DNA from: Psychrobacter sp. APC 3426
Lineage (GTDB): Bacteria; Pseudomonadota; Gammaproteobacteria; Pseudomonadales; Moraxellaceae
Direction of reading: 5' to 3'
Assembly: GCF_030408035.1 (NCBI RefSeq)
Contig: NZ_JASDCF010000002.1
Span: 1-64,000, forward strand
DNA: 64,000 bases
The stretch's first letter is position 1. Every line of letters starts with the position of its first letter. The notes under the pieces are model-generated. The model was not told the origin of the DNA. It saw nothing but the letters and a program-made list of their open reading frames with translations, and ran no database searches. The translations under genes were made by a program, and so were the position numbers. Below are positions 1-64,000 of the stretch, in pieces.

Positions 1-77
1 GGGTAGTCGTCTTTAGCTTCAATTAGCATACGGACGGCTCGCTCTTGCATTTCAGGGGTATAGTTTCGTGTTTTCAT
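1..77 (-). CDS. IS3-family transposase OrfA, N-terminal fragment
   Basis: This is a partial CDS of 25 codons reading from ATG at 77 to the window edge. The residues match the typical N-terminus of IS3-family OrfA proteins, the small helix-turn-helix protein that is made alone or fused to the DDE-type OrfB by programmed frameshifting. Nothing beyond these codons can be seen, so whether the element is intact is unknown. Its start lies about 50 bp inside the terminal inverted repeat, the expected layout for the family. Confidence 0.8.
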   Translation of the reverse strand, partial: MKTRNYTPEMQERAVRMLIEAKDDY

Positions 78-127
78 TGTCGTATTCTCTCAGAAAATTG
101 AGTCTCCGACAATCCCGGGGCGGTTCA
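1..127 (-). mobile_element. IS3-family insertion sequence, left end (runs off the window)
   Basis: On the minus strand, bases 77 to 1 encode the start of an IS3-type OrfA transposase, beginning MKTRNYTPEMQERAVRMLIE and continuing to the window edge. Upstream of it lies a terminal inverted repeat at 110-127, reading TGAACCGCCCCGGGATTG on the minus strand, which has the TGAACCGCCCC start common at IS3-family ends. The element therefore ends at base 127, and only 127 bp of it is visible. The target duplication and the other end are outside the window. It abuts the helical-repeat ORF starting at 139, which probably lost its 5' part to this insertion. Confidence 0.85.
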
Positions 128-138
128 GTACTTGGAAA

Positions 139-1551
139 ATGAAACCTTTAGGCAGTGACATTATCGCAGAATCCAGTGTACGTGCATTTGCTACTAGTCT
201 AAGTACAGCAGTAAAAAATGAACCTGAGAGATTCGCAAAACTAGCATTAACACTACCAAAAGATATCAATGAAAAGTTTATTGAGAATATTTTATATGGA
301 CTGGCAGATAACAATTCATTTAATTTAGAGGAAGGTTTCAAGGAGAGCTGGCAACCTTGTTCATTAGAACTTCGTTACAAAGTTATTAGACATTTTGAAG
401 GTTTTGATGAGAGTCAAGCACTGACAAGATTATTAGTAGATACTCCAAAGATTATAGACCATTCTGATATGCTGGATAAGCTTATTGAAATTGCTCTTCA
501 CTCATCTAATCCTAATAATAACAAGCTCGATTTATATGACCCTAAAAAGGGAGATGATGCTGAGCATACTACTGCTGAGAGTCTGATGCAAAACTCTATA
601 AACTGTTATAGAGGGATTGCATACGGTGGTATTGCCAAAATATTTTGGGATAATGAAGAGTATGCATGGGATAATTTGAGTTTGATTGACTCTGCTATAA
701 ATGATCCTCATCCGGCTGTAAAAATAGTAGCAGTCCGATTATTGACTCCTTTCTTAAATTACGACATAAATTATGCATTGCAAAGGTTTCTAGATTTATG
801 TAAATCTGATTTAAGAATGAGCTGTGCTTATGAATCTTATCATTTTTTTAATTCAGCTTTTACAGATGATTTTAGAGAGCAGTATGTGGCATTAGTTAAA
901 CTCATGCTTATTTCTGAATATGAAGAGGTTCGTAAGCAGGCTGGCATACAAGTTTTTGCACGCTACTTTTTTAATGGTTTATTTGAGAATGAGCTATCAT
1001 CTGTTTTAACAGCTGATGAGTCAGTTAAGCTAGGTATTGCCGAAGTTCTAGTTCAATTTCTAACGGTGGACGATTACGCAGAGCAAGAGCAAAAATTAGT
1101 CAAAGTATATAAATCTCTAATCAGCGATAGTTCTCAGGAAGTTAAAGATGAGTTGCTATCTTGTATTAGAGAAAAGAACTTTTGGAATAAAGGTATTACT
1201 GAAGAACTACTTGATATTTATATGAATTCTCAAGTAGTGAACAAAAAGCTATACTATTTATTCTATGCTTTAGAAAACTACGTTTTATGTTTAAATGATT
1301 TTAAAAGCATGTTATTAAAGTTATTTATTGAAATAGCTACAGCCAGTCTATCTGATGAAACTAAACAAATTGTTTACAGTGAAATGGACAAATTAACCAA
1401 AATATTGCAGAGAATATACGATGAAGCGGTCGATGATGAGGACGACGTTACTCTAAGTCTATGCTTAGATGTTTGGGATAGTTTATTAAAGTCAGATAGC
1501 TATGAAGTGAAGCAAGCAACTAGGCATATCGAAAATGGATTGCTAAATTAA
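139..1551 (+). CDS. Helical (HEAT-like) repeat protein, probable C-terminal remnant of a larger protein
   Basis: This 470-residue ORF is made of helical segments resembling HEAT/ARM repeats, for example the stretches around CYRGIAYGGIAKIF and DPHPAVKIVAVRLLTPFLNY. It has no signal peptide, membrane segment or nucleotide-binding motif. Its first ATG is only 12 bp from the IS3 terminal repeat. The same frame stays open back into the IS to base 64, and no convincing ribosome-binding site precedes the ATG. I infer that the IS cut off the 5' part of a longer gene. Similar helical tails occur at the C-terminus of large STAND/NACHT-type NTPases found in defence islands, but with the N-terminus missing this is only a suggestion. 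The base composition is AT-rich like the rest of the island. Whether the remnant is expressed is unknown. Confidence 0.55.
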   Translation: MKPLGSDIIAESSVRAFATSLSTAVKNEPERFAKLALTLPKDINEKFIENILYGLADNNSFNLEEGFKESWQPCSLELRYKVIRHFEGFDESQALTRLLVDTPKIIDHSDMLDKLIEIALHSSNPNNNKLDLYDPKKGDDAEHTTAESLMQNSINCYRGIAYGGIAKIFWDNEEYAWDNLSLIDSAINDPHPAVKIVAVRLLTPFLNYDINYALQRFLDLCKSDLRMSCAYESYHFFNSAFTDDFREQYVALVKLMLISEYEEVRKQAGIQVFARYFFNGLFENELSSVLTADESVKLGIAEVLVQFLTVDDYAEQEQKLVKVYKSLISDSSQEVKDELLSCIREKNFWNKGITEELLDIYMNSQVVNKKLYYLFYALENYVLCLNDFKSMLLKLFIEIATASLSDETKQIVYSEMDKLTKILQRIYDEAVDDEDDVTLSLCLDVWDSLLKSDSYEVKQATRHIENGLLN

Positions 1552-1625
1552 AGTTTAGCAACTTCTATTATGATATATTTACTGAGCAATAATTGCGTAA
1601 CATTAATTCTACTATTTAAGCGACT

Positions 1626-2015
1626 ATGAAATCGACTTTTCTACTATCTATAGCCGTTTTAACACTTTCATCTCTTATTTCTACTGTTGCTATAGCTGCT
1701 CCTGGCTTCTCAAACGGTATTGAGTTATATGAAAGCCAAGATGGCGGTGTATATTCTACTTCTTGGACAGCTTACCCTATGACTATTACCAGTTATGGTG
1801 GTCCAAAATATGATAAGCCAGATAGTAAGCTTGTTGCTTTAACAGCAGATGGTAAGACAAGTGCTTTTAGAGGCATTTTGAGCATTTCTTGTTTAAGTCC
1901 AACAAGCTCACATATAGAAAGTGATGAAGATTATAAAAGTCTAAAAGATGCTATGGCTGATGGAACCATTCCTCGTCCAGCAGTGAATGGCTTGTTCGCT
2001 AAGTTCTGTAAATAA
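1626..2015 (+). CDS. Small secreted protein of unknown function
   Basis: The 129-residue product begins with a clear Sec signal peptide: a basic start (MKST), a hydrophobic core around LSIAVLTLSSLISTVAIA, and a likely signal-peptidase site after AIA before APGF. The mature part is about 105 residues, contains two cysteines (in LSISCL and at the C-terminal FCK), and probably acts in the periplasm or outside the cell. I do not recognise the family. It lies 74 bp downstream of the truncated helical-repeat ORF and is convergent with the minus-strand defence block. Nothing in the sequence ties it to defence; it may be island cargo. Confidence 0.6.
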   Translation: MKSTFLLSIAVLTLSSLISTVAIAAPGFSNGIELYESQDGGVYSTSWTAYPMTITSYGGPKYDKPDSKLVALTADGKTSAFRGILSISCLSPTSSHIESDEDYKSLKDAMADGTIPRPAVNGLFAKFCK

Positions 2016-2062
2016 TTAGTGGCATAGCTGATAATTGTGAGAGTTCAAAGTAAATTTAAAGC

Positions 2063-2093
2063 AAAAAAAATGACCTTATAATACAATAAGGTC
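2063..2093 (-). terminator. Intrinsic terminator of the minus-strand defence block
   Basis: An 8-bp perfect stem pairs GACCTTAT (2072-2079) with ATAAGGTC (2086-2093) around a 6-nt loop. On the minus strand it is followed by eight T residues (2070-2063). It sits about 25 bp beyond the stop codon at 2117, so it most likely ends transcription of the long minus-strand operon. Confidence 0.75.
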
Positions 2094-2116
2094 CTTATTA
2101 ACAATCTCATTATTAC

Positions 2117-3517
2117 TTACAGGTTTTTAAAAGAACCAAAATCATAACTATCAAACTTACTATCATCATCAAAAATAGGTGAGTTTAAATAGCTTTGAGT
2201 GACTGTTGTAATATGATTCACTTGTTCGATATCGGTAGTCATGAATCCTACAGGTAGAGTGACATCGTATTGATCAGGGAGTTGAACATGATAACAAACA
2301 ACAGCAAGTGTATCTTCTAATACTATAACTTCGGTATTGCCCTCCAGAAAACCTTCAGAAAACCCGTAAAGGTTATCTTGAGGCACTTCTTTGAACTGAT
2401 GCTTTAAATCACGAACTTCATTGCGTAGGCTTCTACTTTCTTCAGGTAACGGTAAATAAGTTTTAAAGTTATACAATCTAACCTTTTCTTTATTGCGTTT
2501 CACCATAGCACCGTTGGAAATTGAGTTAATTACTTCAATTAGCTTCGTTTGCTTGCCCCAGTAAAAGTCGCTCGGCGCAATCCAAGTCAAGTTTTTAGTT
2601 GTTTTTAGATTATTAGCTAGCTCAGTAACTTTATCAATTATTTTATTTTGATGATATGTTTGTCCGACGAAATATGTTTCGTGATTACTATTTAATTCTA
2701 AGTCTAAAAACTTATTAAAATCAAACTTACCGCCTACAATAATTTTTAAAGTCTCTGGATCTTTTAAAGACTCCATACTTTGCACGATGTCATATAAGTT
2801 GTTTTGCTCCGATCTGTGGTTGCTCAGCGTTTCAGTAATCATTTGTTGAATGTTATCGGACCTAGTAAGATCAAGTTCGCTACGTTCTAATTGAGTGCCG
2901 TCTTCAGCATTAATTTCGAAAGGTTGGGTAAATCTAAAAAAGTCAGTATAAAGCTGTTCAATTAAATCTATCTTGTACAGCTCAATGTCCTCCGAAATAT
3001 TTTCGATTACCTTATCTTCCTTTAGGTTCATAAAGTCTGCTTGAAACTGGCGTTTAGCGACATCCTTACTCTCTGACAAGTCTTTGTTTGGTACATTTAA
3101 CTCCAGCGCGTTACGATTATCTTTAGAAGTCCTTTTTTTTGGTATAAAGTTTCTATCTAATAACTCTAAATGCAAACGTTGGGTTCTTTCTTGCAAACTA
3201 GGTATTTTTGGGCCTTTACTGTTTTGATCAAATAAGAGTTGACCCTTGCTTGACAGTCCGATAGTACCATCCTCATTCCATCTAACCCATCCTTTATCAG
3301 TCAAGTCTTGTATGGCGATTTCAGCTTCTCTTTGAGTAAAGTCAAAATAATCAGCTAGATGCTTAGGTTTACACGAATTTAACTTTAGTAAACGTAGGAC
3401 AAACTCTCTGACAAAAGGAATTCCCCGCTCATCCATATAGGAAAATATGATTTTAAAGCTAGGTGATTTGATGGCAAAATCAATTTGATTAAACACTATG
3501 CTCTCAGAATTATTCAT
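2117..3517 (-). CDS. Winged-helix protein, partner of the NERD-kinase-helicase (MkoB-like position)
   Basis: This 466-residue protein begins with what looks like a winged-helix DNA-binding domain (about residues 30-100; KPKHLADYFDFTQREAEIAI followed by DLTDKGWVRW). A charged linker and a C-terminal domain of about 200 residues that I cannot assign follow. Its start overlaps the stop codon of the upstream helicase gene by one base (TAATG), so the two are probably translationally coupled. In type I Mokosh defence, a kinase-helicase (MkoA) is encoded next to a phospholipase-D-fold protein (MkoB), and this gene has the MkoB position. However, I find no HxK(x)4D motif in its translation, so either the nuclease fold has diverged or this is a different partner. 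It is the last gene before a strong terminator. Confidence 0.55.
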   Translation of the reverse strand: MNNSESIVFNQIDFAIKSPSFKIIFSYMDERGIPFVREFVLRLLKLNSCKPKHLADYFDFTQREAEIAIQDLTDKGWVRWNEDGTIGLSSKGQLLFDQNSKGPKIPSLQERTQRLHLELLDRNFIPKKRTSKDNRNALELNVPNKDLSESKDVAKRQFQADFMNLKEDKVIENISEDIELYKIDLIEQLYTDFFRFTQPFEINAEDGTQLERSELDLTRSDNIQQMITETLSNHRSEQNNLYDIVQSMESLKDPETLKIIVGGKFDFNKFLDLELNSNHETYFVGQTYHQNKIIDKVTELANNLKTTKNLTWIAPSDFYWGKQTKLIEVINSISNGAMVKRNKEKVRLYNFKTYLPLPEESRSLRNEVRDLKHQFKEVPQDNLYGFSEGFLEGNTEVIVLEDTLAVVCYHVQLPDQYDVTLPVGFMTTDIEQVNHITTVTQSYLNSPIFDDDSKFDSYDFGSFKNL

Positions 3518-6500
3518 TATTTGCGTCCTCGCTTATTTGAGGATAATTTTATAAGGCTGTACTTTGAAGCGTCATCATACTCTTTGATATAGCTAAGAAC
3601 TTTTGCTAACGGTGTATGTTTATTTTTTGGACTTTCCCAAGTTTTCGTTGCTCCAACAATCACGAGCTTATCCATAGCTCGTGATAGCGATACATTAGTA
3701 CGGTTAGGCAAATGTAAGAATCCCGTTGTCAGTTGTTTATCAAAACGTGTAAGAGATACAATAATGATTCTATTTTCTTTACCTTGATAACTGTCTACCG
3801 TATCGATCTTTATCAGCTGTCTAAAGCTGTCATCCCAAGTATTTTCATTGAATTTTTTACGTAATAGTCGTTTTTGTTCCGCATACATACAGATCACTCC
3901 TATTAAGTGATCGCCTTCTTTCAAACACTTTTTGGCCGTCTCACTATTTAAAAGTTCATCATTGTTTTGGATGTCTTGCAGTAATTTGATGATGATATCA
4001 ACCTCAACCCGATTAGATGAACTCCCATTAGATGCACCTGTATGATACGCATTAGGCATAGAGGATGTATCAAGCCAACTGACACAGGACTCGATCTCTT
4101 TGGGTACGCTGTTATATATATCAGGAATATCTTCTTCTTGTTTACCGTTTTCAAGCAAACCGTCGTAAAAACAGTATGAAACAAGATTACCAATAGCAGG
4201 TGCCATACGGTATTGAGTTTTCAGTGTAGCGCAAGTATTTTTTCCATATTCAGACTGGAATACACGCTCAAAGTCACTACCTAAAGCATCATCTAACTCT
4301 TCACCTCGCTTAGGAATACCTAGTCGTCGTGCTAAAGCTAACTTGTGTTCTTGTGAATAGATGGGAGGTAGTTGTTTATGATCACCAACCAATAGTACTC
4401 TCTTCCCAGACTGCATGGCGATGGCTAACTCACTAGAGATTGATCTTGCTGCTTCGTCAATGATAACCCAATCATAGACATTTTCGTTAATACCGATATG
4501 TGACTGTCCCATACCAACACAGGTCCCGACTACTAACTGACGCGATCTAGCAAGGAACTCTGCATAGTTAGTACGCTCATTTGATAATGAATCAAGCATA
4601 TCTTCAGTAAGTTGAATTAACTCACTAGCTTCTGAGCTTTCCTTTGGTTCAACGGAGTATTCTTTATTGATTTCAGAAACTAACTTGGTATAAATATCTT
4701 CAATACTTGACTGCTTAATGTTGAAATCTATATTAAAATTGGTTTGAGCCATCTTAGATTCGATATCTTGCTCAATAGCTTTAAGAAGATCTTTTTCCTC
4801 TTTATTATCTATATCCTTTTTCTTATTGTCTTTATCACTCATCAATAAATTATAACGCTTAATCTGTTGACCTATATCAAAGTGTATTTGAGCCCTTTTG
4901 CGCAAGTAGTCTTTTTCTAGTCCCAATAATAAACCAAGATTTTGAATGCGTTCAATTTTTTCAGCTTTAAGTAACTCGTACTTTGAATTTTGCAAGTTCT
5001 CAGAGAATACATCCTGCAATTCACTTGAAACAGTTCTACTACGGTTACTAAAACGTACAACATCCAGTTCTGTAGTAAGCCGACGACAGTGGCGACGTAT
5101 ACGTTCAGCTGCTGTATTAACTGCTTGATGAGACTGGCTTACTAGCAAAATGCTCTGAGTATTTTGTTTTTCAAATAAATAATGTACGAATGCTGCTATA
5201 AACTCAGTTTTACCCGTCCCAGGAGGTCCCTGTAGGAGAGATACAGGTCCATTTTTTAATAGTTTTTCAAACGCCTCTTTTTGGGGATCATTTAATCTTA
5301 TCGTCTGCCCATATTCATTAGTGCGATCATATCGTTTGAAGTCATCTTCACCAATAGTAGAGTCGTAATGAGTAGCGGGTAGTTTACAAGTTGCATCAAA
5401 ATATTCATAAAGGTTATTGATTACGGCCTCGCCATCTAAAATTCTAGATAGCGCATTTTTACGACGGTTAAAAGAAACCTTACTCCGTTTACTTTGTATA
5501 TAGACTATTGTGTCTTCAACTATAGAGTTATTACGCTTGACACTACCTGGCTTAAAATGAAGCTCGTTTAAAGAGCTCCTTTTAACATCTATATTTCCAT
5601 ATACAAAGGTCTTATCATTAGCAGTATCTTTGCCTAAAGCTTGTACAATATCGTCTTTATTGAATTGGTCTAAAGGGCTTACTTCTCCATTGTAGGGTAC
5701 ATAAACCTTATCCTCATTCTGCCAAATAACTGAGTCAGTGGCGGTAATATATGGAAGCGCCTCGGTTTCGGTGTTTAAAATTGCTTGCCATAACTCTTTA
5801 ACTGTAAAGAAGTATGAACTTTCCTTCTTTGAAGGCTCTTCAGTAAACTCAATTATTTCAGAAGTAAAATCAAGCTCAGATTCAGGTTCTACATTTTGAT
5901 TAGTAGTGTCATCCGTTCTTTGTAACTCTTTAATAAAGTCGTCAACTGCATTAGTAAAATGAGCGTCCTTTAATAGTACTTTGTTTAAATCAGCTAAATC
6001 ATGACGATGCTTGCTAGTTAGCCGAACTCCTACAGAAATAATTGATTGGCTATCTCTTCTGTCTTTAGCTGATATATGGTCTCGGCTAATAGGCGGTAGG
6101 ACATGCGTAAACTTTTTTTCTGTTATTGAGTAAAAAGCTTTAAACAAACCACCTAAACCTATAAATTTAACTAGTATATCGTTCTTTTCTTTACTTTTAC
6201 TTTTTTCAAACTGAAAAAATAGCTCATCGTTTTCTGGATATATTTCAAGCGTGTCAAAAGAATCTCTATTGCCAATACCTACCTCAATCATTTGAACTTC
6301 AGATTTTGGTTGAAGAGCGTCTTTAAAACGTTCAAGAGAAATAAAACCTGATTTGAGGTCTAACAACTCAGTAGATACCACTTCAGCAATATCAGGAAAT
6401 TCAGTAGAGTCTTCACCCCAAGCAACTCCTAATAGCTCACAACTCATTTTCATAACTGCAAAAATATCACGCATTTGAGTCGTAGCGTTTTCAGCGTGGC

Positions 6501-8565
6501 TAGGAGCGTATTCATAATTTAAGTTGCTACTACCATTTGAGTTAAAGTCTAAAGCATCAAATAGATACAACTGATAATCGATATCATCAGAATCAGCAGC
6601 AATTGGACTTATTTTTATATTTTCAGGATGCAAATCACCATGCGTAACACCAATTCCATGAAGATGCTCAATAGCATGAATAAGTTGATTAATGACTCCA
6701 AGTTTATGCTCAAGAGTTAACTTATCATCTAAGCTTTTTAACTCTGACCACATAAAACCGTCTTCTACGAAGTCACTAACCATATACAAACTACCAGACT
6801 TAGTAGCAATTCCAAACTCGTGAATATTAGGTATGTATTTTGGTGAAAGCTGTTTTAAGTTAGAAATTCTCTGTAGCCAATCGAATAAAATACGAGCTTT
6901 ATAATCTTCATTAACTGGAAAGGTATTCAACCACGCCTTAACTATTCGACCATTAGATAAGTAAACTTCCTTTTCGTTAGTTTCAACGATGAAGTCTTCA
7001 TCCTCTCTAAACTGACGATAATGACTAATATTATGATAAAAAGGTTCTAGTTGATCCTTATCAAATGAGAAGTCTTTTTTATCTGTGGGCCTAGCTTCAT
7101 TGAACGCTTCTAGAAAATCCTTTGCATTTTTGTAAGAATCTTCAGATAAAGCTTTTCTAATAATAAGGGAGTACCACTCATTATCAGCTTCTAACTCATG
7201 TTTAAATGACCCAATACTATCATTAGATAAGCGCTTCGATTGTAGAATATGCCAGGATAATACAGCTAAAGCTCGTACATCTAATTGGTAAGCAGTGGGT
7301 CTATTTATAGGATAGGCATCTTGGACTAAGTCAGTGTCAGTGGATACGGTGAGTATGTCTCTAATATCTCCAACAGTTCCTTTCTTAGGAAAAAAAGCAG
7401 TAGCGAAACCAGATAGCGAGACTTTTTTGTCAGCAGATAGCCAGACACTGTGTTTTCCTAAATCCCTATGAGCAATATCAGCATTGTGCAAATCGACAAA
7501 TTTATGCAAGAGTAATTTGACATAGTCAATGCGGTCTTTAATTAGAATTTGTTTGGCTATTTGACCTATAAATTGATTAAATCTAAGTTGAGAAGGCATC
7601 AAATCAAATAAGTCGGTATGATCTACGGTCATCTCTGATTTTTGGGGGACTGTTTTATAATTCAAACAGGCAGAGTAAAGCTCTTCATTAATACCCTTTA
7701 AATGTTGTAAAACCTCATACTCTCGACTGACTAACTTAAACCTACCGTCAGGTGTTTGCGCCTCTGGGTTTTGTATCTTTGAAAAATCCCAACGACGTAA
7801 TAACGCTTTATCATCTTTAGAATGATCTGAATGGGCAAAATACTCACTATATACTTCATTGGGATGTTTGAATACGGCCTCATCTTCTGCAACATAGCCA
7901 TTTACGCGAATACTCTTAGGTTTTACATTGCTTCCACCAAAAATATCATCAAATACTGCAAAATCTTTATTTAAAACCTTAGCATCTGGGTGCGGTCTAA
8001 AACGGTCATTAAATTTTTTCTCATCTTTGAGTTGTAGGAACTCTTTCAGACTTAGAGTGTGTATTTTCTCATTGTCCTCTAATTTACTGTAATCTGCATT
8101 GCCTGTCATTACGACCAAAAAATGTATAATTGGGGTGCGGACTTTATTAGTGAATTTGTTTTTGTACCTCTTTAATATACGGTCCATTAAATACTGTTTA
8201 TCACGTGTAATAGAAACTGGAGATCTGCCCATATCTTTACTGCCGAGATACCAGCGATTATTTTTACTCGTAACTTTATATTTATTCCAGTCTTTTAGCT
8301 CTATTATTAGCACATTGCAATGAGTGATGATTACTAAATCAAATTCACCTTCTTTATTGCCTTTAGGATCAGCTAATCTAAATCCGGAATAACCCTTCCA
8401 TGGAAACATAGGATTGCTAGGTGCGCTTTTTTGAAATTGAGCCCAACTCATATTTCTATTATCAAGCTCAGCTAGTACATCTGATACTTGAAAGCTTGCT
8501 TTAATTTTTCCAATAGCTTCAACTTCATGCTGTGTAAGCCCGCCACCCCAATCCTGTACTTCCAT
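3517..8565 (-). CDS. NERD nuclease - tandem kinase - SF1 helicase fusion (Mokosh MkoA-like)
   Basis: This 1682-residue multidomain protein has three parts. Residues about 15-140 form a NERD nuclease domain with the restriction-like residues D76, E89 and K91 (EFDLVII...IIELKDW). Residues about 270-500 form a first kinase-like domain with HRD at 366-368, but Ser373 replaces the catalytic Asn and the DFG motif reads SGF, so it is probably a pseudokinase. Residues about 530-755 form a second kinase with Lys543, HGD at 642-644 and Asn649. Residues about 1085-1650 form a UPF1-like (COG1112) SF1 helicase: GPPGTGKT (1113-1120), DEAA (1370-1373), GDHKQLPP (1394-1401), QYRM (1451-1454) and a coiled-coil insertion at about 1190-1340. 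A good Shine-Dalgarno (AAGGA) precedes the ATG. The kinase-helicase fusion with a small downstream partner matches type I Mokosh defence; PglW of BREX also combines NERD and kinase domains. Confidence 0.85.
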   Translation of the reverse strand: MEVQDWGGGLTQHEVEAIGKIKASFQVSDVLAELDNRNMSWAQFQKSAPSNPMFPWKGYSGFRLADPKGNKEGEFDLVIITHCNVLIIELKDWNKYKVTSKNNRWYLGSKDMGRSPVSITRDKQYLMDRILKRYKNKFTNKVRTPIIHFLVVMTGNADYSKLEDNEKIHTLSLKEFLQLKDEKKFNDRFRPHPDAKVLNKDFAVFDDIFGGSNVKPKSIRVNGYVAEDEAVFKHPNEVYSEYFAHSDHSKDDKALLRRWDFSKIQNPEAQTPDGRFKLVSREYEVLQHLKGINEELYSACLNYKTVPQKSEMTVDHTDLFDLMPSQLRFNQFIGQIAKQILIKDRIDYVKLLLHKFVDLHNADIAHRDLGKHSVWLSADKKVSLSGFATAFFPKKGTVGDIRDILTVSTDTDLVQDAYPINRPTAYQLDVRALAVLSWHILQSKRLSNDSIGSFKHELEADNEWYSLIIRKALSEDSYKNAKDFLEAFNEARPTDKKDFSFDKDQLEPFYHNISHYRQFREDEDFIVETNEKEVYLSNGRIVKAWLNTFPVNEDYKARILFDWLQRISNLKQLSPKYIPNIHEFGIATKSGSLYMVSDFVEDGFMWSELKSLDDKLTLEHKLGVINQLIHAIEHLHGIGVTHGDLHPENIKISPIAADSDDIDYQLYLFDALDFNSNGSSNLNYEYAPSHAENATTQMRDIFAVMKMSCELLGVAWGEDSTEFPDIAEVVSTELLDLKSGFISLERFKDALQPKSEVQMIEVGIGNRDSFDTLEIYPENDELFFQFEKSKSKEKNDILVKFIGLGGLFKAFYSITEKKFTHVLPPISRDHISAKDRRDSQSIISVGVRLTSKHRHDLADLNKVLLKDAHFTNAVDDFIKELQRTDDTTNQNVEPESELDFTSEIIEFTEEPSKKESSYFFTVKELWQAILNTETEALPYITATDSVIWQNEDKVYVPYNGEVSPLDQFNKDDIVQALGKDTANDKTFVYGNIDVKRSSLNELHFKPGSVKRNNSIVEDTIVYIQSKRSKVSFNRRKNALSRILDGEAVINNLYEYFDATCKLPATHYDSTIGEDDFKRYDRTNEYGQTIRLNDPQKEAFEKLLKNGPVSLLQGPPGTGKTEFIAAFVHYLFEKQNTQSILLVSQSHQAVNTAAERIRRHCRRLTTELDVVRFSNRSRTVSSELQDVFSENLQNSKYELLKAEKIERIQNLGLLLGLEKDYLRKRAQIHFDIGQQIKRYNLLMSDKDNKKKDIDNKEEKDLLKAIEQDIESKMAQTNFNIDFNIKQSSIEDIYTKLVSEINKEYSVEPKESSEASELIQLTEDMLDSLSNERTNYAEFLARSRQLVVGTCVGMGQSHIGINENVYDWVIIDEAARSISSELAIAMQSGKRVLLVGDHKQLPPIYSQEHKLALARRLGIPKRGEELDDALGSDFERVFQSEYGKNTCATLKTQYRMAPAIGNLVSYCFYDGLLENGKQEEDIPDIYNSVPKEIESCVSWLDTSSMPNAYHTGASNGSSSNRVEVDIIIKLLQDIQNNDELLNSETAKKCLKEGDHLIGVICMYAEQKRLLRKKFNENTWDDSFRQLIKIDTVDSYQGKENRIIIVSLTRFDKQLTTGFLHLPNRTNVSLSRAMDKLVIVGATKTWESPKNKHTPLAKVLSYIKEYDDASKYSLIKLSSNKRGRK

Positions 8566-8618
8566 TATTTATCCTTAAATTTTTCTTTATATACATTTAA
8601 TACTTGATAGTTTGTATC

Positions 8619-10601
8619 TTAGCTAGCCAAATAATAACGCAAGTTAAATAGTAGATTAAGTGAATCGCCATCCTGTAATGCGCCAATACTATCTATGTTT
8701 AATTCAGGGTGGTTGCAATCGTACTGACTAATATTTTTTAAATTATTATTAATGAAGTCTAACTGAACTTGGTTCATTGCAGACAAATATTTTGCGATAG
8801 GGCTTAATTTGACTAACTCAAGGCTTTGCGCTTTCTTGAGGTAATCATGCGACTCTCTCTTCAAACCTTTAAAATGATAAAATAAACTTAATTCACGACA
8901 TCTCAACATATCTATATATTGCATGGAGAAGCTATTTACTGAAATACTGTTTACTATATCGTCAACTCTAGTTATCAACTCCTTAATATCCGACTTTTCA
9001 GAGATAAGCAATTTTTGATTTAATACAAATAGAGAAAAGAAGTAGTCAAACTCTTGAGCATCCTCATTTTCATTAATATAGTCAATAGCGATATTAACAG
9101 CATCATCTAATCGACACTCTTTACTTAGTATTAGTAGTCTCAGGCAGAAAATACGGCTCTTATCAGATTTATGGCTTAGATAGGGTAATATCTCTTCAAT
9201 ATAGCTTTTGATTACTTCTGTTTTATCAGCGCTATAATTTAGTGTCATACAGCGTATCAGGGTGCTTTTAGCACGAATTGCCATACTAGAACGTAAAAAG
9301 TCTGACTTCTCCATATCAGGTGAAATTAACTCCCAGATATTGCGATACTCATCTATCATATTCCAATGAGCACGGGCTAACTCTTCAGACTTTTCAAAGT
9401 CTAAAGAGTTAACGTATATCTCTACTTCTCTAGAGTGAAAATCTAATATCATTGAAAAATTGCTTGGATCTGATATAAGCTCATTGATTATAGATTTTTG
9501 TCTCTGTACCACTTCTTTAGCCTTATCAACGTCACCGATATGGTTCAAGCACAGTAAAGCTAAATTATTCAATTTAAATTTAAAAGAATTAAAGTTGCGA
9601 ATACCTAATTCTGTATTAGCATCTTCAAGTATATGTAGTAGCTCAATTAAAATATTTAATTTTTGAAAATAACTTTTATAGACTGTCTTGTCACGCCATA
9701 TTCTCTCTAAAAGTCCTTCAAAGTATATTTTTGCTCCAGAAGAACCTGTCTGTGTGAATACCACTTTGATGAGTCGGTACAAAGCAGATTTATAATCTTT
9801 ATTTTTAGGATGTTTATCTACTAATTTTAAGCTATCGAATAATGCATTAATATAATTCTGATTACGCTCATGATTCAAGATTCTTCTTAGTTCAGGTGAG
9901 GAAAAGGTTTCAAAAGAAAATAATTGCCCATTATCTTTCAAATCGTTCAAAATTTTATAGTTTTCGGAAAACCTTTGGTTATAAGTTATATTACATATAA
10001 AGTCCGCACAAATGAGACCCCATTGATATTTAGCATCTCTCATATGCACTTCTATATTGTTCAATAAGGCAATTTGTCCTGAAGCTACTAAGTCTGACTC
10101 TACTGCTTTAGGTAATGCCTGCAATATTTCTTGATCAATATTAAATTGAGTGGTTTGGCGGACTGCATTAATCGTTCTTGTCGCTACAACTAAGTCTAAA
10201 TGAGTTATTTCAGAATTGAAAAATTCGTGGACGGCAGTTTCAGCCTGAATAATCAAATCTAAAAGCATCAAGCGGTAGGTACGCTCAAGGTTATGTGCGC
10301 TGACTTTAGCTTTATTAATAGTGGTAACGAAGCAAGACGGCGTATTAGCAGAATTTAAAGTTTTAAATAAATCTGTGGCAATATTTAAAGCTTTATCATT
10401 ACCTGAGTTTCTACGTATTTCAGTAAGATGAAAGTCATCTTGACCATTCAGCTCATATTTTTTGATAAGAGGGTATATCGCAGTACGTAACTTATCTTCT
10501 GAATTCTTAAATGAATCAGCAATAATTAGCCCACCAATCAGCCAAGATTGATTAGGGCTTTCAAAATCACCCGATTCATCGATATAGAGGGTATATTTCA
10601 T
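8619..10601 (-). CDS. DUF3800 protein with long helical C-terminal half
   Basis: The 660-residue protein opens with MKYTLYIDESGDFESPNQSW, the typical N-terminus of DUF3800 proteins. These are predicted RNase-H-like enzymes, with the early Asp and Glu of YIDESG as candidate metal ligands. DUF3800 proteins are usually about 230-300 residues. Here the domain fills roughly residues 1-250, and a second half of about 400 residues follows, made of amphipathic helices that look like TPR or similar helical repeats. The start codon overlaps the stop of the upstream DUF2357 gene (TAATG), and 53 bp separate it from the NERD-kinase-helicase gene. I infer that it belongs with the McrBC-like pair, perhaps as an extra nuclease or sensor. 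The function is not established. Confidence 0.75.
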   Translation of the reverse strand: MKYTLYIDESGDFESPNQSWLIGGLIIADSFKNSEDKLRTAIYPLIKKYELNGQDDFHLTEIRRNSGNDKALNIATDLFKTLNSANTPSCFVTTINKAKVSAHNLERTYRLMLLDLIIQAETAVHEFFNSEITHLDLVVATRTINAVRQTTQFNIDQEILQALPKAVESDLVASGQIALLNNIEVHMRDAKYQWGLICADFICNITYNQRFSENYKILNDLKDNGQLFSFETFSSPELRRILNHERNQNYINALFDSLKLVDKHPKNKDYKSALYRLIKVVFTQTGSSGAKIYFEGLLERIWRDKTVYKSYFQKLNILIELLHILEDANTELGIRNFNSFKFKLNNLALLCLNHIGDVDKAKEVVQRQKSIINELISDPSNFSMILDFHSREVEIYVNSLDFEKSEELARAHWNMIDEYRNIWELISPDMEKSDFLRSSMAIRAKSTLIRCMTLNYSADKTEVIKSYIEEILPYLSHKSDKSRIFCLRLLILSKECRLDDAVNIAIDYINENEDAQEFDYFFSLFVLNQKLLISEKSDIKELITRVDDIVNSISVNSFSMQYIDMLRCRELSLFYHFKGLKRESHDYLKKAQSLELVKLSPIAKYLSAMNQVQLDFINNNLKNISQYDCNHPELNIDSIGALQDGDSLNLLFNLRYYLAS

Positions 10602-13081
10602 TATCGATCTCTTATACTAGTAAAATAATCACCGCATTCAGGGCATACAATATTATCAATCTTTGTAGGTTCATTAAGACTAAGCATGTGGTAAGTCCAA
10701 TAAAACCCATTCTTATAGAGAGGTTGGTGACATTTTCTACAGTTATTAACTGTCCATTTGAAGCCACATTCTTTTTTATTATTACAAGTATGTAGCACTC
10801 CATTGGTAAATTCGTTTTCTTTGGGATTACCATCATGATCTAACCCGCAAGCAATACAGTAATTATGCCCATGAGTTTGTAAGAACATTCCAAATAGTCT
10901 TTGTAAATTATCGAGGTTGAGAGGGTGCTTAATTACATCAGGGTGTAAGAATATACCTCCGTAACGATGATTAGGAAGTTGATCATTAGTGTCGTTTAAT
11001 AAAAATGCCTCACCATAATATGCTTGTTTAGACCAAATTCTATTTGATAATGGATTTGAAATTAAGTCACTAACGCTAGTAATAATATATACCCAGTTGT
11101 CATTGTCACCTTGTTTATAATCCTTGTTATCTTTCAAATCATTGACTGTTTCCAGTACATTAATAGACGCATAAAACTTAGCATCTAAAACTAAAGTATA
11201 AGTACAGTAGTTATTATCACCATTTTTTCGGTTAAAGTGTAAAACGTAGTCTGGGCGAACTAGACGCTCTCCACCTTTAACAAGTATTTCTTTTTCATAA
11301 AAAAAGTCTATATAAGAACCGTTATTATGCACAAGTGTTATTTTCACGTTTTTAACATCTTTACTATCGTATATTATATCTGCAACTTTATGGCTCCAGT
11401 TGTCATCACTAGGCTTGAATTTAAATTTGTGTATTAAGGTTTTTAAGATGATAATCAATACCCATCTTTCATATATCTTAGGTAGTTCTAAAGATAACAG
11501 AGGGTTACTAAATAATTTATGATATTTAAGAGAGTCAAGTATTTCTTTATTGAAAATTTTGTAATATAAGGACAGTACCTTGGAGTACTGTTTGTTATTA
11601 GAATAAACTAATGACGTTGGCTTGATTGTAGTTGAATTTATTCCATAACTTTTAAGTAAGCTTATAGTGGTATTAAGATCTACAATCAAGCTAGAGTAAG
11701 CAAGAGAAACAGATTCTAGATCTTCTAAATTTTTTTCATTTTTTCTATTCAGATCAGAAATAATTTTTTCATTTTCTTTTTTATATTTACTATCAAATTC
11801 GAAGTCTGCACTAGAATAGTTTGATATAAGTTGACTAAAATTTGAAACCGTATCTAGTTCAATCTTTTTGATAGAGTTTAGCTTTACAATATCATAATTT
11901 GGGAAACGATGAGATTCTATACAATCGCCTATAACTTTGTACTGGCTATATTCTTCTATACTATTATGTATAGATATAGGTAGCCTGTAACTAACAGAAT
12001 CATTGCCATATATTGCGTAGCTAAAATCTCCCTTCCATTTTTTTCTAAAATGAAGAACTTCATCAAAATTACAATTATTCTCACTTATATGAAAACTATC
12101 AACTAATTTGTCTAGATTATCTTGATGTTTTTGCTTATTTAAATTGATAGAATTAATTTGGTTCTGAATGATCTGTCCATAGTCTGATTTATTTTCATCT
12201 ATATATTTACCAAAATCTATATATAGCTGTGATTCCAAACTTGATAAAGTTGGATCTATAATATTGTTTATCATACTTAATAGTAATAATCTTACTTCGA
12301 TAGCCATATACAGCAAAAATCCATTCACTGAATTAATCACTGACTCTGAATAATGTGTGCTTTCATAGTATTTTTTATATGGATTTGCGACATACTGCTT
12401 CAGAAAATCTACATCTGGCTTGATTCGTTCTGAACTTTCTAACTTTTTGGACTTAACTAATGACTTATGAAGTTTAACTGCTACACTATTCAAAGATTTG
12501 ATAAACTCTCTGGCTAACTTTAAATCAATAAGTTGCAGATATTCTATATCTGTATCTTCTACACTACCAGTGCTAGTTATTCCTTTTTTATTATAAATTA
12601 GCTTATAAAACTCTCCTCTAAATGCATCCATTATTAACTTCATTCCACCTTCATCTAAGACCTTATCATGAATATTAATCAAAATAGTAGTTTGGCCTAC
12701 TAATGAAGGTATAATTAGATAACTCTTTCCAATATGGTTTCTAAGATTGGATTTCATAAAAGATTTAGATTTCCCTAGAAAACTATTTTTTTCTACCCAC
12801 CATTCTTTGGAGTTACTATCTTTTATAGCTACTAGCTCAAAAATATCTTTCTTTTCATTCATTAAATAAGGAGGGATATTTAAGTTTGTATCTTCAAAAT
12901 ATATTGCAAATTGACCGCTACTTTTCATGGGATATGTGATTAATTCAATTTCATAGTCGATACTAGAATCACTAAAGTTAGGTTCAATATCAATATTCCA
13001 TGGTGATTCAATAATACTTTTGACTTCTCCTGTTTCAGGAAAGCGTTTTACGCTAATATATTTTGCTGTCAATCCTCTCAT
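10601..13081 (-). CDS. McrC-like DUF2357 / PD-(D/E)XK nuclease with zinc-ribbon tail
   Basis: This protein of about 826 residues has the layout of McrC-like DUF2357 proteins: a long N-terminal region, a coiled-coil middle, and a restriction-like nuclease core where RPDYV is followed by LVLDAKF (roughly residues 610-630). The C-terminal 90 residues contain paired cysteines (CIAC, CNNKKEC, CRKC, CPEC) that should bind zinc. McrC family members are the nuclease partners of McrB-type GTPases. The frame is open back to a TTG at 13099, but ATG at 13081 gives a normal start 8 bp beyond the upstream McrB-like stop codon, and I prefer it. It lies directly between the McrB-like gene and the DUF3800 gene, which implies one functional unit. 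The gene is very AT-rich. Confidence 0.8.
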   Translation of the reverse strand: MRGLTAKYISVKRFPETGEVKSIIESPWNIDIEPNFSDSSIDYEIELITYPMKSSGQFAIYFEDTNLNIPPYLMNEKKDIFELVAIKDSNSKEWWVEKNSFLGKSKSFMKSNLRNHIGKSYLIIPSLVGQTTILINIHDKVLDEGGMKLIMDAFRGEFYKLIYNKKGITSTGSVEDTDIEYLQLIDLKLAREFIKSLNSVAVKLHKSLVKSKKLESSERIKPDVDFLKQYVANPYKKYYESTHYSESVINSVNGFLLYMAIEVRLLLLSMINNIIDPTLSSLESQLYIDFGKYIDENKSDYGQIIQNQINSINLNKQKHQDNLDKLVDSFHISENNCNFDEVLHFRKKWKGDFSYAIYGNDSVSYRLPISIHNSIEEYSQYKVIGDCIESHRFPNYDIVKLNSIKKIELDTVSNFSQLISNYSSADFEFDSKYKKENEKIISDLNRKNEKNLEDLESVSLAYSSLIVDLNTTISLLKSYGINSTTIKPTSLVYSNNKQYSKVLSLYYKIFNKEILDSLKYHKLFSNPLLSLELPKIYERWVLIIILKTLIHKFKFKPSDDNWSHKVADIIYDSKDVKNVKITLVHNNGSYIDFFYEKEILVKGGERLVRPDYVLHFNRKNGDNNYCTYTLVLDAKFYASINVLETVNDLKDNKDYKQGDNDNWVYIITSVSDLISNPLSNRIWSKQAYYGEAFLLNDTNDQLPNHRYGGIFLHPDVIKHPLNLDNLQRLFGMFLQTHGHNYCIACGLDHDGNPKENEFTNGVLHTCNNKKECGFKWTVNNCRKCHQPLYKNGFYWTYHMLSLNEPTKIDNIVCPECGDYFTSIRDR

Positions 13082-13089
13082 TATAGATT

Positions 13090-15132
13090 TTAACCCCAAT
13101 AGCTAATACTATGATTCAAAGCACCATTAAGGTTTGATTGAAGATTTTCAATCTCACTATATGAATTATAATGCTCTAATCCTAGGTCGCTTAAAAGCAT
13201 AAAAAGGTCAACCAGTTTATCAAGTTGATCTCTTGTTACAGTCATTCTAGGCAGTATTTTATGCAGGATAAAACCATTAGTAGCGATGATTTTAGCTTGG
13301 CTATCATTATCTTCTAACACCTTTATTTGATTTAAATAGTTTAAAGCTTGTCTAATAGCTCTCATTCCGATAGCTATATCAAATTCACTATTAAAAAATT
13401 TTGCTAGTTCAGTTATTTCTATACAGAAATCATCGTCCAAATCCATCTCAGGATAATTCAGTCGATTTCCTAGTCTATCAAAAGAGATATTAACTACCTT
13501 ATTTAACCCTTCTGAAAAAGGAAACTCAGTTCTATAATTTTCTATTTGTAGTTTTAAACTTTTAATATCCATATAGAGTGGGTTATCAAATTTCATAACT
13601 TGCACTCTATCAAGAACTTTAGATGAAAAATTGTAAGTAGTTTCGTCAATGTTCGCTGTACCAAAGAAATGGACGTTGTCACCTATAGTAATGTTGGGAC
13701 GTATAGATGGAACCAACTGCTGATAGAGCTTATGATAGTCTTCAGAAGAAGAGCTTTTATAACCATATTCATTATCTATGTATGCAACCAAATTTTTATA
13801 TTTAGTAATGTTTTTAGGGGTAATAGATTGAGGAGAGATACCATTCAAAATATCTCCCAATTTCCCCAGATCGGGATAGAGACTTTCTGAATATAATTGT
13901 ATTTCAATCAGATGATCTCTATCTTCAAGTTTTGATAGGAAATCAGCAAAATAATACTCAACTCTAGCAAGGTTCATCTCATCCAAGCATATAAAATAAG
14001 ACTTTTCAGGGTTGTCTTCAGCTTCAAATAAGGCATCTAGGAACTCTGTTGAAATATACTGCTTTTGAATAGGATTATAGTAGCCTAATAAGTCCTCTTT
14101 ACTCATCCAATTAGGCTTAACTGGTATAATATAAGCTTGAGCATTAACAGCTCTTGCAAACTCCTTAACTATTTTCGTTTTACCTACTCCTGATTGACCA
14201 GCAAGTATAATAAAATCGTGTGTCCTAACTAGTGCAAAGAAATCTAGTATAGTATTTCTTTCATAATACATTCCTCTAGCTAGAATGTACCCATGAATAT
14301 AATCTATTAACTTACTGTAACTATCAAAGTCGTTAAAGGCTAATAAGCTTCCTTGATGTATGTGATTATCAGTATTATTTGATAAGTCATCTTTTATCAA
14401 TCTATATTTTTTAAATATTTCTGTATTTTCTTTATGTATTTTTAATTCGTTACTATGTTTCTTTTTCAAATTCTTAAATAAATCCTCAGACTCTCTTAAC
14501 TCTTTTATTTTATTAGTCAAAGCTTTTTCTAACTTGATATTTTCACTGACTAAATTTTCTTTATTACTTTTTTCTAATAGAATTATCTCATCCAACTCTT
14601 TTAATTGCTTGCGTTTCAATTCCTCTTCTTCAATTAGCTCATATAAAAATTCAATTGACTGCGGAATATTATAATCTTTTTTTATTTTATTGGTTATATA
14701 TAGATATGCGCTTTCGGTAAGGAAGATTTTTTCAGGATCACTTGGATCTTTAATTAAATCATTTTCGGATATTGTTTTTAGATTCTCTTTTGATAAAGGC
14801 TCAAATTTTAATAAATCTATAATATTCTTACTTTTGAAACTATTTCTTATTAAGAAACCTCTTATTATTGTCTTATTATCTGAAAGGGTCTGATAGTAAT
14901 TCAAAATCTCTGGAACTTTTGATTTCGTTATAAATACATTTTCAATGATCTTATTATTTAATTTTAATGGTTCTCCACTACCACAATATTTTATATTTTT
15001 AAGCAAAACTTCACCGTTGGTCATTACTCTTAACTGACCAACGACTTCAATAGGTATAGAGTTATTTTCGAAAAAATCTTTAATAAATTCATCCATATTT
15101 GAGTTTATCTCTTGTTCTATTACAGTCTGCAT
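13090..15132 (-). CDS. McrB-like AAA+ NTPase with N-terminal coiled coil
   Basis: The 680-residue protein has an unassigned N-terminal domain (1-160), a charged coiled coil (about 165-250), and a McrB-type AAA+ module. The Walker A motif is GQSGVGKT (312-319), Walker B lies in ICLDEMNLAR (381-390), and GTANIDETT (491-499) is followed by an arginine-finger region (VLDRV, R509). In classical McrB the corresponding motif is MNxxDRS; here it reads ANIDETT, which is typical of the group paired with DUF2357 nucleases. The product probably forms an NTP-driven ring that activates the McrC-like partner encoded just downstream. It starts 72 bp after hsdM on the same strand. A coiled coil in a McrB homologue recalls the CoCoNuT class of type IV systems, but I cannot confirm membership. 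Confidence 0.8.
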   Translation of the reverse strand: MQTVIEQEINSNMDEFIKDFFENNSIPIEVVGQLRVMTNGEVLLKNIKYCGSGEPLKLNNKIIENVFITKSKVPEILNYYQTLSDNKTIIRGFLIRNSFKSKNIIDLLKFEPLSKENLKTISENDLIKDPSDPEKIFLTESAYLYITNKIKKDYNIPQSIEFLYELIEEEELKRKQLKELDEIILLEKSNKENLVSENIKLEKALTNKIKELRESEDLFKNLKKKHSNELKIHKENTEIFKKYRLIKDDLSNNTDNHIHQGSLLAFNDFDSYSKLIDYIHGYILARGMYYERNTILDFFALVRTHDFIILAGQSGVGKTKIVKEFARAVNAQAYIIPVKPNWMSKEDLLGYYNPIQKQYISTEFLDALFEAEDNPEKSYFICLDEMNLARVEYYFADFLSKLEDRDHLIEIQLYSESLYPDLGKLGDILNGISPQSITPKNITKYKNLVAYIDNEYGYKSSSSEDYHKLYQQLVPSIRPNITIGDNVHFFGTANIDETTYNFSSKVLDRVQVMKFDNPLYMDIKSLKLQIENYRTEFPFSEGLNKVVNISFDRLGNRLNYPEMDLDDDFCIEITELAKFFNSEFDIAIGMRAIRQALNYLNQIKVLEDNDSQAKIIATNGFILHKILPRMTVTRDQLDKLVDLFMLLSDLGLEHYNSYSEIENLQSNLNGALNHSISYWG

Positions 15133-15204
15133 AAAAATTAACCTTTAAAACATGAACCATCAAATAATTTTAGGCGAATATATATTTAATAAATTGACTA
15201 AAAA

Positions 15205-16731
15205 TTAACCCTCAAGCTCATCCAAAACCGCACGGAAGCTTGCCAGCCCAGCTTCGATATTATCGATAATGTCACTCGCTAAATCTTCAGGGTCTGGCAG
15301 ATTGTCTAAATCAGTTAGTGAGTCGTCTTTTAACCATGAAATATCTAGGCTGGTTTTATCACGCTTTTTAATGTCCTCGATACTATATTTGCGCCAGCGG
15401 CCGGTAGGGTTGGTTTCAGGGTCATAGGTTTCGACACGCTCATGGATATTATCAGCGTTATAACAAGCTATGAAATCTTGCAAATGCTCAAGCGTCATCG
15501 GTTTGCGCTTAAGAGTGTGATGGACATTGGTACGGTAATCGTATATCCACACATCTTTGGTAACGGCATCTTCTTGAGCAGAATGATTATCAAAGAATAA
15601 GACGTTTGCCTTAACACCATTGGCATAAAAGATACCTGTTGGTAGACGCAAAATCGTATGTAAATTGGTCACCTCGAGTAGTTTTTTACGCACAATCTCG
15701 CCAGCGCCACCTTCAAATAGTACGTTGTCTGGCAAAACCACACCTGCTTTGCCATTAATCTTGAGCATGGTGTAAATATGCTGGAGGAAGTTAACCTGTT
15801 TATTAGAGGTAGTCGCCCAGAAATCTTGACGGTTATAGACAAAGTCTTCTTTTTCTTGCTCGCCTTCATCATTGGTGACGGTGATGCTGCTTTTTTTACC
15901 AAAAGGTGGGTTGGCAAGTACCATATCGACACTTTTACCTGCTGACCCAATCAAGGCATCATCTGAGCTGATAGGGCTATCACCATCAATCTCACCAATG
16001 CCATGCAAGAATAAATTCATCAAGCACAGTCTGCGAGTATTGGCGACGATTTCATTACCCGAAAATGTATTGTGCTTTAGGCTTTCCTTTTCTTCTTTAT
16101 CAAGCTTATGATGCTGTTCTATATAATCATAAGCCGCAAGCAAAAAGCCACCTGTGCCCGCTGCTGGGTCGGCAATAGTAATATCAGGACTAGGTTCCAT
16201 ACAGGCAACGATAGCTTGAATCAGAGGCCTTGGGGTAAAGTATTGACCTGCGCCAGACTTGGTATCCTCAGCATTTTTTTCCAAGATACCTTCGTAGATA
16301 TCGCCTTTGACATCAGTGCCCAGTCGTACCCATTTGGTGCTGTCTATCATGTCAATGAGGCGACCAAGCTTAGCGGGATCTTGAATCTTATTCAGTGCTT
16401 TGGTAAAGATTTGCCCCAGTAAGCCTTTTTGCTTACCAAGCTCTCTTAGTAGCTGGATATAGTGGATTTCGAGTGCTGCGCCTGACTTACTGGTCAAACT
16501 GTCCCACTCAAAGCCTTTGGGTACGCCAATATCTCGGTTATAAGGCGGCAAGCTGTATTCGTGTGCCATTTTCAAAAAGATAAGATAAGTAATTTGTTCT
16601 AGATAATCGCCATAGCTGACGCCATCATCACGTAGGGTATTACAAAAGCTCCAGACTTTGGAGACTATAGAGCTGGCTTGGTTGCTCTGCTGATTGCTTG
16701 ATAAAATATTTGGGGTAGCTGTGTCACTCAT
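15205..16731 (-). CDS. hsdM: Type I restriction-modification methyltransferase subunit HsdM
   Basis: This is a 508-residue N6-adenine methyltransferase subunit. The N-terminal HsdM helical domain covers about residues 20-150 (SKVWSFCNTLRDDGVSYGDY). The catalytic domain carries the SAM-binding motif DPAAGTGG (188-195) and the catalytic motif NPPF (274-277). Length and motif order are normal for the family. Together with HsdS it methylates the host recognition site, and with HsdR it completes the restriction complex. The gene lies 67 bp downstream of hsdS. The ATG at 16731 starts a normal MSDTATPN N-terminus. The hsd genes look less AT-rich than the McrBC-like and Mokosh-like genes that follow, which suggests separate origins for the modules. 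Confidence 0.93.
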   Translation of the reverse strand: MSDTATPNILSSNQQSNQASSIVSKVWSFCNTLRDDGVSYGDYLEQITYLIFLKMAHEYSLPPYNRDIGVPKGFEWDSLTSKSGAALEIHYIQLLRELGKQKGLLGQIFTKALNKIQDPAKLGRLIDMIDSTKWVRLGTDVKGDIYEGILEKNAEDTKSGAGQYFTPRPLIQAIVACMEPSPDITIADPAAGTGGFLLAAYDYIEQHHKLDKEEKESLKHNTFSGNEIVANTRRLCLMNLFLHGIGEIDGDSPISSDDALIGSAGKSVDMVLANPPFGKKSSITVTNDEGEQEKEDFVYNRQDFWATTSNKQVNFLQHIYTMLKINGKAGVVLPDNVLFEGGAGEIVRKKLLEVTNLHTILRLPTGIFYANGVKANVLFFDNHSAQEDAVTKDVWIYDYRTNVHHTLKRKPMTLEHLQDFIACYNADNIHERVETYDPETNPTGRWRKYSIEDIKKRDKTSLDISWLKDDSLTDLDNLPDPEDLASDIIDNIEAGLASFRAVLDELEG

Positions 16732-16798
16732 GCTTTTCTCTCGTATGGATACTATCTGGTACTGATAAATTATAGATAAATGGCTTTTGTATTAGCAA

Positions 16799-18364
16799 TT
16801 AAAGCGGTAATGTTATCTGCTCATCTTTTTTAGATTTCTTTGGTGTCTTAGCAGATTTGGTTTTCGCTTTGCTTTTTGAGGCAGCTTTATCTTGTTTCGC
16901 CTGTTTTTCAGCAAGTGCTTTGGCTTCGCGCTCGGCTTTGATTTGGGCTAACAACTCGCTGGCTGGCGGATCATTAGGGTCTTGTGGTACAAGCTTACCT
17001 TGAAAGGCTTTATGAAGAATTGAAGTTTTTAGTAGATTAGCTTTAAGGATTTTACTTTCTAAAGTAGATATTATTGAATCTGTTTCACTTAGCTTTTCAT
17101 CCAATGTACTAACAATAATATCCTGTTCTTGTTTTGAACAAAGAACTACAGGCATTTTTTTGATATCACCGCCTGAAATTCCAGATTGACCAGCAGTGGT
17201 TCTAATCCTACGTTCAATAAAGCTTCTACTAACCCCAACATTCAAGCCATATGCCAAAAAGCTATTCTCTACCTCATCTAAATCCACTCTAGCTCTAATC
17301 AATTTATCTGGATAAACATAATCCTCTGTCGATTTAAAAAGAGCACATACACCTACATAACGTCTAGTGCCGTTGTATCTTGTAAAGAGCAGATCTCCTT
17401 GTTGCAATAAAAAGCTTGGAACCTCATGTTCACTTGAAAGGTATCTGTAATCATCAAGATTAAGGCTGAAAGCTCTTACTGCACTAATACGCAATATTTT
17501 TGTGCCCTCATGACCTTCTGGCTTCAAAGATAGGCCATTTCTTATGAGCTCACAAATTCCTTCAAATTCAACAACAACCCATTCATGAGGCAAGTCACTA
17601 CTATCCAAAACCAAAAGCTCTTTAGGTTTAGTAGGCTTTCTAGGTTTTGACCATTCCTTACCTTGTTCTTCCCAATCTTTAACCGCTTGTTCCCAATCCG
17701 CGATTTGCTGATCGTAGTAATTTTGACGAGCGGCTTGAATCTGCTTTAGCAACTCATCAGCACTAGGCAAGGGTTTGCCATGCTTCTCAGCATAATCTTC
17801 TCGCCATTTAGCCGTCAGCTTTCCTTCAAAAGCATGCTTAAGTAATGACTGACGGTATTGTCCAAGTTGCCGTTTGGCAAGCGTTAGATTCTCAATACCA
17901 GCATCGACCTCTGAAAACAGCGTTTCAATTTTATCGACAATTCGGTTTTGTTCGTTTACTGGAGGAATGGGGATATCAATTGCTTTTAATCCCGATTGTG
18001 TTATTTGTGGTTGAGCAGAACCAGATATTACGAATGAAAAGTTAAAGTTCTTCAAATAATAAAATAGATATTTAAAGTTCATTAATTTCGGTATGTTATC
18101 TAAACACATCGCATTACCATTTATATATGCGTATGGTTCTGAAATATGAATTTCACCGCATGTCGCCCCTCGACAAGTTATCATCAATGCTGGATCTTCA
18201 TGATTGTATTCATTAAAGAAACCTATTTTCCCATTAGCACCATATACTGGATAGCCAGTTTCTAATAAGTCCTTTGTAGCTATAGTTTTCCATTGTTTAG
18301 GCTCTGAAATATCAAAAATATTACATATTTCCCAACTTACTGGTAAATCTACTTCATTTATCAT
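16799..18364 (-). CDS. hsdS: Type I restriction-modification specificity subunit HsdS
   Basis: This 521-residue protein has two target-recognition domains, about residues 5-130 and 255-400. Each is followed by a conserved helical spacer: PIPPVNEQNRIVDKIETLFSE with AFEGKLTAKWRED in the middle, and SKQEQDIIVSTLDEKLSE with AFQGKLVPQDPNDPPASELL near the end. Each domain should recognise one half of a bipartite DNA site, and the spacers set the gap. The last 50 residues are Lys/Ala-rich and probably disordered. Its ATG overlaps the hsdR stop codon (ATGA), indicating coupling. The target sequence cannot be derived from the protein by eye. The TRDs are AT-richer than the spacers, as expected for parts that are exchanged between systems. 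Confidence 0.93.
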   Translation of the reverse strand: MINEVDLPVSWEICNIFDISEPKQWKTIATKDLLETGYPVYGANGKIGFFNEYNHEDPALMITCRGATCGEIHISEPYAYINGNAMCLDNIPKLMNFKYLFYYLKNFNFSFVISGSAQPQITQSGLKAIDIPIPPVNEQNRIVDKIETLFSEVDAGIENLTLAKRQLGQYRQSLLKHAFEGKLTAKWREDYAEKHGKPLPSADELLKQIQAARQNYYDQQIADWEQAVKDWEEQGKEWSKPRKPTKPKELLVLDSSDLPHEWVVVEFEGICELIRNGLSLKPEGHEGTKILRISAVRAFSLNLDDYRYLSSEHEVPSFLLQQGDLLFTRYNGTRRYVGVCALFKSTEDYVYPDKLIRARVDLDEVENSFLAYGLNVGVSRSFIERRIRTTAGQSGISGGDIKKMPVVLCSKQEQDIIVSTLDEKLSETDSIISTLESKILKANLLKTSILHKAFQGKLVPQDPNDPPASELLAQIKAEREAKALAEKQAKQDKAASKSKAKTKSAKTPKKSKKDEQITLPL

Positions 18365-21195
18365 GCAATCAACTCAATATTTATTTCATTTAGTAATTCG
18401 TCAAAGTCCAAGCCTTCACTAAGCACCTCATAAGCTTCACCTAGGCCGCCATACTGGTTAAATGGGCTAAGCTCAAAGTCATCAGAAGCTATCGCAAACG
18501 AGGTCGTCACATGGTCACGAATCAGTCGTAACCATGCCATCTGGTTCTCTGTAAAGGGCGTTTTACTTCTTGCGTTATGGGCAAACACCCAGTCTTGGAA
18601 GTTTTTACGTACCGTACTGTCAAAAGGTGTTAGCTTATCATCGATACCGACCACACGGCGCACCAAACTGACCAGCGCCGTTAATTCGTCTTCCACCTTT
18701 TGAGAGGTCACACCATCGATGATGGAGTACGCTTCCCAAACACTGAATATGGCTAAGGGTGGCTTGCTTGCTTTAATCGCTTCATATAGCTCTTTTATCA
18801 TCGCAAAGCTGAGTGCCTGACGACGATGCGGCTGATTATACAAGATTTGTAGCGCCGTAATATTGTCTTTATTGGCTTCTATATAATCAGTAAATCGGTT
18901 GACAAGGCTCTCGGCTTTTTCGACTTGGTCAGTTTCCCAACCTATATTAGTTACTTCATCGATGTTCAGGTGATCAATCTTCTGCTCACTTTCTCGTCTG
19001 ATTTCTTCAAGCTCTGTGATTAGCTCACCATTGAGCCATCTGCTGGCTTCTTTCACTCGCTTATGCTGCGCTTTCTTCACAGCTTTATCACTAGGCGTCT
19101 CGTCAATACTGATGCCTTCAAGCTGGCAAGCGGACTCATGCACGAGATCGACATCGATAGCCGTGAATAAGCGTTTAACCAACTCACTTAACGATACTCC
19201 ACCAGTGGCTTTTTCTACCGTAGCGTGTTGTTCAGGTTCCAAAGCGATATCGAGACGTTTTAATCGGCTGGCAAATGAGCTTACCGTATCGGTGTCGGAT
19301 TGACCCATCATGATACCTGTAGCGAGATCACGAAAGCTGACCGATTTCTTGGTATCTAATTGACTACTACTGGTTTTAAGCGATTTAGTGACCCCGATAG
19401 CATCGACGATGACGTAATGCGTTTTAGCACTCCTAGCACTAGGGGTGACCTTTTGGAGACCTTCTTTATCGAGGGTACGTGTGCCACGGCCTTTCATTTG
19501 CTCAAAGAAATTGCGACTTTTGACATCACGCATAAAGAGCAGACATTCAAGCGGTTTTACATCTGTACCTGTGGCTATCATGGTCACCGTGACTGCAATA
19601 CGAGGATTATAGCTATTACGGAAGTTAGCCAGTACGGTTTTGGCCGCTTCACCTTCTTCAGTGATTTCACCTTCATCATCGACTCTATCTTGACCTGCTT
19701 TATAAGTAATTTTTTTGCAGAAATCGTTGCCTTTACCGAATTCCTCTCGGACAATATTAATGATATCGTCAGCGTGGCTGTCGCTTTTAGCAAATATCAG
19801 CGTTTTAGGCACTTCGTTACGTGCAGGAAAAATATTGGGCAAGCTGTCTTTAAAGCTTTTTATAACCGTACGAATTTGGCTGGGATTGACAATGTCTTTA
19901 TCTAGCTGTTTAGAAGAGTACGCTTCATCGCTGTCTTGTGCCTGCCAGCGTTTTTTACGAGTGACTTTTTCTCTGTGTTCTATCAGCTCTTTAGCCGTTA
20001 GTTTTGCGCCTTCTTTAGTGATTTTAGTCTCTATCAAATAGACCTCATTGCCTACATTGACCCCATCAGCGACTGCTTCTTCGTGGGTATATTCACTAAC
20101 GACGTTTTGGTTAAAAAAGCCAAAGGTGCGGCTATCAGGCGTTGCTGTCAGACCGATTAAAAACGAATCATAGTAATCGAGTACTTGTCGCCACAGGTTA
20201 TAGATAGAGCGATGACACTCGTCGATAAATATAAAGTCAAAAAACTCAGGAGGAATGGCGCTATTGTAAACCACAGGCAATGGCTCTTTGATATGTTTCT
20301 CGTATTCCTCCAGACCTTCTTGTTCCAATGCTTGGTCTAGCGGCTCACCTTTGAGGATAGAGTACATACGCTGAATGGTGCAAATATAAACTTGGACACC
20401 TGACGGGACATGCGGCGAGGTAATAATTTGCGCGTTATAAAGTTCTGTAAACTTGCGATTGTCATCATGTGGTGAGAATACAATCATTTCTTGTTCTGCT
20501 TGCTCACCTAAGTTGATGGTATCTACTAGAAACAAAATACGGCGCTTACCTGTGTATTTCAGCAATCGGTACATAATACTAATAGCGGTATAAGTTTTAC
20601 CTGCTCCTGTCGCCATCTGAATCAATGCACGCGGGCGAGCCTCAGCAAATGACTTTTCTATATTGACAATAGCACGCTCTTGACAATCACGTAGGTCAAG
20701 CTCTGACGCTGGTAAGTCGTCTGGATTTAACGGAGGAATAGATTTTAGTTTCTTACGTAAGGTATTCTTGCCCTCGGCAAACCATTTTTCTAGCGTCTCT
20801 GGGCGATGAAAGTTGAAGACTTCTCGTGAGCGCGGATTGGGATCATTTTGATTGGTAAAGCGAGTAATAACACCAGTAGACTCATACAGAAAAGCAATAT
20901 CTGCTTCGTCAATATGCTTAAAGTCACTGGTAGCATAACGTGCGCTTTGTTCTTCAACCGTCGTTATCTTCTGCCCATAGTCTTCAGCTTTTGCCTCAAT
21001 GATACCGACAGCTTCTCTATCTATGAATAGCACATAATCAGCAGGGCCCGTGCTAGTTGGATACTCCCTAACCGCAACCCCTAGACCGGCATTAGGATTA
21101 TAGTCCTTGAGTTTCTGTACCAACCAACCAGCTTGTTTAAGTTGGCGATCAATATTGTCTCGGGCGATGTCTTCTGGACGCTGATTTGTTGTCAT
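18361..21195 (-). CDS. hsdR: Type I restriction endonuclease/translocase subunit HsdR
   Basis: This product of about 944 residues has an N-terminal nuclease domain (D53, E67, K69 in GPADYVLF...GIIEAKAED), a SF2 translocase with Walker A ATGAGKT (195-201) and a DECH box (325-328), helicase motifs VI-like in MKGRGTRT, and a C-terminal helical region that contacts the methylase core. It cuts unmodified DNA after ATP-driven translocation. The frame is open to TTG at 21207, but ATG at 21195 (MTTNQRPEDIARD) is the more usual start. It is the first gene of the minus-strand block and is divergent from mcrB across a 212-bp region with inverted repeats. All key residues appear intact. Confidence 0.93.
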   Translation of the reverse strand: MTTNQRPEDIARDNIDRQLKQAGWLVQKLKDYNPNAGLGVAVREYPTSTGPADYVLFIDREAVGIIEAKAEDYGQKITTVEEQSARYATSDFKHIDEADIAFLYESTGVITRFTNQNDPNPRSREVFNFHRPETLEKWFAEGKNTLRKKLKSIPPLNPDDLPASELDLRDCQERAIVNIEKSFAEARPRALIQMATGAGKTYTAISIMYRLLKYTGKRRILFLVDTINLGEQAEQEMIVFSPHDDNRKFTELYNAQIITSPHVPSGVQVYICTIQRMYSILKGEPLDQALEQEGLEEYEKHIKEPLPVVYNSAIPPEFFDFIFIDECHRSIYNLWRQVLDYYDSFLIGLTATPDSRTFGFFNQNVVSEYTHEEAVADGVNVGNEVYLIETKITKEGAKLTAKELIEHREKVTRKKRWQAQDSDEAYSSKQLDKDIVNPSQIRTVIKSFKDSLPNIFPARNEVPKTLIFAKSDSHADDIINIVREEFGKGNDFCKKITYKAGQDRVDDEGEITEEGEAAKTVLANFRNSYNPRIAVTVTMIATGTDVKPLECLLFMRDVKSRNFFEQMKGRGTRTLDKEGLQKVTPSARSAKTHYVIVDAIGVTKSLKTSSSQLDTKKSVSFRDLATGIMMGQSDTDTVSSFASRLKRLDIALEPEQHATVEKATGGVSLSELVKRLFTAIDVDLVHESACQLEGISIDETPSDKAVKKAQHKRVKEASRWLNGELITELEEIRRESEQKIDHLNIDEVTNIGWETDQVEKAESLVNRFTDYIEANKDNITALQILYNQPHRRQALSFAMIKELYEAIKASKPPLAIFSVWEAYSIIDGVTSQKVEDELTALVSLVRRVVGIDDKLTPFDSTVRKNFQDWVFAHNARSKTPFTENQMAWLRLIRDHVTTSFAIASDDFELSPFNQYGGLGEAYEVLSEGLDFDELLNEINIELIA

Positions 21196-21264
21196 ATTCA
21201 CGTTCAATCTTAATGTTGAATTTAAATAGACTAATATAGCTGAAAATTGTTGATAAAGCTAAGA

Positions 21265-21293
21265 CCAACAAGTGTTGGAATAAATATTATTCC
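21265..21293. promoter_or_regulatory. Two overlapping inverted repeats in the hsdR/mcrB divergent region
   Basis: CCAACA-AG-TGTTGG (21265-21278) is a perfect 6-bp inverted repeat. It overlaps GGAATA-AATAT-TATTCC (21277-21293), another perfect 6-bp repeat sharing two G residues with the first. Both lie between the divergent hsdR and mcrB start codons, where a dimeric repressor could control both transcription units. No regulator gene is obvious next to them. The operator role is inferred from symmetry and position only. Confidence 0.45.
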
Positions 21294-21407
21294 ACACTAA
21301 GGGTTAGTGGTACTATGCCAAACATTGCTTTGTAAGCAAATATTGTAGCCATTAAACCCGTGAATAGGAAAAAACGTTTAACTATTCGATGAAAATAAGG
21401 TAATAGA

Positions 21408-23318
21408 ATGAATTTTTGGCATATGCAATTGCATGAAGATAATATAAATTGGAAACGTGAAAAAGAGGTTCTCGAGCAAGTAGGTTACATTGGTATGGGT
21501 GACTGGAAAGAAAAAAGAAAAGCTCAACAACTTAGCTTTCAAAATGATATGGATATTGGAGACATTGTAGCTATTAAAAGAGGGGAAACTTTAATAGCTT
21601 TAGTGAAAGTAATAGGAGAGTATGAATACAAGAGTGAAACCAATAGAAATTTCGATTGGTTTGAGCGACGGCGTCAAGTTGAAATATTAGATTGGTATCG
21701 TACCGCATATGATCTAAAAATTGTAGGTAGGAAGACCTTAACTAGATGTGACATGACCAATAGCGATGCAGAAACCAACATCAATATTAAAAAATGGTAT
21801 GAGAAAGTTATGAGTAACACTGAAATTAATGAAGTATCTGCACTCCTAAAATACAAGCATCAAGTAATTTTACAAGGCCCGCCAGGCACAGGTAAAACTC
21901 GACTGGCTAAATTGGTTGCTAAGAATTTGACGCAACCTGAACTTAAGGGTACACCTGAATCCATAATTGATGATTTAGTGAAAAACTTCGATACAGAGTC
22001 TGATGAAGTAAAATCAGCTAGATCAAAAAACGATAAATTATTATCTAAATTTTATGAATCTTTTCCTAAGGAGTGCTTAAGCGGACTTTCTTTGTCAGAA
22101 TATGCAATTGGGCATGGGGATAACGACTCGCTCTGCTGGTGGCTAGAGGTAGGGTTAGAAAGATTGGGTACATTCTCACCAGGATTTTCAAACAACTACC
22201 CTATATATTGGAGTAAGAAGAACGATAGATACATGCTCAATAAAAAGGTAGCTAATTCAACTGATGATGAGTCTGCAATGAAACAGATTGCTAATGAGCT
22301 ATCAAAGCTAATTCAAAAAACTGACCTTGATGATTCCATTAAATTTTTTGGTCCATGTTTCACGTTAAAAGTGTTACATAGCTACTATCCAGATGAATAT
22401 TTTCCTGTAAACAGTGAGAAAATATTGAATAATGCTCTAAAGCTGTTTGGTAGTTACGACAAGAAGCTAGGAGTAATTGCAAAAAACACTAAGCTAAATG
22501 ATATTTATCTTAGTAAAAAAAATCAATTAGATACTGACCTTACGAATATTGAGTTTATTAGCATTCTTTGGAATAACTTTAATTTAGAGGATGGAGAGGA
22601 TTTATCTGAGTTTGATGAAGTGATGACTCATGGTGAGTATAAAATAATTCAGTTTCATCCTGCTTATACCTATGAAGACTTTGTAAGGGGTATCGTTGCC
22701 AAGACTAATGATGCTGGAAATATCAGCTATGAAGTTGAGAATAAGATTCTCGCTGAATTTGCAAAAAAAGCTATTGATAACCCTAATGGTAATTACGTAC
22801 TTATAATCGACGAGATTAATCGCGCTAACCTACCATCTGTCCTAGGTGAGCTTATTTATGCGCTTGAATATCGTGGTGAGAGCGTTGAATCTATGTATGA
22901 GTATGAAAATATACTAAATATTAAACTCCCTAAAAACCTATATATCATAGGCACAATGAATACGGCTGATCGCTCGGTAGGTCACATTGATTACGCCATT
23001 CGTAGACGTTTTGCATTTTATGACGTATTGCCATCAAAAAAAGTAATCACATTTCAAAAAGCTACAAAGCTATTCGAATCTATTGAGAAATTATTCAAAG
23101 GTGATAATGCTCAAATTTCTTCTGACTTTGATGCTGATGACGTTCAGTTGGGTCATAGCTACTTCTTACCATCTAAAAAGGATATATCCGAGGAAGATTT
23201 CTATAAAGAGCTTTCTATAAAACTGAAATATGAGATTAAACCCATTCTATACGAGTACATAAAGGACGGTGTTTTATTAGATAGCGCTAGAGAGGTAGTA
23301 GAAAACCTTCATGTCTAA
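21408..23318 (+). CDS. mcrB: McrB-type AAA+ GTPase of a type IV restriction system
   Basis: The 636-residue protein has an N-terminal domain (about 45-115) that looks like an EVE/PUA-like modified-base reader (DIGDIVAIKRGETLIALVKV). A McrB AAA+ core follows: Walker A GPPGTGKT (157-164), Walker B within LIIDEINRAN (about 465-474), and the McrB signature MNTADRS (about 517-523) ahead of IRRRF. Between Walker A and Walker B sits an extra helical domain of about 200 residues (GHGDNDSLCWWLEVGLERLG). The product should form a GTP-driven ring that recruits McrC to cut DNA carrying modified bases. The Shine-Dalgarno AAGG is 7 bp before the ATG. It overlaps mcrC by 8 bp and is transcribed away from the hsd operon. 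Confidence 0.88.
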   Translation: MNFWHMQLHEDNINWKREKEVLEQVGYIGMGDWKEKRKAQQLSFQNDMDIGDIVAIKRGETLIALVKVIGEYEYKSETNRNFDWFERRRQVEILDWYRTAYDLKIVGRKTLTRCDMTNSDAETNINIKKWYEKVMSNTEINEVSALLKYKHQVILQGPPGTGKTRLAKLVAKNLTQPELKGTPESIIDDLVKNFDTESDEVKSARSKNDKLLSKFYESFPKECLSGLSLSEYAIGHGDNDSLCWWLEVGLERLGTFSPGFSNNYPIYWSKKNDRYMLNKKVANSTDDESAMKQIANELSKLIQKTDLDDSIKFFGPCFTLKVLHSYYPDEYFPVNSEKILNNALKLFGSYDKKLGVIAKNTKLNDIYLSKKNQLDTDLTNIEFISILWNNFNLEDGEDLSEFDEVMTHGEYKIIQFHPAYTYEDFVRGIVAKTNDAGNISYEVENKILAEFAKKAIDNPNGNYVLIIDEINRANLPSVLGELIYALEYRGESVESMYEYENILNIKLPKNLYIIGTMNTADRSVGHIDYAIRRRFAFYDVLPSKKVITFQKATKLFESIEKLFKGDNAQISSDFDADDVQLGHSYFLPSKKDISEEDFYKELSIKLKYEIKPILYEYIKDGVLLDSAREVVENLHV

Positions 23319-24618
23319 GCTAATAAGATCAAACCATTTAGGAACTGTAAGCGAACACAAGCAGATAGATTTTGCTTATAAAGAGGTAGAGGTTTCAGAT
23401 ATATTTTTTCAAGACAATGAGAAGAATGAGCGATGCGTTCAAGTTGTTTATGGTAGAGAAAGCCTTTCGCTCAAAATGTCATACTTTATTGGTGCAGACT
23501 GGCTTGTAAAGAATCAACAAGCCATCTATGTAGCACCAAAGATTAATAAAGGGCTGCAAGAAATTGACTATCTAGGCATGCTTCAATCATGTCTTACGCA
23601 TGGTGATATTGCTAAGAATACTAAAGACCTATACCACATTAAGCTAAACGAGCCTTTTATTGAAATAGATCAGCAGATGGATTTATTAACGCCACTATTG
23701 ATCATGCAGTTTCTTCAAACTCTAAAAATCTTGGTAAAAAAGGGATTGAAACAATCCTATTATAAAGTCGAGCGTAATCTTAATAGCAGAGTTAAAGGTA
23801 AAGTATTAATTGCTCAAAATATCAAAAAGAATATAGTTCGAAATAGAGTTACGAATACCTTTTGTAGTTATGAAGAGTTTGGCTTTGATAGCATTGAGAA
23901 TAGAGTTTTAAAGCATACGCTAAGCTTTGTTAGACGTTATTTATCTCAATACCCAGAGTATCTTGGATCAATGAAGTGTTTAATTGACTATTGCACACCT
24001 GCTTTCGAGAGAGTTAGTGATGAAGTTAATTTACATGAGCTTAAAGCAGTCAAGCGTAACTCCTTTTATAAAGAGTATCAGGAAGCCTTAAAACTCTCTA
24101 AGATCATTCTTAAGCGCTTTGGCTATCATATCAGTGAGATCGACAATAGTAGCGTTGAACAAATATCAGTACCACCGTTCTGGATTGATATGTCAAAACT
24201 TTTCGAACTGTACGTGTTAGGACTTCTTAAAGATAAATATGGAGATAAGATACTTTTTCAAGCGAAAGGTAGCTACGGGAATCCAGACTATTTACTGATA
24301 GATGACATGCAACCACTTATCATAGATGCGAAATACAGACCTACTTATCAACAAGACAAGAATTTAAGCTATATCATTGAAGATATTAGACAGATAAGCG
24401 GTTATGCAAGAGACGTGGGTATATTAGATAAGCTAGGCTACCATACGGTAGAGGAGCAGTCATCAAGTGTTGTCAGTTGTGTCGTTATCTACACTGATCA
24501 AGATGAGGGCGATAAGCTACCAAACAGTTTAACCGCTGGTAAATCGATTGAAGGCTTTACTAAGTTCTATAAGGTGCCAATCTCTGTTCCTGTTCTCAAA
24601 AATCAAACAGCTGAATAA
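23311..24618 (+). CDS. mcrC: McrC-type nuclease subunit of a type IV restriction system
   Basis: This 435-residue McrC homologue has a mostly beta N-terminal half that should contact the McrB ring. Its C-terminal PD-(D/E)XK nuclease shows PD at 325-326 (GNPDYLLID) and D339-A-K341 in LIIDAKYRPTY. Length and motif spacing fit classical McrC. The start codon overlaps the mcrB stop (ATGTCTAA), so the pair is probably translationally coupled and made in a fixed ratio. It is the last recognisable gene of the island before the tRNA-Asp/tRNA-Val pair. No terminator is obvious after its stop codon; a block of TGGTCAC repeats begins about 45 bp downstream. Confidence 0.9.
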   Translation: MSKLIRSNHLGTVSEHKQIDFAYKEVEVSDIFFQDNEKNERCVQVVYGRESLSLKMSYFIGADWLVKNQQAIYVAPKINKGLQEIDYLGMLQSCLTHGDIAKNTKDLYHIKLNEPFIEIDQQMDLLTPLLIMQFLQTLKILVKKGLKQSYYKVERNLNSRVKGKVLIAQNIKKNIVRNRVTNTFCSYEEFGFDSIENRVLKHTLSFVRRYLSQYPEYLGSMKCLIDYCTPAFERVSDEVNLHELKAVKRNSFYKEYQEALKLSKIILKRFGYHISEIDNSSVEQISVPPFWIDMSKLFELYVLGLLKDKYGDKILFQAKGSYGNPDYLLIDDMQPLIIDAKYRPTYQQDKNLSYIIEDIRQISGYARDVGILDKLGYHTVEEQSSSVVSCVVIYTDQDEGDKLPNSLTAGKSIEGFTKFYKVPISVPVLKNQTAE

Positions 24619-24664
24619 ACTCTGTCAAACGGGATCGTTTACCACAACCAACTTTTCACAATCT

Positions 24665-24708
24665 TGGTCACAAAATGGTCACCGTTTGGTCACTGAGCAG
24701 TTGGTCAC
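24665..24708. repeat. Four direct TGGTCAC repeats
   Basis: TGGTCAC occurs at 24665, 24676, 24687 and 24702, spaced 11, 11 and 15 bp, so the first three lie on nearly the same DNA face. The cluster sits in the roughly 300-bp non-coding stretch (24619-24918) between mcrC and tRNA-Asp. I see no gene there apart from this block and a minus-strand terminator. The function is unknown; iterated protein-binding sites or a recombination remnant are both possible. Confidence 0.6.
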
Positions 24709-24843
24709 CGATTTTCAAAAGATAGAGCTTATGCGCAAAAACTTATCATTCATGCATTGTTAAAGAGCAGACCATTTGGTAAAGATGAATAGAGAGAAAG
24801 TATCCAGCTCTTATAAAGAAAGGGTTTAAGAAGAAAATTAGAC

Positions 24844-24876
24844 ACAAAAAAACCTCAAGTAAACGAATACTTGAGG
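24844..24876 (-). terminator. Intrinsic terminator of the tRNA-Val/tRNA-Asp unit
   Basis: A perfect 8-bp stem pairs CCTCAAGT (24853-24860) with ACTTGAGG (24869-24876) around an 8-nt loop. On the minus strand a run of seven T residues follows. It is about 43 bp beyond the 3' end of tRNA-Asp. Confidence 0.8.
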
Positions 24877-24918
24877 CGAAACTTGCTTAAACTCGAGAGT
24901 TTAAATTCGTTTTAAATA

Positions 24919-24995
24919 TGGCGCAGCGGACGGGACTCGAACCCGCGACCCCCGGCGTGACAGGCCGGTATTCTAACCAACTGAACTACCGCTGC
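24919..24995 (-). tRNA. tRNA-Asp (GTC)
   Basis: The minus strand folds as a 77-nt cloverleaf starting GCAGCGGTAGTTCAGTTGG. It has an acceptor stem GCAGCGG/CCGCTGC, anticodon GTC at 24961-24959 in the loop CTGTCAC, the T-loop GGTTCGAGTCC and an encoded CCA end (TGG at 24919-24921 on the plus strand). It lies 54 bp downstream of tRNA-Val on the same strand and its 3' end faces the defence island. Confidence 0.95.
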
Positions 24996-25049
24996 TTAGG
25001 TCATCTTTAACGTTTTACCTTTATGAAGAGGTCCACTTCGCTAAAATAG

Positions 25050-25125
25050 TGGTGGGTGATGACGGATTCGAACCGCCGACATTCTGCGTGTAAGGCAGAC
25101 GCTCTACCAACTGAGCTAATCACCC
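25050..25125 (-). tRNA. tRNA-Val (TAC)
   Basis: The minus strand folds as a 76-nt cloverleaf starting GGGTGATTAGCTCAGTTGG. It has an acceptor stem GGGTGAT/ATCACCC, anticodon TAC at 25092-25090, the T-loop GGTTCGAATCC and an encoded CCA. It is the promoter-proximal gene of a two-tRNA unit with tRNA-Asp. Confidence 0.95.
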
Positions 25126-25205
25126 TTCGAACAATTGCGATGCAATTTATTCAACAGTAACTGAGCCCTTAAGTTTGTCACTAAGCTCCGTTGCTGTGGG
25201 TGTGT

Positions 25206-25233
25206 ATTATATAGATTTACACATGGCTGTCAA
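25206..25233 (-). promoter_or_regulatory. Sigma-70 promoter of the tRNA-Val/tRNA-Asp unit
   Basis: On the minus strand TTGACA (25233-25228), a 16-bp spacer and TATAAT (25211-25206) match both consensus hexamers exactly. It is about 80 bp upstream of tRNA-Val, as expected for a strong stable-RNA promoter. Confidence 0.85.
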
Positions 25234-25402
25234 ATGATATTTTGACAATTTTAGCAAATAATCAAAAATAACTTCTTAATCTAATGATTATCACTGATAT
25301 AAGCCATATATCTAGAGATGTCTCTACGAAGATACTTATTATTGTTACCTATTGTGCGAAGTGTAAAAGCTACTATACTACTGGTTGTTTATTTTATCTT
25401 GA

Positions 25403-27043
25403 TTGTTGGAGGCGGGCATAGATACTTTTACTATTGAACAATACTTTACAACCTGGTCTTGGGGAGACTTTGCAGGGGTGGGTTTGGTATTGCATATTGT
25501 TCTTATGATAGTAATGACGCTACGCATTGTCTCTGTACAACGTAATATCGGGGTGTCGATTGCTTGGGTCGCTGTGCTTTATACGTTGCCTGTATTCGGT
25601 TTTATCGCTTACATTTTGCTGGGTGAGCCGATGATTGGGCGGCGTTATCGCGAGCGTGTCGATCAAGCAAGCTTACTGATGAATGATATGGCGCGGCGTG
25701 AGCATTTGGTGTTTGACCAAGGGCAGGATTTGCTACCAGTCAATTATCGAGGTGTTAGCCAAATTGGTACGCGATGGACAGGGTTTGGGGTGTTTCCTGA
25801 CCATAAGATGCAATTATTGACTGACCCTAATGCTATTTTTCAGGGTTTGATTGATGATATCAAGGGAGCACAGCGCATTATCCTGATGGAGTTTTATATT
25901 GTTTATCCTAAGGGGCAGATATTAGAATTGATAGAAGCTTTGGCAGCGGCGGCTCAGCGCGGGGTAGAGTGCCATATATTGGCTGATAGCGTGGGCAGTT
26001 TTAGCTTTTTTAATAGTAGCGCGCATCGTACATTGGAGCGAGCGGGTGTGTTTGTGCATCAATCATTGCCCGTAGGTTTGTTTAAGACGCTATTTAAGCG
26101 TTCTGATTTGCGCAATCATCGTAAGATTGTGGTTATTGATGAACACATTGGCTATATCGGCAGTTTTAACTTGGTTGATCCAAGGTTTTTTAAACAAAAT
26201 AAAAACGTCGGGCAGTGGATTGATGTGGCGTTGCGCATGACCAGTCAGCATTCAATCAGTATTACTACTGCGATGGCAAAGGTCGTGGTTACAGATATCG
26301 GTGCTGAAAATAACGATAATTTAGATGCGCTTAATCAGCGGGTGAACAATTATACTCGTAAGCTATATGTGATGGATCCGACGATTAACGACCTAAATAG
26401 CCGAGTAAAAGTGCTGGGTGATAGCATTGATTATCACGAGCAGCCAGATATTGGTTCTACCTCTATTGTGATACCTAGGATGCCTATCGTTGAAGGCGTA
26501 CTGGCACAATTGATACCCTCAGCGCCGCAAGTCACCGCCCATGTGATTTACAATACCTTGGTAACGGTGATTCACCGTGCTAATAAGCGTATCCGTATTA
26601 CGACGCCGTACTTTGTACCTGATGAAGCGCTATCAAGTGCTCTTACGATTGCGGCTAAGCGCGGTGTTGAAGTGACACTAATTGTGCCGGAAAAGGTTGA
26701 TTCGTTCCTCGTCCAACACGCATCACAAGCCTATTATCAGGAACTGCTTGAGGCAGGTGTGACCATTGCTTTATTCAAAGGCGGACTGCTACATGCCAAA
26801 ACCGTCGTCATTGATGATGATTATTGTTTATTTGGCACTGTTAATATCGATATGCGTAGCTTTTATCTCAATATGGAAGTCAGCTTAGCGATTTATACCC
26901 CAGAGATGGTGGCACAAGTCGCTGATTGCCAAGAGGTCTATTTGCAAAGCTGTCGACTTTTAAGCCCAGAAGAGTGGCAACAACGCCATGGTGCTGAGCG
27001 TTTGTTTGACAATGTGGTGCGTTTGTTTAGTCCGTTATTATAG
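25403..27043 (+). CDS. cls: Cardiolipin synthase (phospholipase D superfamily)
   Basis: The product (546 residues from TTG at 25403) makes cardiolipin from phosphatidylglycerol at the inner membrane. Two N-terminal membrane helices (about 22-41 and 50-72) are followed by two HKD catalytic motifs: H239, K241, D246 in NHRKIVVIDE and H464, K466, D471 in LHAKTVVIDD. Both motifs are complete and the length is a little above the usual 480-510. The start is uncertain: no ATG fits, TTG at 25403 or 25406 has no ribosome-binding site, while a perfect GGAGG (25408-25412) sits 5 bp before an in-frame ATA at 25418 (IDTFTIEQYF). A non-standard AUA start or a mutated ATG is possible. It is a single-gene unit divergent from the tRNA pair. 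Confidence 0.9.
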   Translation: MLEAGIDTFTIEQYFTTWSWGDFAGVGLVLHIVLMIVMTLRIVSVQRNIGVSIAWVAVLYTLPVFGFIAYILLGEPMIGRRYRERVDQASLLMNDMARREHLVFDQGQDLLPVNYRGVSQIGTRWTGFGVFPDHKMQLLTDPNAIFQGLIDDIKGAQRIILMEFYIVYPKGQILELIEALAAAAQRGVECHILADSVGSFSFFNSSAHRTLERAGVFVHQSLPVGLFKTLFKRSDLRNHRKIVVIDEHIGYIGSFNLVDPRFFKQNKNVGQWIDVALRMTSQHSISITTAMAKVVVTDIGAENNDNLDALNQRVNNYTRKLYVMDPTINDLNSRVKVLGDSIDYHEQPDIGSTSIVIPRMPIVEGVLAQLIPSAPQVTAHVIYNTLVTVIHRANKRIRITTPYFVPDEALSSALTIAAKRGVEVTLIVPEKVDSFLVQHASQAYYQELLEAGVTIALFKGGLLHAKTVVIDDDYCLFGTVNIDMRSFYLNMEVSLAIYTPEMVAQVADCQEVYLQSCRLLSPEEWQQRHGAERLFDNVVRLFSPLL

Positions 27044-27214
27044 TCTTCTACTATACAGATGGTGTGTACTTGTTTGCTCAGCAGCATACTAAGCATTATA
27101 AATGTTTGGCAATGGTATTATATTTTAGAATAAAGTAAGCTAGTTGGTTATGACCATCAGTATCTTAGTAAACCTAAGCCCATGAACTATTCATAAAAAA
27201 GGACGCGCTTGTCT

Positions 27215-28684
27215 ATGTCTGCATCGCCCTCAACGTCCATTGATTATATTGCAGCAGGCTATTGGCAAGACTTCTTGGCTGATCGCGCTATCGCAGGTGG
27301 TATCGCTTATGAAAGCGAGCTTCGTGATTGTATATTAGATGAGTCGCTGGCAAGTTTGCAGCGAGTTGATACACTGTTATCTCAGATACGCCGTGACCTG
27401 ATTAAGCGTGGTTACTGGGATGAAGCGGCGCTATTGATTGATGAGCGTTATCGCAACTTGATGGTGTTTTTGGCATTTTATGCAGGGCGAGTACTGGCGC
27501 AGCAATGGCAACATACACCGCATTGGTATGGGCAGTTTGAGTTAGGTAAGCGCTATCCCGAATTGGGACTCATCACCGATGATTTCTATCAGCATATGGC
27601 TGTCGTTTATAGAGACGATATTCAGGTGACACACGCAGAAGTCGTTTCTGACAATCATGTACTGTTTTTTGCATTAGAGCCCATCGGCTTGCGTCTGTTT
27701 GGTCATATTGATCGACATTTTATTGCTGTGCAAGGTGGTGAGGTGGCAAGCGGATTGTATCAGGCAGTTAGCGCTAGGCTTCCTAATGCCAATCATAAGG
27801 CAGGTGTTCATGTAGAGACAGCCAATGCTGTAGATACCTCTAAATCTCTAGAAAAAGTATCGTTCAATGAGATGTCAGCGGATAGCTTATCTCAACAACA
27901 GCCTCATATTAAGCCTGAGTTAGCTAAAGCAGACAGATTGCCAGCCAACAGTAACTTAAGCACTGCTACAACGTCACAGCCATCAGCACAAGCGTCTCCG
28001 CAGTCTCAACCTCAACCACAATCTAAACCATCACCAAAACTATCGTCAGCGTCTAAACCCAAGACATCACCCACACCAGAGATGTTTACACAGCTGCTTA
28101 CAGAATTAGATGAGATTGAGGTCGTGCAGACGGCTGGTCAAACTGAATATCAGCAAGCTTATATAGTGTTGATGCAGTTTGAGCAGTATATTGCCAAACA
28201 GAACAAACCCCGCTCGCAAATTGTCTTTTCAGAGAAGCACGTGGCGGCAAAGAAACAAGCGTTGTTAAAGTTGCAAGCGTCCGCTAACGCTGGCAATACC
28301 GCTGCCATGCTACGGTTAGCAATGTATGAGCTACTAGACGAAGGGTTGGACGTTCAGAAAATCGCTAATACAGATTCAACTGATGAGTTAGGAGCCGAGT
28401 GGGTCAAAAAAGCCGCTGGCAAAAATGACAGTCGTGCCCAGCGTTTACTGAGTAAAATGTACTACCAAGGCGTAGGGGTGGCACAGGATATAGACAATGG
28501 TAAATACTGGCTCGAACAAGCGGCAGAAAATGGTCATGTGGAGGCCGCGAGTGTGGTGAGTCAGTGGCAGCAAGCACAAGCATTGATAACCACGCAAAAG
28601 CAAGAACAGCACAGTATCAAGCGCTATCAGATGTTGCTGGGTGCCGTATTGGTCGTTGCGATACTCATATTTATCATTGTCTAA
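27215..28684 (+). CDS. Sel1-repeat protein with C-terminal membrane anchor
   Basis: This protein of about 489 residues is of unknown function. The N-terminal 180 residues form a folded domain that I do not recognise (YWQDFLADRAIAGGIAYESE...). A Ser/Pro/Gln-rich linker (about 220-290) follows, then a Sel1/TPR-like helical region near the C-terminus (LLSKMYYQGVGVAQDIDNGK, WLEQAAENGH). It ends in a single hydrophobic segment (MLLGAVLVVAILIFIIV), so it is probably tail-anchored in the inner membrane with the bulk in the cytoplasm. ATG at 27215 is preferred, although TTG at 27209 is closer to the AAAAAGGA ribosome-binding site. Sel1 repeats usually mediate protein contacts. The gene stands alone between cls and waaA. 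Confidence 0.65.
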   Translation: MSASPSTSIDYIAAGYWQDFLADRAIAGGIAYESELRDCILDESLASLQRVDTLLSQIRRDLIKRGYWDEAALLIDERYRNLMVFLAFYAGRVLAQQWQHTPHWYGQFELGKRYPELGLITDDFYQHMAVVYRDDIQVTHAEVVSDNHVLFFALEPIGLRLFGHIDRHFIAVQGGEVASGLYQAVSARLPNANHKAGVHVETANAVDTSKSLEKVSFNEMSADSLSQQQPHIKPELAKADRLPANSNLSTATTSQPSAQASPQSQPQPQSKPSPKLSSASKPKTSPTPEMFTQLLTELDEIEVVQTAGQTEYQQAYIVLMQFEQYIAKQNKPRSQIVFSEKHVAAKKQALLKLQASANAGNTAAMLRLAMYELLDEGLDVQKIANTDSTDELGAEWVKKAAGKNDSRAQRLLSKMYYQGVGVAQDIDNGKYWLEQAAENGHVEAASVVSQWQQAQALITTQKQEQHSIKRYQMLLGAVLVVAILIFIIV

Positions 28685-28939
28685 AATATTTGAGGCAGAC
28701 AGTGATTAAAGGCGTATTGTTCAGTGTTAAATTGAGGTAGAATTGGCGCGTTTTTTATTGTCACCTTGTATTAATTACCACCTTGCAATAGTTGATTCAA
28801 TCCAAAAAAGTCATAGCAGTCAAGTGCAAACATATACCAGTGTAGAGATATATGTAATACTTCAAGCGCCTTTAATACTGTCATTCTTTTATCGTGGATT
28901 GACCATATAATCTGATTCATTACTAATCTGGGCTTTTCT

Positions 28940-30556
28940 ATGCCATCTTCTGAAATACCACCTGAGCATTCAAAAGTGACCGACCCAGCAGCATTGCCTA
29001 GCCATGCTGTTTATCAGCCACCATTTTACTATCAATTTGCCATCAACATACTCAAGCCATTATATCGACTGCAAGTGTGGCGCCGTTCTCATAAACGTGA
29101 CAACTATCAGCAAGAAGTGGCGCAGCGCTTTGGTAAACAGTATCCTCCGCGACCAATGGTTAAAGAAACCAACGCAGATAATGCGACACCAAGCAAAGGG
29201 GTCGTTTGGTGTCATGCTGTCTCATTGGGTGAGACCAATACAGTGGCGCCATTGCTTGATGCCCTGTTGGCTGAGGGTTATCAGATATGGTTAACCAATA
29301 CCACGCAGACCGGCTTTACCCGTGGTGCCAATCGCTTTGCTGATGAGATAGCGCAAGGTCGCATGAGCCACAGTTATGTGCCTGTAGACAGTCCTCGCGT
29401 CATTGAAAATTTCTTAGCACATGTGCAGCCTATTGCTGCACTGTTTGTAGAAACCGAGCTGTGGGCAAACATCCTCACCAAATTATCTGAACACCGTATT
29501 CCCAGTATCTTGGTCAATGGTCGGTTATCGGCGTCTTCTTTTAAAAGTTATCAAAAAATTGCGGCGGTCAGTGCCAGCATGGTACAAAACCTGACGTTGA
29601 TTATCGCGCAAGACAATGCGTCTGCTAAACGCTTTCGGCAGCTAGGTGCAAATAGTGCGCAAATACGTGTGGCAGGGTCACTTAAGTGGGTGATTAATAC
29701 GCCCAAACGAGACGATAAAACAGACAGTACAACACATCATAAAGCAAGTGAAGATAAGGGTATAGAAGCGCTTGAATGGATAAAGCAAATTGAGTCAGCA
29801 AACCGTCCTATTTGGGTCGCGGCCAGCACGCATAGTGGCGAAGAAGCTGCAGCACTGTCCTTACATAAACAATTGCTAGCAGACGCCGCATTCTCTGATG
29901 TATTGCTTATCATTGTGCCTAGACACCCTGAACGATTTGATGAGGTAGCTGCGTTGATTCAAGAGTCGGAGTTCAGCCTAGCGAGGCGCAGTGCAAACGA
30001 CGTTATGACTGCCAACACGCAAGTCTATCTGGCTGACAGTATGGGTGAGCTGATGACGTGGTATAAGTTGGCAGATGTGGCACTGGTAGGTGGCTCGTTG
30101 GTCGATGTTGGTGGACATAACCCTGTTGAGCCGGCGAGCGTGGCTACGCCTGTGCTTATGGGCCGCTATACTCAATCTTGTCAAACAGTGGTTGATAAGT
30201 TGTCCGAGGTTGGTGCTTTATATCAGCCAAATAATACGTTTTATACTCCTATTAATAGCAGTGCTGCAACCGATGTTGCGGCAGATGTTAATGAGCAGTT
30301 AAGTATTAAGAAGACACAGCCTGCTTTAGCACTTGATGATAACAGTGGCAATGATAAGAGCCGTGCTAATACCAATGCTAATAACAGTGATAGCGATGAC
30401 ATAGCGTTGATTTATCAGCAGTTAGCGTCTTGGTTACATCATCTTGAATTGGCAAAGATAGCAGGGCAAGCAGGCGAGCAGATGACGGTACAACAACAAG
30501 CGGTACTCACGCGTCAACTGACTATGATTGAAGACGTTATTGTCAACTCACTATAA
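28940..30556 (+). CDS. waaA: 3-deoxy-D-manno-octulosonic acid (Kdo) transferase WaaA
   Basis: WaaA transfers Kdo from CMP-Kdo to the lipid A precursor at the cytoplasmic face of the inner membrane. The family hallmarks are visible: CHAVSLGETNTVAPLL near residue 95 in the N-terminal GT-B domain, FVETELWANIL, and in the C-terminal domain VGGSLVDVGGHNPVEPA, the nucleotide-sugar site. At 538 residues it is about 100 longer than typical WaaA. The extra length is in polar low-complexity inserts (around KRDDKTDSTTHHKASEDKG, and an Asn/Asp/Ser-rich stretch before the C-terminus). The catalytic core looks intact. rsmE follows 132 bp downstream on the same strand, but no coupling is evident. Confidence 0.92.
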   Translation: MPSSEIPPEHSKVTDPAALPSHAVYQPPFYYQFAINILKPLYRLQVWRRSHKRDNYQQEVAQRFGKQYPPRPMVKETNADNATPSKGVVWCHAVSLGETNTVAPLLDALLAEGYQIWLTNTTQTGFTRGANRFADEIAQGRMSHSYVPVDSPRVIENFLAHVQPIAALFVETELWANILTKLSEHRIPSILVNGRLSASSFKSYQKIAAVSASMVQNLTLIIAQDNASAKRFRQLGANSAQIRVAGSLKWVINTPKRDDKTDSTTHHKASEDKGIEALEWIKQIESANRPIWVAASTHSGEEAAALSLHKQLLADAAFSDVLLIIVPRHPERFDEVAALIQESEFSLARRSANDVMTANTQVYLADSMGELMTWYKLADVALVGGSLVDVGGHNPVEPASVATPVLMGRYTQSCQTVVDKLSEVGALYQPNNTFYTPINSSAATDVAADVNEQLSIKKTQPALALDDNSGNDKSRANTNANNSDSDDIALIYQQLASWLHHLELAKIAGQAGEQMTVQQQAVLTRQLTMIEDVIVNSL

Positions 30557-30688
30557 AAGAATGCCAGTGTGAAAAGAGTGACAACAATGATAACAATGAC
30601 ATTTTTATTCCGTGGCCTTGTCACTGTTGAATTGAATCGACTGTACGAACGAATACTCAATTAAGCAACACTCACATCAAGAGCGACT

Positions 30689-31408
30689 ATGAACTGTATA
30701 TTATTACCCATCGAAAATATCTCATCAGATGTCGCGCGTATTGATTCTTTGGCGCAAATAAATCATGTAAATAAAGTGTTAGGGGCAACGGTTGGAGATA
30801 CGCTCAAAATTGGTCAAATAGAGGGAAAGTTAGGCACTGCTATTATAGAGAAGGTCAGCTCAGATAATATTCACTTGCGTGATGTGCAGCTCACAATGAC
30901 ACCACCCCCTAAACTCGATTTAACCGTCATATTGGCACTGCCGCGTCCCAAAGTACTTCGCCGCTTGATTATGGATATGGCCGCGCTTGGCGTCCTCGAT
31001 ATTATTCTTATCAATAGTTACCGTACACAAAAAAGCTACTGGCAAAGCCCAATGCTCAATCGCTTAGATGAGTTTGTGTTAGAAGGGCTGCAACAAGGTG
31101 TTGACACGATAGCGCCTCGTATTACGTTGCAAAAACGCTTTAAACCCTTCGTTGAAGATGAGCTGGCAGGTTTAATGACCAATCGCGCCATCGTCGCACA
31201 TCCTTATAGTGAAAAGTCATTTGCACAATATGTACAGCAGCAGCGCTTAGGACTGCCAGGGTTGGTCTGTATTGGTAGCGAAGGTGGTTGGATAGATTAT
31301 GAGATTGAGCTGCTCGCCGCACAAGGGTGTGAAGCGGTGAATATAGGTCCACGGATTCTACGTACGGAAGCGGCGGTCAATGCCATCTTAGGTCAGTGGC
31401 TGTTTTAG
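30689..31408 (+). CDS. rsmE: 16S rRNA m3U1498 methyltransferase RsmE
   Basis: The 239-residue SPOUT-class enzyme N3-methylates U1498 of 16S rRNA in the assembled small subunit. The C-terminal trefoil knot that binds SAM is clear: CIGSEGGWIDYEIELL and INIGPRILRTEAAVNAILGQ-like residues (VNIGPRILRTEAAVNAIL). The N-terminal PUA-like domain carries the short opening MNCILLPIENISS. Length is normal. It stands between waaA and the iron-transport operon with its own upstream gap. Confidence 0.92.
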   Translation: MNCILLPIENISSDVARIDSLAQINHVNKVLGATVGDTLKIGQIEGKLGTAIIEKVSSDNIHLRDVQLTMTPPPKLDLTVILALPRPKVLRRLIMDMAALGVLDIILINSYRTQKSYWQSPMLNRLDEFVLEGLQQGVDTIAPRITLQKRFKPFVEDELAGLMTNRAIVAHPYSEKSFAQYVQQQRLGLPGLVCIGSEGGWIDYEIELLAAQGCEAVNIGPRILRTEAAVNAILGQWLF

Positions 31409-31625
31409 AGGTATGTGATTCAAAAGTATTATGTTTCTCAAGCGTAGATAGACTGACCCAATTCAAATAAGCTAATTCAGAAAAATGAAGTTAAACGAGC
31501 TGATAAACACGTTAATCAACCGCCAAACACTTTATAGAAATGGTCTGTATTTAGCGAAAAAATCTGTGTTTAGCAAGCATTTACCAAGCCAAGAAATGAG
31601 TGTATGGCTGAGTTAAATAAATGTA

Positions 31626-31654
31626 TTGATAATTAATCTCATTTCCATTAGTAT
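31626..31654 (+). promoter_or_regulatory. fbpA promoter with overlapping Fur-box-like site
   Basis: TTGATA (31626-31631), a 17-bp spacer and TAGTAT (31649-31654) form a plausible sigma-70 promoter. GATAATTAATCTCATTTCC (31628-31646) matches 13 of 19 positions of the classical Fur box, with the outer GATAAT and CATT conserved, and it overlaps the -35 and spacer. This placement would let iron-loaded Fur block the promoter. Otherwise the 367-bp region 31409-31775 shows no gene. Confidence 0.6.
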
Positions 31655-31775
31655 GATGTTTTCAGATATTATGGCCTTATCGGCTCTCATTTTATCGACT
31701 TTTAGGGCTGTCTTATCACACGCTTATCTTGTTTATTTATCTTATCTTTTTTATAGCACCATTATGGGGAAAACC

Positions 31776-32900
31776 ATGTCATTGACCGCCATTAGCGCTA
31801 ACTTTACTTCTACCAAGCTTACTTTACCTGTTGTCGTATTTGGCACAATGTTAGGGTTGGCAGGTTGTAGTAATTCATCTACGACAGAAGAAAACGTAGA
31901 AGCAGAAACGTCAGCTGCGGCTACAGAGCAACAAGCTGCAAATGATGGTGCTACCAATGCAGATGGTCAGACGATTACTATTTATTCTTCTCGTAATGAG
32001 CAGCTGATTAAGCCACTATTGGATCGTTATACCGAAGAGACAGGCGTAAAAATTGAGCTGGTAACAGACAAAACAGGTCCGCTCATGGCGCGTCTGCAAG
32101 CTGAAGGTCAAAACACGCCAGCCGATATGCTGTTAACGGTAGATGCTGGTAATTTATGGCAAGCGGCTCAACAAGGTTTGTTGCAGCCAGTGGCGTCAAG
32201 TGTATTAGAAGCGAACGTTCCTGCTAAGTATCGTGACCCAAAGGGTCAGTGGACAGGTCTATCACTGCGCGCCCGTACTATCTTTTATGACCCAAGCAAA
32301 GTCAGTGCCGATGATCTATCGACCTATGCTGATTTGGCCGATCCAAAGTGGAAAGGCAAGCTATGCTTACGTACTTCTAAAAAGGTATACAACCAATCAC
32401 TCGTTGCTAGCATGATGGAACACTTGGGCGAAGAAAAAACCGAAGAAGTCATCCGTGGATGGGTAGATAACCTAGCGACTGACGTATTCAGCGACGACAC
32501 CAGTATGCTAGAGGCTATTGCTGCTGGTCAGTGTGAAGTGGGTATTGCTAATAGTTATTACTATGGTCGTCTGCTTGATGAAAAACCAAACTTCCCTGTG
32601 AAGATATTCTGGGCAAACCAAGGCTCAACTGGTACGCATGTAAACATCTCAGGTGCGGGCGTGGTAGCCGGTTCAGACAACCCAGATGGTACATTGAAAC
32701 TGATGGAATGGTTGTCTTCTGATGAAGCGCAAGGTCTCTATGCCAGCTCAGACAAAGAATTCCCTGTCAAAGAAGGCGTGGATGAGTCAGAAATGCTCAG
32801 AGCATGGGGACAGTTTAAGAAAGACGACATCAACGTGCAAAAATTTGGTGAGTTACAAACGCAAGCCATCCAAATGATGGACAAAGCAGGTTACAAGTAG
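31776..32900 (+). CDS. fbpA: Ferric-iron ABC transporter substrate-binding lipoprotein
   Basis: This periplasmic ferric-binding protein (374 residues from ATG 31776) belongs to the FbpA/FutA/AfuA family. The frame is open further upstream, but that stretch overlaps the promoter; ATG at 31776 follows GGGGA by 5 bp and gives a normal signal. The lipobox LAGC places the lipidated cysteine at residue 31, so it is anchored at a membrane face and not free. A Thr/Ala/Glu-rich linker precedes the binding domain (ITIYSSRNEQLIKPLLDRY). The iron-ligand tyrosines expected for the family are candidates in NSYYYGRLL. It opens the fbpABC operon and is separated from fbpB by an intrinsic terminator, which suggests it is made in excess. 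Confidence 0.9.
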   Translation: MSLTAISANFTSTKLTLPVVVFGTMLGLAGCSNSSTTEENVEAETSAAATEQQAANDGATNADGQTITIYSSRNEQLIKPLLDRYTEETGVKIELVTDKTGPLMARLQAEGQNTPADMLLTVDAGNLWQAAQQGLLQPVASSVLEANVPAKYRDPKGQWTGLSLRARTIFYDPSKVSADDLSTYADLADPKWKGKLCLRTSKKVYNQSLVASMMEHLGEEKTEEVIRGWVDNLATDVFSDDTSMLEAIAAGQCEVGIANSYYYGRLLDEKPNFPVKIFWANQGSTGTHVNISGAGVVAGSDNPDGTLKLMEWLSSDEAQGLYASSDKEFPVKEGVDESEMLRAWGQFKKDDINVQKFGELQTQAIQMMDKAGYK

Positions 32901-32912
32901 GGTTTTGAATCA

Positions 32913-32952
32913 CGCCAATCTTAAGAATGGTTAAGGTTGGCGCTGTTTTTTT
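32913..32952 (+). terminator. Intercistronic terminator/attenuator between fbpA and fbpB
   Basis: CGCCAATCTTAA (32913-32924) pairs with TTAAGGTTGGCG (32931-32942) over 12 bp with one G-T wobble and a 6-nt loop, followed by CTG and seven T residues. Partial read-through would give more binding protein than permease, a common pattern in ABC importer operons. Confidence 0.85.
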
Positions 32953-33017
32953 AAGGTTTGTATGACATAAGTCTCTATGCACATAAGCTTCTATGCATAT
33001 GACACGGTAATGACAAT

Positions 33018-34697
33018 ATGATCACAACGCCAGATGCGTCTGTCAGCCAAAGCGATACCGCTGATGATAATATGATTGATGACAATCAAAAGGTCAGTCA
33101 AGACCACGCCGTCCGTAAACGTATTCTCTCGAAATCAGTCTTAGGACTGATTTCGTTGTTTATGCTTGTGCCGATTTTAATCGTACTGTTATCGTGGACA
33201 CAGCCAGTGGCTGATATCTGGACGCACATGACTGATTATGTGCTGCCGCAAGTTCTAAAGAATACCGCTATTTTATTGCTCATGGTGACGGTTATCTCAG
33301 GTACTATCGGTACCGCGCTTGCGTGGGTTACCAGCATGTACCGTTTCCCTGGACAGCGCTTTTTTTCGTGGGCGCTGATGTTGCCACTTGCGATACCTGC
33401 CTATGTATTGGCGTTTGTCACCATTGGAATCGTTGATTTTAGCGGACCACTCCAAACAGGTCTGCGCGATTTAGGCATTACCACGGCGATTCCATCGGTA
33501 CGTAATGTCTGGGGTGCAGGTTTGGTGTTATCATTAGCCTTTTATCCCTATGTCTATTTGCTGGCGCGCCAAGCATTCTTATCGCAAGGTAGACGTGCTA
33601 TTGAAGCGGGGCAGATGCTGGGTTTGAGCCGCAGTCGAGTGTTTTTTCGGTTGGCATTACCGCAAGCGCTGCCATGGGTTATTGGTGGATTGCTACTAGC
33701 CAGTATGGAAACCTTAGCAGATTTTGGTGCGGTTTCTGTCTTCAATGTCGATACTTTTACCACCGCCATTTATAAAGCATGGTTTGGCTTTTTTAGTTTG
33801 ACCACCGCGGCACAATTGGCAGCTTTATTAATTGGTGTGGTCTTTATCGTGGTACTGTTTGAGCAATACTGGCAAGCAAAGCGCGGTAACTCTGTGACAC
33901 AAGGGAGCAATCAGCGTTTTGACGCCAGCAAGCCTGCTAAATTTGGCATGACCTTATTGTGTACCTTTGTATTTTCGATTGCTTTTTTAATACCGTTTTT
34001 GCAGCTTATCTATTGGACTGCGTTGAATTTCCGCCAAGATTTTGATGCCCGTTATATTGATTTTGTCATCAATAGTCTCATGATTGCTAGCATGACCACC
34101 ATATTTATTGCCTTCTTGGCGATTATCATTACGTGGATTAAGCGCCAGTATCCGGATAAATTGACCAAGCTCATGACCACATTGGCCAACTTGGGCTATG
34201 TAGTGCCAGGAACGGTACTGGCAGTTGGGATATTTATCCCAATCGCTTGGCTAGACAATCAGATGATCGCTTTTGGGATTACCTCGCAACAAGTACTATC
34301 AGGCAGCGTGATTGTGATGCTCTTGGCTTTATCGACGCGCTTTATGACCGTGAGTTTTCAGCCAATTGATCGCCAGTTGCAGCGGCTAACCGTCAATCAA
34401 GAAGCCGCCGCCAAGTTGCTCAGCGACAGTCCATATCAGCGTTGGCGGCATGTGATGTTGCCTATACTTAGCCCTGGTGTGCTAACAGCGTTATTGATGG
34501 GTTTCGTTGAAGTGATGAAAGAGATGCCGATTACCTTGATGACGCGGCGACAGGGCTGGGACACATTAGCGGTAAGGGTGTTTGAGATGACCAGCGAAGG
34601 CATGTGGGGACGAGCTGCACTGCCAAGTTTATTGATTGTATTAGTCGGTCTATTGCCTGTTTGGATATTATTGCGTCAAAGCGATAAACAAAGTTAG
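33018..34697 (+). CDS. fbpB: Ferric-iron ABC transporter permease (fused two-domain)
   Basis: This 559-residue inner-membrane permease contains two homologous binding-protein-dependent transport domains in one chain, as usual for FbpB/AfuB. About twelve hydrophobic segments are visible. The first half has the EAA-type loop EAGQMLGLSRSRVFFRLALP, which contacts the ATPase; the second has the matching loop EAAAKLLSDSPYQRWRHVMLP. It moves Fe3+ delivered by FbpA into the cytoplasm, powered by FbpC. A hydrophilic N-terminal tail of about 40 residues precedes the first helix. fbpC starts 144 bp downstream. Confidence 0.92.
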   Translation: MITTPDASVSQSDTADDNMIDDNQKVSQDHAVRKRILSKSVLGLISLFMLVPILIVLLSWTQPVADIWTHMTDYVLPQVLKNTAILLLMVTVISGTIGTALAWVTSMYRFPGQRFFSWALMLPLAIPAYVLAFVTIGIVDFSGPLQTGLRDLGITTAIPSVRNVWGAGLVLSLAFYPYVYLLARQAFLSQGRRAIEAGQMLGLSRSRVFFRLALPQALPWVIGGLLLASMETLADFGAVSVFNVDTFTTAIYKAWFGFFSLTTAAQLAALLIGVVFIVVLFEQYWQAKRGNSVTQGSNQRFDASKPAKFGMTLLCTFVFSIAFLIPFLQLIYWTALNFRQDFDARYIDFVINSLMIASMTTIFIAFLAIIITWIKRQYPDKLTKLMTTLANLGYVVPGTVLAVGIFIPIAWLDNQMIAFGITSQQVLSGSVIVMLLALSTRFMTVSFQPIDRQLQRLTVNQEAAAKLLSDSPYQRWRHVMLPILSPGVLTALLMGFVEVMKEMPITLMTRRQGWDTLAVRVFEMTSEGMWGRAALPSLLIVLVGLLPVWILLRQSDKQS

Positions 34698-34841
34698 GAT
34701 ATACAAAGTTAAAGATATTCTTACTGAGATATTCTTAGCCTCAACCGATGTGTTTGAATAATTTTATAGCTTGTTTTATTGTTTACTGTTTCATTCTTTG
34801 ATTTATGAGTTTTATTTATTAATAGCCAACGGGTACCCTCT

Positions 34842-36257
34842 ATGTACACTGACTCCATTAACGACTCATTAGAATCTAAAGCCATTGGTGGTCATTCTAT
34901 ACAGAATAAGTCCATAAGGGCCAAGGCTATAAAGTCTGTGTGTGTAAAGACCAAATCTAGATTTGAGCATAGAAAGAAGCGACCAATAGCACAATCTCAA
35001 GCTCAACAACTCCAAATCAGTAACCCTATAGAGCAAGATGCGCTAAAAAAAGATGCTGTAAAACAAAACCCTCTATCAAACCAATATACTGAGACAGATA
35101 TCGCCACCACTCCTTATTTTAGTGTGCAAGATTTAATCGTAGGCTATGATGATACCATCATCGTAAGCGGGCTATCACTGACGCTACAGCAAGGTGAGGT
35201 TGGCTGCTTTTTGGGCTATAGTGGTTGCGGGAAAACCACAGCACTACGAGCAATTGCAGGTTTAGAGGAAAGCCGCGGCGGTACCATTCACCTAAACAAT
35301 AAGCGTCTCACTGACAAGACAGGTCGCCATTCATTTGCAGTCGTTCCTGCCAAGCGTGGTATGGGTATGGTTTTCCAAGATTATGCATTATTTGGTCATT
35401 TAAGCGTCGCAAAAAATATCGCTTTTGGACTGAATAAATGGTCTGCTGCTGATAAAAAAGCCCGTGTTAACGAGATGTTAAGCCTCGTTGAATTAACTGA
35501 GCATGCTGATAAACGTCCAAATGAGCTATCGGGTGGACAACAGCAGCGGGTGGCTTTAGCCCGTGCCTTAGCGCCGAAGCCGAAGTTATTACTGCTTGAT
35601 GAGCCATTTTCTAACCTTGACGTGGTATTGCGTGAATCGCTTGCCATGAGTGTGCGTGATATTCTAAAACGTACCAACACCACGGCGATATTGGTCACTC
35701 ACGATCAGAACGAAGCCTTTGCCATCGCTGATAAAGTTGGTGTGATGTATAAGGGCGAGTTGGTGCAATGGGCGACACCGAGCGATCTCTATCATGAGCC
35801 TGTCAGCCCATTCGTTGCCGAGTTCGTCGGTGAGGGTGCGATGATAGATGGGATTATTCAAGAGGGACATGTCGAAACGGCACTCGGGGACATCTATCGG
35901 CGTATGGAGGTTTGTGATGAGTCAGGGCAGCCGCAATACTGTGAGTATGATTATCCAAACGGTACACCGATTAAAGTATTGGTACGCCCAGATGACATCA
36001 TTCATGACGATGAGAGTACCCAGACAGCATTGGTTGTTGGACGTGTTTTTCGCGGTGCCAATTATTTGTATCGCTTACAGCTTGAGGATGGTCAGACCGT
36101 TCTGTCTCTCGTTCCCAGTCATCACAATCATGAAATCGGTACTCGTATTGGTATTTTGCCCATACTTGAGCATGTGGTAGTGTTTGATGAAAAAGACATC
36201 AATGCCACCACTTGGTCGGAATACGACAGAGCCTCTATGGTCGATGAGGACGAATAG
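34842..36257 (+). CDS. fbpC: Ferric-iron ABC transporter ATP-binding protein
   Basis: This 471-residue ATPase powers the FbpAB iron importer at the cytoplasmic face of the inner membrane. Motifs are complete: Walker A GYSGCGKT (125-132), signature LSGGQQQR (229-236), Walker B LLLLDEP (249-255) and H-loop His287 (LVTHD). A C-terminal TOBE-like regulatory domain (about 330-460) follows. The first 90 residues are a basic, low-complexity extension not usual in FbpC (about 350 residues). No internal ATG gives a better start before the ABC domain, so the extension may be real. It converges with cmoM across 76 bp in which I see no clear terminator. Confidence 0.9.
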   Translation: MYTDSINDSLESKAIGGHSIQNKSIRAKAIKSVCVKTKSRFEHRKKRPIAQSQAQQLQISNPIEQDALKKDAVKQNPLSNQYTETDIATTPYFSVQDLIVGYDDTIIVSGLSLTLQQGEVGCFLGYSGCGKTTALRAIAGLEESRGGTIHLNNKRLTDKTGRHSFAVVPAKRGMGMVFQDYALFGHLSVAKNIAFGLNKWSAADKKARVNEMLSLVELTEHADKRPNELSGGQQQRVALARALAPKPKLLLLDEPFSNLDVVLRESLAMSVRDILKRTNTTAILVTHDQNEAFAIADKVGVMYKGELVQWATPSDLYHEPVSPFVAEFVGEGAMIDGIIQEGHVETALGDIYRRMEVCDESGQPQYCEYDYPNGTPIKVLVRPDDIIHDDESTQTALVVGRVFRGANYLYRLQLEDGQTVLSLVPSHHNHEIGTRIGILPILEHVVVFDEKDINATTWSEYDRASMVDEDE

Positions 36258-36333
36258 CGATTCAACACGGCCTCACTACAGCATAATGTTCTGACAGCAT
36301 GAGATTGTGAGAGTATCAGTATGATGGTTAAAA

Positions 36334-37227
36334 TTAACGAGTTGCCATCACATGCAGATAACGCCCAAGCCATTTATACGGCTCTAGTTGCGAATAGCGT
36401 AGCTCCATTCTAATGACCGCCTCTGGGTCATTGTGTCCACCACGTTTTAGCGGTGCATAATCATGAAACACACGTAAACCGCTGGTGCGTACTGTGCGAT
36501 AGTGATGTGACTCTAACCAAGACTCAAGCTCTTCTTTAGCGACTGGGTGATTTGGTGTGAGGCTTTTTTTGTTATCGGCTTTATATTCGCTGTTATCGAG
36601 TAGGTTAAAGTTACCCATAATGAGGTTGCGATAATCAAAGCTTGCTGGGTTATAAAAGCACAGCGACAGCATGCCACTCTCTATTAAATGCTGGTCAAAA
36701 AAGTCCATCACCGCTGCAGGCTCTGCCAACCATTCTAGTAGGGCATGACACAGTATCAAATCAAACTTTTGCATATCCTCTTTAGCCAGTTTAGCGTCAA
36801 GCTCCTGATAGGGGCAGACATGCCAAGTGATATTAAGAGGCTTATTATTCTGCTCTGCACTTGTTCTCGCTTTCTCCAGCATATTGGCTGAGATATCATT
36901 AACGACCAATGTGTGCCCCTGAGCGGCAAGCTCAATCGCAATCTGTGCCAGTCCTGCACCCACATCTAAAATACGTAAAGGTCGTCCAAGACGGTTGCTC
37001 ATCTGGGCACTATACTCAAAAATATCACGGCGTAGTACAGCCAAGCGGATATCACCTTTTAGACCGCCATAAACCTTTTTTTCAAAATGATCAGCGATGG
37101 CATCAAAACTGCGATCAGTCCGCGTGTCTTCGAGCGCTGTTGATAACGGTGTTTGGGTGGTACTATTTTTACTGATGTCTTTGCCGTTATTGATGTCTGT
37201 TTGCTTAGAGGGTTGAGTCGTTTGCAT
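36334..37227 (-). CDS. cmoM: tRNA 5-carboxymethoxyuridine methyltransferase CmoM
   Basis: This class I SAM methyltransferase esterifies cmo5U at wobble position 34 of tRNAs. The match to E. coli CmoM (SmtA/YecO) is recognisable along the chain: KVYGGLKGDIRLAVLRRDI at the start of the domain, the SAM motif ILDVGAGLAQIAIELA, HALLEWLAEPAAV, AGNF-like GNFNLLDN, and the C-terminal GLRVFHDYAP and EPYKWLGRYLHVMA. At 297 residues it is about 35 longer than the E. coli protein, because of a polar N-terminal tail. It is convergent with fbpC. A 51-bp REP-like hairpin lies 34 bp upstream of its start, within the likely 5' leader. Confidence 0.88.
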   Translation of the reverse strand: MQTTQPSKQTDINNGKDISKNSTTQTPLSTALEDTRTDRSFDAIADHFEKKVYGGLKGDIRLAVLRRDIFEYSAQMSNRLGRPLRILDVGAGLAQIAIELAAQGHTLVVNDISANMLEKARTSAEQNNKPLNITWHVCPYQELDAKLAKEDMQKFDLILCHALLEWLAEPAAVMDFFDQHLIESGMLSLCFYNPASFDYRNLIMGNFNLLDNSEYKADNKKSLTPNHPVAKEELESWLESHHYRTVRTSGLRVFHDYAPLKRGGHNDPEAVIRMELRYSQLEPYKWLGRYLHVMATR

Positions 37228-37261
37228 AGATAAAGAGCCACACTTTGTATAAGTAAGAGTA

Positions 37262-37312
37262 ATGAACTACCTCCTACCTTAGAGGTAGGGGGTTTCTGCG
37301 GGGATTTGTTAA
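37262..37312 (+). repeat. 51-bp REP-like hairpin element, copy A
   Basis: This element starts ATGAACTACCTCCTACC and ends GGGATTTGTTAA; its core folds as CTACCT-CTA-AGGTAG with flanking G/C runs. It matches copy B (47709-47759) in opposite orientation at 48 of 51 positions. It lies in the 387-bp region 37228-37614 between cmoM and the esterase gene; I see no gene elsewhere in that region. The structure suits a REP/RAYT-type or IS200/IS605-derived element. Confidence 0.75.
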
Positions 37313-37614
37313 ATTGCTGTTTGTAGAAGTAATGCCTAATTGGTATCAGCAATGATTCATCAGTGTTTGCACCAGCGGTTGCATAAATAGTCGATTAAAG
37401 ACTTTTACCCGAAGAAGTCTGATTGGTAATACTAGCTACCCTAAACCATTACCCCTTTGGTCAGTAGCATGTTTTGTGATAGCTTTTGAGCCATGTTTGC
37501 GGTATAAATATAGGGTAGAGAGTACGAGCTGACCAACCGCCTTTTAACAAATATTATTTATCATGATCAACGACTCTCGATAATCTTCTGATTTAACTGC
37601 TAAGGATAGCAACG

Positions 37615-39306
37615 ATGGCCACTTCCCAATCTGACCGTAATAGCGCAGTGTCAACTGCCAGTAACCAACACTCAACCATTGCCACTACTCACAAGCCTAT
37701 GATGTCACGCTGTCTATTATCGGTTGCCATCGCTAGTAGTTTACTATTGGTCGGTTGTGGTGACGACAATGACTTTGATGTGGTTGACACAGTGACTGCC
37801 CCAGCGACCTCTGAGTTTGTTGAGACCTTTGACGCCAGCCAAGTCGATACCAGTCTGACTATTAGCAATAGTGCAACGCCCACAGCCAAATGCGGCGTTA
37901 CCATAGAAAAGGTCAGCTATGATACCAAGGGTGCTGCAGACGAAGATACCAATGCCACGGCTGCATTGATGCTGCCGACGGGTGATGCTGTTGAATGCCA
38001 AGGTGATCGTCCGGTGCTATTATATGCTCACGGCACGACGACCGACAAGTCTTATGACTTTGCGCAAGTCGGTAATAACGAAAACCCTGCGGCAGGCGAA
38101 GCCAACTTAATCGCCGCCAATTTCGCCGCGCAAGGCTATATCGTTGTCGCGCCCAATTATGCCGGCTATGATAGCTCAGAGCTTGGTTACCATCCTTATC
38201 TCGTTGCCCAACAACAATCAACCGATATGGTCGATGCTTTAGAGAGTGCGCGCTCAATCATCGAACGACAAAAACGTGCTAATGATGACAATTATGTCAA
38301 CATTGATGATTCAGGCCAGCTGTTTATCGCCGGCTACTCACAAGGCGGCTATGTCACGATGGCAACCGCTAGATTGTTAGAATCACAAGACAAAACAGTG
38401 ACGGCGATAGCACCATCATCAGGTCCTTATGCACTGGCAGCTTTTGGTGATGAGATATTTACAGGGAATGTTAACATTGGTGCGTCTAGATTTGCGCCAT
38501 TGCTTGGCATTGGTTTACAAGAAAAATATGGCAATATTTATGATAAAAAATCAGACATATTTTTGGATAAATATGCCAATGCGCAACTGCCAAATGAATT
38601 ACCATTTGGTGAGCTAGTCGATACGGGAAAACTGCCTAATAATGCGTTATTTCAAAAGAACCCAAGCGACCCAGTGCTGGCAGGTTTAAAACAAGGTAAG
38701 GTGTTTTCTGTATTGGGCGGCTATGACGAAAATGACTATTTGATTAAGACAGGCTTTCGTGCAGCCTATGTGGCAGATACTATCAAGAATCCTGATGGGT
38801 TATGGGCAGAAAATGGCAACGGACTGACAGCAGCGACTCCTGAAAATAATCTTCGTAAGGCGCTAAAAGACAATGACTTACGTGGCTATGTGCCAAGAAT
38901 GCCAACACTTATCTGCGGTGGCAATCAGGATCCGACCGTTTACTTTGATACCAATACTGGCTCGATGGTAAAACTACTACAGGCCGCCGCAGCTAATAAT
39001 CCTGCAAAACCGCTCAATATCACAGTATTGGATGTTGATAAAGATAATGAAGCCCAGCGTCCTGGCAAACAGACTTTCACAATGATTGGACAAGCTGCCA
39101 TGAATAAATGGGATGCAGAATCCGTAAGAGTTAGCGTGCAAACCAACTTTAGTGATAGTGTTACCAAGGTCAAAGCTGACGCTGCACCACAAGGTGCTAT
39201 CGCAGAATTGCTAGCGTTCTACACCAATTATCATGGAGGCTTAGTGAGTCCAGCTTGTACACAAGCCACGCGAGAGTTTTTCAATCAGGAATTTAAACGT
39301 GCTTAA
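37615..39306 (+). CDS. Lipoprotein alpha/beta-hydrolase (esterase/lipase)
   Basis: The 563-residue protein is a predicted lipoprotein: hydrophobic SVAIASSLLLVGC puts the lipidated cysteine at residue 48. The signal is preceded by an unusually long polar N-region of about 30 residues. Translation could instead begin at Met29/30, but a good ribosome-binding site (AAGGA) lies 8 bp before ATG 37615. The hydrolase fold shows the oxyanion element YAHGTTT (138-144), the nucleophile elbow GYSQG with Ser242, and downstream acid/histidine candidates (GGNQDPTVYFD; TNYHGG). It probably hydrolyses ester substrates at the cell surface or in the periplasm, but the substrate cannot be predicted. It resembles secretory lipase-type esterases. 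A terminator follows the stop codon. Confidence 0.8.
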   Translation: MATSQSDRNSAVSTASNQHSTIATTHKPMMSRCLLSVAIASSLLLVGCGDDNDFDVVDTVTAPATSEFVETFDASQVDTSLTISNSATPTAKCGVTIEKVSYDTKGAADEDTNATAALMLPTGDAVECQGDRPVLLYAHGTTTDKSYDFAQVGNNENPAAGEANLIAANFAAQGYIVVAPNYAGYDSSELGYHPYLVAQQQSTDMVDALESARSIIERQKRANDDNYVNIDDSGQLFIAGYSQGGYVTMATARLLESQDKTVTAIAPSSGPYALAAFGDEIFTGNVNIGASRFAPLLGIGLQEKYGNIYDKKSDIFLDKYANAQLPNELPFGELVDTGKLPNNALFQKNPSDPVLAGLKQGKVFSVLGGYDENDYLIKTGFRAAYVADTIKNPDGLWAENGNGLTAATPENNLRKALKDNDLRGYVPRMPTLICGGNQDPTVYFDTNTGSMVKLLQAAAANNPAKPLNITVLDVDKDNEAQRPGKQTFTMIGQAAMNKWDAESVRVSVQTNFSDSVTKVKADAAPQGAIAELLAFYTNYHGGLVSPACTQATREFFNQEFKRA

Positions 39307-39344
39307 GAGCGCTCAAACTTAATTCTACAATTCATTTTACTATC

Positions 39345-39381
39345 AAAAAAACTGTGTCCAATATATTGGGCGCAGTTTTTT
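39345..39381 (+). terminator. Intrinsic terminator after the esterase gene
   Basis: AAAAAACTG...TCCAA pairs with TTGGG...CAGTTTTTT around a TATA loop, with A-run and T-run on the two sides. It can act on either strand and lies 39 bp beyond the esterase stop codon. Confidence 0.7.
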
Positions 39382-39417
39382 CGTGAGTGTTATTTAATAC
39401 TGCGTAATAGGGAAGAT

Positions 39418-39597
39418 ATGAAATCGATAATGTTATCACTGATTGCATCTGTCTTTATGATAGCTCCCATCAGTCAAGCACAGGCTAAAAATACCCCATG
39501 CTCAGGTAAAATGGGCGGCGTGTCACATTGCTCAAAAGACGGTAAGTTTGTCTGTAAAAATGGCAAAATCAGTCAATCAAAAAAAACCTGCCAGTGA
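39418..39597 (+). CDS. 59-residue secreted cysteine-containing peptide
   Basis: This short gene encodes 59 residues with a Sec signal peptide (MKSIMLSLIASVFMIAPISQ, likely cut after AQA). The mature peptide of about 35 residues has four cysteines: PCSGKMGGVSHCSKDGKFVC and a C-terminal KKTCQ. AGGGAAG lies 3 bp before the ATG. Four cysteines in such a short exported peptide suggest two disulfides in the periplasm or outside. I have a general impression of similar CSGKKGGVSHC peptides in other Moraxellaceae but cannot name a function. It lies between two terminator-like hairpins, so it is probably its own transcription unit. Confidence 0.65.
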   Translation: MKSIMLSLIASVFMIAPISQAQAKNTPCSGKMGGVSHCSKDGKFVCKNGKISQSKKTCQ

Positions 39598-39696
39598 TAT
39601 GTTCTTGGATGGGGTCAATTGGTCAAAAAATTGTGGCTAATCCGCTGTTTTGCTTGATTTTAATGCCACTCAGATGCCCCTAAATCAGCAAATTTG

Positions 39697-39705
39697 TGCT
39701 AAAAT
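39697..39705 (+). promoter_or_regulatory. Possible extended -10 promoter upstream of gyrA
   Basis: TGC directly before TAAAAT (39700-39705) forms an extended -10 element about 200 bp upstream of gyrA. No good -35 is seen 17 bp upstream. The 306-bp stretch 39598-39903 holds no gene; it contains this element and two hairpins further down. Confidence 0.4.
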
Positions 39706-39765
39706 AGCTTCTTTAATCGAACATTACTTTTAACAAAAATCGTATCACCATTTTCCTATTGTTTT

Positions 39766-39787
39766 GCACGCTTAGCAGTGCTTTTTT
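39766..39787 (+). terminator. Hairpin with T-run in the gyrA leader (terminator or attenuator)
   Basis: GCAC (39766-39769) pairs with GTGC (39778-39781), extended imperfectly inward, and is followed by six T residues. It lies downstream of the proposed gyrA promoter, so it could attenuate gyrA; if the promoter lies elsewhere it could simply end the peptide gene transcript. Confidence 0.4.
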
Positions 39788-39807
39788 ATGGTCTATATTT
39801 TGATGGT

Positions 39808-39827
39808 AGCTGCACATTTCTGCAGCT
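39808..39827 (+). promoter_or_regulatory. Perfect inverted repeat upstream of gyrA
   Basis: AGCTGCA (39808-39814) and TGCAGCT (39821-39827) form a perfect 7-bp inverted repeat with a 6-bp centre, 76 bp before the gyrA ATG. It could be an operator or a leader hairpin. No T-run follows, so it is unlikely to be a terminator. Confidence 0.4.
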
Positions 39828-39903
39828 GTATTTCTGTATAATTCATGAGTAATTCAAGCAATCGTGTCAGCATTAGAAAAAGAATGTGAGTGAAGGAGTG
39901 TAT

Positions 39904-42747
39904 ATGAGCGAATCGGTCAGTCCTATTGGCATCGTAGATGAACTAAAGCAGTCGTATTTGGATTATGCGATGAGCGTGATTGTCTCGCGTGCGCTGCCAG
40001 ATGTGCGTGATGGGTTCAAGCCTGTACACCGCCGTGTGATGTATGCCATGCATGTGCTGTCTAATGATTACAATAAACCGTATAAAAAATCAGCACGTGT
40101 GGTTGGTGATGTCATCGGTAAATATCATCCACATGGTGATAGTGCGGTATATGACGCGATTGTGCGGATGGCGCAGGATTTTAGCTTGCGTTATCCAATG
40201 GTTGATGGTCAAGGTAACTTTGGCTCGATTGATGATGATCCTCCGGCAGCCATGCGTTATACCGAAGTCCGTATGACCAAACTAACCCATCAGATGCTTG
40301 CTGATTTGGACAAAGATACGGTCGATTGGGAAGACAACTACGATGGTTCTGAGCGCATGCCAAGCGTGATGCCAGCACGTATTCCTAACCTACTGGTCAA
40401 TGGTGCCACTGGTATCGCGGTCGGTATGGCGACCAATATGGCGCCGCATAACCTGACAGAAGTCATCAATGCTTGCTTGGCGTATGCTGCCAACCCGCAA
40501 GTCTCCGCTGAAGAATTGATGTCACATATCTCGGGTCCTGACTTCCCAACGGGCGGTATTATCTACGGCCGTGCTGGTATTTTAGATGCCTATCGCACTG
40601 GTAAGGGCCGTCTGCATGTACGCGGTCGTTATCATATTGAGGCGATGAGTGATACAGGTGTCAACCGTGATCGTGAGCGTATTGTCTTTACTGAAGTGCC
40701 TTATCAGGCTAATAAAGCCAAGCTTATTGAGCGTATCGCAGAACTGGTGCGAGATAAGAAAATCGAAGGCATCAGCGAAATACGAGATGAGTCTGACAAA
40801 GACGGTATGCGTATCGCCATTGACTTGCGTCGCGGTGAAACAGCAGAAGTTATCGTTAATAATTTGTTCTTACAAACACCGCTAGAATCGAGCTTCAGTA
40901 TCAACATGGTGGCGCTTGATAACGGTCAGCCAAAACTACTGACCTTACGTCAGCTGATTGCAGCTTTTATCCGTCACCGTCAAGAGGTGGTGACTCGCCG
41001 TACCATTTATGAGCTGAATAAAGCCCGCGTTCGTGGTCATTTGCTAGAAGGCTTAACGGTCGCATTAGCCAATATTGACGAGATTATTGCGACTATTAAA
41101 GCCTCTGCTAGTCGTGGTGAGGCGCGTGAAAGCCTATTGAATAACACGTGGGGTTCAGGTAGCGTCGTTGCGATGCTAAAAGCTGCTGGCAGCCAGTCTG
41201 TACGTCCTGACTTTATTGAAGGTGAAGACCCAAAAGCACCGTTTGGTTTGATTGACGATACTGTTGAGGGTGAGCAGCGTTATCGCTTATCACTCGATCA
41301 GGTCAATGCCATTTTGGAGATGCAGCTGCATCGCTTGACAGGCCTTGAGCAAGACAAATTGACCGAAGAGTATCAGGATTTATTACGTGAGATTGCTCAT
41401 TTAGAGTCTATTCTTGGCGACTTTGATAAGCTAATGACTATTATCTCTAACGAGATGATTGAGATTCGTGATAACTTTGGTGATGAGCGCCGTACTGATA
41501 TTATTGATTCGCGTACTGATTTTAACCGTGAAGACCTTATCCCTGAGCAGACAGTCGTCATGACAGTATCGCGTACTGGCTACGCCAAAACTCAGCCGAT
41601 TGACGACTATGTCGCGCAAAAACGTGGCGGTAAAGGTAAATCTGCAACTGCCATGAAAGAAGATGATGTGATTGATCATCTACTCGTAACATCAACGCAT
41701 GCGACGGTACTGTGTTTCACTGATAGTGGGCGTGTCTTTAGCTTACGTGGTTTTGAAGTACCGATTGCCAGTCGCGGTGCGCGTGGTCGTCCATTGGTGA
41801 ATTTAATCGGCTTAAATCCTGATGAAACCGTCACGACCATATTGCCAATTCCTAAGATAGTAGAAGAGTTATCGGGCAAAGGTGAGATGTCATTGACAGA
41901 TGCCTTAGTAGATGGCGATGACAGCTTATTAGAAGATGATAATTTAGAAGGTAGCACTCAAGCAGAGCCACCTTTTGTATTCTTTGCAACGGCCAATGGT
42001 ACCGTGAAGCGGGTAGAGCTTAAGCAATTTGCCAACATTCGCTCGAATGGCTTGATTGCCATTGGATTAGAAGAGGGTGATAAGCTGGTCAGCACACGTA
42101 TCACTAACGGTAGTCAAGAAGTGATGTTGTTTGCGTCAAGTGGTAAGGCCATTCGTTTCGATGAAAATGATGCTCGCGTGATGGGTCGTACTGCCAAAGG
42201 TGTTCGTGGTATGCGTCTGGCTACTGAGGAATTCATCAAGTCATTGGTCGTTATCGAAGATGATGTACGCGAAATCCTAATTGCTTGTGAGAATGGCTTT
42301 GGTAAACGTACCTTTATCGATGAGTTCAATACCCAAAATCGTGGCGGTGGCGGTGTGATTGCCATTAAGACAAGCGCTCGTAATGGTGCGCTCGTACGAG
42401 CGACTAAGGTTGATCCAGAAGATGACATTATCTTAATCTCAGACAAAGGCACGTTAGTTCGTACGCCAGTTGAGCATGTGGCCAGTTCAGGTCGTAATAC
42501 GCAGGGTGTCACGCTGATTCGTCTATCAAAAGATGAAAAGTTGGTTGCTATGGCGCGTGTTGAGCATGAAGAAAACGACGATGAGCTAGTCGATGCTATG
42601 AGAGAAGACGGTACGTTTGATGTAGAGGGTCAAGAGCAGATAGATATTGATGCGGCGACTGGAAACACAGCGACGACTGATGTCAATGACGTTATCGATA
42701 TTGCCAATGACCATACCTTAGATAATGAAAGTACAGACGACGAATAA
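39904..42747 (+). CDS. gyrA: DNA gyrase subunit A
   Basis: GyrA (947 residues) breaks and rejoins DNA in the gyrase A2B2 complex to introduce negative supercoils. The winged-helix/breakage domain carries the catalytic Tyr119 (AAMRYTEVR). The quinolone-determining region reads [13 protein letters not shown], with Ser80 and Asp84 (E. coli Ser83 and Asp87) unchanged, so no common target resistance mutation is present. The C-terminal beta-pinwheel includes the GyrA box in [11 protein letters not shown], which separates it from ParC. The frame is open to GTG 39886, but AAGGAG (39893-39898) lies 5 bp before ATG 39904, which I take as the start. The acidic C-terminal tail ([20 protein letters not shown]) is common in the family. 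A terminator follows. Confidence 0.96.
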
Positions 42748-42797
42748 ATGTCTCAGTAGTTAGCTATTTAGTGTAGTCTTATATGATTGTTCTAAAA

Positions 42798-42829
42798 AGC
42801 CTCTGACGTTATCGTTGGAGGCTTTTTTT
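42798..42829 (+). terminator. Intrinsic terminator after gyrA
   Basis: AGCCTC (42798-42803) pairs with GAGGCT (42818-42823), extended inward by TGACG/CGTTG with wobbles, followed by seven T residues. It also lies only 30 bp upstream of the next ATG. Confidence 0.85.
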
Positions 42830-42858
42830 CTGAGTGTTGTTTTTTTAAGGCTGTTTTT

Positions 42859-43929
42859 ATGCTCACGACCAACCAAACCTTTCAAGGAACTCTTGCATCA
42901 ATATCATCGAGCTTTTTATTCTCGATGATGTTTTTGTTTGGTCTTTTTATGCTGCCTTTAACGGGTACGCAAGTAGCGTCATGGCGTGTACTCATGATGC
43001 TATTAAGTCTGGTGTTACTGGTCAGCTTTACCAAGCAATGGCAACATGTCTTTGATTATCTAAAAACCTTAAAAACGCCAAAAGAGTGGCTGATATTTAT
43101 ACTACCGACGCCGATATTGGGTGGGCAGATTTGGCTATTTATGTGGGGTCCGGTCAATGGTTTTGGTCTTGATGTCACTTTGGGCTATTTTTTATTGCCA
43201 CTGGTGATGATAGTGCTCGGTCGCTTTTTTTATCATGAGCATATGAGCGCATTTCAGTGGATGGCAGCGCTACTTGCTGCGCTGGGTATTGGTTATGATA
43301 TCTTTCAATACGGCTCGATATCTTGGGTGACGTTGTTTGTCTGTTTGGGTTATCCACCGTATTATCTACTGCGACGTACACTCGCTGTGCCACCTATTAC
43401 GGGGTTGTTGTCTGATTTAACATTGTTGACGCCAGTGGTGCTCATCATGCTGTCTGTCAGTGGCGGCTTTAGCATGGCAGCGCAGGATGTAAAGTTTTGG
43501 TATTTATTGCCGTTACTGGGTGCTTTTAGCGCGCTTGCGATGTCATTGACGATGATTGCCAGTAGCAAACTGCCAGTGTCGTTGTTTGGGGCGCTAAGTT
43601 ATATTGAGCCAATGTTGCTGTTTGTATTATCAATTACTGTCCTCAGTCAAAGCCTGGAGGAAGGCGGTTCTCTGTTCATGTATGGCATGATTACGCTGGC
43701 ATTATTGGTGATGATTATCGATAGTGCGATGGGCTATCTCAATCGTCGCCGTGACAATCATTTGCATGGTTACCGAGAGCCGCAAGTGGGCGGCTTCCCA
43801 CCGCGCCATCGTTTGATAAACCGTCGTATTGATGGCGTCTTAACCGCGCATCGGTTCCGCAAGCTTCGTCGTTATCAGCGAAAAGTGGATAAAATCCAGC
43901 GTAAAATAGAGCAGCTTGATTCAAAGTAA
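42859..43929 (+). CDS. EamA/RarD-type drug-metabolite permease, copy 1
   Basis: This 356-residue inner-membrane protein has about ten hydrophobic helices in the two-EamA layout of the drug/metabolite transporter superfamily. It looks closest to RarD (early VASWRVLMMLLSLVLLVS, then PTPILGGQIWLFMW and GYPPYYLLRRTLAVPP). The C-terminal 55 residues are a basic cytoplasmic tail (HRLINRRIDGVLTAHRFRKL). The substrate is unknown; RarD relatives are often listed as chloramphenicol-sensitivity permeases. It starts 30 bp after the gyrA terminator with AAGG upstream. A second gene of identical length follows at 44232, so the pair is a tandem duplication. Confidence 0.8.
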   Translation: MLTTNQTFQGTLASISSSFLFSMMFLFGLFMLPLTGTQVASWRVLMMLLSLVLLVSFTKQWQHVFDYLKTLKTPKEWLIFILPTPILGGQIWLFMWGPVNGFGLDVTLGYFLLPLVMIVLGRFFYHEHMSAFQWMAALLAALGIGYDIFQYGSISWVTLFVCLGYPPYYLLRRTLAVPPITGLLSDLTLLTPVVLIMLSVSGGFSMAAQDVKFWYLLPLLGAFSALAMSLTMIASSKLPVSLFGALSYIEPMLLFVLSITVLSQSLEEGGSLFMYGMITLALLVMIIDSAMGYLNRRRDNHLHGYREPQVGGFPPRHRLINRRIDGVLTAHRFRKLRRYQRKVDKIQRKIEQLDSK

Positions 43930-44149
43930 ACAATGATGTGCAAGTCTTTGTAAAAAGTGCTATTGATATCGATTAAATATATTGAATGTGTCAATGAATA
44001 AATGACTTAAGTAGATGTATTGATTATCTATTCTGACTTTGACATAATGCAGCCTATTACCTATATCATATAAGATAAGCGCGATATGATGACAGCGTTT
44101 ATATCAGTATTAGACGATTGAGTGATATACAAAGAACCTCATCGATGAT

Positions 44150-44188
44150 AAGCCTCCGACGTCCGCGTCTGAGGCTTTTGTTTTTTTC
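44150..44188 (+). terminator. Intrinsic terminator between the two permease genes
   Basis: AAGCCTC-CGACG (44150-44160, plus G at 44161) pairs with CGTCTGAGGCTT (44166-44177), followed by TTGTTTTTTT. It closely resembles the gyrA terminator and lies 44 bp upstream of the second permease gene. The 302-bp region 43930-44231 shows no gene. Confidence 0.8.
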
Positions 44189-44231
44189 TAAAATTGCCAA
44201 GGATGTGCGCCAATTTTAAAAGGCTGTTGTT

Positions 44232-45302
44232 ATGCTCACCACCAATCAAACAACGCAGGGTACTGTCTCTGCAGTGGCAGCAAACTTTGCATATTCATTG
44301 CTATTCTTATTTGGCTTGCTGATGCAGCCACTATCAGGCACACAAGTCGCTTCTTGGCGAGTGCTGATGATGCTACTCAGTTTGGTGCTGCTGGTTAGCG
44401 TACTAAAGCAGTGGCAACATATTTTTGATTATCTAAAAACCCTGAAGACGCCCAAAGAGTGGTTCTTGTTTATTTTACCAACACCGATATTGGGTGCCCA
44501 AATTTGGATATTTATGTGGGCACCAGTCAATAACTTGGGTCTAGAGGTGACTTTGGGTTACTTTTTATACCCGATGATTATGATTATGGTTGGTCGGTTT
44601 TTTTATAATGAGGATATGACCCTGCTACAGTGGGTTGCGACCATCTGCGCCGCCTTAGGTATTGCGTATGATGTTTGGCAATATGGCACTGTTTCTTGGG
44701 CGACTTTGTTTGTGTGTTTGGGTTATCCGCCTTATTATTTGTTGCGTCGCAAGTTGGCAGTGCCGCCCATTACCGGTCTTATCTCAGATTTGGTTTTGTT
44801 GACACCTGTGGTATTGATAGTGTTATATATGAGCGGTGGATTTGAGCTGGCAATATCTACTGAGAAGTTTTGGTATCTGCTGCCGCTACTAGGCATTATC
44901 AGTACGGCTGCCATGTCACTAACCATGGTCGCCAGTCAAAAGCTGCCTGTCTCATTGTTTGGCACTTTATGCTATCTTGAGCCGATATTCTTATTTATAT
45001 TCTCTGTCACTATTTTGCATCAAAGTGTCGATGAGGGTGGTTCGGTATTTATGTACGCCATGATTTTTATCGCGCTGCTGATCATGATTGCTGATAGTGC
45101 ACATGGGTACTATGCACGTAAGCGTGATGACCGTCTGCATGGTTACAACGAGCCACAGGTGGGGAGTTTTCCGCCGCGTCGTCGTCTAAAAAATCGCCGT
45201 ATCAAAGGTGTATTGGCAGCACATCGCTTTCGTAAAATTAGAAAATATCAGCAAAAAATAGACAAGATGACACGAAAAATTGAAGAGTTGCATTCTAAAT
45301 AA
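44232..45302 (+). CDS. EamA/RarD-type drug-metabolite permease, copy 2
   Basis: This is a 356-residue paralogue of the permease at 42859, colinear over its full length. The two share the opening MLTTNQT, the block VASWRVLMMLLSLVLLVS, IFDYLKTLKTPKEW and the basic tail (RIKGVLAAHRFRKIRKYQ). Divergence is spread throughout and is strongest in the membrane helices, which suggests an old duplication and possibly different substrates. Ten hydrophobic segments and the inner-membrane location are as in copy 1. The short leader AAAAGGCTGTTGTT before the ATG matches copy 1 closely, so the duplication took in the upstream terminator and ribosome-binding site. Confidence 0.8.
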   Translation: MLTTNQTTQGTVSAVAANFAYSLLFLFGLLMQPLSGTQVASWRVLMMLLSLVLLVSVLKQWQHIFDYLKTLKTPKEWFLFILPTPILGAQIWIFMWAPVNNLGLEVTLGYFLYPMIMIMVGRFFYNEDMTLLQWVATICAALGIAYDVWQYGTVSWATLFVCLGYPPYYLLRRKLAVPPITGLISDLVLLTPVVLIVLYMSGGFELAISTEKFWYLLPLLGIISTAAMSLTMVASQKLPVSLFGTLCYLEPIFLFIFSVTILHQSVDEGGSVFMYAMIFIALLIMIADSAHGYYARKRDDRLHGYNEPQVGSFPPRRRLKNRRIKGVLAAHRFRKIRKYQQKIDKMTRKIEELHSK

Positions 45303-45512
45303 AACGGGTTAGCAAGTCATTTTTATTAAACTTGATAGCGATTGTTTTATAGACGTTTTTCACCAGTACCCTACACGGTTTCTGTGTCAATGGCAGGTTA
45401 ATTACGTTATTATCAAACGCAGTACTGCCACGCTTAATTGGGTGCATAGCACGTTATGCAGTGTACACTATATAAATACTATCGCTTATACACATGATAA
45501 CTAGGACGGTTT

Positions 45513-46181
45513 ATGTTACATCTTCATCATTTAGCAAACTCACGCTCGTTTCGTATTATTTGGCTGTTAGAAGAACTAAACACTGATTATGAATTGACTT
45601 GCTACGAGCGTAATAAAGCGTATCGTGCGCCTGATAGCTTAAAAAAAGTGCATCCAATCGGTCATGCACCAATGCTAGAGGTCAACGATCGCGTGCTGAT
45701 TGAGTCAGGGTTTATCATCGAGTATTTAATCAAGCATTACGATACAGAAAAGCAGCTCAAACCTGCTGATGACAACGAAGCGGCATGGGAAGCTTATACC
45801 TTTTGGTTACACTTTGCTGAAGCGTCATTAATGCCGCCGCTAGTGATGCGCTTGGTATTTAGCAAAGTTGTTGACCAATCACCAATGCTGATTAAGCCTG
45901 TGAGTAAAAAAATCCAAAGTCAGGTTGAAAAGAGCATGATTAGTAGCAGCTTAGAAAAAATGCTGTGTATGATGGAACAACATCTGCAAGACAATCATTG
46001 GTTTGCTGGTAGCGAGTTTAGTGCCGCAGATATTCAGATGCATCTTGCGGTCGTTGGTGCCAATGCGGGTCCAGGTTTAGACAAGACTAAATATGCCAAT
46101 ATTTTAATTTGGCTGAAACGCTGTGAAGAGCGTGATGCCTTTAAGCGGGCAGAAGAGAAAGGCGGTCGTTTAAAATTCTAA
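45513..46181 (+). CDS. Glutathione S-transferase family protein
   Basis: This 222-residue soluble protein has the two-domain GST layout. The thioredoxin-like N-terminal domain (LHHLANSRSFRIIWLLEELN; catalytic candidate Ser near residue 10) contains the conserved cis-Pro region HPIGHAPMLEV and the glutathione-binding IESGFIIEYL. An all-helical C-terminal domain follows, with the N-capping FSAADIQM motif. It probably conjugates or reduces electrophiles using glutathione in the cytoplasm; the substrate is unknown. AGGA is found upstream of the ATG. A terminator hairpin lies about 60 bp beyond the stop codon. Confidence 0.88.
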   Translation: MLHLHHLANSRSFRIIWLLEELNTDYELTCYERNKAYRAPDSLKKVHPIGHAPMLEVNDRVLIESGFIIEYLIKHYDTEKQLKPADDNEAAWEAYTFWLHFAEASLMPPLVMRLVFSKVVDQSPMLIKPVSKKIQSQVEKSMISSSLEKMLCMMEQHLQDNHWFAGSEFSAADIQMHLAVVGANAGPGLDKTKYANILIWLKRCEERDAFKRAEEKGGRLKF

Positions 46182-46240
46182 ACGAGACGAATGTTATCAA
46201 CGATTAGGATACGCCCTAATCATTGATTTAAAATTAACAT

Positions 46241-46276
46241 AAAAGGTTTTGTTTATTTATAGACAAAACCTTTTTT
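46241..46276 (+). terminator. Intrinsic terminator after the GST gene
   Basis: AAAAGGTTTTGT (46241-46252) pairs perfectly with ACAAAACCTTTT (46263-46274), with a 10-nt loop and a T-run. The next ATG is only 11 bp downstream, so the small membrane-protein gene either depends on read-through or has a promoter overlapping this hairpin. Confidence 0.75.
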
Positions 46277-46286
46277 AGGATAAGAA

Positions 46287-46544
46287 ATGACAGACTTGAA
46301 TAAACCCAACAGTACACCGATTGACAGTGAGATTGCAGCCAAACAGCATATAGAGGCGGCAGAGGTGAATAGCCAGCAAGTATCTATCAAAGCATGGTCA
46401 CAAAAATTGCTGGTAGTGATTTTGTGTGTTGCTAGCTTTTATGGCGGCTGGAAATCTTATGAGTCCAATATGGTCAATGAATGTACGGCTAATGGCGGTA
46501 AAATGATTGAAGGTCAAAGAACCATGCTATGCCAGTCATTATAG
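46287..46544 (+). CDS. Small single-pass membrane protein of unknown function
   Basis: The 85-residue product has a polar N-terminal part of about 40 residues, one hydrophobic segment (LLVVILCVASFYGGW) and a short C-terminal part with two cysteines (NECTANGG, MLCQSL). The topology suggests N-in with the cysteine-containing tail in the periplasm, where a disulfide could form. I do not recognise the family. AGGATAAGAA precedes the ATG. It lies 31 bp upstream of the RNase Z gene on the same strand and may be co-transcribed with it. Confidence 0.6.
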   Translation: MTDLNKPNSTPIDSEIAAKQHIEAAEVNSQQVSIKAWSQKLLVVILCVASFYGGWKSYESNMVNECTANGGKMIEGQRTMLCQSL

Positions 46545-46575
46545 TAGATAAGGATTTAGTTAAAAGAGGGCGTCT

Positions 46576-47694
46576 ATGTTAAAGCTCACCTTTTTGGGTA
46601 CTTCCGCAGGGGTACCAACCAAGCAGCGTAACGTCACAGCACTAGCGATTGAGTGCCTAAATCCTTATAGCTCGGGGGCAAGTCGACAGCAAAACAAAAA
46701 GTCGCGTCCTTGGGTTTTAGTTGATTGCGGTGAGGGCACACAGCAGCAACTGTTACATACCAAGCTATCTCTACATCAGCTGCAAGCCATTTGTATTACT
46801 CATGTGCATGGCGACCATTGCTATGGTTTGCCAGGATTGCTGGCGAGTGCGGCCATGTCAGGACGTACTGCAGCGCTGACGCTTATTGCGCCAAAAGCGA
46901 TAGCGACGCTGCTTGAAGCCATTACGGTAACGACTGAGCTGTACTTTCCGTTTGCCATTAATTTTATGGCGATAGAAGATGTATTGTCTGAGCCAAATGA
47001 TGAGCACAAAGGTGATGTAACTATCAATTTAGACCACCAACATCAGCTGGTTATAGATATTCACCCTTTATCACATCGTGTCGCCTCTTATGGATTTGCG
47101 ATGACTGAAACCATCAGCCGTCGCACGCTCAACACAGAAAAATTAACAGCGGCAGGTATTCCCGCAAGCGCGCTGTGGGGCAGACTGCAACAGGGCGAAG
47201 ATGTTGTGACCGAAGACGGACGCAATCTTTATTCAGCAGATTATGTCGATAATGACAGCCAACGTACTCGGGTAGTGATTGCAGGCGATAATGATACGCC
47301 AGAGCGCCTAAGCGCTGCGGTAGTTGATGCAGATTTACTGGTGCATGAAGCCACTTATACCCATGAGGTGTTAAATAAGATTCAGGCAAAAAACCCAGAC
47401 TTTGATCCCATGCATAGTAGCGCACAGCTGGTAGGTAGGTTCGCTCAAAACAATGAGGTTAAGAATCTAATTTTGACCCATTTTAGCGCTCGCTATCAAA
47501 GCTTTGATAACCCACAGAGTAGTACGCCGAACATGGCGCATATTCGCCTGGATGCCCAAAGTGCTTATGCAGGCAGTCTATGGTTGGCAGTAGATTTTGA
47601 CCAATATATGGTGAATGGCGCAGCGAATTTGGTAGATGAAGAAGGGGGTAGCTGCGTGCAGTACTTAGGTTCTGCACGCGCTCATAAAAAATGA
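46576..47694 (+). CDS. rnz: Ribonuclease Z (metallo-beta-lactamase fold)
   Basis: RNase Z removes 3' trailers from tRNA precursors, or acts as RNase BN. The metallo-beta-lactamase core is clear: zinc ligands H76, H78, D80 and H81 in THVHGDHCYG, a downstream His in PLSHRVASYGF, the Asp of AGDNDTPERL and the final His of LILTHFSARY. The opening LTFLGTSAGVPTKQRNVTA is typical of the family. At 372 residues it is longer than the usual 300-330, with an insertion after position 30 (YSSGASRQQNKKS). The gene is convergent with the DUF815 gene, with a REP-like hairpin between them. Confidence 0.92.
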   Translation: MLKLTFLGTSAGVPTKQRNVTALAIECLNPYSSGASRQQNKKSRPWVLVDCGEGTQQQLLHTKLSLHQLQAICITHVHGDHCYGLPGLLASAAMSGRTAALTLIAPKAIATLLEAITVTTELYFPFAINFMAIEDVLSEPNDEHKGDVTINLDHQHQLVIDIHPLSHRVASYGFAMTETISRRTLNTEKLTAAGIPASALWGRLQQGEDVVTEDGRNLYSADYVDNDSQRTRVVIAGDNDTPERLSAAVVDADLLVHEATYTHEVLNKIQAKNPDFDPMHSSAQLVGRFAQNNEVKNLILTHFSARYQSFDNPQSSTPNMAHIRLDAQSAYAGSLWLAVDFDQYMVNGAANLVDEEGGSCVQYLGSARAHKK

Positions 47695-47708
47695 CTTGTA
47701 GCTGGTGT

Positions 47709-47759
47709 TTAACAAATCCCCGCAGAAACCCCCTATCTCTAAGGTAGTGGGTAGTTCAT
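47709..47759 (-). repeat. 51-bp REP-like hairpin element, copy B
   Basis: On the minus strand this reads ATGAACTACCCACTACC...GGGATTTGTTAA, identical to copy A (37262-37312) at 48 of 51 positions. It lies between the convergent rnz and DUF815 genes, and the DUF815 stop codon (47756-47758) is inside the repeat. Its hairpin may serve as a bidirectional transcript end. Confidence 0.75.
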
Positions 47760-48721
47760 GACTGATTGTCCTCAGCTGCCAATTGTGTCTGTCCTATCCA
47801 GTAGCGGCTAAACTGATACGCCACTCGTCCTGAACGTCCACCGCGCTCTGATGCCCAGCGTAATGCTGCCGCTCTGATATTATCAGGTAGCGTCTTATTT
47901 TCTTCTTCATTATGATTACTTTCTTTAACGTCATTCGCATTATGTAGATTGCGATTTGGCGAAAGCGATAAATAATGGCGCACGATGTGTAAGTAAGTGT
48001 TTTGATCCATGGGATGAAAGGACAACCAAAGCCCAAAGCGATCAGACAGCGATACCGTCTCGTCTATGGTTTCATAAGGGTTGACCTCGTCAGTCTGACC
48101 GTTATAGATATTGACATTGTCTTTCATCAGCTGTGGCAATAGATGACGGCGGTTACTGGTTGCATAGACCAATAGCTTGTCTTGCTCTGAATCCAGCGAG
48201 CCGTCCAACACACTCTTCAATGTCCGATAACTCTCATCTTGACCGTTAAACGCCAAATCATCACAGTACACCACATAGTGGCAGCCACAATCCGCTGGCA
48301 GCGCATTAATGGCGGTGCGTATCTTATCAAGCACCCGCAGGTCATCACGGGCAATTTCAATAATACGCAGTCCTTCGCTATGATAAGCTTGTAGCAATGC
48401 CCGAATCAGCGATGACTTGCCAGCGCCGCGTGTGCCTGTCATCAAAACGTGATTGGCAGGATAGCCCTTTAGAAACTGCCGTGTGTTCTGTACCAGTTTT
48501 GCCTTTTGCGTATCGATACCATGCAAGTCATCTAAACTTAAAAACAAGTTAACAGCCAGCGGCTCTAGATGACCCTGATGACCGCCAACCCACCGATAGG
48601 CCAGCTGTTCAGGATCAATCTCGATGGTTGGCGTGACCTGCTCTTGCAGATACTGCCCAAGCAAATCCAGTAAATGGTCGGGTAGGGCATAATTCATATG
48701 GGTGTTAGTGGATTGGGGCAT
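47756..48721 (-). CDS. DUF815-family AAA ATPase
   Basis: This 321-residue soluble ATPase has an N-terminal adapter of about 85 residues and a P-loop domain: Walker A GTRGAGKSS (96-104), Walker B in YVVYCDDLAF, sensor ATSNRRHLLP, and an arginine-containing SLSDRFGLWLSFHP. This set is characteristic of DUF815 proteins, a widespread family annotated as predicted ATPases with no firm role. A polar insert (around NHNEEENKTLPDN) lies in the C-terminal helical lid. It is divergent from a Ser/Thr kinase gene over 69 bp. Its stop codon is supplied by the REP-like repeat copy B, so its last residues may differ from relatives. Confidence 0.85.
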   Translation of the reverse strand: MPQSTNTHMNYALPDHLLDLLGQYLQEQVTPTIEIDPEQLAYRWVGGHQGHLEPLAVNLFLSLDDLHGIDTQKAKLVQNTRQFLKGYPANHVLMTGTRGAGKSSLIRALLQAYHSEGLRIIEIARDDLRVLDKIRTAINALPADCGCHYVVYCDDLAFNGQDESYRTLKSVLDGSLDSEQDKLLVYATSNRRHLLPQLMKDNVNIYNGQTDEVNPYETIDETVSLSDRFGLWLSFHPMDQNTYLHIVRHYLSLSPNRNLHNANDVKESNHNEEENKTLPDNIRAAALRWASERGGRSGRVAYQFSRYWIGQTQLAAEDNQS

Positions 48722-48790
48722 AATAATTGGTCGCTTATATAAATTAAAATGTCGTTTGGCATACTAGACGCATAAAGGTTTCACTTTACC

Positions 48791-49837
48791 ATGAAAAATA
48801 GTGCCAGTAATCCATCTACAGAAAAAGCGTGTGCAAAGCACGCAAGTATAGAAAGAAGGTCTTCGAAACAAGCACTACAAACGCAAGCACAGAAAATTCT
48901 GCCAGTGCTGACCAATTTATTCTCAAGCTTACATTATAGCCAGATAGCGCATCAACGACTCAGCCAGCAAAGTGATAGTGGTGAGGCCAATTACCAAGGG
49001 TTAACGCGCAGTCAGCATGCACAATTTGGGCAGGTGATGATTAAATGGCAGTTAAGTGCTGACAGCAATAAAAAATCGGCTGATTTAGCTTATGAGGCTG
49101 ACGTTTTAAAATCTATAAATATATCAATCAGTGAAAACAGCCTGCCTGCTATCGCTCCACCAATACTAGCCTACGATAACGTCACGATTCAAATACTAAA
49201 ACCGTCTTCGCAGCTGACTATCCTTGTCACGCCTTATTATCCAAATGGCAGCTTGGCATCTCAGCTTAATTCTCAAAATCACTCGCGATTAACAGACGTA
49301 CAAAAGCATCATTTTATTGTGCAGTCTGCTCTTCTCGTCGCCAAGCTACATAACATTGGCTGGCTACATAATGATATTAAGCCTAGTAATATTTTGCTAG
49401 ATGGTTTCATGCCAAATCATGCGGATAATAGCAGTATCGTACCTGATTTATTATTAACTGACTTTGCTTTGGCAGAAGCAATTAATGACGATATTGCTCA
49501 AAACAGTGATAAGGATAGTACGGGAGACAGTGCTGGTACGCCAGCCTATCTTGCCCCTGAACGCTGGCAAGGACAGGGCGCAACGCTACAAAGTGATATT
49601 TACGCGTTTGGGATAATGATGTATGAAACATTAACGGGCGAGCGGCCTTTTAATATTGATAATCAGAGTGGTGAGCCGTTAAGAGAGTGGGCAATTCAAC
49701 ATTGCCAACAGCCAGTTCCAACATTGCCGTTAGAGTATAGTGGTTATCAAGGTATCATTGATAAAGCGTTGGCGAAGCGGGTAGAGAGAAGGTATCAAAG
49801 TATGGAAGATATTGTGGTGGATTTGGAAAGATTATAA
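48791..49837 (+). CDS. Eukaryotic-type Ser/Thr protein kinase
   Basis: This 348-residue protein carries a complete kinase domain: candidate ATP-lysine K85 (VMIKWQ), catalytic HND at 193-195 with Asn200 (HNDIKPSNILLDG), a DFA motif in place of DFG (224-226, LLTDFALAEA), the GTPAYLAPERW activation segment and SDIYAFGIMMYETLTGERPF. No membrane segment or PASTA repeats are present, so it is probably cytosolic; the N-terminal 45 residues are basic and polar. Targets are unknown. It is divergent from the DUF815 ATPase gene over 69 bp, so the two may share regulation. A terminator separates it from tRNA-Leu, which lies on the other strand. Confidence 0.85.
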   Translation: MKNSASNPSTEKACAKHASIERRSSKQALQTQAQKILPVLTNLFSSLHYSQIAHQRLSQQSDSGEANYQGLTRSQHAQFGQVMIKWQLSADSNKKSADLAYEADVLKSINISISENSLPAIAPPILAYDNVTIQILKPSSQLTILVTPYYPNGSLASQLNSQNHSRLTDVQKHHFIVQSALLVAKLHNIGWLHNDIKPSNILLDGFMPNHADNSSIVPDLLLTDFALAEAINDDIAQNSDKDSTGDSAGTPAYLAPERWQGQGATLQSDIYAFGIMMYETLTGERPFNIDNQSGEPLREWAIQHCQQPVPTLPLEYSGYQGIIDKALAKRVERRYQSMEDIVVDLERL

Positions 49838-49861
49838 TCATGAATGCTAAACTCTAGACAC

Positions 49862-49888
49862 AAAAAAACCTGCTAAAAAGCAGGCTTT
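49862..49888. terminator. Bidirectional terminator between kinase gene and tRNA-Leu
   Basis: CCTGCT (49869-49874) pairs with AGCAGG (49879-49884) around a 4-nt A loop. A run of seven A on the left gives a T-run for the minus strand, and CTTTAA lies on the right. It most clearly terminates tRNA-Leu transcription and may also end the kinase mRNA. Confidence 0.75.
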
Positions 49889-49919
49889 AATATTTGGTCT
49901 AAGATGTACTATCCGAAAA

Positions 49920-50004
49920 TGGTGGGGCTGGAGAGACTCGAACTCTCACACCTTGCGGCGCCAGAACCTAAATCTGGTGCGTCTACCAATTCCGCCACAG
50001 CCCC
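49920..50004 (-). tRNA. tRNA-Leu (TAG)
   Basis: This 85-nt minus-strand cloverleaf starts GGGGCTGTGGCGGAATTGG, has a long variable arm, anticodon TAG (49970-49968) in loop TTTAGGT, the T-loop GTTCGAGTC and an encoded CCA end. The anticodon arm matches that of E. coli leuW. Confidence 0.95.
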
Positions 50005-50092
50005 ATTTTCGTTACTCTATCATCAAAGGCAGTTAAATTCAAATGCCATCGAGATAGTTAACTGATTCGGTAGTGCGTCTCAGTGGTTGGCT

Positions 50093-50120
50093 ATTATATA
50101 GAGTTTGAATCGTTTGGCAA
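50093..50120 (-). promoter_or_regulatory. Sigma-70 promoter of tRNA-Leu
   Basis: TTGCCA (50120-50115), a 16-bp spacer and TATAAT (50098-50093) on the minus strand lie about 90 bp upstream of the tRNA. Spacing and leader length match those of the tRNA-Val promoter at 25206-25233. Confidence 0.8.
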
Positions 50121-50224
50121 CCCCTATTTGCGATTATTTTTAATTATTTAGCAATTATTTTCGATGTATTTCATAAAATACTGATATTTATAGGAATTTT
50201 TTATAATAATTTCTGGTTTTAATT

Positions 50225-52015
50225 TCAATTATTTTGCTCTGATGCGGTAATTTCTAATTGCTGTAATTTGCGCGTCAAAGTATTGCGTCCCCAACCGAGT
50301 AAGTTAGCGGCTGCTATCTTTTTACCACCGCTATGGTTGAGAGCAGCCTTTAGCAATACACGTTCAAACTCTGGCGTTGCGGTTTGCAAGATATCAGTTT
50401 CGCCAGTTTGCAGAGACTGCTCAGCCCATATGGCAAGTGCCTGCTGCCAACACTGGTTTTCATTAGTTCGGCTGACTTGATTGTTTTGAACGTTTTTATT
50501 GTCTTGATGGTTTTGCTTGTTTTGATTGGGACTATACACGCCATCACTGTGCTGCTGATTTTGAGTAGCTTCTTTTACAGACAGGTTTTGTAGTGGATGA
50601 GGTTCTTGAAGCGAGGGCATCTTTTCAATCAGCTCTGGTGGTAAATCCTCGACCATGACCGTATCGCCCGTTGCCATCACCGTCAACCATAAGCAGACAT
50701 TCTCAAGTTGGCGGACATTACCACGCCACTCAAAAGATTGCATCACTTGTAGCGCTGTGGGGTGAAGCTGCTTTTCAGTGCTATTCATCTGTTCAGCGGC
50801 GCGCTGCATAAAGTAGGTGGCTAATGCTGGAATGTCTTCAGGTCGCGTCCGTAATGGCGGTAATGGCAGGCGAATCACATTGAGGCGATAAAATAAATCC
50901 TCACGGAATTTACCTTGCTTGACGAGCGCTTCTAAGTTTTGATGAGTGGCGGCAATGATACGTACGTCTACTTTGACTGGTTGCTGTCCGCCCACGCGAA
51001 AAAACTCACCATTGGCCAGTACGCGTAGTAGGCGCGTCTGGGTGCTATACGGCATGTCACCAATTTCATCTAAGAATAGCGTTCCACCATCAGCTTGCTC
51101 AAAACGACCTTGGCGCGTCGTTGTTGCGCCAGTAAACGCGCCTTTTTCGTGACCGAATAATTCAGATTCAATCAAATCATGCGGAATCGCCGCCATATTA
51201 AGAGCAATAAAAGGTTGCTGCGCTCGCGGAGAGTGCTCATGTAGAGCGCTAGCGACCAACTCTTTACCCGTACCTGATTCTCCTGTAATCAAAACGGTAA
51301 TAGGTGAGTGCGCTAAGCGCCCAATAGCGCGAAATACCGTTTGCATCGCTTGTGATTGACCAATAATGCCGCTGGGGTTGTTATTAGTTTGAGGTTTGGG
51401 TTTTTCCTGAGCTTTATTTTCAGCAGCTTTAGGGGGTTTTCTAGCTGATTTAACTACATTTGGTTTGCTCGCAGGCTGTTCTTTGGTATCGGTACTTACA
51501 TTTGTATTAGACTCGATTGAATGATTTAATACGACTAAATTCGGTTGGTAATTAATAGCTTTATAAATCGTGGCGACCGCATCATCTAAATCAAAGGGCT
51601 TGGGCAGATATTCAAATGCGCCTGTTTGATAGCTACTGATCGCAGACGTAAGGTCGGAATGCGCTGTCATAATGACAATCGGTAGCTTAGGGAAGTGCTG
51701 ATGTACCCAGTCACTAAAGGACAGACCATCCATCATAGGCATACGAATATCGGTCAATATCACATCTGGTAGTGGGTCGGCTGCTTCGTGCTGTTGCAAG
51801 ACATCATTAAGGCGTGTCCATGCAGCTTGCGCTTGGGTAAAGCTGATAACGTTGAGACCGGCATCCTCAAAAGTATCTGCCAATACCAAGCGCAGCGCTG
51901 CATCATCATCGATAAGCCATAATGTCGCAGGAGTGGCATCAGGCGCGTTATTGACGGTGACCATTGGAACTTGCTCATTGCTCGTAAGATGTTGAGTGTC
52001 ATTATACTGAGTCAT
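50225..52015 (-). CDS. glnG: Nitrogen regulation response regulator NtrC
   Basis: NtrC activates sigma-54 promoters under nitrogen limitation. The receiver domain carries phospho-acceptor Asp89 (LTDIRMP). The AAA+ domain has Walker A GESGTGKE (245-252), the sigma-54 contact loop GAFTGA (292-297) and FLDEIGDMP. A Fis-type helix-turn-helix ends the protein (KIAAANLLGWGRNTLTRKLQ). At 596 residues it is about 125 longer than E. coli NtrC. The additions are an N-terminal tail of 30 residues, a Lys/Pro-rich linker (170-215) and an Asn/Gln-rich linker before the HTH. It lies 41 bp downstream of ntrB in the same unit. Confidence 0.93.
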   Translation of the reverse strand: MTQYNDTQHLTSNEQVPMVTVNNAPDATPATLWLIDDDAALRLVLADTFEDAGLNVISFTQAQAAWTRLNDVLQQHEAADPLPDVILTDIRMPMMDGLSFSDWVHQHFPKLPIVIMTAHSDLTSAISSYQTGAFEYLPKPFDLDDAVATIYKAINYQPNLVVLNHSIESNTNVSTDTKEQPASKPNVVKSARKPPKAAENKAQEKPKPQTNNNPSGIIGQSQAMQTVFRAIGRLAHSPITVLITGESGTGKELVASALHEHSPRAQQPFIALNMAAIPHDLIESELFGHEKGAFTGATTTRQGRFEQADGGTLFLDEIGDMPYSTQTRLLRVLANGEFFRVGGQQPVKVDVRIIAATHQNLEALVKQGKFREDLFYRLNVIRLPLPPLRTRPEDIPALATYFMQRAAEQMNSTEKQLHPTALQVMQSFEWRGNVRQLENVCLWLTVMATGDTVMVEDLPPELIEKMPSLQEPHPLQNLSVKEATQNQQHSDGVYSPNQNKQNHQDNKNVQNNQVSRTNENQCWQQALAIWAEQSLQTGETDILQTATPEFERVLLKAALNHSGGKKIAAANLLGWGRNTLTRKLQQLEITASEQNN

Positions 52016-52056
52016 GTGTTATGCCTAATAAGCAGTGAGAGGATGGGGTGGCAGCA

Positions 52057-53427
52057 TTAACTTTCAGCGATTGGCTGCTGAAAAGGTAGGTAAAGGGTAA
52101 AACGGGTTTGGCTGTTATTGTTTTTAAAACCGCCGCTAGGGTTCTGTAATTGGGTAGAGCTGACATCAATCATACCATGATGGCGGCTGATGATATCTTG
52201 CACGATGGATAAGCCAAGCCCAGTACCGGCGGCGCGACTGGTCACCATCGGGAAAAATATCTGACCAATCAGTGCATCATCTATCCCTGAGCCATTATCA
52301 GTAATGGTGATTTGTAAGACTTGTTTATGCTGCTGGCTACCAATGGTATGTTGAAAGGCAACCCGCGTTTGGATATGAAGTTTTGGCTGATAGCTGCTAG
52401 CACCGTCAAGCTGACACTGCGTAATATCTGACACCAAGTTATTGGATGCGGCTGGCACGTTTTTCTGCAGCGTTTGCTTAAACTCAGTCATCGATTCGCA
52501 AGCATTATTAATGAGGTTTAAGAACACTTGGATTAATTGATCTTTATCCGCGCATAATTCAGGCAACGACAAATCATAATCACGCTGTAGCGCCACTTCT
52601 GGATATTGATTAACTGTTAAAGCCAAAACATGCTCTAGCGGCTCATGAATATTGAGCATTTGCCAGTTTGGTAGCTGACTTGTGCCAAGGAGTTGTCCAA
52701 TCAACTGGGTCAGACGATCGGTCTCTGAGATAATGATATCGGTATAATTGCGGAGTTTCACCGCATTTTTTTGCTGGGTATTGTCATGATTTAAATCGGT
52801 AGTTTTATTTAGGGTAATAGCGGTAGCTTCCCTTTCAAAAGAAGACATCTCGCTAAATTTGATAAATTGCCGCTGCAATAATTGCGCGGCACCGCGAATA
52901 CCTGCCAATGGATTTTTTATTTCATGGGCGACCGAACGCAGCATATGACGAGCCACACTATATTGTTGCTGCTGGCGCTGTTCTTCTGAAATACGGCTCT
53001 GACGATCTTTGCCCCACATCTCAATAATAAAATAAGGCAGCTGCTTGTAGGTGACAGGTGTCACACTATAATCCACAGAGAGTATGAGTCCGCCATTTAA
53101 TGGGGTGTTTATCAGATGGTCGTGATCAATAAAAGGTTGTTGATAGTGCTTTGCTTGAGAAAATCGCTCAGTCAAAGAAAACGCCCTATCTTCTCGATTT
53201 TTATTAATAATAAGAGGGTCTTGTACCATCAACTCATCGGGTGCAAGTAACGTCAGTATTGATTGATTAAGCAGGCGCCCGCTGCTGATAGCCAGTAGTT
53301 GCTCAGCTTGGGCATTTAGCCAAGTAATTGATAGATTATCATCAACCCACAATATAGCTGTAAACAAATGCTGTGATATAAATACCAAATCTGGCGTTGG
53401 TTTAGCGGTGATTAAATCAGCTGTCAT
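52057..53427 (-). CDS. glnL: Nitrogen regulation sensor histidine kinase NtrB
   Basis: NtrB phosphorylates or dephosphorylates NtrC, usually under PII control. It has an N-terminal PAS domain (VDDNLSITWLNAQAEQLL), the phospho-acceptor His168 in RSVAHEIKNPLAGIRGAAQL, and a C-terminal HATPase with N box (FLNLINNACESM), G1 (ITDNGSGIDD) and G2 (GTGLGLSIVQDI). No membrane segments are present, as expected for cytoplasmic NtrB. At 456 residues it is about 100 longer than E. coli NtrB; polar insertions lie in the PAS region and between the dimerisation helices. It is divergent from rimO over 134 bp. Confidence 0.93.
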   Translation of the reverse strand: MTADLITAKPTPDLVFISQHLFTAILWVDDNLSITWLNAQAEQLLAISSGRLLNQSILTLLAPDELMVQDPLIINKNREDRAFSLTERFSQAKHYQQPFIDHDHLINTPLNGGLILSVDYSVTPVTYKQLPYFIIEMWGKDRQSRISEEQRQQQQYSVARHMLRSVAHEIKNPLAGIRGAAQLLQRQFIKFSEMSSFEREATAITLNKTTDLNHDNTQQKNAVKLRNYTDIIISETDRLTQLIGQLLGTSQLPNWQMLNIHEPLEHVLALTVNQYPEVALQRDYDLSLPELCADKDQLIQVFLNLINNACESMTEFKQTLQKNVPAASNNLVSDITQCQLDGASSYQPKLHIQTRVAFQHTIGSQQHKQVLQITITDNGSGIDDALIGQIFFPMVTSRAAGTGLGLSIVQDIISRHHGMIDVSSTQLQNPSGGFKNNNSQTRFTLYLPFQQPIAES

Positions 53428-53561
53428 GAGTGCTGCCTAGAGTAAAGAGATGCTCGATATAATATTTAACCATAAATCAACACTATAGAGCGGCAAAACT
53501 GGCGATTTTTGCAAAAAAAACGTACAATGCGCACAGCCATTTTTCTCTAGCAAGGTCAGCC

Positions 53562-55142
53562 ATGCCCAAAACTTCTACCGAGTCGGTTAATACGACTGTT
53601 ACCATTTCACAGCCAGCTTCTATTGCCCCAAAAGACACTGCCACTATTTTTAATCCTGCTAAGCCAAATATAGCGGAAGACAGTCAGGCCGATGTCAGTC
53701 AAGCAAACACTAACCAGACTTATCACCATAAAGCCAACCATAATCAAAACCGTAGTATTGAGCAAAGTAGCCATGTGGTGTCAGCCAATGCGCCGGTGAA
53801 CGCCGCGCCAAAGATTGGCTTTGTGTCATTAGGTTGTCCAAAAGCCTTGGTCGATAGTGAGCGTATTATCACAGAGCTCAGCCGTGATGGTTATCAAGTC
53901 GCCAGTGATTATGAAGGTGCAGACTTGGTCGTGGTCAATACTTGCGGCTTTATTGAGTCGGCCGTGCAAGAGTCGCTTGACGCCATTGGTGAAGCGATTA
54001 GCAAAAACGGTAAAGTGATTGTCACAGGCTGCTTGGGTAAAGAGGCGGAAAAAATACGTGAAATGCACCCAGCCGTACTCGCAGTGACCGGCGCGCATGC
54101 TTATGATGAAGTGATTACTGCCGTATCGCAGCATGTGCCAAAGCCAAATCGCAGTCAGGATGCAAACTATGATCCAAAGATAGATTTGATTAATGAGGCG
54201 GGTATCAAATTGACCCCAAGCCATTATGCGTATCTAAAAATATCGGAAGGCTGTAACCATCGTTGTACTTTCTGCATCATTCCAAGCTTACGTGGCGATT
54301 TGGTCTCGCGTCCGATTGATAGCGTGATGAATGAAGCCTTGGCGCTAAAAAACGCTGGCGTGAAAGAGTTGCTTATTATCTCGCAAGATACTTCCGCTTA
54401 TGGACTGGACTTAAAATATAGAACCAGTTTTTGGAATGGTATGCCGCTTAAGTCAAAGTTTTATGACTTATGCCAAGCGTTAAACGATTTGGGTATTTGG
54501 GTGCGCCTGCATTATGTTTATCCATATCCGCATGTGGATAAAGTCGTTGAGCTCATGGGTGAGAAAAAACTACTGCCTTATCTTGATATTCCATTCCAGC
54601 ATGCCAGCCATCGCATCCTAAAAGCGATGAAGCGCCCAGCGCATAGTGAAAACACCTTGGCACGTATCAAAGCGTGGCGTGAGATTTGCCCTGATATCGT
54701 TATTCGTTCAACCTTTGTGGTTGGCTTCCCAGGTGAGACGGAAGAAGATTTCCAATGCCTGCTTGATTGGTTGGTCGAGGCGCGCCTCGATCGCGTTGGT
54801 GCTTTTACGTATTCAGAAGTCGAAGGTGCGGTTGCCAATGACTTGCCAAATCATGTGCCTGAAGATGTTAAGCAAGAGCGCTATGAGCGTTTGATGACGC
54901 TACAACAGGATATCTCAGCACAGAAACTACAAGAGAAAGTTGGTAAAACTCTGATGGTATTGGTCGATGAGATTGATAGTGAAGAGGGCATTGCGATTTG
55001 CCGCAGCTACGCTGATGCACCAGAGATTGACGGTCATGTCTACGTTGATGACATCACGGCGCAAGTCAAAGTCGGACAGTTCCTAACTGTCACAATCGAT
55101 GACGCTAGCGAGTATGATTTGTTTGCCAGTTATAAAGGCTAG
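53562..55142 (+). CDS. rimO: Ribosomal protein S12 methylthiotransferase RimO
   Basis: RimO is a radical-SAM enzyme that adds a methylthio group to an aspartate of ribosomal protein S12. The N-terminal UPF0004 domain has the cluster ligands C92, C128 and C157 ([25 protein letters not shown]). The radical-SAM motif is C231, C235, C238 (CNHRCTFC). A C-terminal TRAM domain follows ([11 protein letters not shown]). The first 82 residues are a polar Asn/Gln/Ser-rich extension missing from E. coli RimO; the core normally begins at [12 protein letters not shown]. No better internal start is obvious. TACAAT at 53523-53528 is a candidate -10. A terminator follows 25 bp after the stop codon. Confidence 0.94.
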
Positions 55143-55166
55143 AAAACCACACCGATAACCGAGTGA

Positions 55167-55192
55167 AAATTGCCCAATAGCGGGCAGTTTTT
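55167..55192 (+). terminator. Intrinsic terminator after rimO
   Basis: TGCCC (55171-55175) pairs with GGGCA (55182-55186) around AATAGC, with A-rich and T-rich flanks extending the stem and GTTTTT following. It lies between rimO and pyrH. Confidence 0.7.
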
Positions 55193-55352
55193 GCTACAAT
55201 TAGCGCAATTTAGCCTTTTTACACGTTTGTCATCAGTCATCGTGCTTTTTATAGTACGTTACTTTATGGCATCTCGGGTAAAGTCACAGGCAAAGTCTAT
55301 TTGTGTTTTACCAATCATTTTAATTATAATTTAATGCTAACAAGGTGACCTC

Positions 55353-56078
55353 ATGTCTGACAAAAACCCGCGTTACTCTCGTATCTTGCTAAAGCTTTCT
55401 GGTGAAGCCTTAGCCGGTGGCAAAGATATGGGAATCGATACTGAAGTGCTCGATAAGATGAGTCTGTCAATCGCACATTTGCGTGGACTTGGTGTACAGG
55501 TCGGTATCGTCGTTGGCGGTGGTAACTTATATCGTGGTGCTCAGCTTCAACAAGAAGGCTTGGTCGGCCGTGTCACAGGTGACCAAATGGGTATGCTTGC
55601 TACCGTCATGAATGGTTTGGCAATGCGTGATGCCCTTGAGCGCCGCAATATTAAAACACGTTTAATGTCAGCATTGCCGATTGGTGAAGTGACTGAAAGC
55701 TATAGCAGCCGTAACGCCATTCGTTATTTAAAGAATGGTGAAGTATGTATTTTTGTCGCGGGCACGGGTAATCCTTTCTTCACCACCGATACTGCTGCTT
55801 GTCTACGTGGTATCGAAATTGAAGCGGGTCTTATCTTGAAAGCGACCAAAGTTGATGGCGTCTATGACAAAGACCCAAGCTTGCATAGCGATGCGGTTAA
55901 ATACGACGGTTTGACCTTTGATGAAGTATTAGAGCAAAAGCTTGGGGTCATGGATTTAACGGCAATCGCTTTATGCCGTGAGCATAATGTGCCTCTACAA
56001 GTCTTTGATATGACCAAGCCTAATGCGTTATTAAATGTGGTGATGGGTGAAAACGAAGGCACTCGTGTTTATCATTAA
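55353..56078 (+). CDS. pyrH: UMP kinase (uridylate kinase)
   Basis: The hexameric enzyme phosphorylates UMP to UDP in pyrimidine nucleotide synthesis. The 241-residue length and motifs are standard for bacterial Pyr[12 protein letters not shown] at the N-terminus, [32 protein letters not shown], the [16 protein letters not shown] segment and [25 protein letters not shown] precedes the ATG. It opens the conserved cluster pyrH-frr-uppS-cdsA-dxr-rseP-bamA, with frr 121 bp downstream. Confidence 0.96.
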
Positions 56079-56199
56079 GCGTAGGCTTTATCATTGATAT
56101 GAATATGAAGTGACTGATGTATTCAGCATCGGCACTTGAATAAGATTTATACCTAACAGCAATGAATGATTTATCGACAGCGATAAATAAGGATACATG

Positions 56200-56754
56200 A
56201 TGATTAATGAGATTAAGAAAGACGGCGAAGCACGCATGGCAAAGACGCTAGAGGCGCTCGAAAGCACTTTTAGTAAAGTACGTACTGGCCGCGCGCATCC
56301 AGGTATGCTATCAGGTGTAATGGTTAGCTACTACGGCGCAGATACGCCATTGAATCAAGTGGCAAGCGTCAACGTTGAAGATTCACGCACACTATTGGTT
56401 CAGCCATTTGAGCGTACCATGGTGCAAGCGATTGATAAAGCCATTCGCGAAGCAGACTTGGGTTTGAACCCGATGACCGCTGATGTGATTCGTGTACCGA
56501 TGCCAGCATTGACCGAAGACACACGCCGCGATATGCAAAAGCTTGCTCGTAGCGAAGCGGAAAGTAGCCGCGTCTCTATCCGCAATATTCGCCGTGATAT
56601 GATGAATGACATCAAAGATTTGGCAAAAGAGAAAGAAATTTCAGAAGATGACGAGCGCCGTGCCAGTGATGATATTCAAAAAATCACCGATAAATATATC
56701 GAAACCATTGATAGCCGTTTAAGCAAAAAAGAAAGCGACTTAATGGAAGTATAA
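56200..56754 (+). CDS. frr: Ribosome recycling factor
   Basis: RRF (184 residues) splits the post-termination ribosome together with EF-G. The sequence is typical over its whole length: [53 protein letters not shown] and [17 protein letters not shown]. Two adjacent ATG codons occur at 56197 and 56200; the second is 6 bp from AAGGA and gives the usual N-terminus, so I chose it. It follows pyrH, the standard order. A hairpin lies about 50 bp after the stop. Confidence 0.96.
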
Positions 56755-56806
56755 ACACTGATTTTTGTCATTTGTAGCGAAGTCAGTTCAGCCGTATCTC
56801 TATAGT

Positions 56807-56841
56807 TAAGCAGCCAATGTGCCATTGCTATTGGCTGCTTA
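56807..56841 (+). terminator. Long hairpin after frr, possible terminator
   Basis: TAAGCAGCCAAT (56807-56818) and ATTGGCTGCTTA (56830-56841) form a perfect 12-bp stem with an 11-nt loop. The following sequence is only moderately T-rich (TTGTTGTGTTG), so termination may be partial. Confidence 0.55.
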
Positions 56842-57006
56842 TTGTTGTGTTGCCCAAAACTATTAGCAGCTGAACTCGCTGCGTTCCATTTCAAAAGCTG
56901 TTAAAAGCCTGATTCATGGTATGTTTGTGAATTTTATGTTTTGGGCTGTTTAGCTGCCATATTGCGCGTTACTATTATATTACCTCAACAATAAGCAAGT
57001 CAGCCT

Positions 57007-57750
57007 ATGTCTATTTCAGCACTCCTTCCTCGCCATATCGCTATCATTATGGATGGCAATAATCGTTATGGAAAAGCCAATCATTTAGGCAAAGGCCAAG
57101 GGCATGTAGCGGGTAAAGATGCATTAGATCCTATTGTCGAATATTGTGTCGATACTGGCATCGAGGTATTAACGGTATTTGCCTTTTCTAGTGAAAACTG
57201 GCAACGTCCACCTAGCGAGGTGGCGCTATTGATGCAGCTATTAGCATCCACTATTCACGAGCAGATGCCACGTATGCACGAGTACCGTATACGTTTGCGT
57301 TTTATTGGCGATCGTAGTCAGCTTAGTGAAGAGCTGCAAGCATTGATGGCGGATGCTGAGGCAAAAACCGCTGATTTTACCGCCATGACCTTGGTTATTG
57401 CCATCAGCTACGGTGGACAATGGGACATTGCTCATGCAGCAAAGCAGTTGGCCCAGCAAGTAGAGTCAGGTAAGTTGCGCGCGGAAGATATCGACAAAGA
57501 CCTGCTTGGTGAATATGTGCAACTGGCGGATGCACCGGCAGTAGATATGCTGATACGTACAGGCGGTGAGTACCGACTCTCTAACTTTTTATTGTGGCAA
57601 TCAGCCTATGCTGAGCTGTTCTTTACCCAAACATTATGGCCAAGTTTTGCTGTAGATGAGCTGTCAGCGATGGTAGCAGAGTTTGCCCAGCGCCAACGTC
57701 GTTTTGGTAAAACCAGCGAACAGATTGTCACTGAACAGCAAACACCCTAA
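57007..57750 (+). CDS. uppS: Undecaprenyl diphosphate synthase (isoprenyl transferase)
   Basis: UppS condenses isopentenyl diphosphates onto farnesyl diphosphate to make the C55 carrier for peptidoglycan and LPS. The cis-prenyltransferase hallmarks are present: HIAIIMDGNNRYGK with catalytic Asp16, FAFSSENWQRP, and the C-terminal DMLIRTGGEYRLSNFLLWQSAYAE-type segment with the substrate-binding arginines. One deviation is NNRYG where most relatives have NNRWA. The 247-residue length is normal. The gap to cdsA is 219 bp and contains a separate promoter candidate. Confidence 0.95.
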   Translation: MSISALLPRHIAIIMDGNNRYGKANHLGKGQGHVAGKDALDPIVEYCVDTGIEVLTVFAFSSENWQRPPSEVALLMQLLASTIHEQMPRMHEYRIRLRFIGDRSQLSEELQALMADAEAKTADFTAMTLVIAISYGGQWDIAHAAKQLAQQVESGKLRAEDIDKDLLGEYVQLADAPAVDMLIRTGGEYRLSNFLLWQSAYAELFFTQTLWPSFAVDELSAMVAEFAQRQRRFGKTSEQIVTEQQTP

Positions 57751-57914
57751 CAAATATTTCTAGGTGTGATGTAAGGTTCTCTTTTTATTAACTGACATTT
57801 TTAGTGTTCTGTAAGCTTAGAGTTTTCTAATAAGTGGTTAATCCTACTTGCTTATGAAATAATAAAGCGCTTTAATTGCTATCAAACGCTATTAGTGGGC
57901 TATTGTATATTAGC

Positions 57915-57923
57915 TGCTATAAT
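57915..57923 (+). promoter_or_regulatory. Extended -10 promoter upstream of cdsA
   Basis: TGC immediately before a perfect TATAAT (57918-57923) lies 46 bp upstream of the cdsA ATG. No good -35 is visible at the usual distance, which is tolerated in extended -10 promoters. It would let cdsA and downstream genes be expressed independently of uppS. Confidence 0.5.
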
Positions 57924-57969
57924 GCACTTTTTGACCATGCGTTCTTCATTATTATAAGGCTCGATAAAT

Positions 57970-58779
57970 ATGTGGCAACGAATTAAGACGGCAATTGTTC
58001 TCGTTATTATCGTTGGTATTGCAATGTTTGCGAGCCAAACTCCTGTTTTATTTGCGCCACTTTTGGCGATTGGTGTCATTATTGCAGCGCACGAGTGGAC
58101 CAAGCTGATGCCTAAATGGCGCCAGCCTGCGCTATTTGTGTTGCTGGTTTTGGTGCTGACATTAGTATCGCTTATGTTCAAAGTGACTTGGCTGTTTTGG
58201 TGGGTGGCTTCACTCGCAATCTGGTTCATGGCGGTCTCTTGGGTACGGGTTTTTCCAACTCATACCAATTGGTATGGTAAAAAGCTGGCATTGATGGGCG
58301 CAGTGATTTTGACTGCCGCCATTACCGCTATGTTTTATCTATGGCAACTGTCAGCATGGTGGCTGCTCTATGTATTCTTACTGGTATGGTGTGCCGATAG
58401 TGGTGCTTACTTTGTTGGGCGTAAGTTCGGTCGCCGCAAGATGGCACCGAATGTCTCACCCAATAAAAGCATGGAAGGATTGGCTGGAGGCTTGGTCACA
58501 GGTTTGCTCGTTGTTGTCGTGATTAGTGTCTTTAAATTACAGCTCACTGGTATACCACTAGTCGCTTTTGTGGGCTTGTCAGCGTTGACTATTTTGGCAT
58601 CAGTACTGGGTGATTTGTTTGAGTCGATGCTTAAACGCCGTGCTGATGTTAAGGACTCTGGAACGATTTTGCCAGGACATGGCGGCGTATTAGATCGTAT
58701 TGATTCACTATTGTCTGCTACACCAATATTCGCACTTGGGTTTTGGGCAATACAGCAGTTCGGGCTGATGGTAGTGTAG
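57970..58779 (+). CDS. cdsA: Phosphatidate cytidylyltransferase
   Basis: This 269-residue inner-membrane enzyme makes CDP-diacylglycerol from phosphatidic acid and CTP, the branch point to all phospholipids. About seven hydrophobic helices are visible. The family signature is intact near the C-terminus: GDLFESMLKRRADVKDSGT followed by LPGHGGVLDRIDSLL, and the upstream CADSGAYFVGRKFG and MAPNVSPNKSMEG segments are typical. It sits between uppS and dxr in the conserved cluster. Confidence 0.95.
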   Translation: MWQRIKTAIVLVIIVGIAMFASQTPVLFAPLLAIGVIIAAHEWTKLMPKWRQPALFVLLVLVLTLVSLMFKVTWLFWWVASLAIWFMAVSWVRVFPTHTNWYGKKLALMGAVILTAAITAMFYLWQLSAWWLLYVFLLVWCADSGAYFVGRKFGRRKMAPNVSPNKSMEGLAGGLVTGLLVVVVISVFKLQLTGIPLVAFVGLSALTILASVLGDLFESMLKRRADVKDSGTILPGHGGVLDRIDSLLSATPIFALGFWAIQQFGLMVV

Positions 58780-58983
58780 GTCAGAGTGAGGCAAGGCTTA
58801 AGTGTCTGAATGTTTCATGGCAGAGAGGCTGGACTAGTAGCTCAGCTTTTGCCGGTTATTCCGTCTCGCTTTTCGCCATGTGTTGATATGTATCACTATA
58901 ATCTCAAACCACTACGATTAATCACGTCTTATTTATGTCCTAAACTTCTCATTTATTTTCCACCGTATTATTCATAGGTCCCG

Positions 58984-60192
58984 ATGGTTATGACGCAACG
59001 CATCGCCGTACTAGGCGCGACTGGCTCGATTGGCGACAGTACACTAGCAATCTTAGCCGCGCAGCCGCAGCACTATCAGGTTTACGCTTTATCAGGGCAC
59101 CATCGTCTAGATAAGTTATTTGCTCTTTGTCAGCAGTTTTTGCCAAAGCGTGTCAGTGTGCCTATAGCAGCGGTCAGTGACTTTGCTCAGCGACTTAGTA
59201 GAGCGGGTCTTGATATCGATGTGGTAGGCGGTGAAGCAGGGCTCGTCGATATCGCCACCGACTCACAAACCGATACAGTTGTTGCTGCTATCGTAGGTGC
59301 GGCAGGTCTGCCTTCTACCTTGGCAGCAGCGCGTGCAGGTAAGCGTATCTTACTTGCTAATAAAGAGGCGCTGGTGATGGCAGGGCAGGTCATGATTAAT
59401 GCGGTAAAAACGCACCATGCTACCTTGTTACCCTTAGATTCAGAGCACAACGCAATTTTTCAGTGTTTACCGTTGGCGATTCAACAAGATAATAGCCAGA
59501 TTCATCAGCCGAATCATGGGGTACGTAAGCTGTGGTTGACGGCGTCTGGTGGGCCATTTTTACAACAGTCATTTGCCCAAATGCAGCAAGCTAGCATTGC
59601 TGAGGCGGTCAAACATCCTAATTGGTCGATGGGGCAAAAAATATCGGTAGACTCGGCTACGATGATGAATAAAGGGCTTGAGCTAATCGAAGCCTGCCAT
59701 TTATTTGATTTGCCTGAAGATAAGATAAATGTGGTCATTCATCCACAAAGTATTATTCACTCAATGGTAGAATATAGCGACGGCAGCTTCTTAGCGCAGC
59801 TGGGCAGTCCCGATATGAAGACCCCTATTGCCCATGCACTCAGTTATCCTGACCGTATCAATAGTGGCTCGCAGCCATTGGATTTATTTGCTCTAAGTGG
59901 TCTTGAGTTTATTGAGCCTGATTTACAGAAATTTGCGTGTTTGCGTTTGGCGAGACAGGCGATGCAAGCAGGTACGCAGGCCACAATTGTACTTAATGCT
60001 GCCAATGAGATTGCTGTTGACGCCTTTTTAAAGGGGCAAATTCGCCTAACGGACATTGCGGATATTAACGAACAAGCATTGGATGAGATACAGCTGCCAC
60101 CATTGAACGAAACCGCTGACATAGAAGATATATTGGCAATCGATAAGATTGCACGCCACCTGACTGATAAGTTGGTAGCAAAGCTAACATAA
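58984..60192 (+). CDS. dxr: 1-deoxy-D-xylulose 5-phosphate reductoisomerase
   Basis: Dxr converts DXP to MEP using NADPH and a divalent metal, the first committed step of the MEP isoprenoid pathway that feeds UppS. The NADPH-binding start IAVLGATGSIGDSTLAIL, the hinge LLANKEALVMAG, the metal-site LPLDSEHNAIFQCL, the flexible loop SGGPF and the NWSMGQKISVDSATMMNKGLE segment are all present. The 402-residue length is normal. ATG at 58984 follows AGG by 5 bp; the next ATG (58990) would lose only two residues. rseP follows 96 bp downstream. Confidence 0.95.
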   Translation: MVMTQRIAVLGATGSIGDSTLAILAAQPQHYQVYALSGHHRLDKLFALCQQFLPKRVSVPIAAVSDFAQRLSRAGLDIDVVGGEAGLVDIATDSQTDTVVAAIVGAAGLPSTLAAARAGKRILLANKEALVMAGQVMINAVKTHHATLLPLDSEHNAIFQCLPLAIQQDNSQIHQPNHGVRKLWLTASGGPFLQQSFAQMQQASIAEAVKHPNWSMGQKISVDSATMMNKGLELIEACHLFDLPEDKINVVIHPQSIIHSMVEYSDGSFLAQLGSPDMKTPIAHALSYPDRINSGSQPLDLFALSGLEFIEPDLQKFACLRLARQAMQAGTQATIVLNAANEIAVDAFLKGQIRLTDIADINEQALDEIQLPPLNETADIEDILAIDKIARHLTDKLVAKLT

Positions 60193-60288
60193 TCGTAGCA
60201 AGCGTCTCTTAGCTGATCCATGACATTGATAAACGATATTAGCGAAGATGTTAATAAAAATGCTGAGAGACAATACTGAGAAAAAATC

Positions 60289-61665
60289 ATGACGTTTTTA
60301 CTAACACTTCTTGCCGCCATATTTGTCTTGGGCCCGCTTATTGCATTGCATGAGTGGGGGCATTACATTGTGGCGCGTCTCTGCGGCGTTAAGGTATTGA
60401 CATATTCTATCGGTTTTGGACCTAAAATCGCAGGCTGGACTAGCAAAAAAAGTGGTATTGATTATCGTATATCTGCCTTACCACTCGGTGGTTATGTCAA
60501 AATGCTCGATGAGCGTGAAGGTGAGGTAGCAGTTGATGAGCAGCATTTATCCTTTAATCGCCAGCATCCGCTAAAAAAGATTGCTATTGTAGCGGCTGGT
60601 CCTCTCATGAACTTTATTATTGCCATTGTCTTGTTTTGGATATTGTTTATGACCCCATCCGAGCAGTTGGCGACAAAGATTGGACAGGTGTTACCTGATA
60701 CGCCAGCAGCCATGGCACAATTGCCAGCTGGTGATACTATCGTTGCGATTGATGGTCATGACGTACAGACGTGGGAAGGTATTAACTATCGTTTAGCAGG
60801 GCGTATGGGTGAGACGGATAACGTCAGTGTCACCTTACAATCTGATGCATCAGGTAATAATGAGACCAAAACCTATCAAGCACCCGTCAATGAGTTCATG
60901 CAAGGCGATGCGCAAGGCAAAGATGCGTTGACGAGCTTTGGCATGCTGCCATGGCAGCCACAGATTGCGCCAGTGGTTGGTGATTTAGCCCCTGATGGTG
61001 CGGCTAGTCGTCAAGGTCTAAAGGTAGGTGACCGTATCACGGCGATCAATGACGAAGAGATAAAAGACTGGATCAGTGCCACGCGTATCATTCGTGATAA
61101 TCCAGAGGTCTTGCTAAATTTCACCGTCATGCGTGATGGCAAGCCGGTACAATTATCTATTATGCCACAAGGCAAAAAAGACAATTTGGGTAACGGTTTT
61201 GGGCAAATTGGTGCTATGGTGGCACAGTCTGAAATTGTCATTCCCGATGATTATAAAACCACAGTAGTCTATGGTCCTGGTGAATCACTGGTGAAGTCGT
61301 TTGAAAAAACCGAACAGCTAGCAGTAATGACAGTGAGCTCGATGGGCAAGATGCTATCAGGTATGATTGGTCTCGATAATCTGTCAGGGCCAATTACCAT
61401 TGCTAAGGTTGCCAAACAAAGTTTTGATATCAGTTGGCAGATGGTACTCTCTACCGCTGCACTGATTAGTTTGAGTCTGGCTGTGCTGAACTTATTACCT
61501 ATTCCTGTATTGGATGGTGGACATATTGTGTATCATCTCATAGAGCTGATTCGCGGCAAGCCACTGTCAGAAGGGGTGCAAATGGTTGGACTTAATATCG
61601 GTTTACTCTTGCTGGTAGGTTTCATGGTGTTAGCAATTGGTAATGATATCAGCCGGCTATTTTGA
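60289..61665 (+). CDS. rseP: Site-2 intramembrane protease RseP
   Basis: RseP cleaves the anti-sigma factor RseA within the inner membrane, and other single-pass proteins including leftover signal peptides. The zinc site is His21, Glu22, His25 (ALHEWGHYIVA) in the first helix, with the third ligand in LPIPVLDGGH (Asp409). Two PDZ domains lie in the periplasmic loop (about 125-220 and 225-310; GLKVGDRITAINDEEIKDW). The C-terminus has two further helices. The 458-residue length is normal. It precedes bamA, as is standard. Confidence 0.95.
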   Translation: MTFLLTLLAAIFVLGPLIALHEWGHYIVARLCGVKVLTYSIGFGPKIAGWTSKKSGIDYRISALPLGGYVKMLDEREGEVAVDEQHLSFNRQHPLKKIAIVAAGPLMNFIIAIVLFWILFMTPSEQLATKIGQVLPDTPAAMAQLPAGDTIVAIDGHDVQTWEGINYRLAGRMGETDNVSVTLQSDASGNNETKTYQAPVNEFMQGDAQGKDALTSFGMLPWQPQIAPVVGDLAPDGAASRQGLKVGDRITAINDEEIKDWISATRIIRDNPEVLLNFTVMRDGKPVQLSIMPQGKKDNLGNGFGQIGAMVAQSEIVIPDDYKTTVVYGPGESLVKSFEKTEQLAVMTVSSMGKMLSGMIGLDNLSGPITIAKVAKQSFDISWQMVLSTAALISLSLAVLNLLPIPVLDGGHIVYHLIELIRGKPLSEGVQMVGLNIGLLLLVGFMVLAIGNDISRLF

Positions 61666-61928
61666 CGATTGCTTATCGCCTTTGGATGATAAGGCAAGAT
61701 GCGCTAATGGTTTTGCGCCTATTATTCTGCGATTATTAACGGGACACATGAGTGGCTTTGTGTCGCTGTCTCTGTACTAATCGTAATTTTTAGTTTATTT
61801 TATGATGCATTTTATATAAAGTGTTCTGAGTCTCCCATGCTGAAGCTGACGACTTTGTGCGAAATGGGCTAGACAATACATGCTTTTTACCTTAACTTAA
61901 GCAAGTTTTTTATTGACGGATAGTGTTT

Positions 61929-64000
61929 ATGCGTACGCCTTTATTTATGAGCGCGGCAGGGTTGCCGTTAGTTGTAGCGATGATGAGTATGCCTGTACAG
62001 GCTGCAGAATTTGTAGTGACTGACATCGGTTTCAATGGTCTGCAACGTCTAACCCCAGATAGCCTCTATCCGGTTCTGCCTATTACGGTAGGGGATACGG
62101 TTAATGACAGCAGTTTGGCTGCCAGCATCAAGGCGCTATATGCCACCGAGAATTTCGCTGACATTCAAAGCCGTGTCGAAGGTGGTCAGCTACGATTCGA
62201 TGTCGTTGAGCGTCCTACCATTGCAGAAGTCAATTTCGAAGGCAATAAGCTCATTCCAAAAGAAGGATTAGAGCAAGGTCTTGGCAATGCCGGTTTGTCT
62301 GTCGGTGATGTACTCAAGCAAGCGACCCTCCAAGGCGTCGCCAACGAGCTACAGCAGCAGTACATCAGTCAAGGGTATTACAACAGTAATATCGAAGTCG
62401 ACCAAACGCTACTCGACGGTAACCGAGTCAAGCTAGATGTGCGCTTTATCGAAGGCAAGCCTGCAAAAGTCGTCGATATCAATATCATTGGTAACAAGCA
62501 CTTTAGCGATGAAGAAATTAAAGACGTCTTTGCGGTAAAAGAGTCCTCTTGGACACGTCTACTGTCTAAATCTGATCGCTATGCCAAAGAAAAACTGGCA
62601 GCCAGCTTAGAGAACCTAAAAGCCTTATATCAAAACGATGGTTATGTGCGTTTTGCTGTCGACAATGCAGTGCTTAATATCAGTGAAGACAAGCGCAGTG
62701 TATTTATCGAAGTCAGTTTAAGCGAAGGTGAGCAATATCAGTTTGGCGAGGTTAATTTTTTAGGTAAGCCAACGTTTGAGACAAGCGAGCTAAAAGAGCT
62801 GGTCACTTTTGCACCTAACGAAAAATACTCTCAAGCCAAACTCGATGAGACTACCGCTGAGCTCAAACGTCGTTATGGTAACGAAGGCTATTACTTGGCA
62901 CAAGTTAGACCGGTACCACGTATCAATGACGATACGAAAATGGTAGAAGTTGATTACTTTATTGACCCAGCACGCCCTATCTTTGTGCGTCGTATTAACT
63001 TCACGGGTAACATCAAAACCCAAGATGAAGTATTACGTCGCGAGATGCGTCAATTAGAGGGTGCACTTGCCTCTAGCGAAAAAATACAGCTATCACGCAC
63101 ACGTTTGATGCGTACAGGTTTCTTTAAAGCGGTCAACGTCGATGTCAAACCTGTCCCTAACCAGCCAGATCAAGTCGATGTACAATACACCGTAGAAGAG
63201 CAGCCTTCTGGTAGTTCAACCATTGCTGCGGGTTATTCGCAAAGTGGTGGTGTTACTTTCCAGTTAGATTTGACGCAAAACAACTTTATGGGTACTGGTA
63301 ACCGTGTGAAAGCGGCACTATCACGCTCAGAGACACGTGATTCTTATAGCTTGGGCTATACCGATCCATACTTTACTGAAAATGGCGTGTCACAAGGTCT
63401 TAGTGCTTACTACCGTGAGACTAAATACGATGATAGAAACGTTAGTAACTATGTCACCGATTCTTATGGTGCGACGCTGAACTACAGTTACCCTGTTGAT
63501 GAAACCAAACGTGTCAGCGCAGGCTTAAACGTTGATAATACGTCAGTACGTGGTGGCCGTTTCTTAGGGGTTTCAAACGTGCAGCAGCTGATCGATGATG
63601 GCGGCACGCTTGAAAATTTTATTAACAATGAAGGCGAAGCGTCTGGTCGTACTGGTTTTAAAAACGACTATCAAACCTATAACTTGCTATTTGGTTGGGA
63701 CTACAGCACTTTAGATCGTCCAGTGTTCCCAACTAAGGGTATGAGCCACACTGTTGATGCCACTATTGGCCTTGGTGACACCAATTATCAAAAGCTCGTT
63801 TACCGAGGTAATGTCTATTATCCTTTCTACAAAGACTGGGTAGCACGTGGTTATACTAAGCTTGGCTATGGTAATGACTTACCATTCTATGAAAACTTCT
63901 ACGCCGGTGGCTATGGCTCGGTACGTGGTTATGAAGCTTCGACACTTGGACCAAAATCACAGACTTATTATGATGCTATCAACGATGATGTCCGCTACAA
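61929..64000 (+). CDS. bamA: Outer-membrane assembly factor BamA (3' end outside window)
   Basis: BamA is the core of the machine that folds beta-barrel proteins into the outer membrane. The reading frame from ATG 61929 stays open to the window edge (690 codons). The signal peptide (LPLVVAMMSMPVQA, cut before AEFVV) is followed by five POTRA domains (about residues 25-425) and the start of the barrel (STIAAGYSQSGGVTFQLDL). The conserved VRGYE of barrel loop 6 is visible near the end (GSVRGYEASTLGP). About 120-150 residues should lie beyond the window. It is 263 bp downstream of rseP. Confidence 0.95.
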   Translation, partial: MRTPLFMSAAGLPLVVAMMSMPVQAAEFVVTDIGFNGLQRLTPDSLYPVLPITVGDTVNDSSLAASIKALYATENFADIQSRVEGGQLRFDVVERPTIAEVNFEGNKLIPKEGLEQGLGNAGLSVGDVLKQATLQGVANELQQQYISQGYYNSNIEVDQTLLDGNRVKLDVRFIEGKPAKVVDINIIGNKHFSDEEIKDVFAVKESSWTRLLSKSDRYAKEKLAASLENLKALYQNDGYVRFAVDNAVLNISEDKRSVFIEVSLSEGEQYQFGEVNFLGKPTFETSELKELVTFAPNEKYSQAKLDETTAELKRRYGNEGYYLAQVRPVPRINDDTKMVEVDYFIDPARPIFVRRINFTGNIKTQDEVLRREMRQLEGALASSEKIQLSRTRLMRTGFFKAVNVDVKPVPNQPDQVDVQYTVEEQPSGSSTIAAGYSQSGGVTFQLDLTQNNFMGTGNRVKAALSRSETRDSYSLGYTDPYFTENGVSQGLSAYYRETKYDDRNVSNYVTDSYGATLNYSYPVDETKRVSAGLNVDNTSVRGGRFLGVSNVQQLIDDGGTLENFINNEGEASGRTGFKNDYQTYNLLFGWDYSTLDRPVFPTKGMSHTVDATIGLGDTNYQKLVYRGNVYYPFYKDWVARGYTKLGYGNDLPFYENFYAGGYGSVRGYEASTLGPKSQTYYDAINDDVRY

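What the first reader, a model, noticed from the sequence alone, without database searches (positions are those of the whole stretch)
8619..15132. Three-gene module: McrB-like AAA+, McrC-like DUF2357 nuclease, and long DUF3800 protein
The three genes are packed with an 8-bp gap and a TAATG overlap. The AAA+ protein has a coiled coil and a divergent ANIDETT motif, the nuclease carries a zinc-ribbon tail, and the DUF3800 protein is more than twice the usual size because of a helical half. This combination differs from classical McrBC and might be a type IV-related system with a third catalytic or sensing subunit. It is the best candidate here for a poorly described system.
Basis: partly seen in the sequence, partly recalled or inferred. 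Interest (0 to 1): 0.8.

Follow-up and report, generated by a model that had tools for sequence, protein, structure and literature searches.

The report
McrBC-like defence with third nuclease gene
Three neighbouring genes in a bacterial defence island (a McrB-like motor, a McrC-like protein and a long DUF3800 protein) travel together in distantly related bacteria; they likely form one anti-phage system in which an exchangeable part, predicted to do the recognising, would switch on two predicted nucleases, one of them a partner that I did not find described for this kind of system in the papers searched.

Summary
The module is real; its borders are the three genes at 8619-15132. A scan of the GTDB species collection with the long DUF3800 family gave 15 loci: 2 are distant, 2 start at a contig edge, and in 11 of the other 11 a McrC-like and a McrB-like gene lie directly upstream, same order and strand, in six phyla by record title, mostly metagenome bins. 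The pair also occurs without the third gene: its motor matches 322 plasmid records, none of which matches the long DUF3800. The pair is a known kind: PADLOC's PDC-M26, with the NxD motif and the insert that Bell et al. 2024 give for Type I-A CoCoNuTs, described as two-gene systems. The third protein joins a DUF3800 domain, an RNase H-fold nuclease by published work, to a TPR half. New here: in Psychrobacter the DUF3800 gene stays 81-98% identical while the pair is exchanged (window against L053: 25-36% identity), and the motor's N-terminal OB-like domain is swapped on its own. Best reading: variable recognition, constant effector. Mokosh and Type I RM next door are separate. Function is untested.

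The parts
13090..15132 (-). McrB-like AAA+ motor (CnuB-like), 680 aa
14773..15060 (-). N-terminal OB-like domain (residues 25-120), the exchanged module
   Evidence: five strands with a helix between strands 3 and 4 in the model; identity matrix; L053/L054 swap
14407..14667 (-). long helix (residues 156-242), coiled coil in most of the family
   Evidence: AF2 model; heptad test (window itself not above shuffles)
14176..14199 (-). Walker A GQSGVGKT
13714..13869 (-). helical insert between Walker B and NxD (residues 422-473)
13645..13653 (-). NxD signature, N494-I-D496, followed by E
10601..13081 (-). McrC-like nuclease (CnuC-like), 826 aa
   Evidence: PDC-M26B 203 bits; PDDEXK_7
11114..11479 (-). 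PD-(D/E)xK nuclease domain (residues 535-656) with E538, P610-D611, D633-x-K635
   Evidence: invariant in 18 of 18 aligned proteins
10634..10858 (-). zinc-ribbon tail, C742 to C816
   Evidence: 8 cysteines; seven invariant and C781 in 17 of 18
8619..10601 (-). long DUF3800-TPR protein, 660 aa
   Evidence: ORF; Pfam DUF3800 27.1 bits; AF2 pLDDT 85.7
9897..10601 (-). DUF3800 domain (residues 1-235), predicted RNase H-fold nuclease; D8, E9, H58, E106, D115, D200 invariant
   Evidence: 29 of 29 rows; strand/helix order; fold by published work
8751..9896 (-). TPR solenoid (residues 236-617)
8503..8618 (-). 3' flank shared with the DUF3800 gene in three other Psychrobacter genomes; includes the 5' end of MkoA

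Best explanation
The three genes travel together and likely form one anti-phage module, in which a McrB-like NxD motor would recognise an invader's nucleic acid (probably RNA) through an exchangeable N-terminal OB-like domain and would then switch on two predicted nucleases, the McrC-like subunit and the third-gene DUF3800-TPR protein. Steps: (1) shown: gene order and linkage are conserved; in Psychrobacter the motor and McrC are exchanged together, the OB-like domain is exchanged on its own, and the DUF3800 gene stays much the same. (2) Inferred: the motor forms a McrB-like ring with McrC docked on it; the OB-like domain is the recognition part; the TPR half docks the DUF3800 nuclease on parts of the complex that do not vary. 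(3) Inferred: recognition starts nucleotide hydrolysis, which unleashes the PD-(D/E)xK nuclease and the RNase H-fold nuclease, the latter more likely on RNA, giving restriction or abortive infection. The pair occurs without it elsewhere, so the DUF3800 protein would be an added effector that depends on the pair.
For: Linkage: 11 of 11 readable loci. Dependence one way only: no long DUF3800 in 6 of 6 plasmid loci read (two of them hold the same proteins) nor beside the 2 other hits over 600 bits in 398 genomes of the phylum; 322 plasmid records match the motor, many in part only, 0 the long DUF3800. Catalytic sites kept: McrC E538, P610-D611, D633-x-K635 in 18 of 18; DUF3800 D8, E9, H58, E106, D115, D200 in 29 of 29. 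DUF3800 under purifying selection, dN/dS 0.16-0.21 in three comparisons. Mosaic: DUF3800 93% aa / 94% DNA between window and L053 while AAA is 36% and McrC 29%; elsewhere AAA and DUF3800 identities go together (Spearman 0.78, 54 non-independent pairs). OB swap: L053 and L054 motors share 162 of 170 residues in 301-470 but 43 of 153 in 1-185; L053 and P0127 share 85% in the OB-like domain but 29-59% in the three other parts compared. NxD and insert place the motor with CoCoNuTs, predicted to act on RNA. DUF3800 proteins also accompany some CRISPR V-A2 and VI-F loci.
Against: I saw no test of function in anything I read. The RNase H fold was not shown here: the fold search covered only the TPR half, and no model of the McrC-like protein was made. 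The AU test does not reject one clade for the window, L052 and L053 motors (p 0.104), so the exchange rests on divergence and DNA boundaries, not on topology. In each of the three other Psychrobacter genomes at least one of the three frames is interrupted, so the module may often decay there. The window's own long helix fails a simple heptad test. A tight three-gene complex predicts co-evolution of all three; the mismatch between pair and DUF3800 in Psychrobacter is also what an independent third gene would show. That the target is RNA rests on analogy alone. Most of the 11 loci are metagenome bins.
Confidence: 0.45

Rival explanations
1. The pair is a complete two-gene Type I-A CoCoNuT-like system and the DUF3800-TPR gene is an independent defence gene that merely sits in the slot behind it.
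For: The pair occurs without it; in Psychrobacter the DUF3800 gene parts from the pair at a junction at its own start.
Against: The close DUF3800 family lies directly behind the pair in 11 of 11 readable loci across phyla and has no match at all in the plasmid, phage and IMG/VR collections; outside Psychrobacter its divergence follows the motor's.
Confidence: 0.2
2. The DUF3800-TPR protein is a brake rather than an effector: it would degrade the activating RNA or the products of the pair and reset it, or protect the host from it.
For: The pair occurs without it elsewhere; DUF3800 has been suggested to act in crRNA biogenesis or degradation in CRISPR loci (passage).
Against: A needed antidote should be present in two-gene loci too; it was not found in 6 of 6 plasmid loci read.
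Confidence: 0.15
3. The TPR half is the business end: it would sense a phage peptide or protein, as TPR receptors of the NprR/Rap/AimR kind do, and pass the signal to the pair; catalysis by DUF3800 is secondary.
Against: TPR folds match one another broadly (human APC/C and other TPR chains score the same); catalytic residues of the N-terminal domain are invariant in 29 of 29 rows.
Confidence: 0.1
4. Chance neighbourhood in a defence island.
For: Mokosh, Type I RM and a second McrBC stand next door.
Against: Conserved order in 11 of 11 loci, although a motor hit over 600 bits is found in only 3 of 398 genomes of the phylum.
Confidence: 0.02

Closest known systems
CoCoNuT Type I-A (CnuB + CnuC; Bell et al. 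2024, PMC11090510)
   Same: NxD motif followed by E; long helix before the motor; helical insert between Walker B and NxD; OB-like N-terminus; McrC partner with PD-(D/E)xK and zinc ribbon
   Different: Described as two genes only; DUF3800 has 0 occurrences in the main text (supplements not seen); placement in their tree could not be run
PADLOC PDC-M26 (A and B)
   Same: Motor matched over residues 11-635 of 680, McrC over 10-824 of 832
   Different: The DUF3800 protein has no PADLOC hit up to E 10, within HMMER's filters
TPR-DUF3800 accessory proteins of CRISPR V-A2 and VI-F loci (PMC10910872, PMC12669027; passages)
   Same: DUF3800 of RNase H fold, with TPR in the Cas12a2-linked ones, next to a defence effector
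Classical McrBC (second copy in this window, 21408-24618)
   Same: AAA+ McrB motor with a McrC gene
   Different: NxxD motif (MNTAD) and a Walker B to motif distance of 49 instead of 109

Membership tests
CoCoNuT Type I-A | NxD instead of NxxD GTPase signature | tested here: met
   N494-x-D496 invariant in 41 of 41 rows of A3; definition
CoCoNuT Type I-A | Helical insert between Walker B and NxD, said to set Type I-A apart from all other CoCoNuTs | tested here: met
   Distance 109 in the window and 109-122 in 39 of 41 rows (no regex match in L008; 51 in L012, where the pattern fits an earlier site), against 54-64 in six other NxD relatives and 49 in the classical copy; helices in 422-473
CoCoNuT Type I-A | Coiled coil fused N-terminal to the GTPase domain | tested here: inconclusive
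   87-residue helix in the model; heptad pattern above shuffles in 29 of 41 family rows but not in the window's
CoCoNuT Type I-A | CSD-like OB fold at the N-terminus of CnuB | tested here: inconclusive
   Five strands with a helix after the third; the fold matches covered only residues 261-663
CoCoNuT Type I-A | CnuC with Ig-like N-terminal sandwich | not tested
CoCoNuT Type I-A | CnuC with DUF2357, PD-(D/E)xK and zinc ribbon | tested here: met
   PDDEXK_7 in 14 of 14, DUF2357 in 10 of 14 members but not in the window's own; 8 cysteines
CoCoNuT Type I-A | System of CnuB and CnuC only | tested here: not met
   Third gene conserved in 11 of 11 readable loci; hence filed as a variant, not as a member
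CoCoNuT Type I-A | Place in the CnuB tree | not testable with these tools
   Reference CnuB sequences not held
PADLOC PDC-M26 | PDC-M26A and PDC-M26B adjacent | tested here: met
   411 and 203 bits over most of both proteins
Classical McrBC | NxxD motif | tested here: not met
   NxD
TPR-DUF3800 CRISPR accessory | DUF3800 with RNase H fold plus TPR | tested here: inconclusive
   DUF3800 by Pfam and TPR by fold met; RNase H fold not reached by the fold search
TPR-DUF3800 CRISPR accessory | Next to a Cas12a2 or VI-F effector | tested here: not met
   Neighbours are the McrB/McrC-like pair and MkoA

The most novel reading that the evidence does not exclude
A restriction system built like an antibody: the motor's N-terminal OB domain is a recognition cassette that recombination swaps between alleles, the whole motor-McrC pair is a second swappable layer, and both fire one constant RNase H-fold DUF3800-TPR effector, the same kind of effector that RNA-triggered CRISPR types V-A2 and VI-F recruit.
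Probability: 0.33. Interest if true: 0.8.

Novelty: new variant of a known kind. Interest (0 to 1): 0.62.

Why it matters
CoCoNuTs are predicted from sequence and structure models to act on RNA; what they recognise is open. Natural alleles that share the effector and differ mainly in the OB-like domain make the recognition question directly testable. The third gene also ties Type IV restriction to the DUF3800-TPR nucleases seen beside RNA-triggered CRISPR effectors, suggesting a portable effector shared by unrelated sensors.

Tried and rejected
Chance neighbourhood: rejected. Mokosh (MkoA/MkoB) as part of the module: rejected, no MkoA match in the fetched stretches behind the DUF3800 gene in L052, L053, L054 (L052 has a DdmD-like gene there). 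A known structured RNA at the module: Rfam gave only three tRNAs over gathering score in the whole window; two matches at E 3.7 and 4.6 in 8000-21500 are taken as chance. A CRISPR-like partner at the distant Lachnospiraceae DUF3800 in L014: the 1537-aa neighbour has no Pfam or PADLOC match and two weak NCBIfam ones (SMC, a surface exclusion domain), and no tandem array was found. Long DUF3800 in plasmids, phages or IMG/VR: none. Protein search with the McrC-like query returned one near-identical protein only and so gave no wider family. RNase H fold in the PDB matches: the lists are filled by TPR and other helical-repeat chains, and the second look covers 235-657 only; absence says nothing. 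Topology test of the motor tree: p 0.104, not decisive. Point-by-point positive selection in the OB-like domain: not seen between window and L052 (dN/dS 0.25); the change seen is by exchange. Coiled coil by heptads in the window's own helix: not above shuffles.
Full report
What is there. The genome is Psychrobacter or close to it: the DUF3800 protein's relatives include one named Psychrobacter arenosus (90%), and a genome of the window's own genus (G388) has a contig of the same length as the P. glacincola record behind L002. Reading down the minus strand from 21207: a Type I RM set HsdR-HsdS-HsdM (18361-21207, 16799-18364, 15205-16731), then the McrB-like motor (13090-15132), the McrC-like protein (10601-13081), the DUF3800 protein (8619-10601), and Mokosh MkoA and MkoB (3517-8565, 2117-3517). 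A divergent classical McrB/McrC pair stands at 21408-24618, then two tRNA genes (the McrC label of the second gene is my reading). The gap of 8 bp and the TAATG overlap are exact.

Is the trio more than chance? I scanned the one-genome-per-species collection with an alignment of 29 long DUF3800 proteins: 64 stretches matched a pattern, 16 encoded a relative, 15 distinct loci. Two (L014, L015) are distant (24 and 20 bits) and have no pair. Two (L003, L013) begin at the contig edge, so nothing upstream can be read. In the other 11 (L002, L004-L012, L016) a McrC-like gene lies directly upstream and the motor upstream of that, same strand. With the window's own sequences as queries the motor was found in 11 of 11 and McrC in 10 of 11; the eleventh (L006) appears with a profile built partly from these loci. 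L010, L011 and L016 hold only the first part of the DUF3800 gene at a contig end; in L016 it is about 120 residues (E 1.1e-5). In L002 the motor and McrC frames are interrupted, and in L012 a DDE transposase-like ORF splits McrC. By record title the hosts are Pseudomonadota, Campylobacterota, Deferribacterota, Thermodesulfobacteriota, Armatimonadota and Spirochaetota plus one unnamed bacterium; nine of the 11 are metagenome bins. Six pairs of hits in the two protein searches share exact contig lengths (for example P0006/P0127 and P0010/P0130), which suggests further linked pairs but was not verified.

The reverse direction. In 398 genomes of the phylum, 14 matched the motor alignment at E 0.001; three scored over 600 bits (own, G224, G847), and the two others have the pair with no long DUF3800 in the fetched stretch. 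In a sample of the same make-up the DUF3800 alignment found the window's own copy and one weak match of 18.8 bits. In plasmids the motor matched 322 of 72,556 records; in an even sample down the ranking 23 of 45 rows had 277 bits or more and the rest were weaker or partial. The long DUF3800 matched no plasmid. In 6 of 6 plasmid loci read, the motor is followed by one long gene, annotated as a nuclease in four, as hypothetical in L122 and as EstP in L123, and no DUF3800 is listed; L057 and L059 hold the same proteins. So the long DUF3800 was found only with the pair; the pair also occurs without it. On the motor tree the three-gene rows (13) and two-gene rows (6) need 3 changes of label, fewer than any of 500 shuffles, with 7 of 20 inner branches well supported.

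Exchange in Psychrobacter. The long DUF3800 is in 4 of 105 genomes of the genus: own, L052, L053, L054 (L002 is taken as the same record as L054). L052 is collinear with the window at 92% DNA over 8523-17032, though a gyrA-like core gene (my label) is only 77-79% identical there, so the block probably moved sideways. L053 and L054 match the window at 94% and 91% DNA over the DUF3800 gene and its 3' flank (core gene 87% and 86%), yet their motor and McrC are 36%/29% and 23-39% identical in protein; to each other they are 92-93% identical in DNA from about codon 196 of the motor onward. The junction lies at the start of the DUF3800 gene. Inside the motor the OB-like domain moves on its own: L053 and L054 share 162 of 170 residues in 301-470 but 43 of 153 in 1-185; L053 and P0126-P0128 (near-identical to one another) share 85-86% in the OB-like domain and 29-60% in the three other parts compared; P0124 and P0129 share 93% in the C-terminal part and 31-33% in coiled coil and OB-like domain; the window and P0123 share 56% in the OB-like domain against 85-97% elsewhere. 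Over 13 DUF3800 copies (78 pairs) identity never falls below 81%. Outside the genus, motor and DUF3800 divergence go together (Spearman 0.78 over 54 non-independent pairs). Against this: the AU test does not reject one motor clade for window, L052 and L053 (p 0.104), where branches are long; and at least one frame is interrupted in each of the three other genomes.

How it most likely works. The exchange pattern is that of specificity parts: an N-terminal domain and a motor-nuclease pair that vary, a third protein that varies little. I infer that the OB-like domain recognises the invader, probably RNA since the branch is predicted to act on RNA and since DUF3800 proteins accompany RNA-triggered CRISPR effectors, that the motor with McrC passes the signal on, and that the DUF3800 protein, docked by its TPR half, is an added nuclease effector. 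None of these steps is shown. The main rival, an independent third gene in a convenient slot, explains the exchange in Psychrobacter but not why the close family stood behind the pair in every readable locus.

Verdict. A real, conserved three-gene variant of a known kind, with an unusually clear natural experiment on recognition in one genus.

Noticed in passing
2117-8565: Mokosh type I pair: MkoA (1768 bits) and MkoB (296 bits).
   Followed up: partly
8503-8565; L052, L053, L054: The DNA of about the first 14-20 codons of MkoA remains behind the DUF3800 gene in three genomes without an MkoA match there, as if Mokosh had once stood there or joined exactly at this point.
   Followed up: partly
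21408-24618: Second, classical McrB-like motor (NxxD) with a McrC-like gene, divergent from the Type I RM genes; residues 187-398 of the motor match a PD-T4-1 model.
   Followed up: no
L054 1-3906: Here the classical McrBC and the 5' end of HsdR sit directly beside the three-gene motor; no further Type I RM gene was matched in the fetched 19.5 kb.
   Followed up: partly
L052, L053, L054: The DUF3800 frame ends early (605-635 aa) in all three other Psychrobacter genomes, while P0002-P0010 are 660-662 aa.
   Followed up: no
L087, L088, L089: Three distant NxD McrB-like loci have an MkoA-like helicase-type ORF two genes upstream, on the same strand, which recalls the CnuH-CnuE-CnuB-CnuC order of Type II/III CoCoNuTs.
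   Followed up: no
L086 5001-9682 and 15371-19501: One genome carries two different NxD McrB-like/McrC-like loci about 6 kb apart on opposite strands.
   Followed up: no
42859-45302: Two tandem, similar 356-aa proteins, membrane proteins by my reading, a likely duplication.
   Followed up: no
L056 13330-14589: A 419-aa ORF without Pfam or PADLOC match follows the two-gene pair on a Pseudoalteromonas plasmid; a possible other third-gene variant.
   Followed up: no
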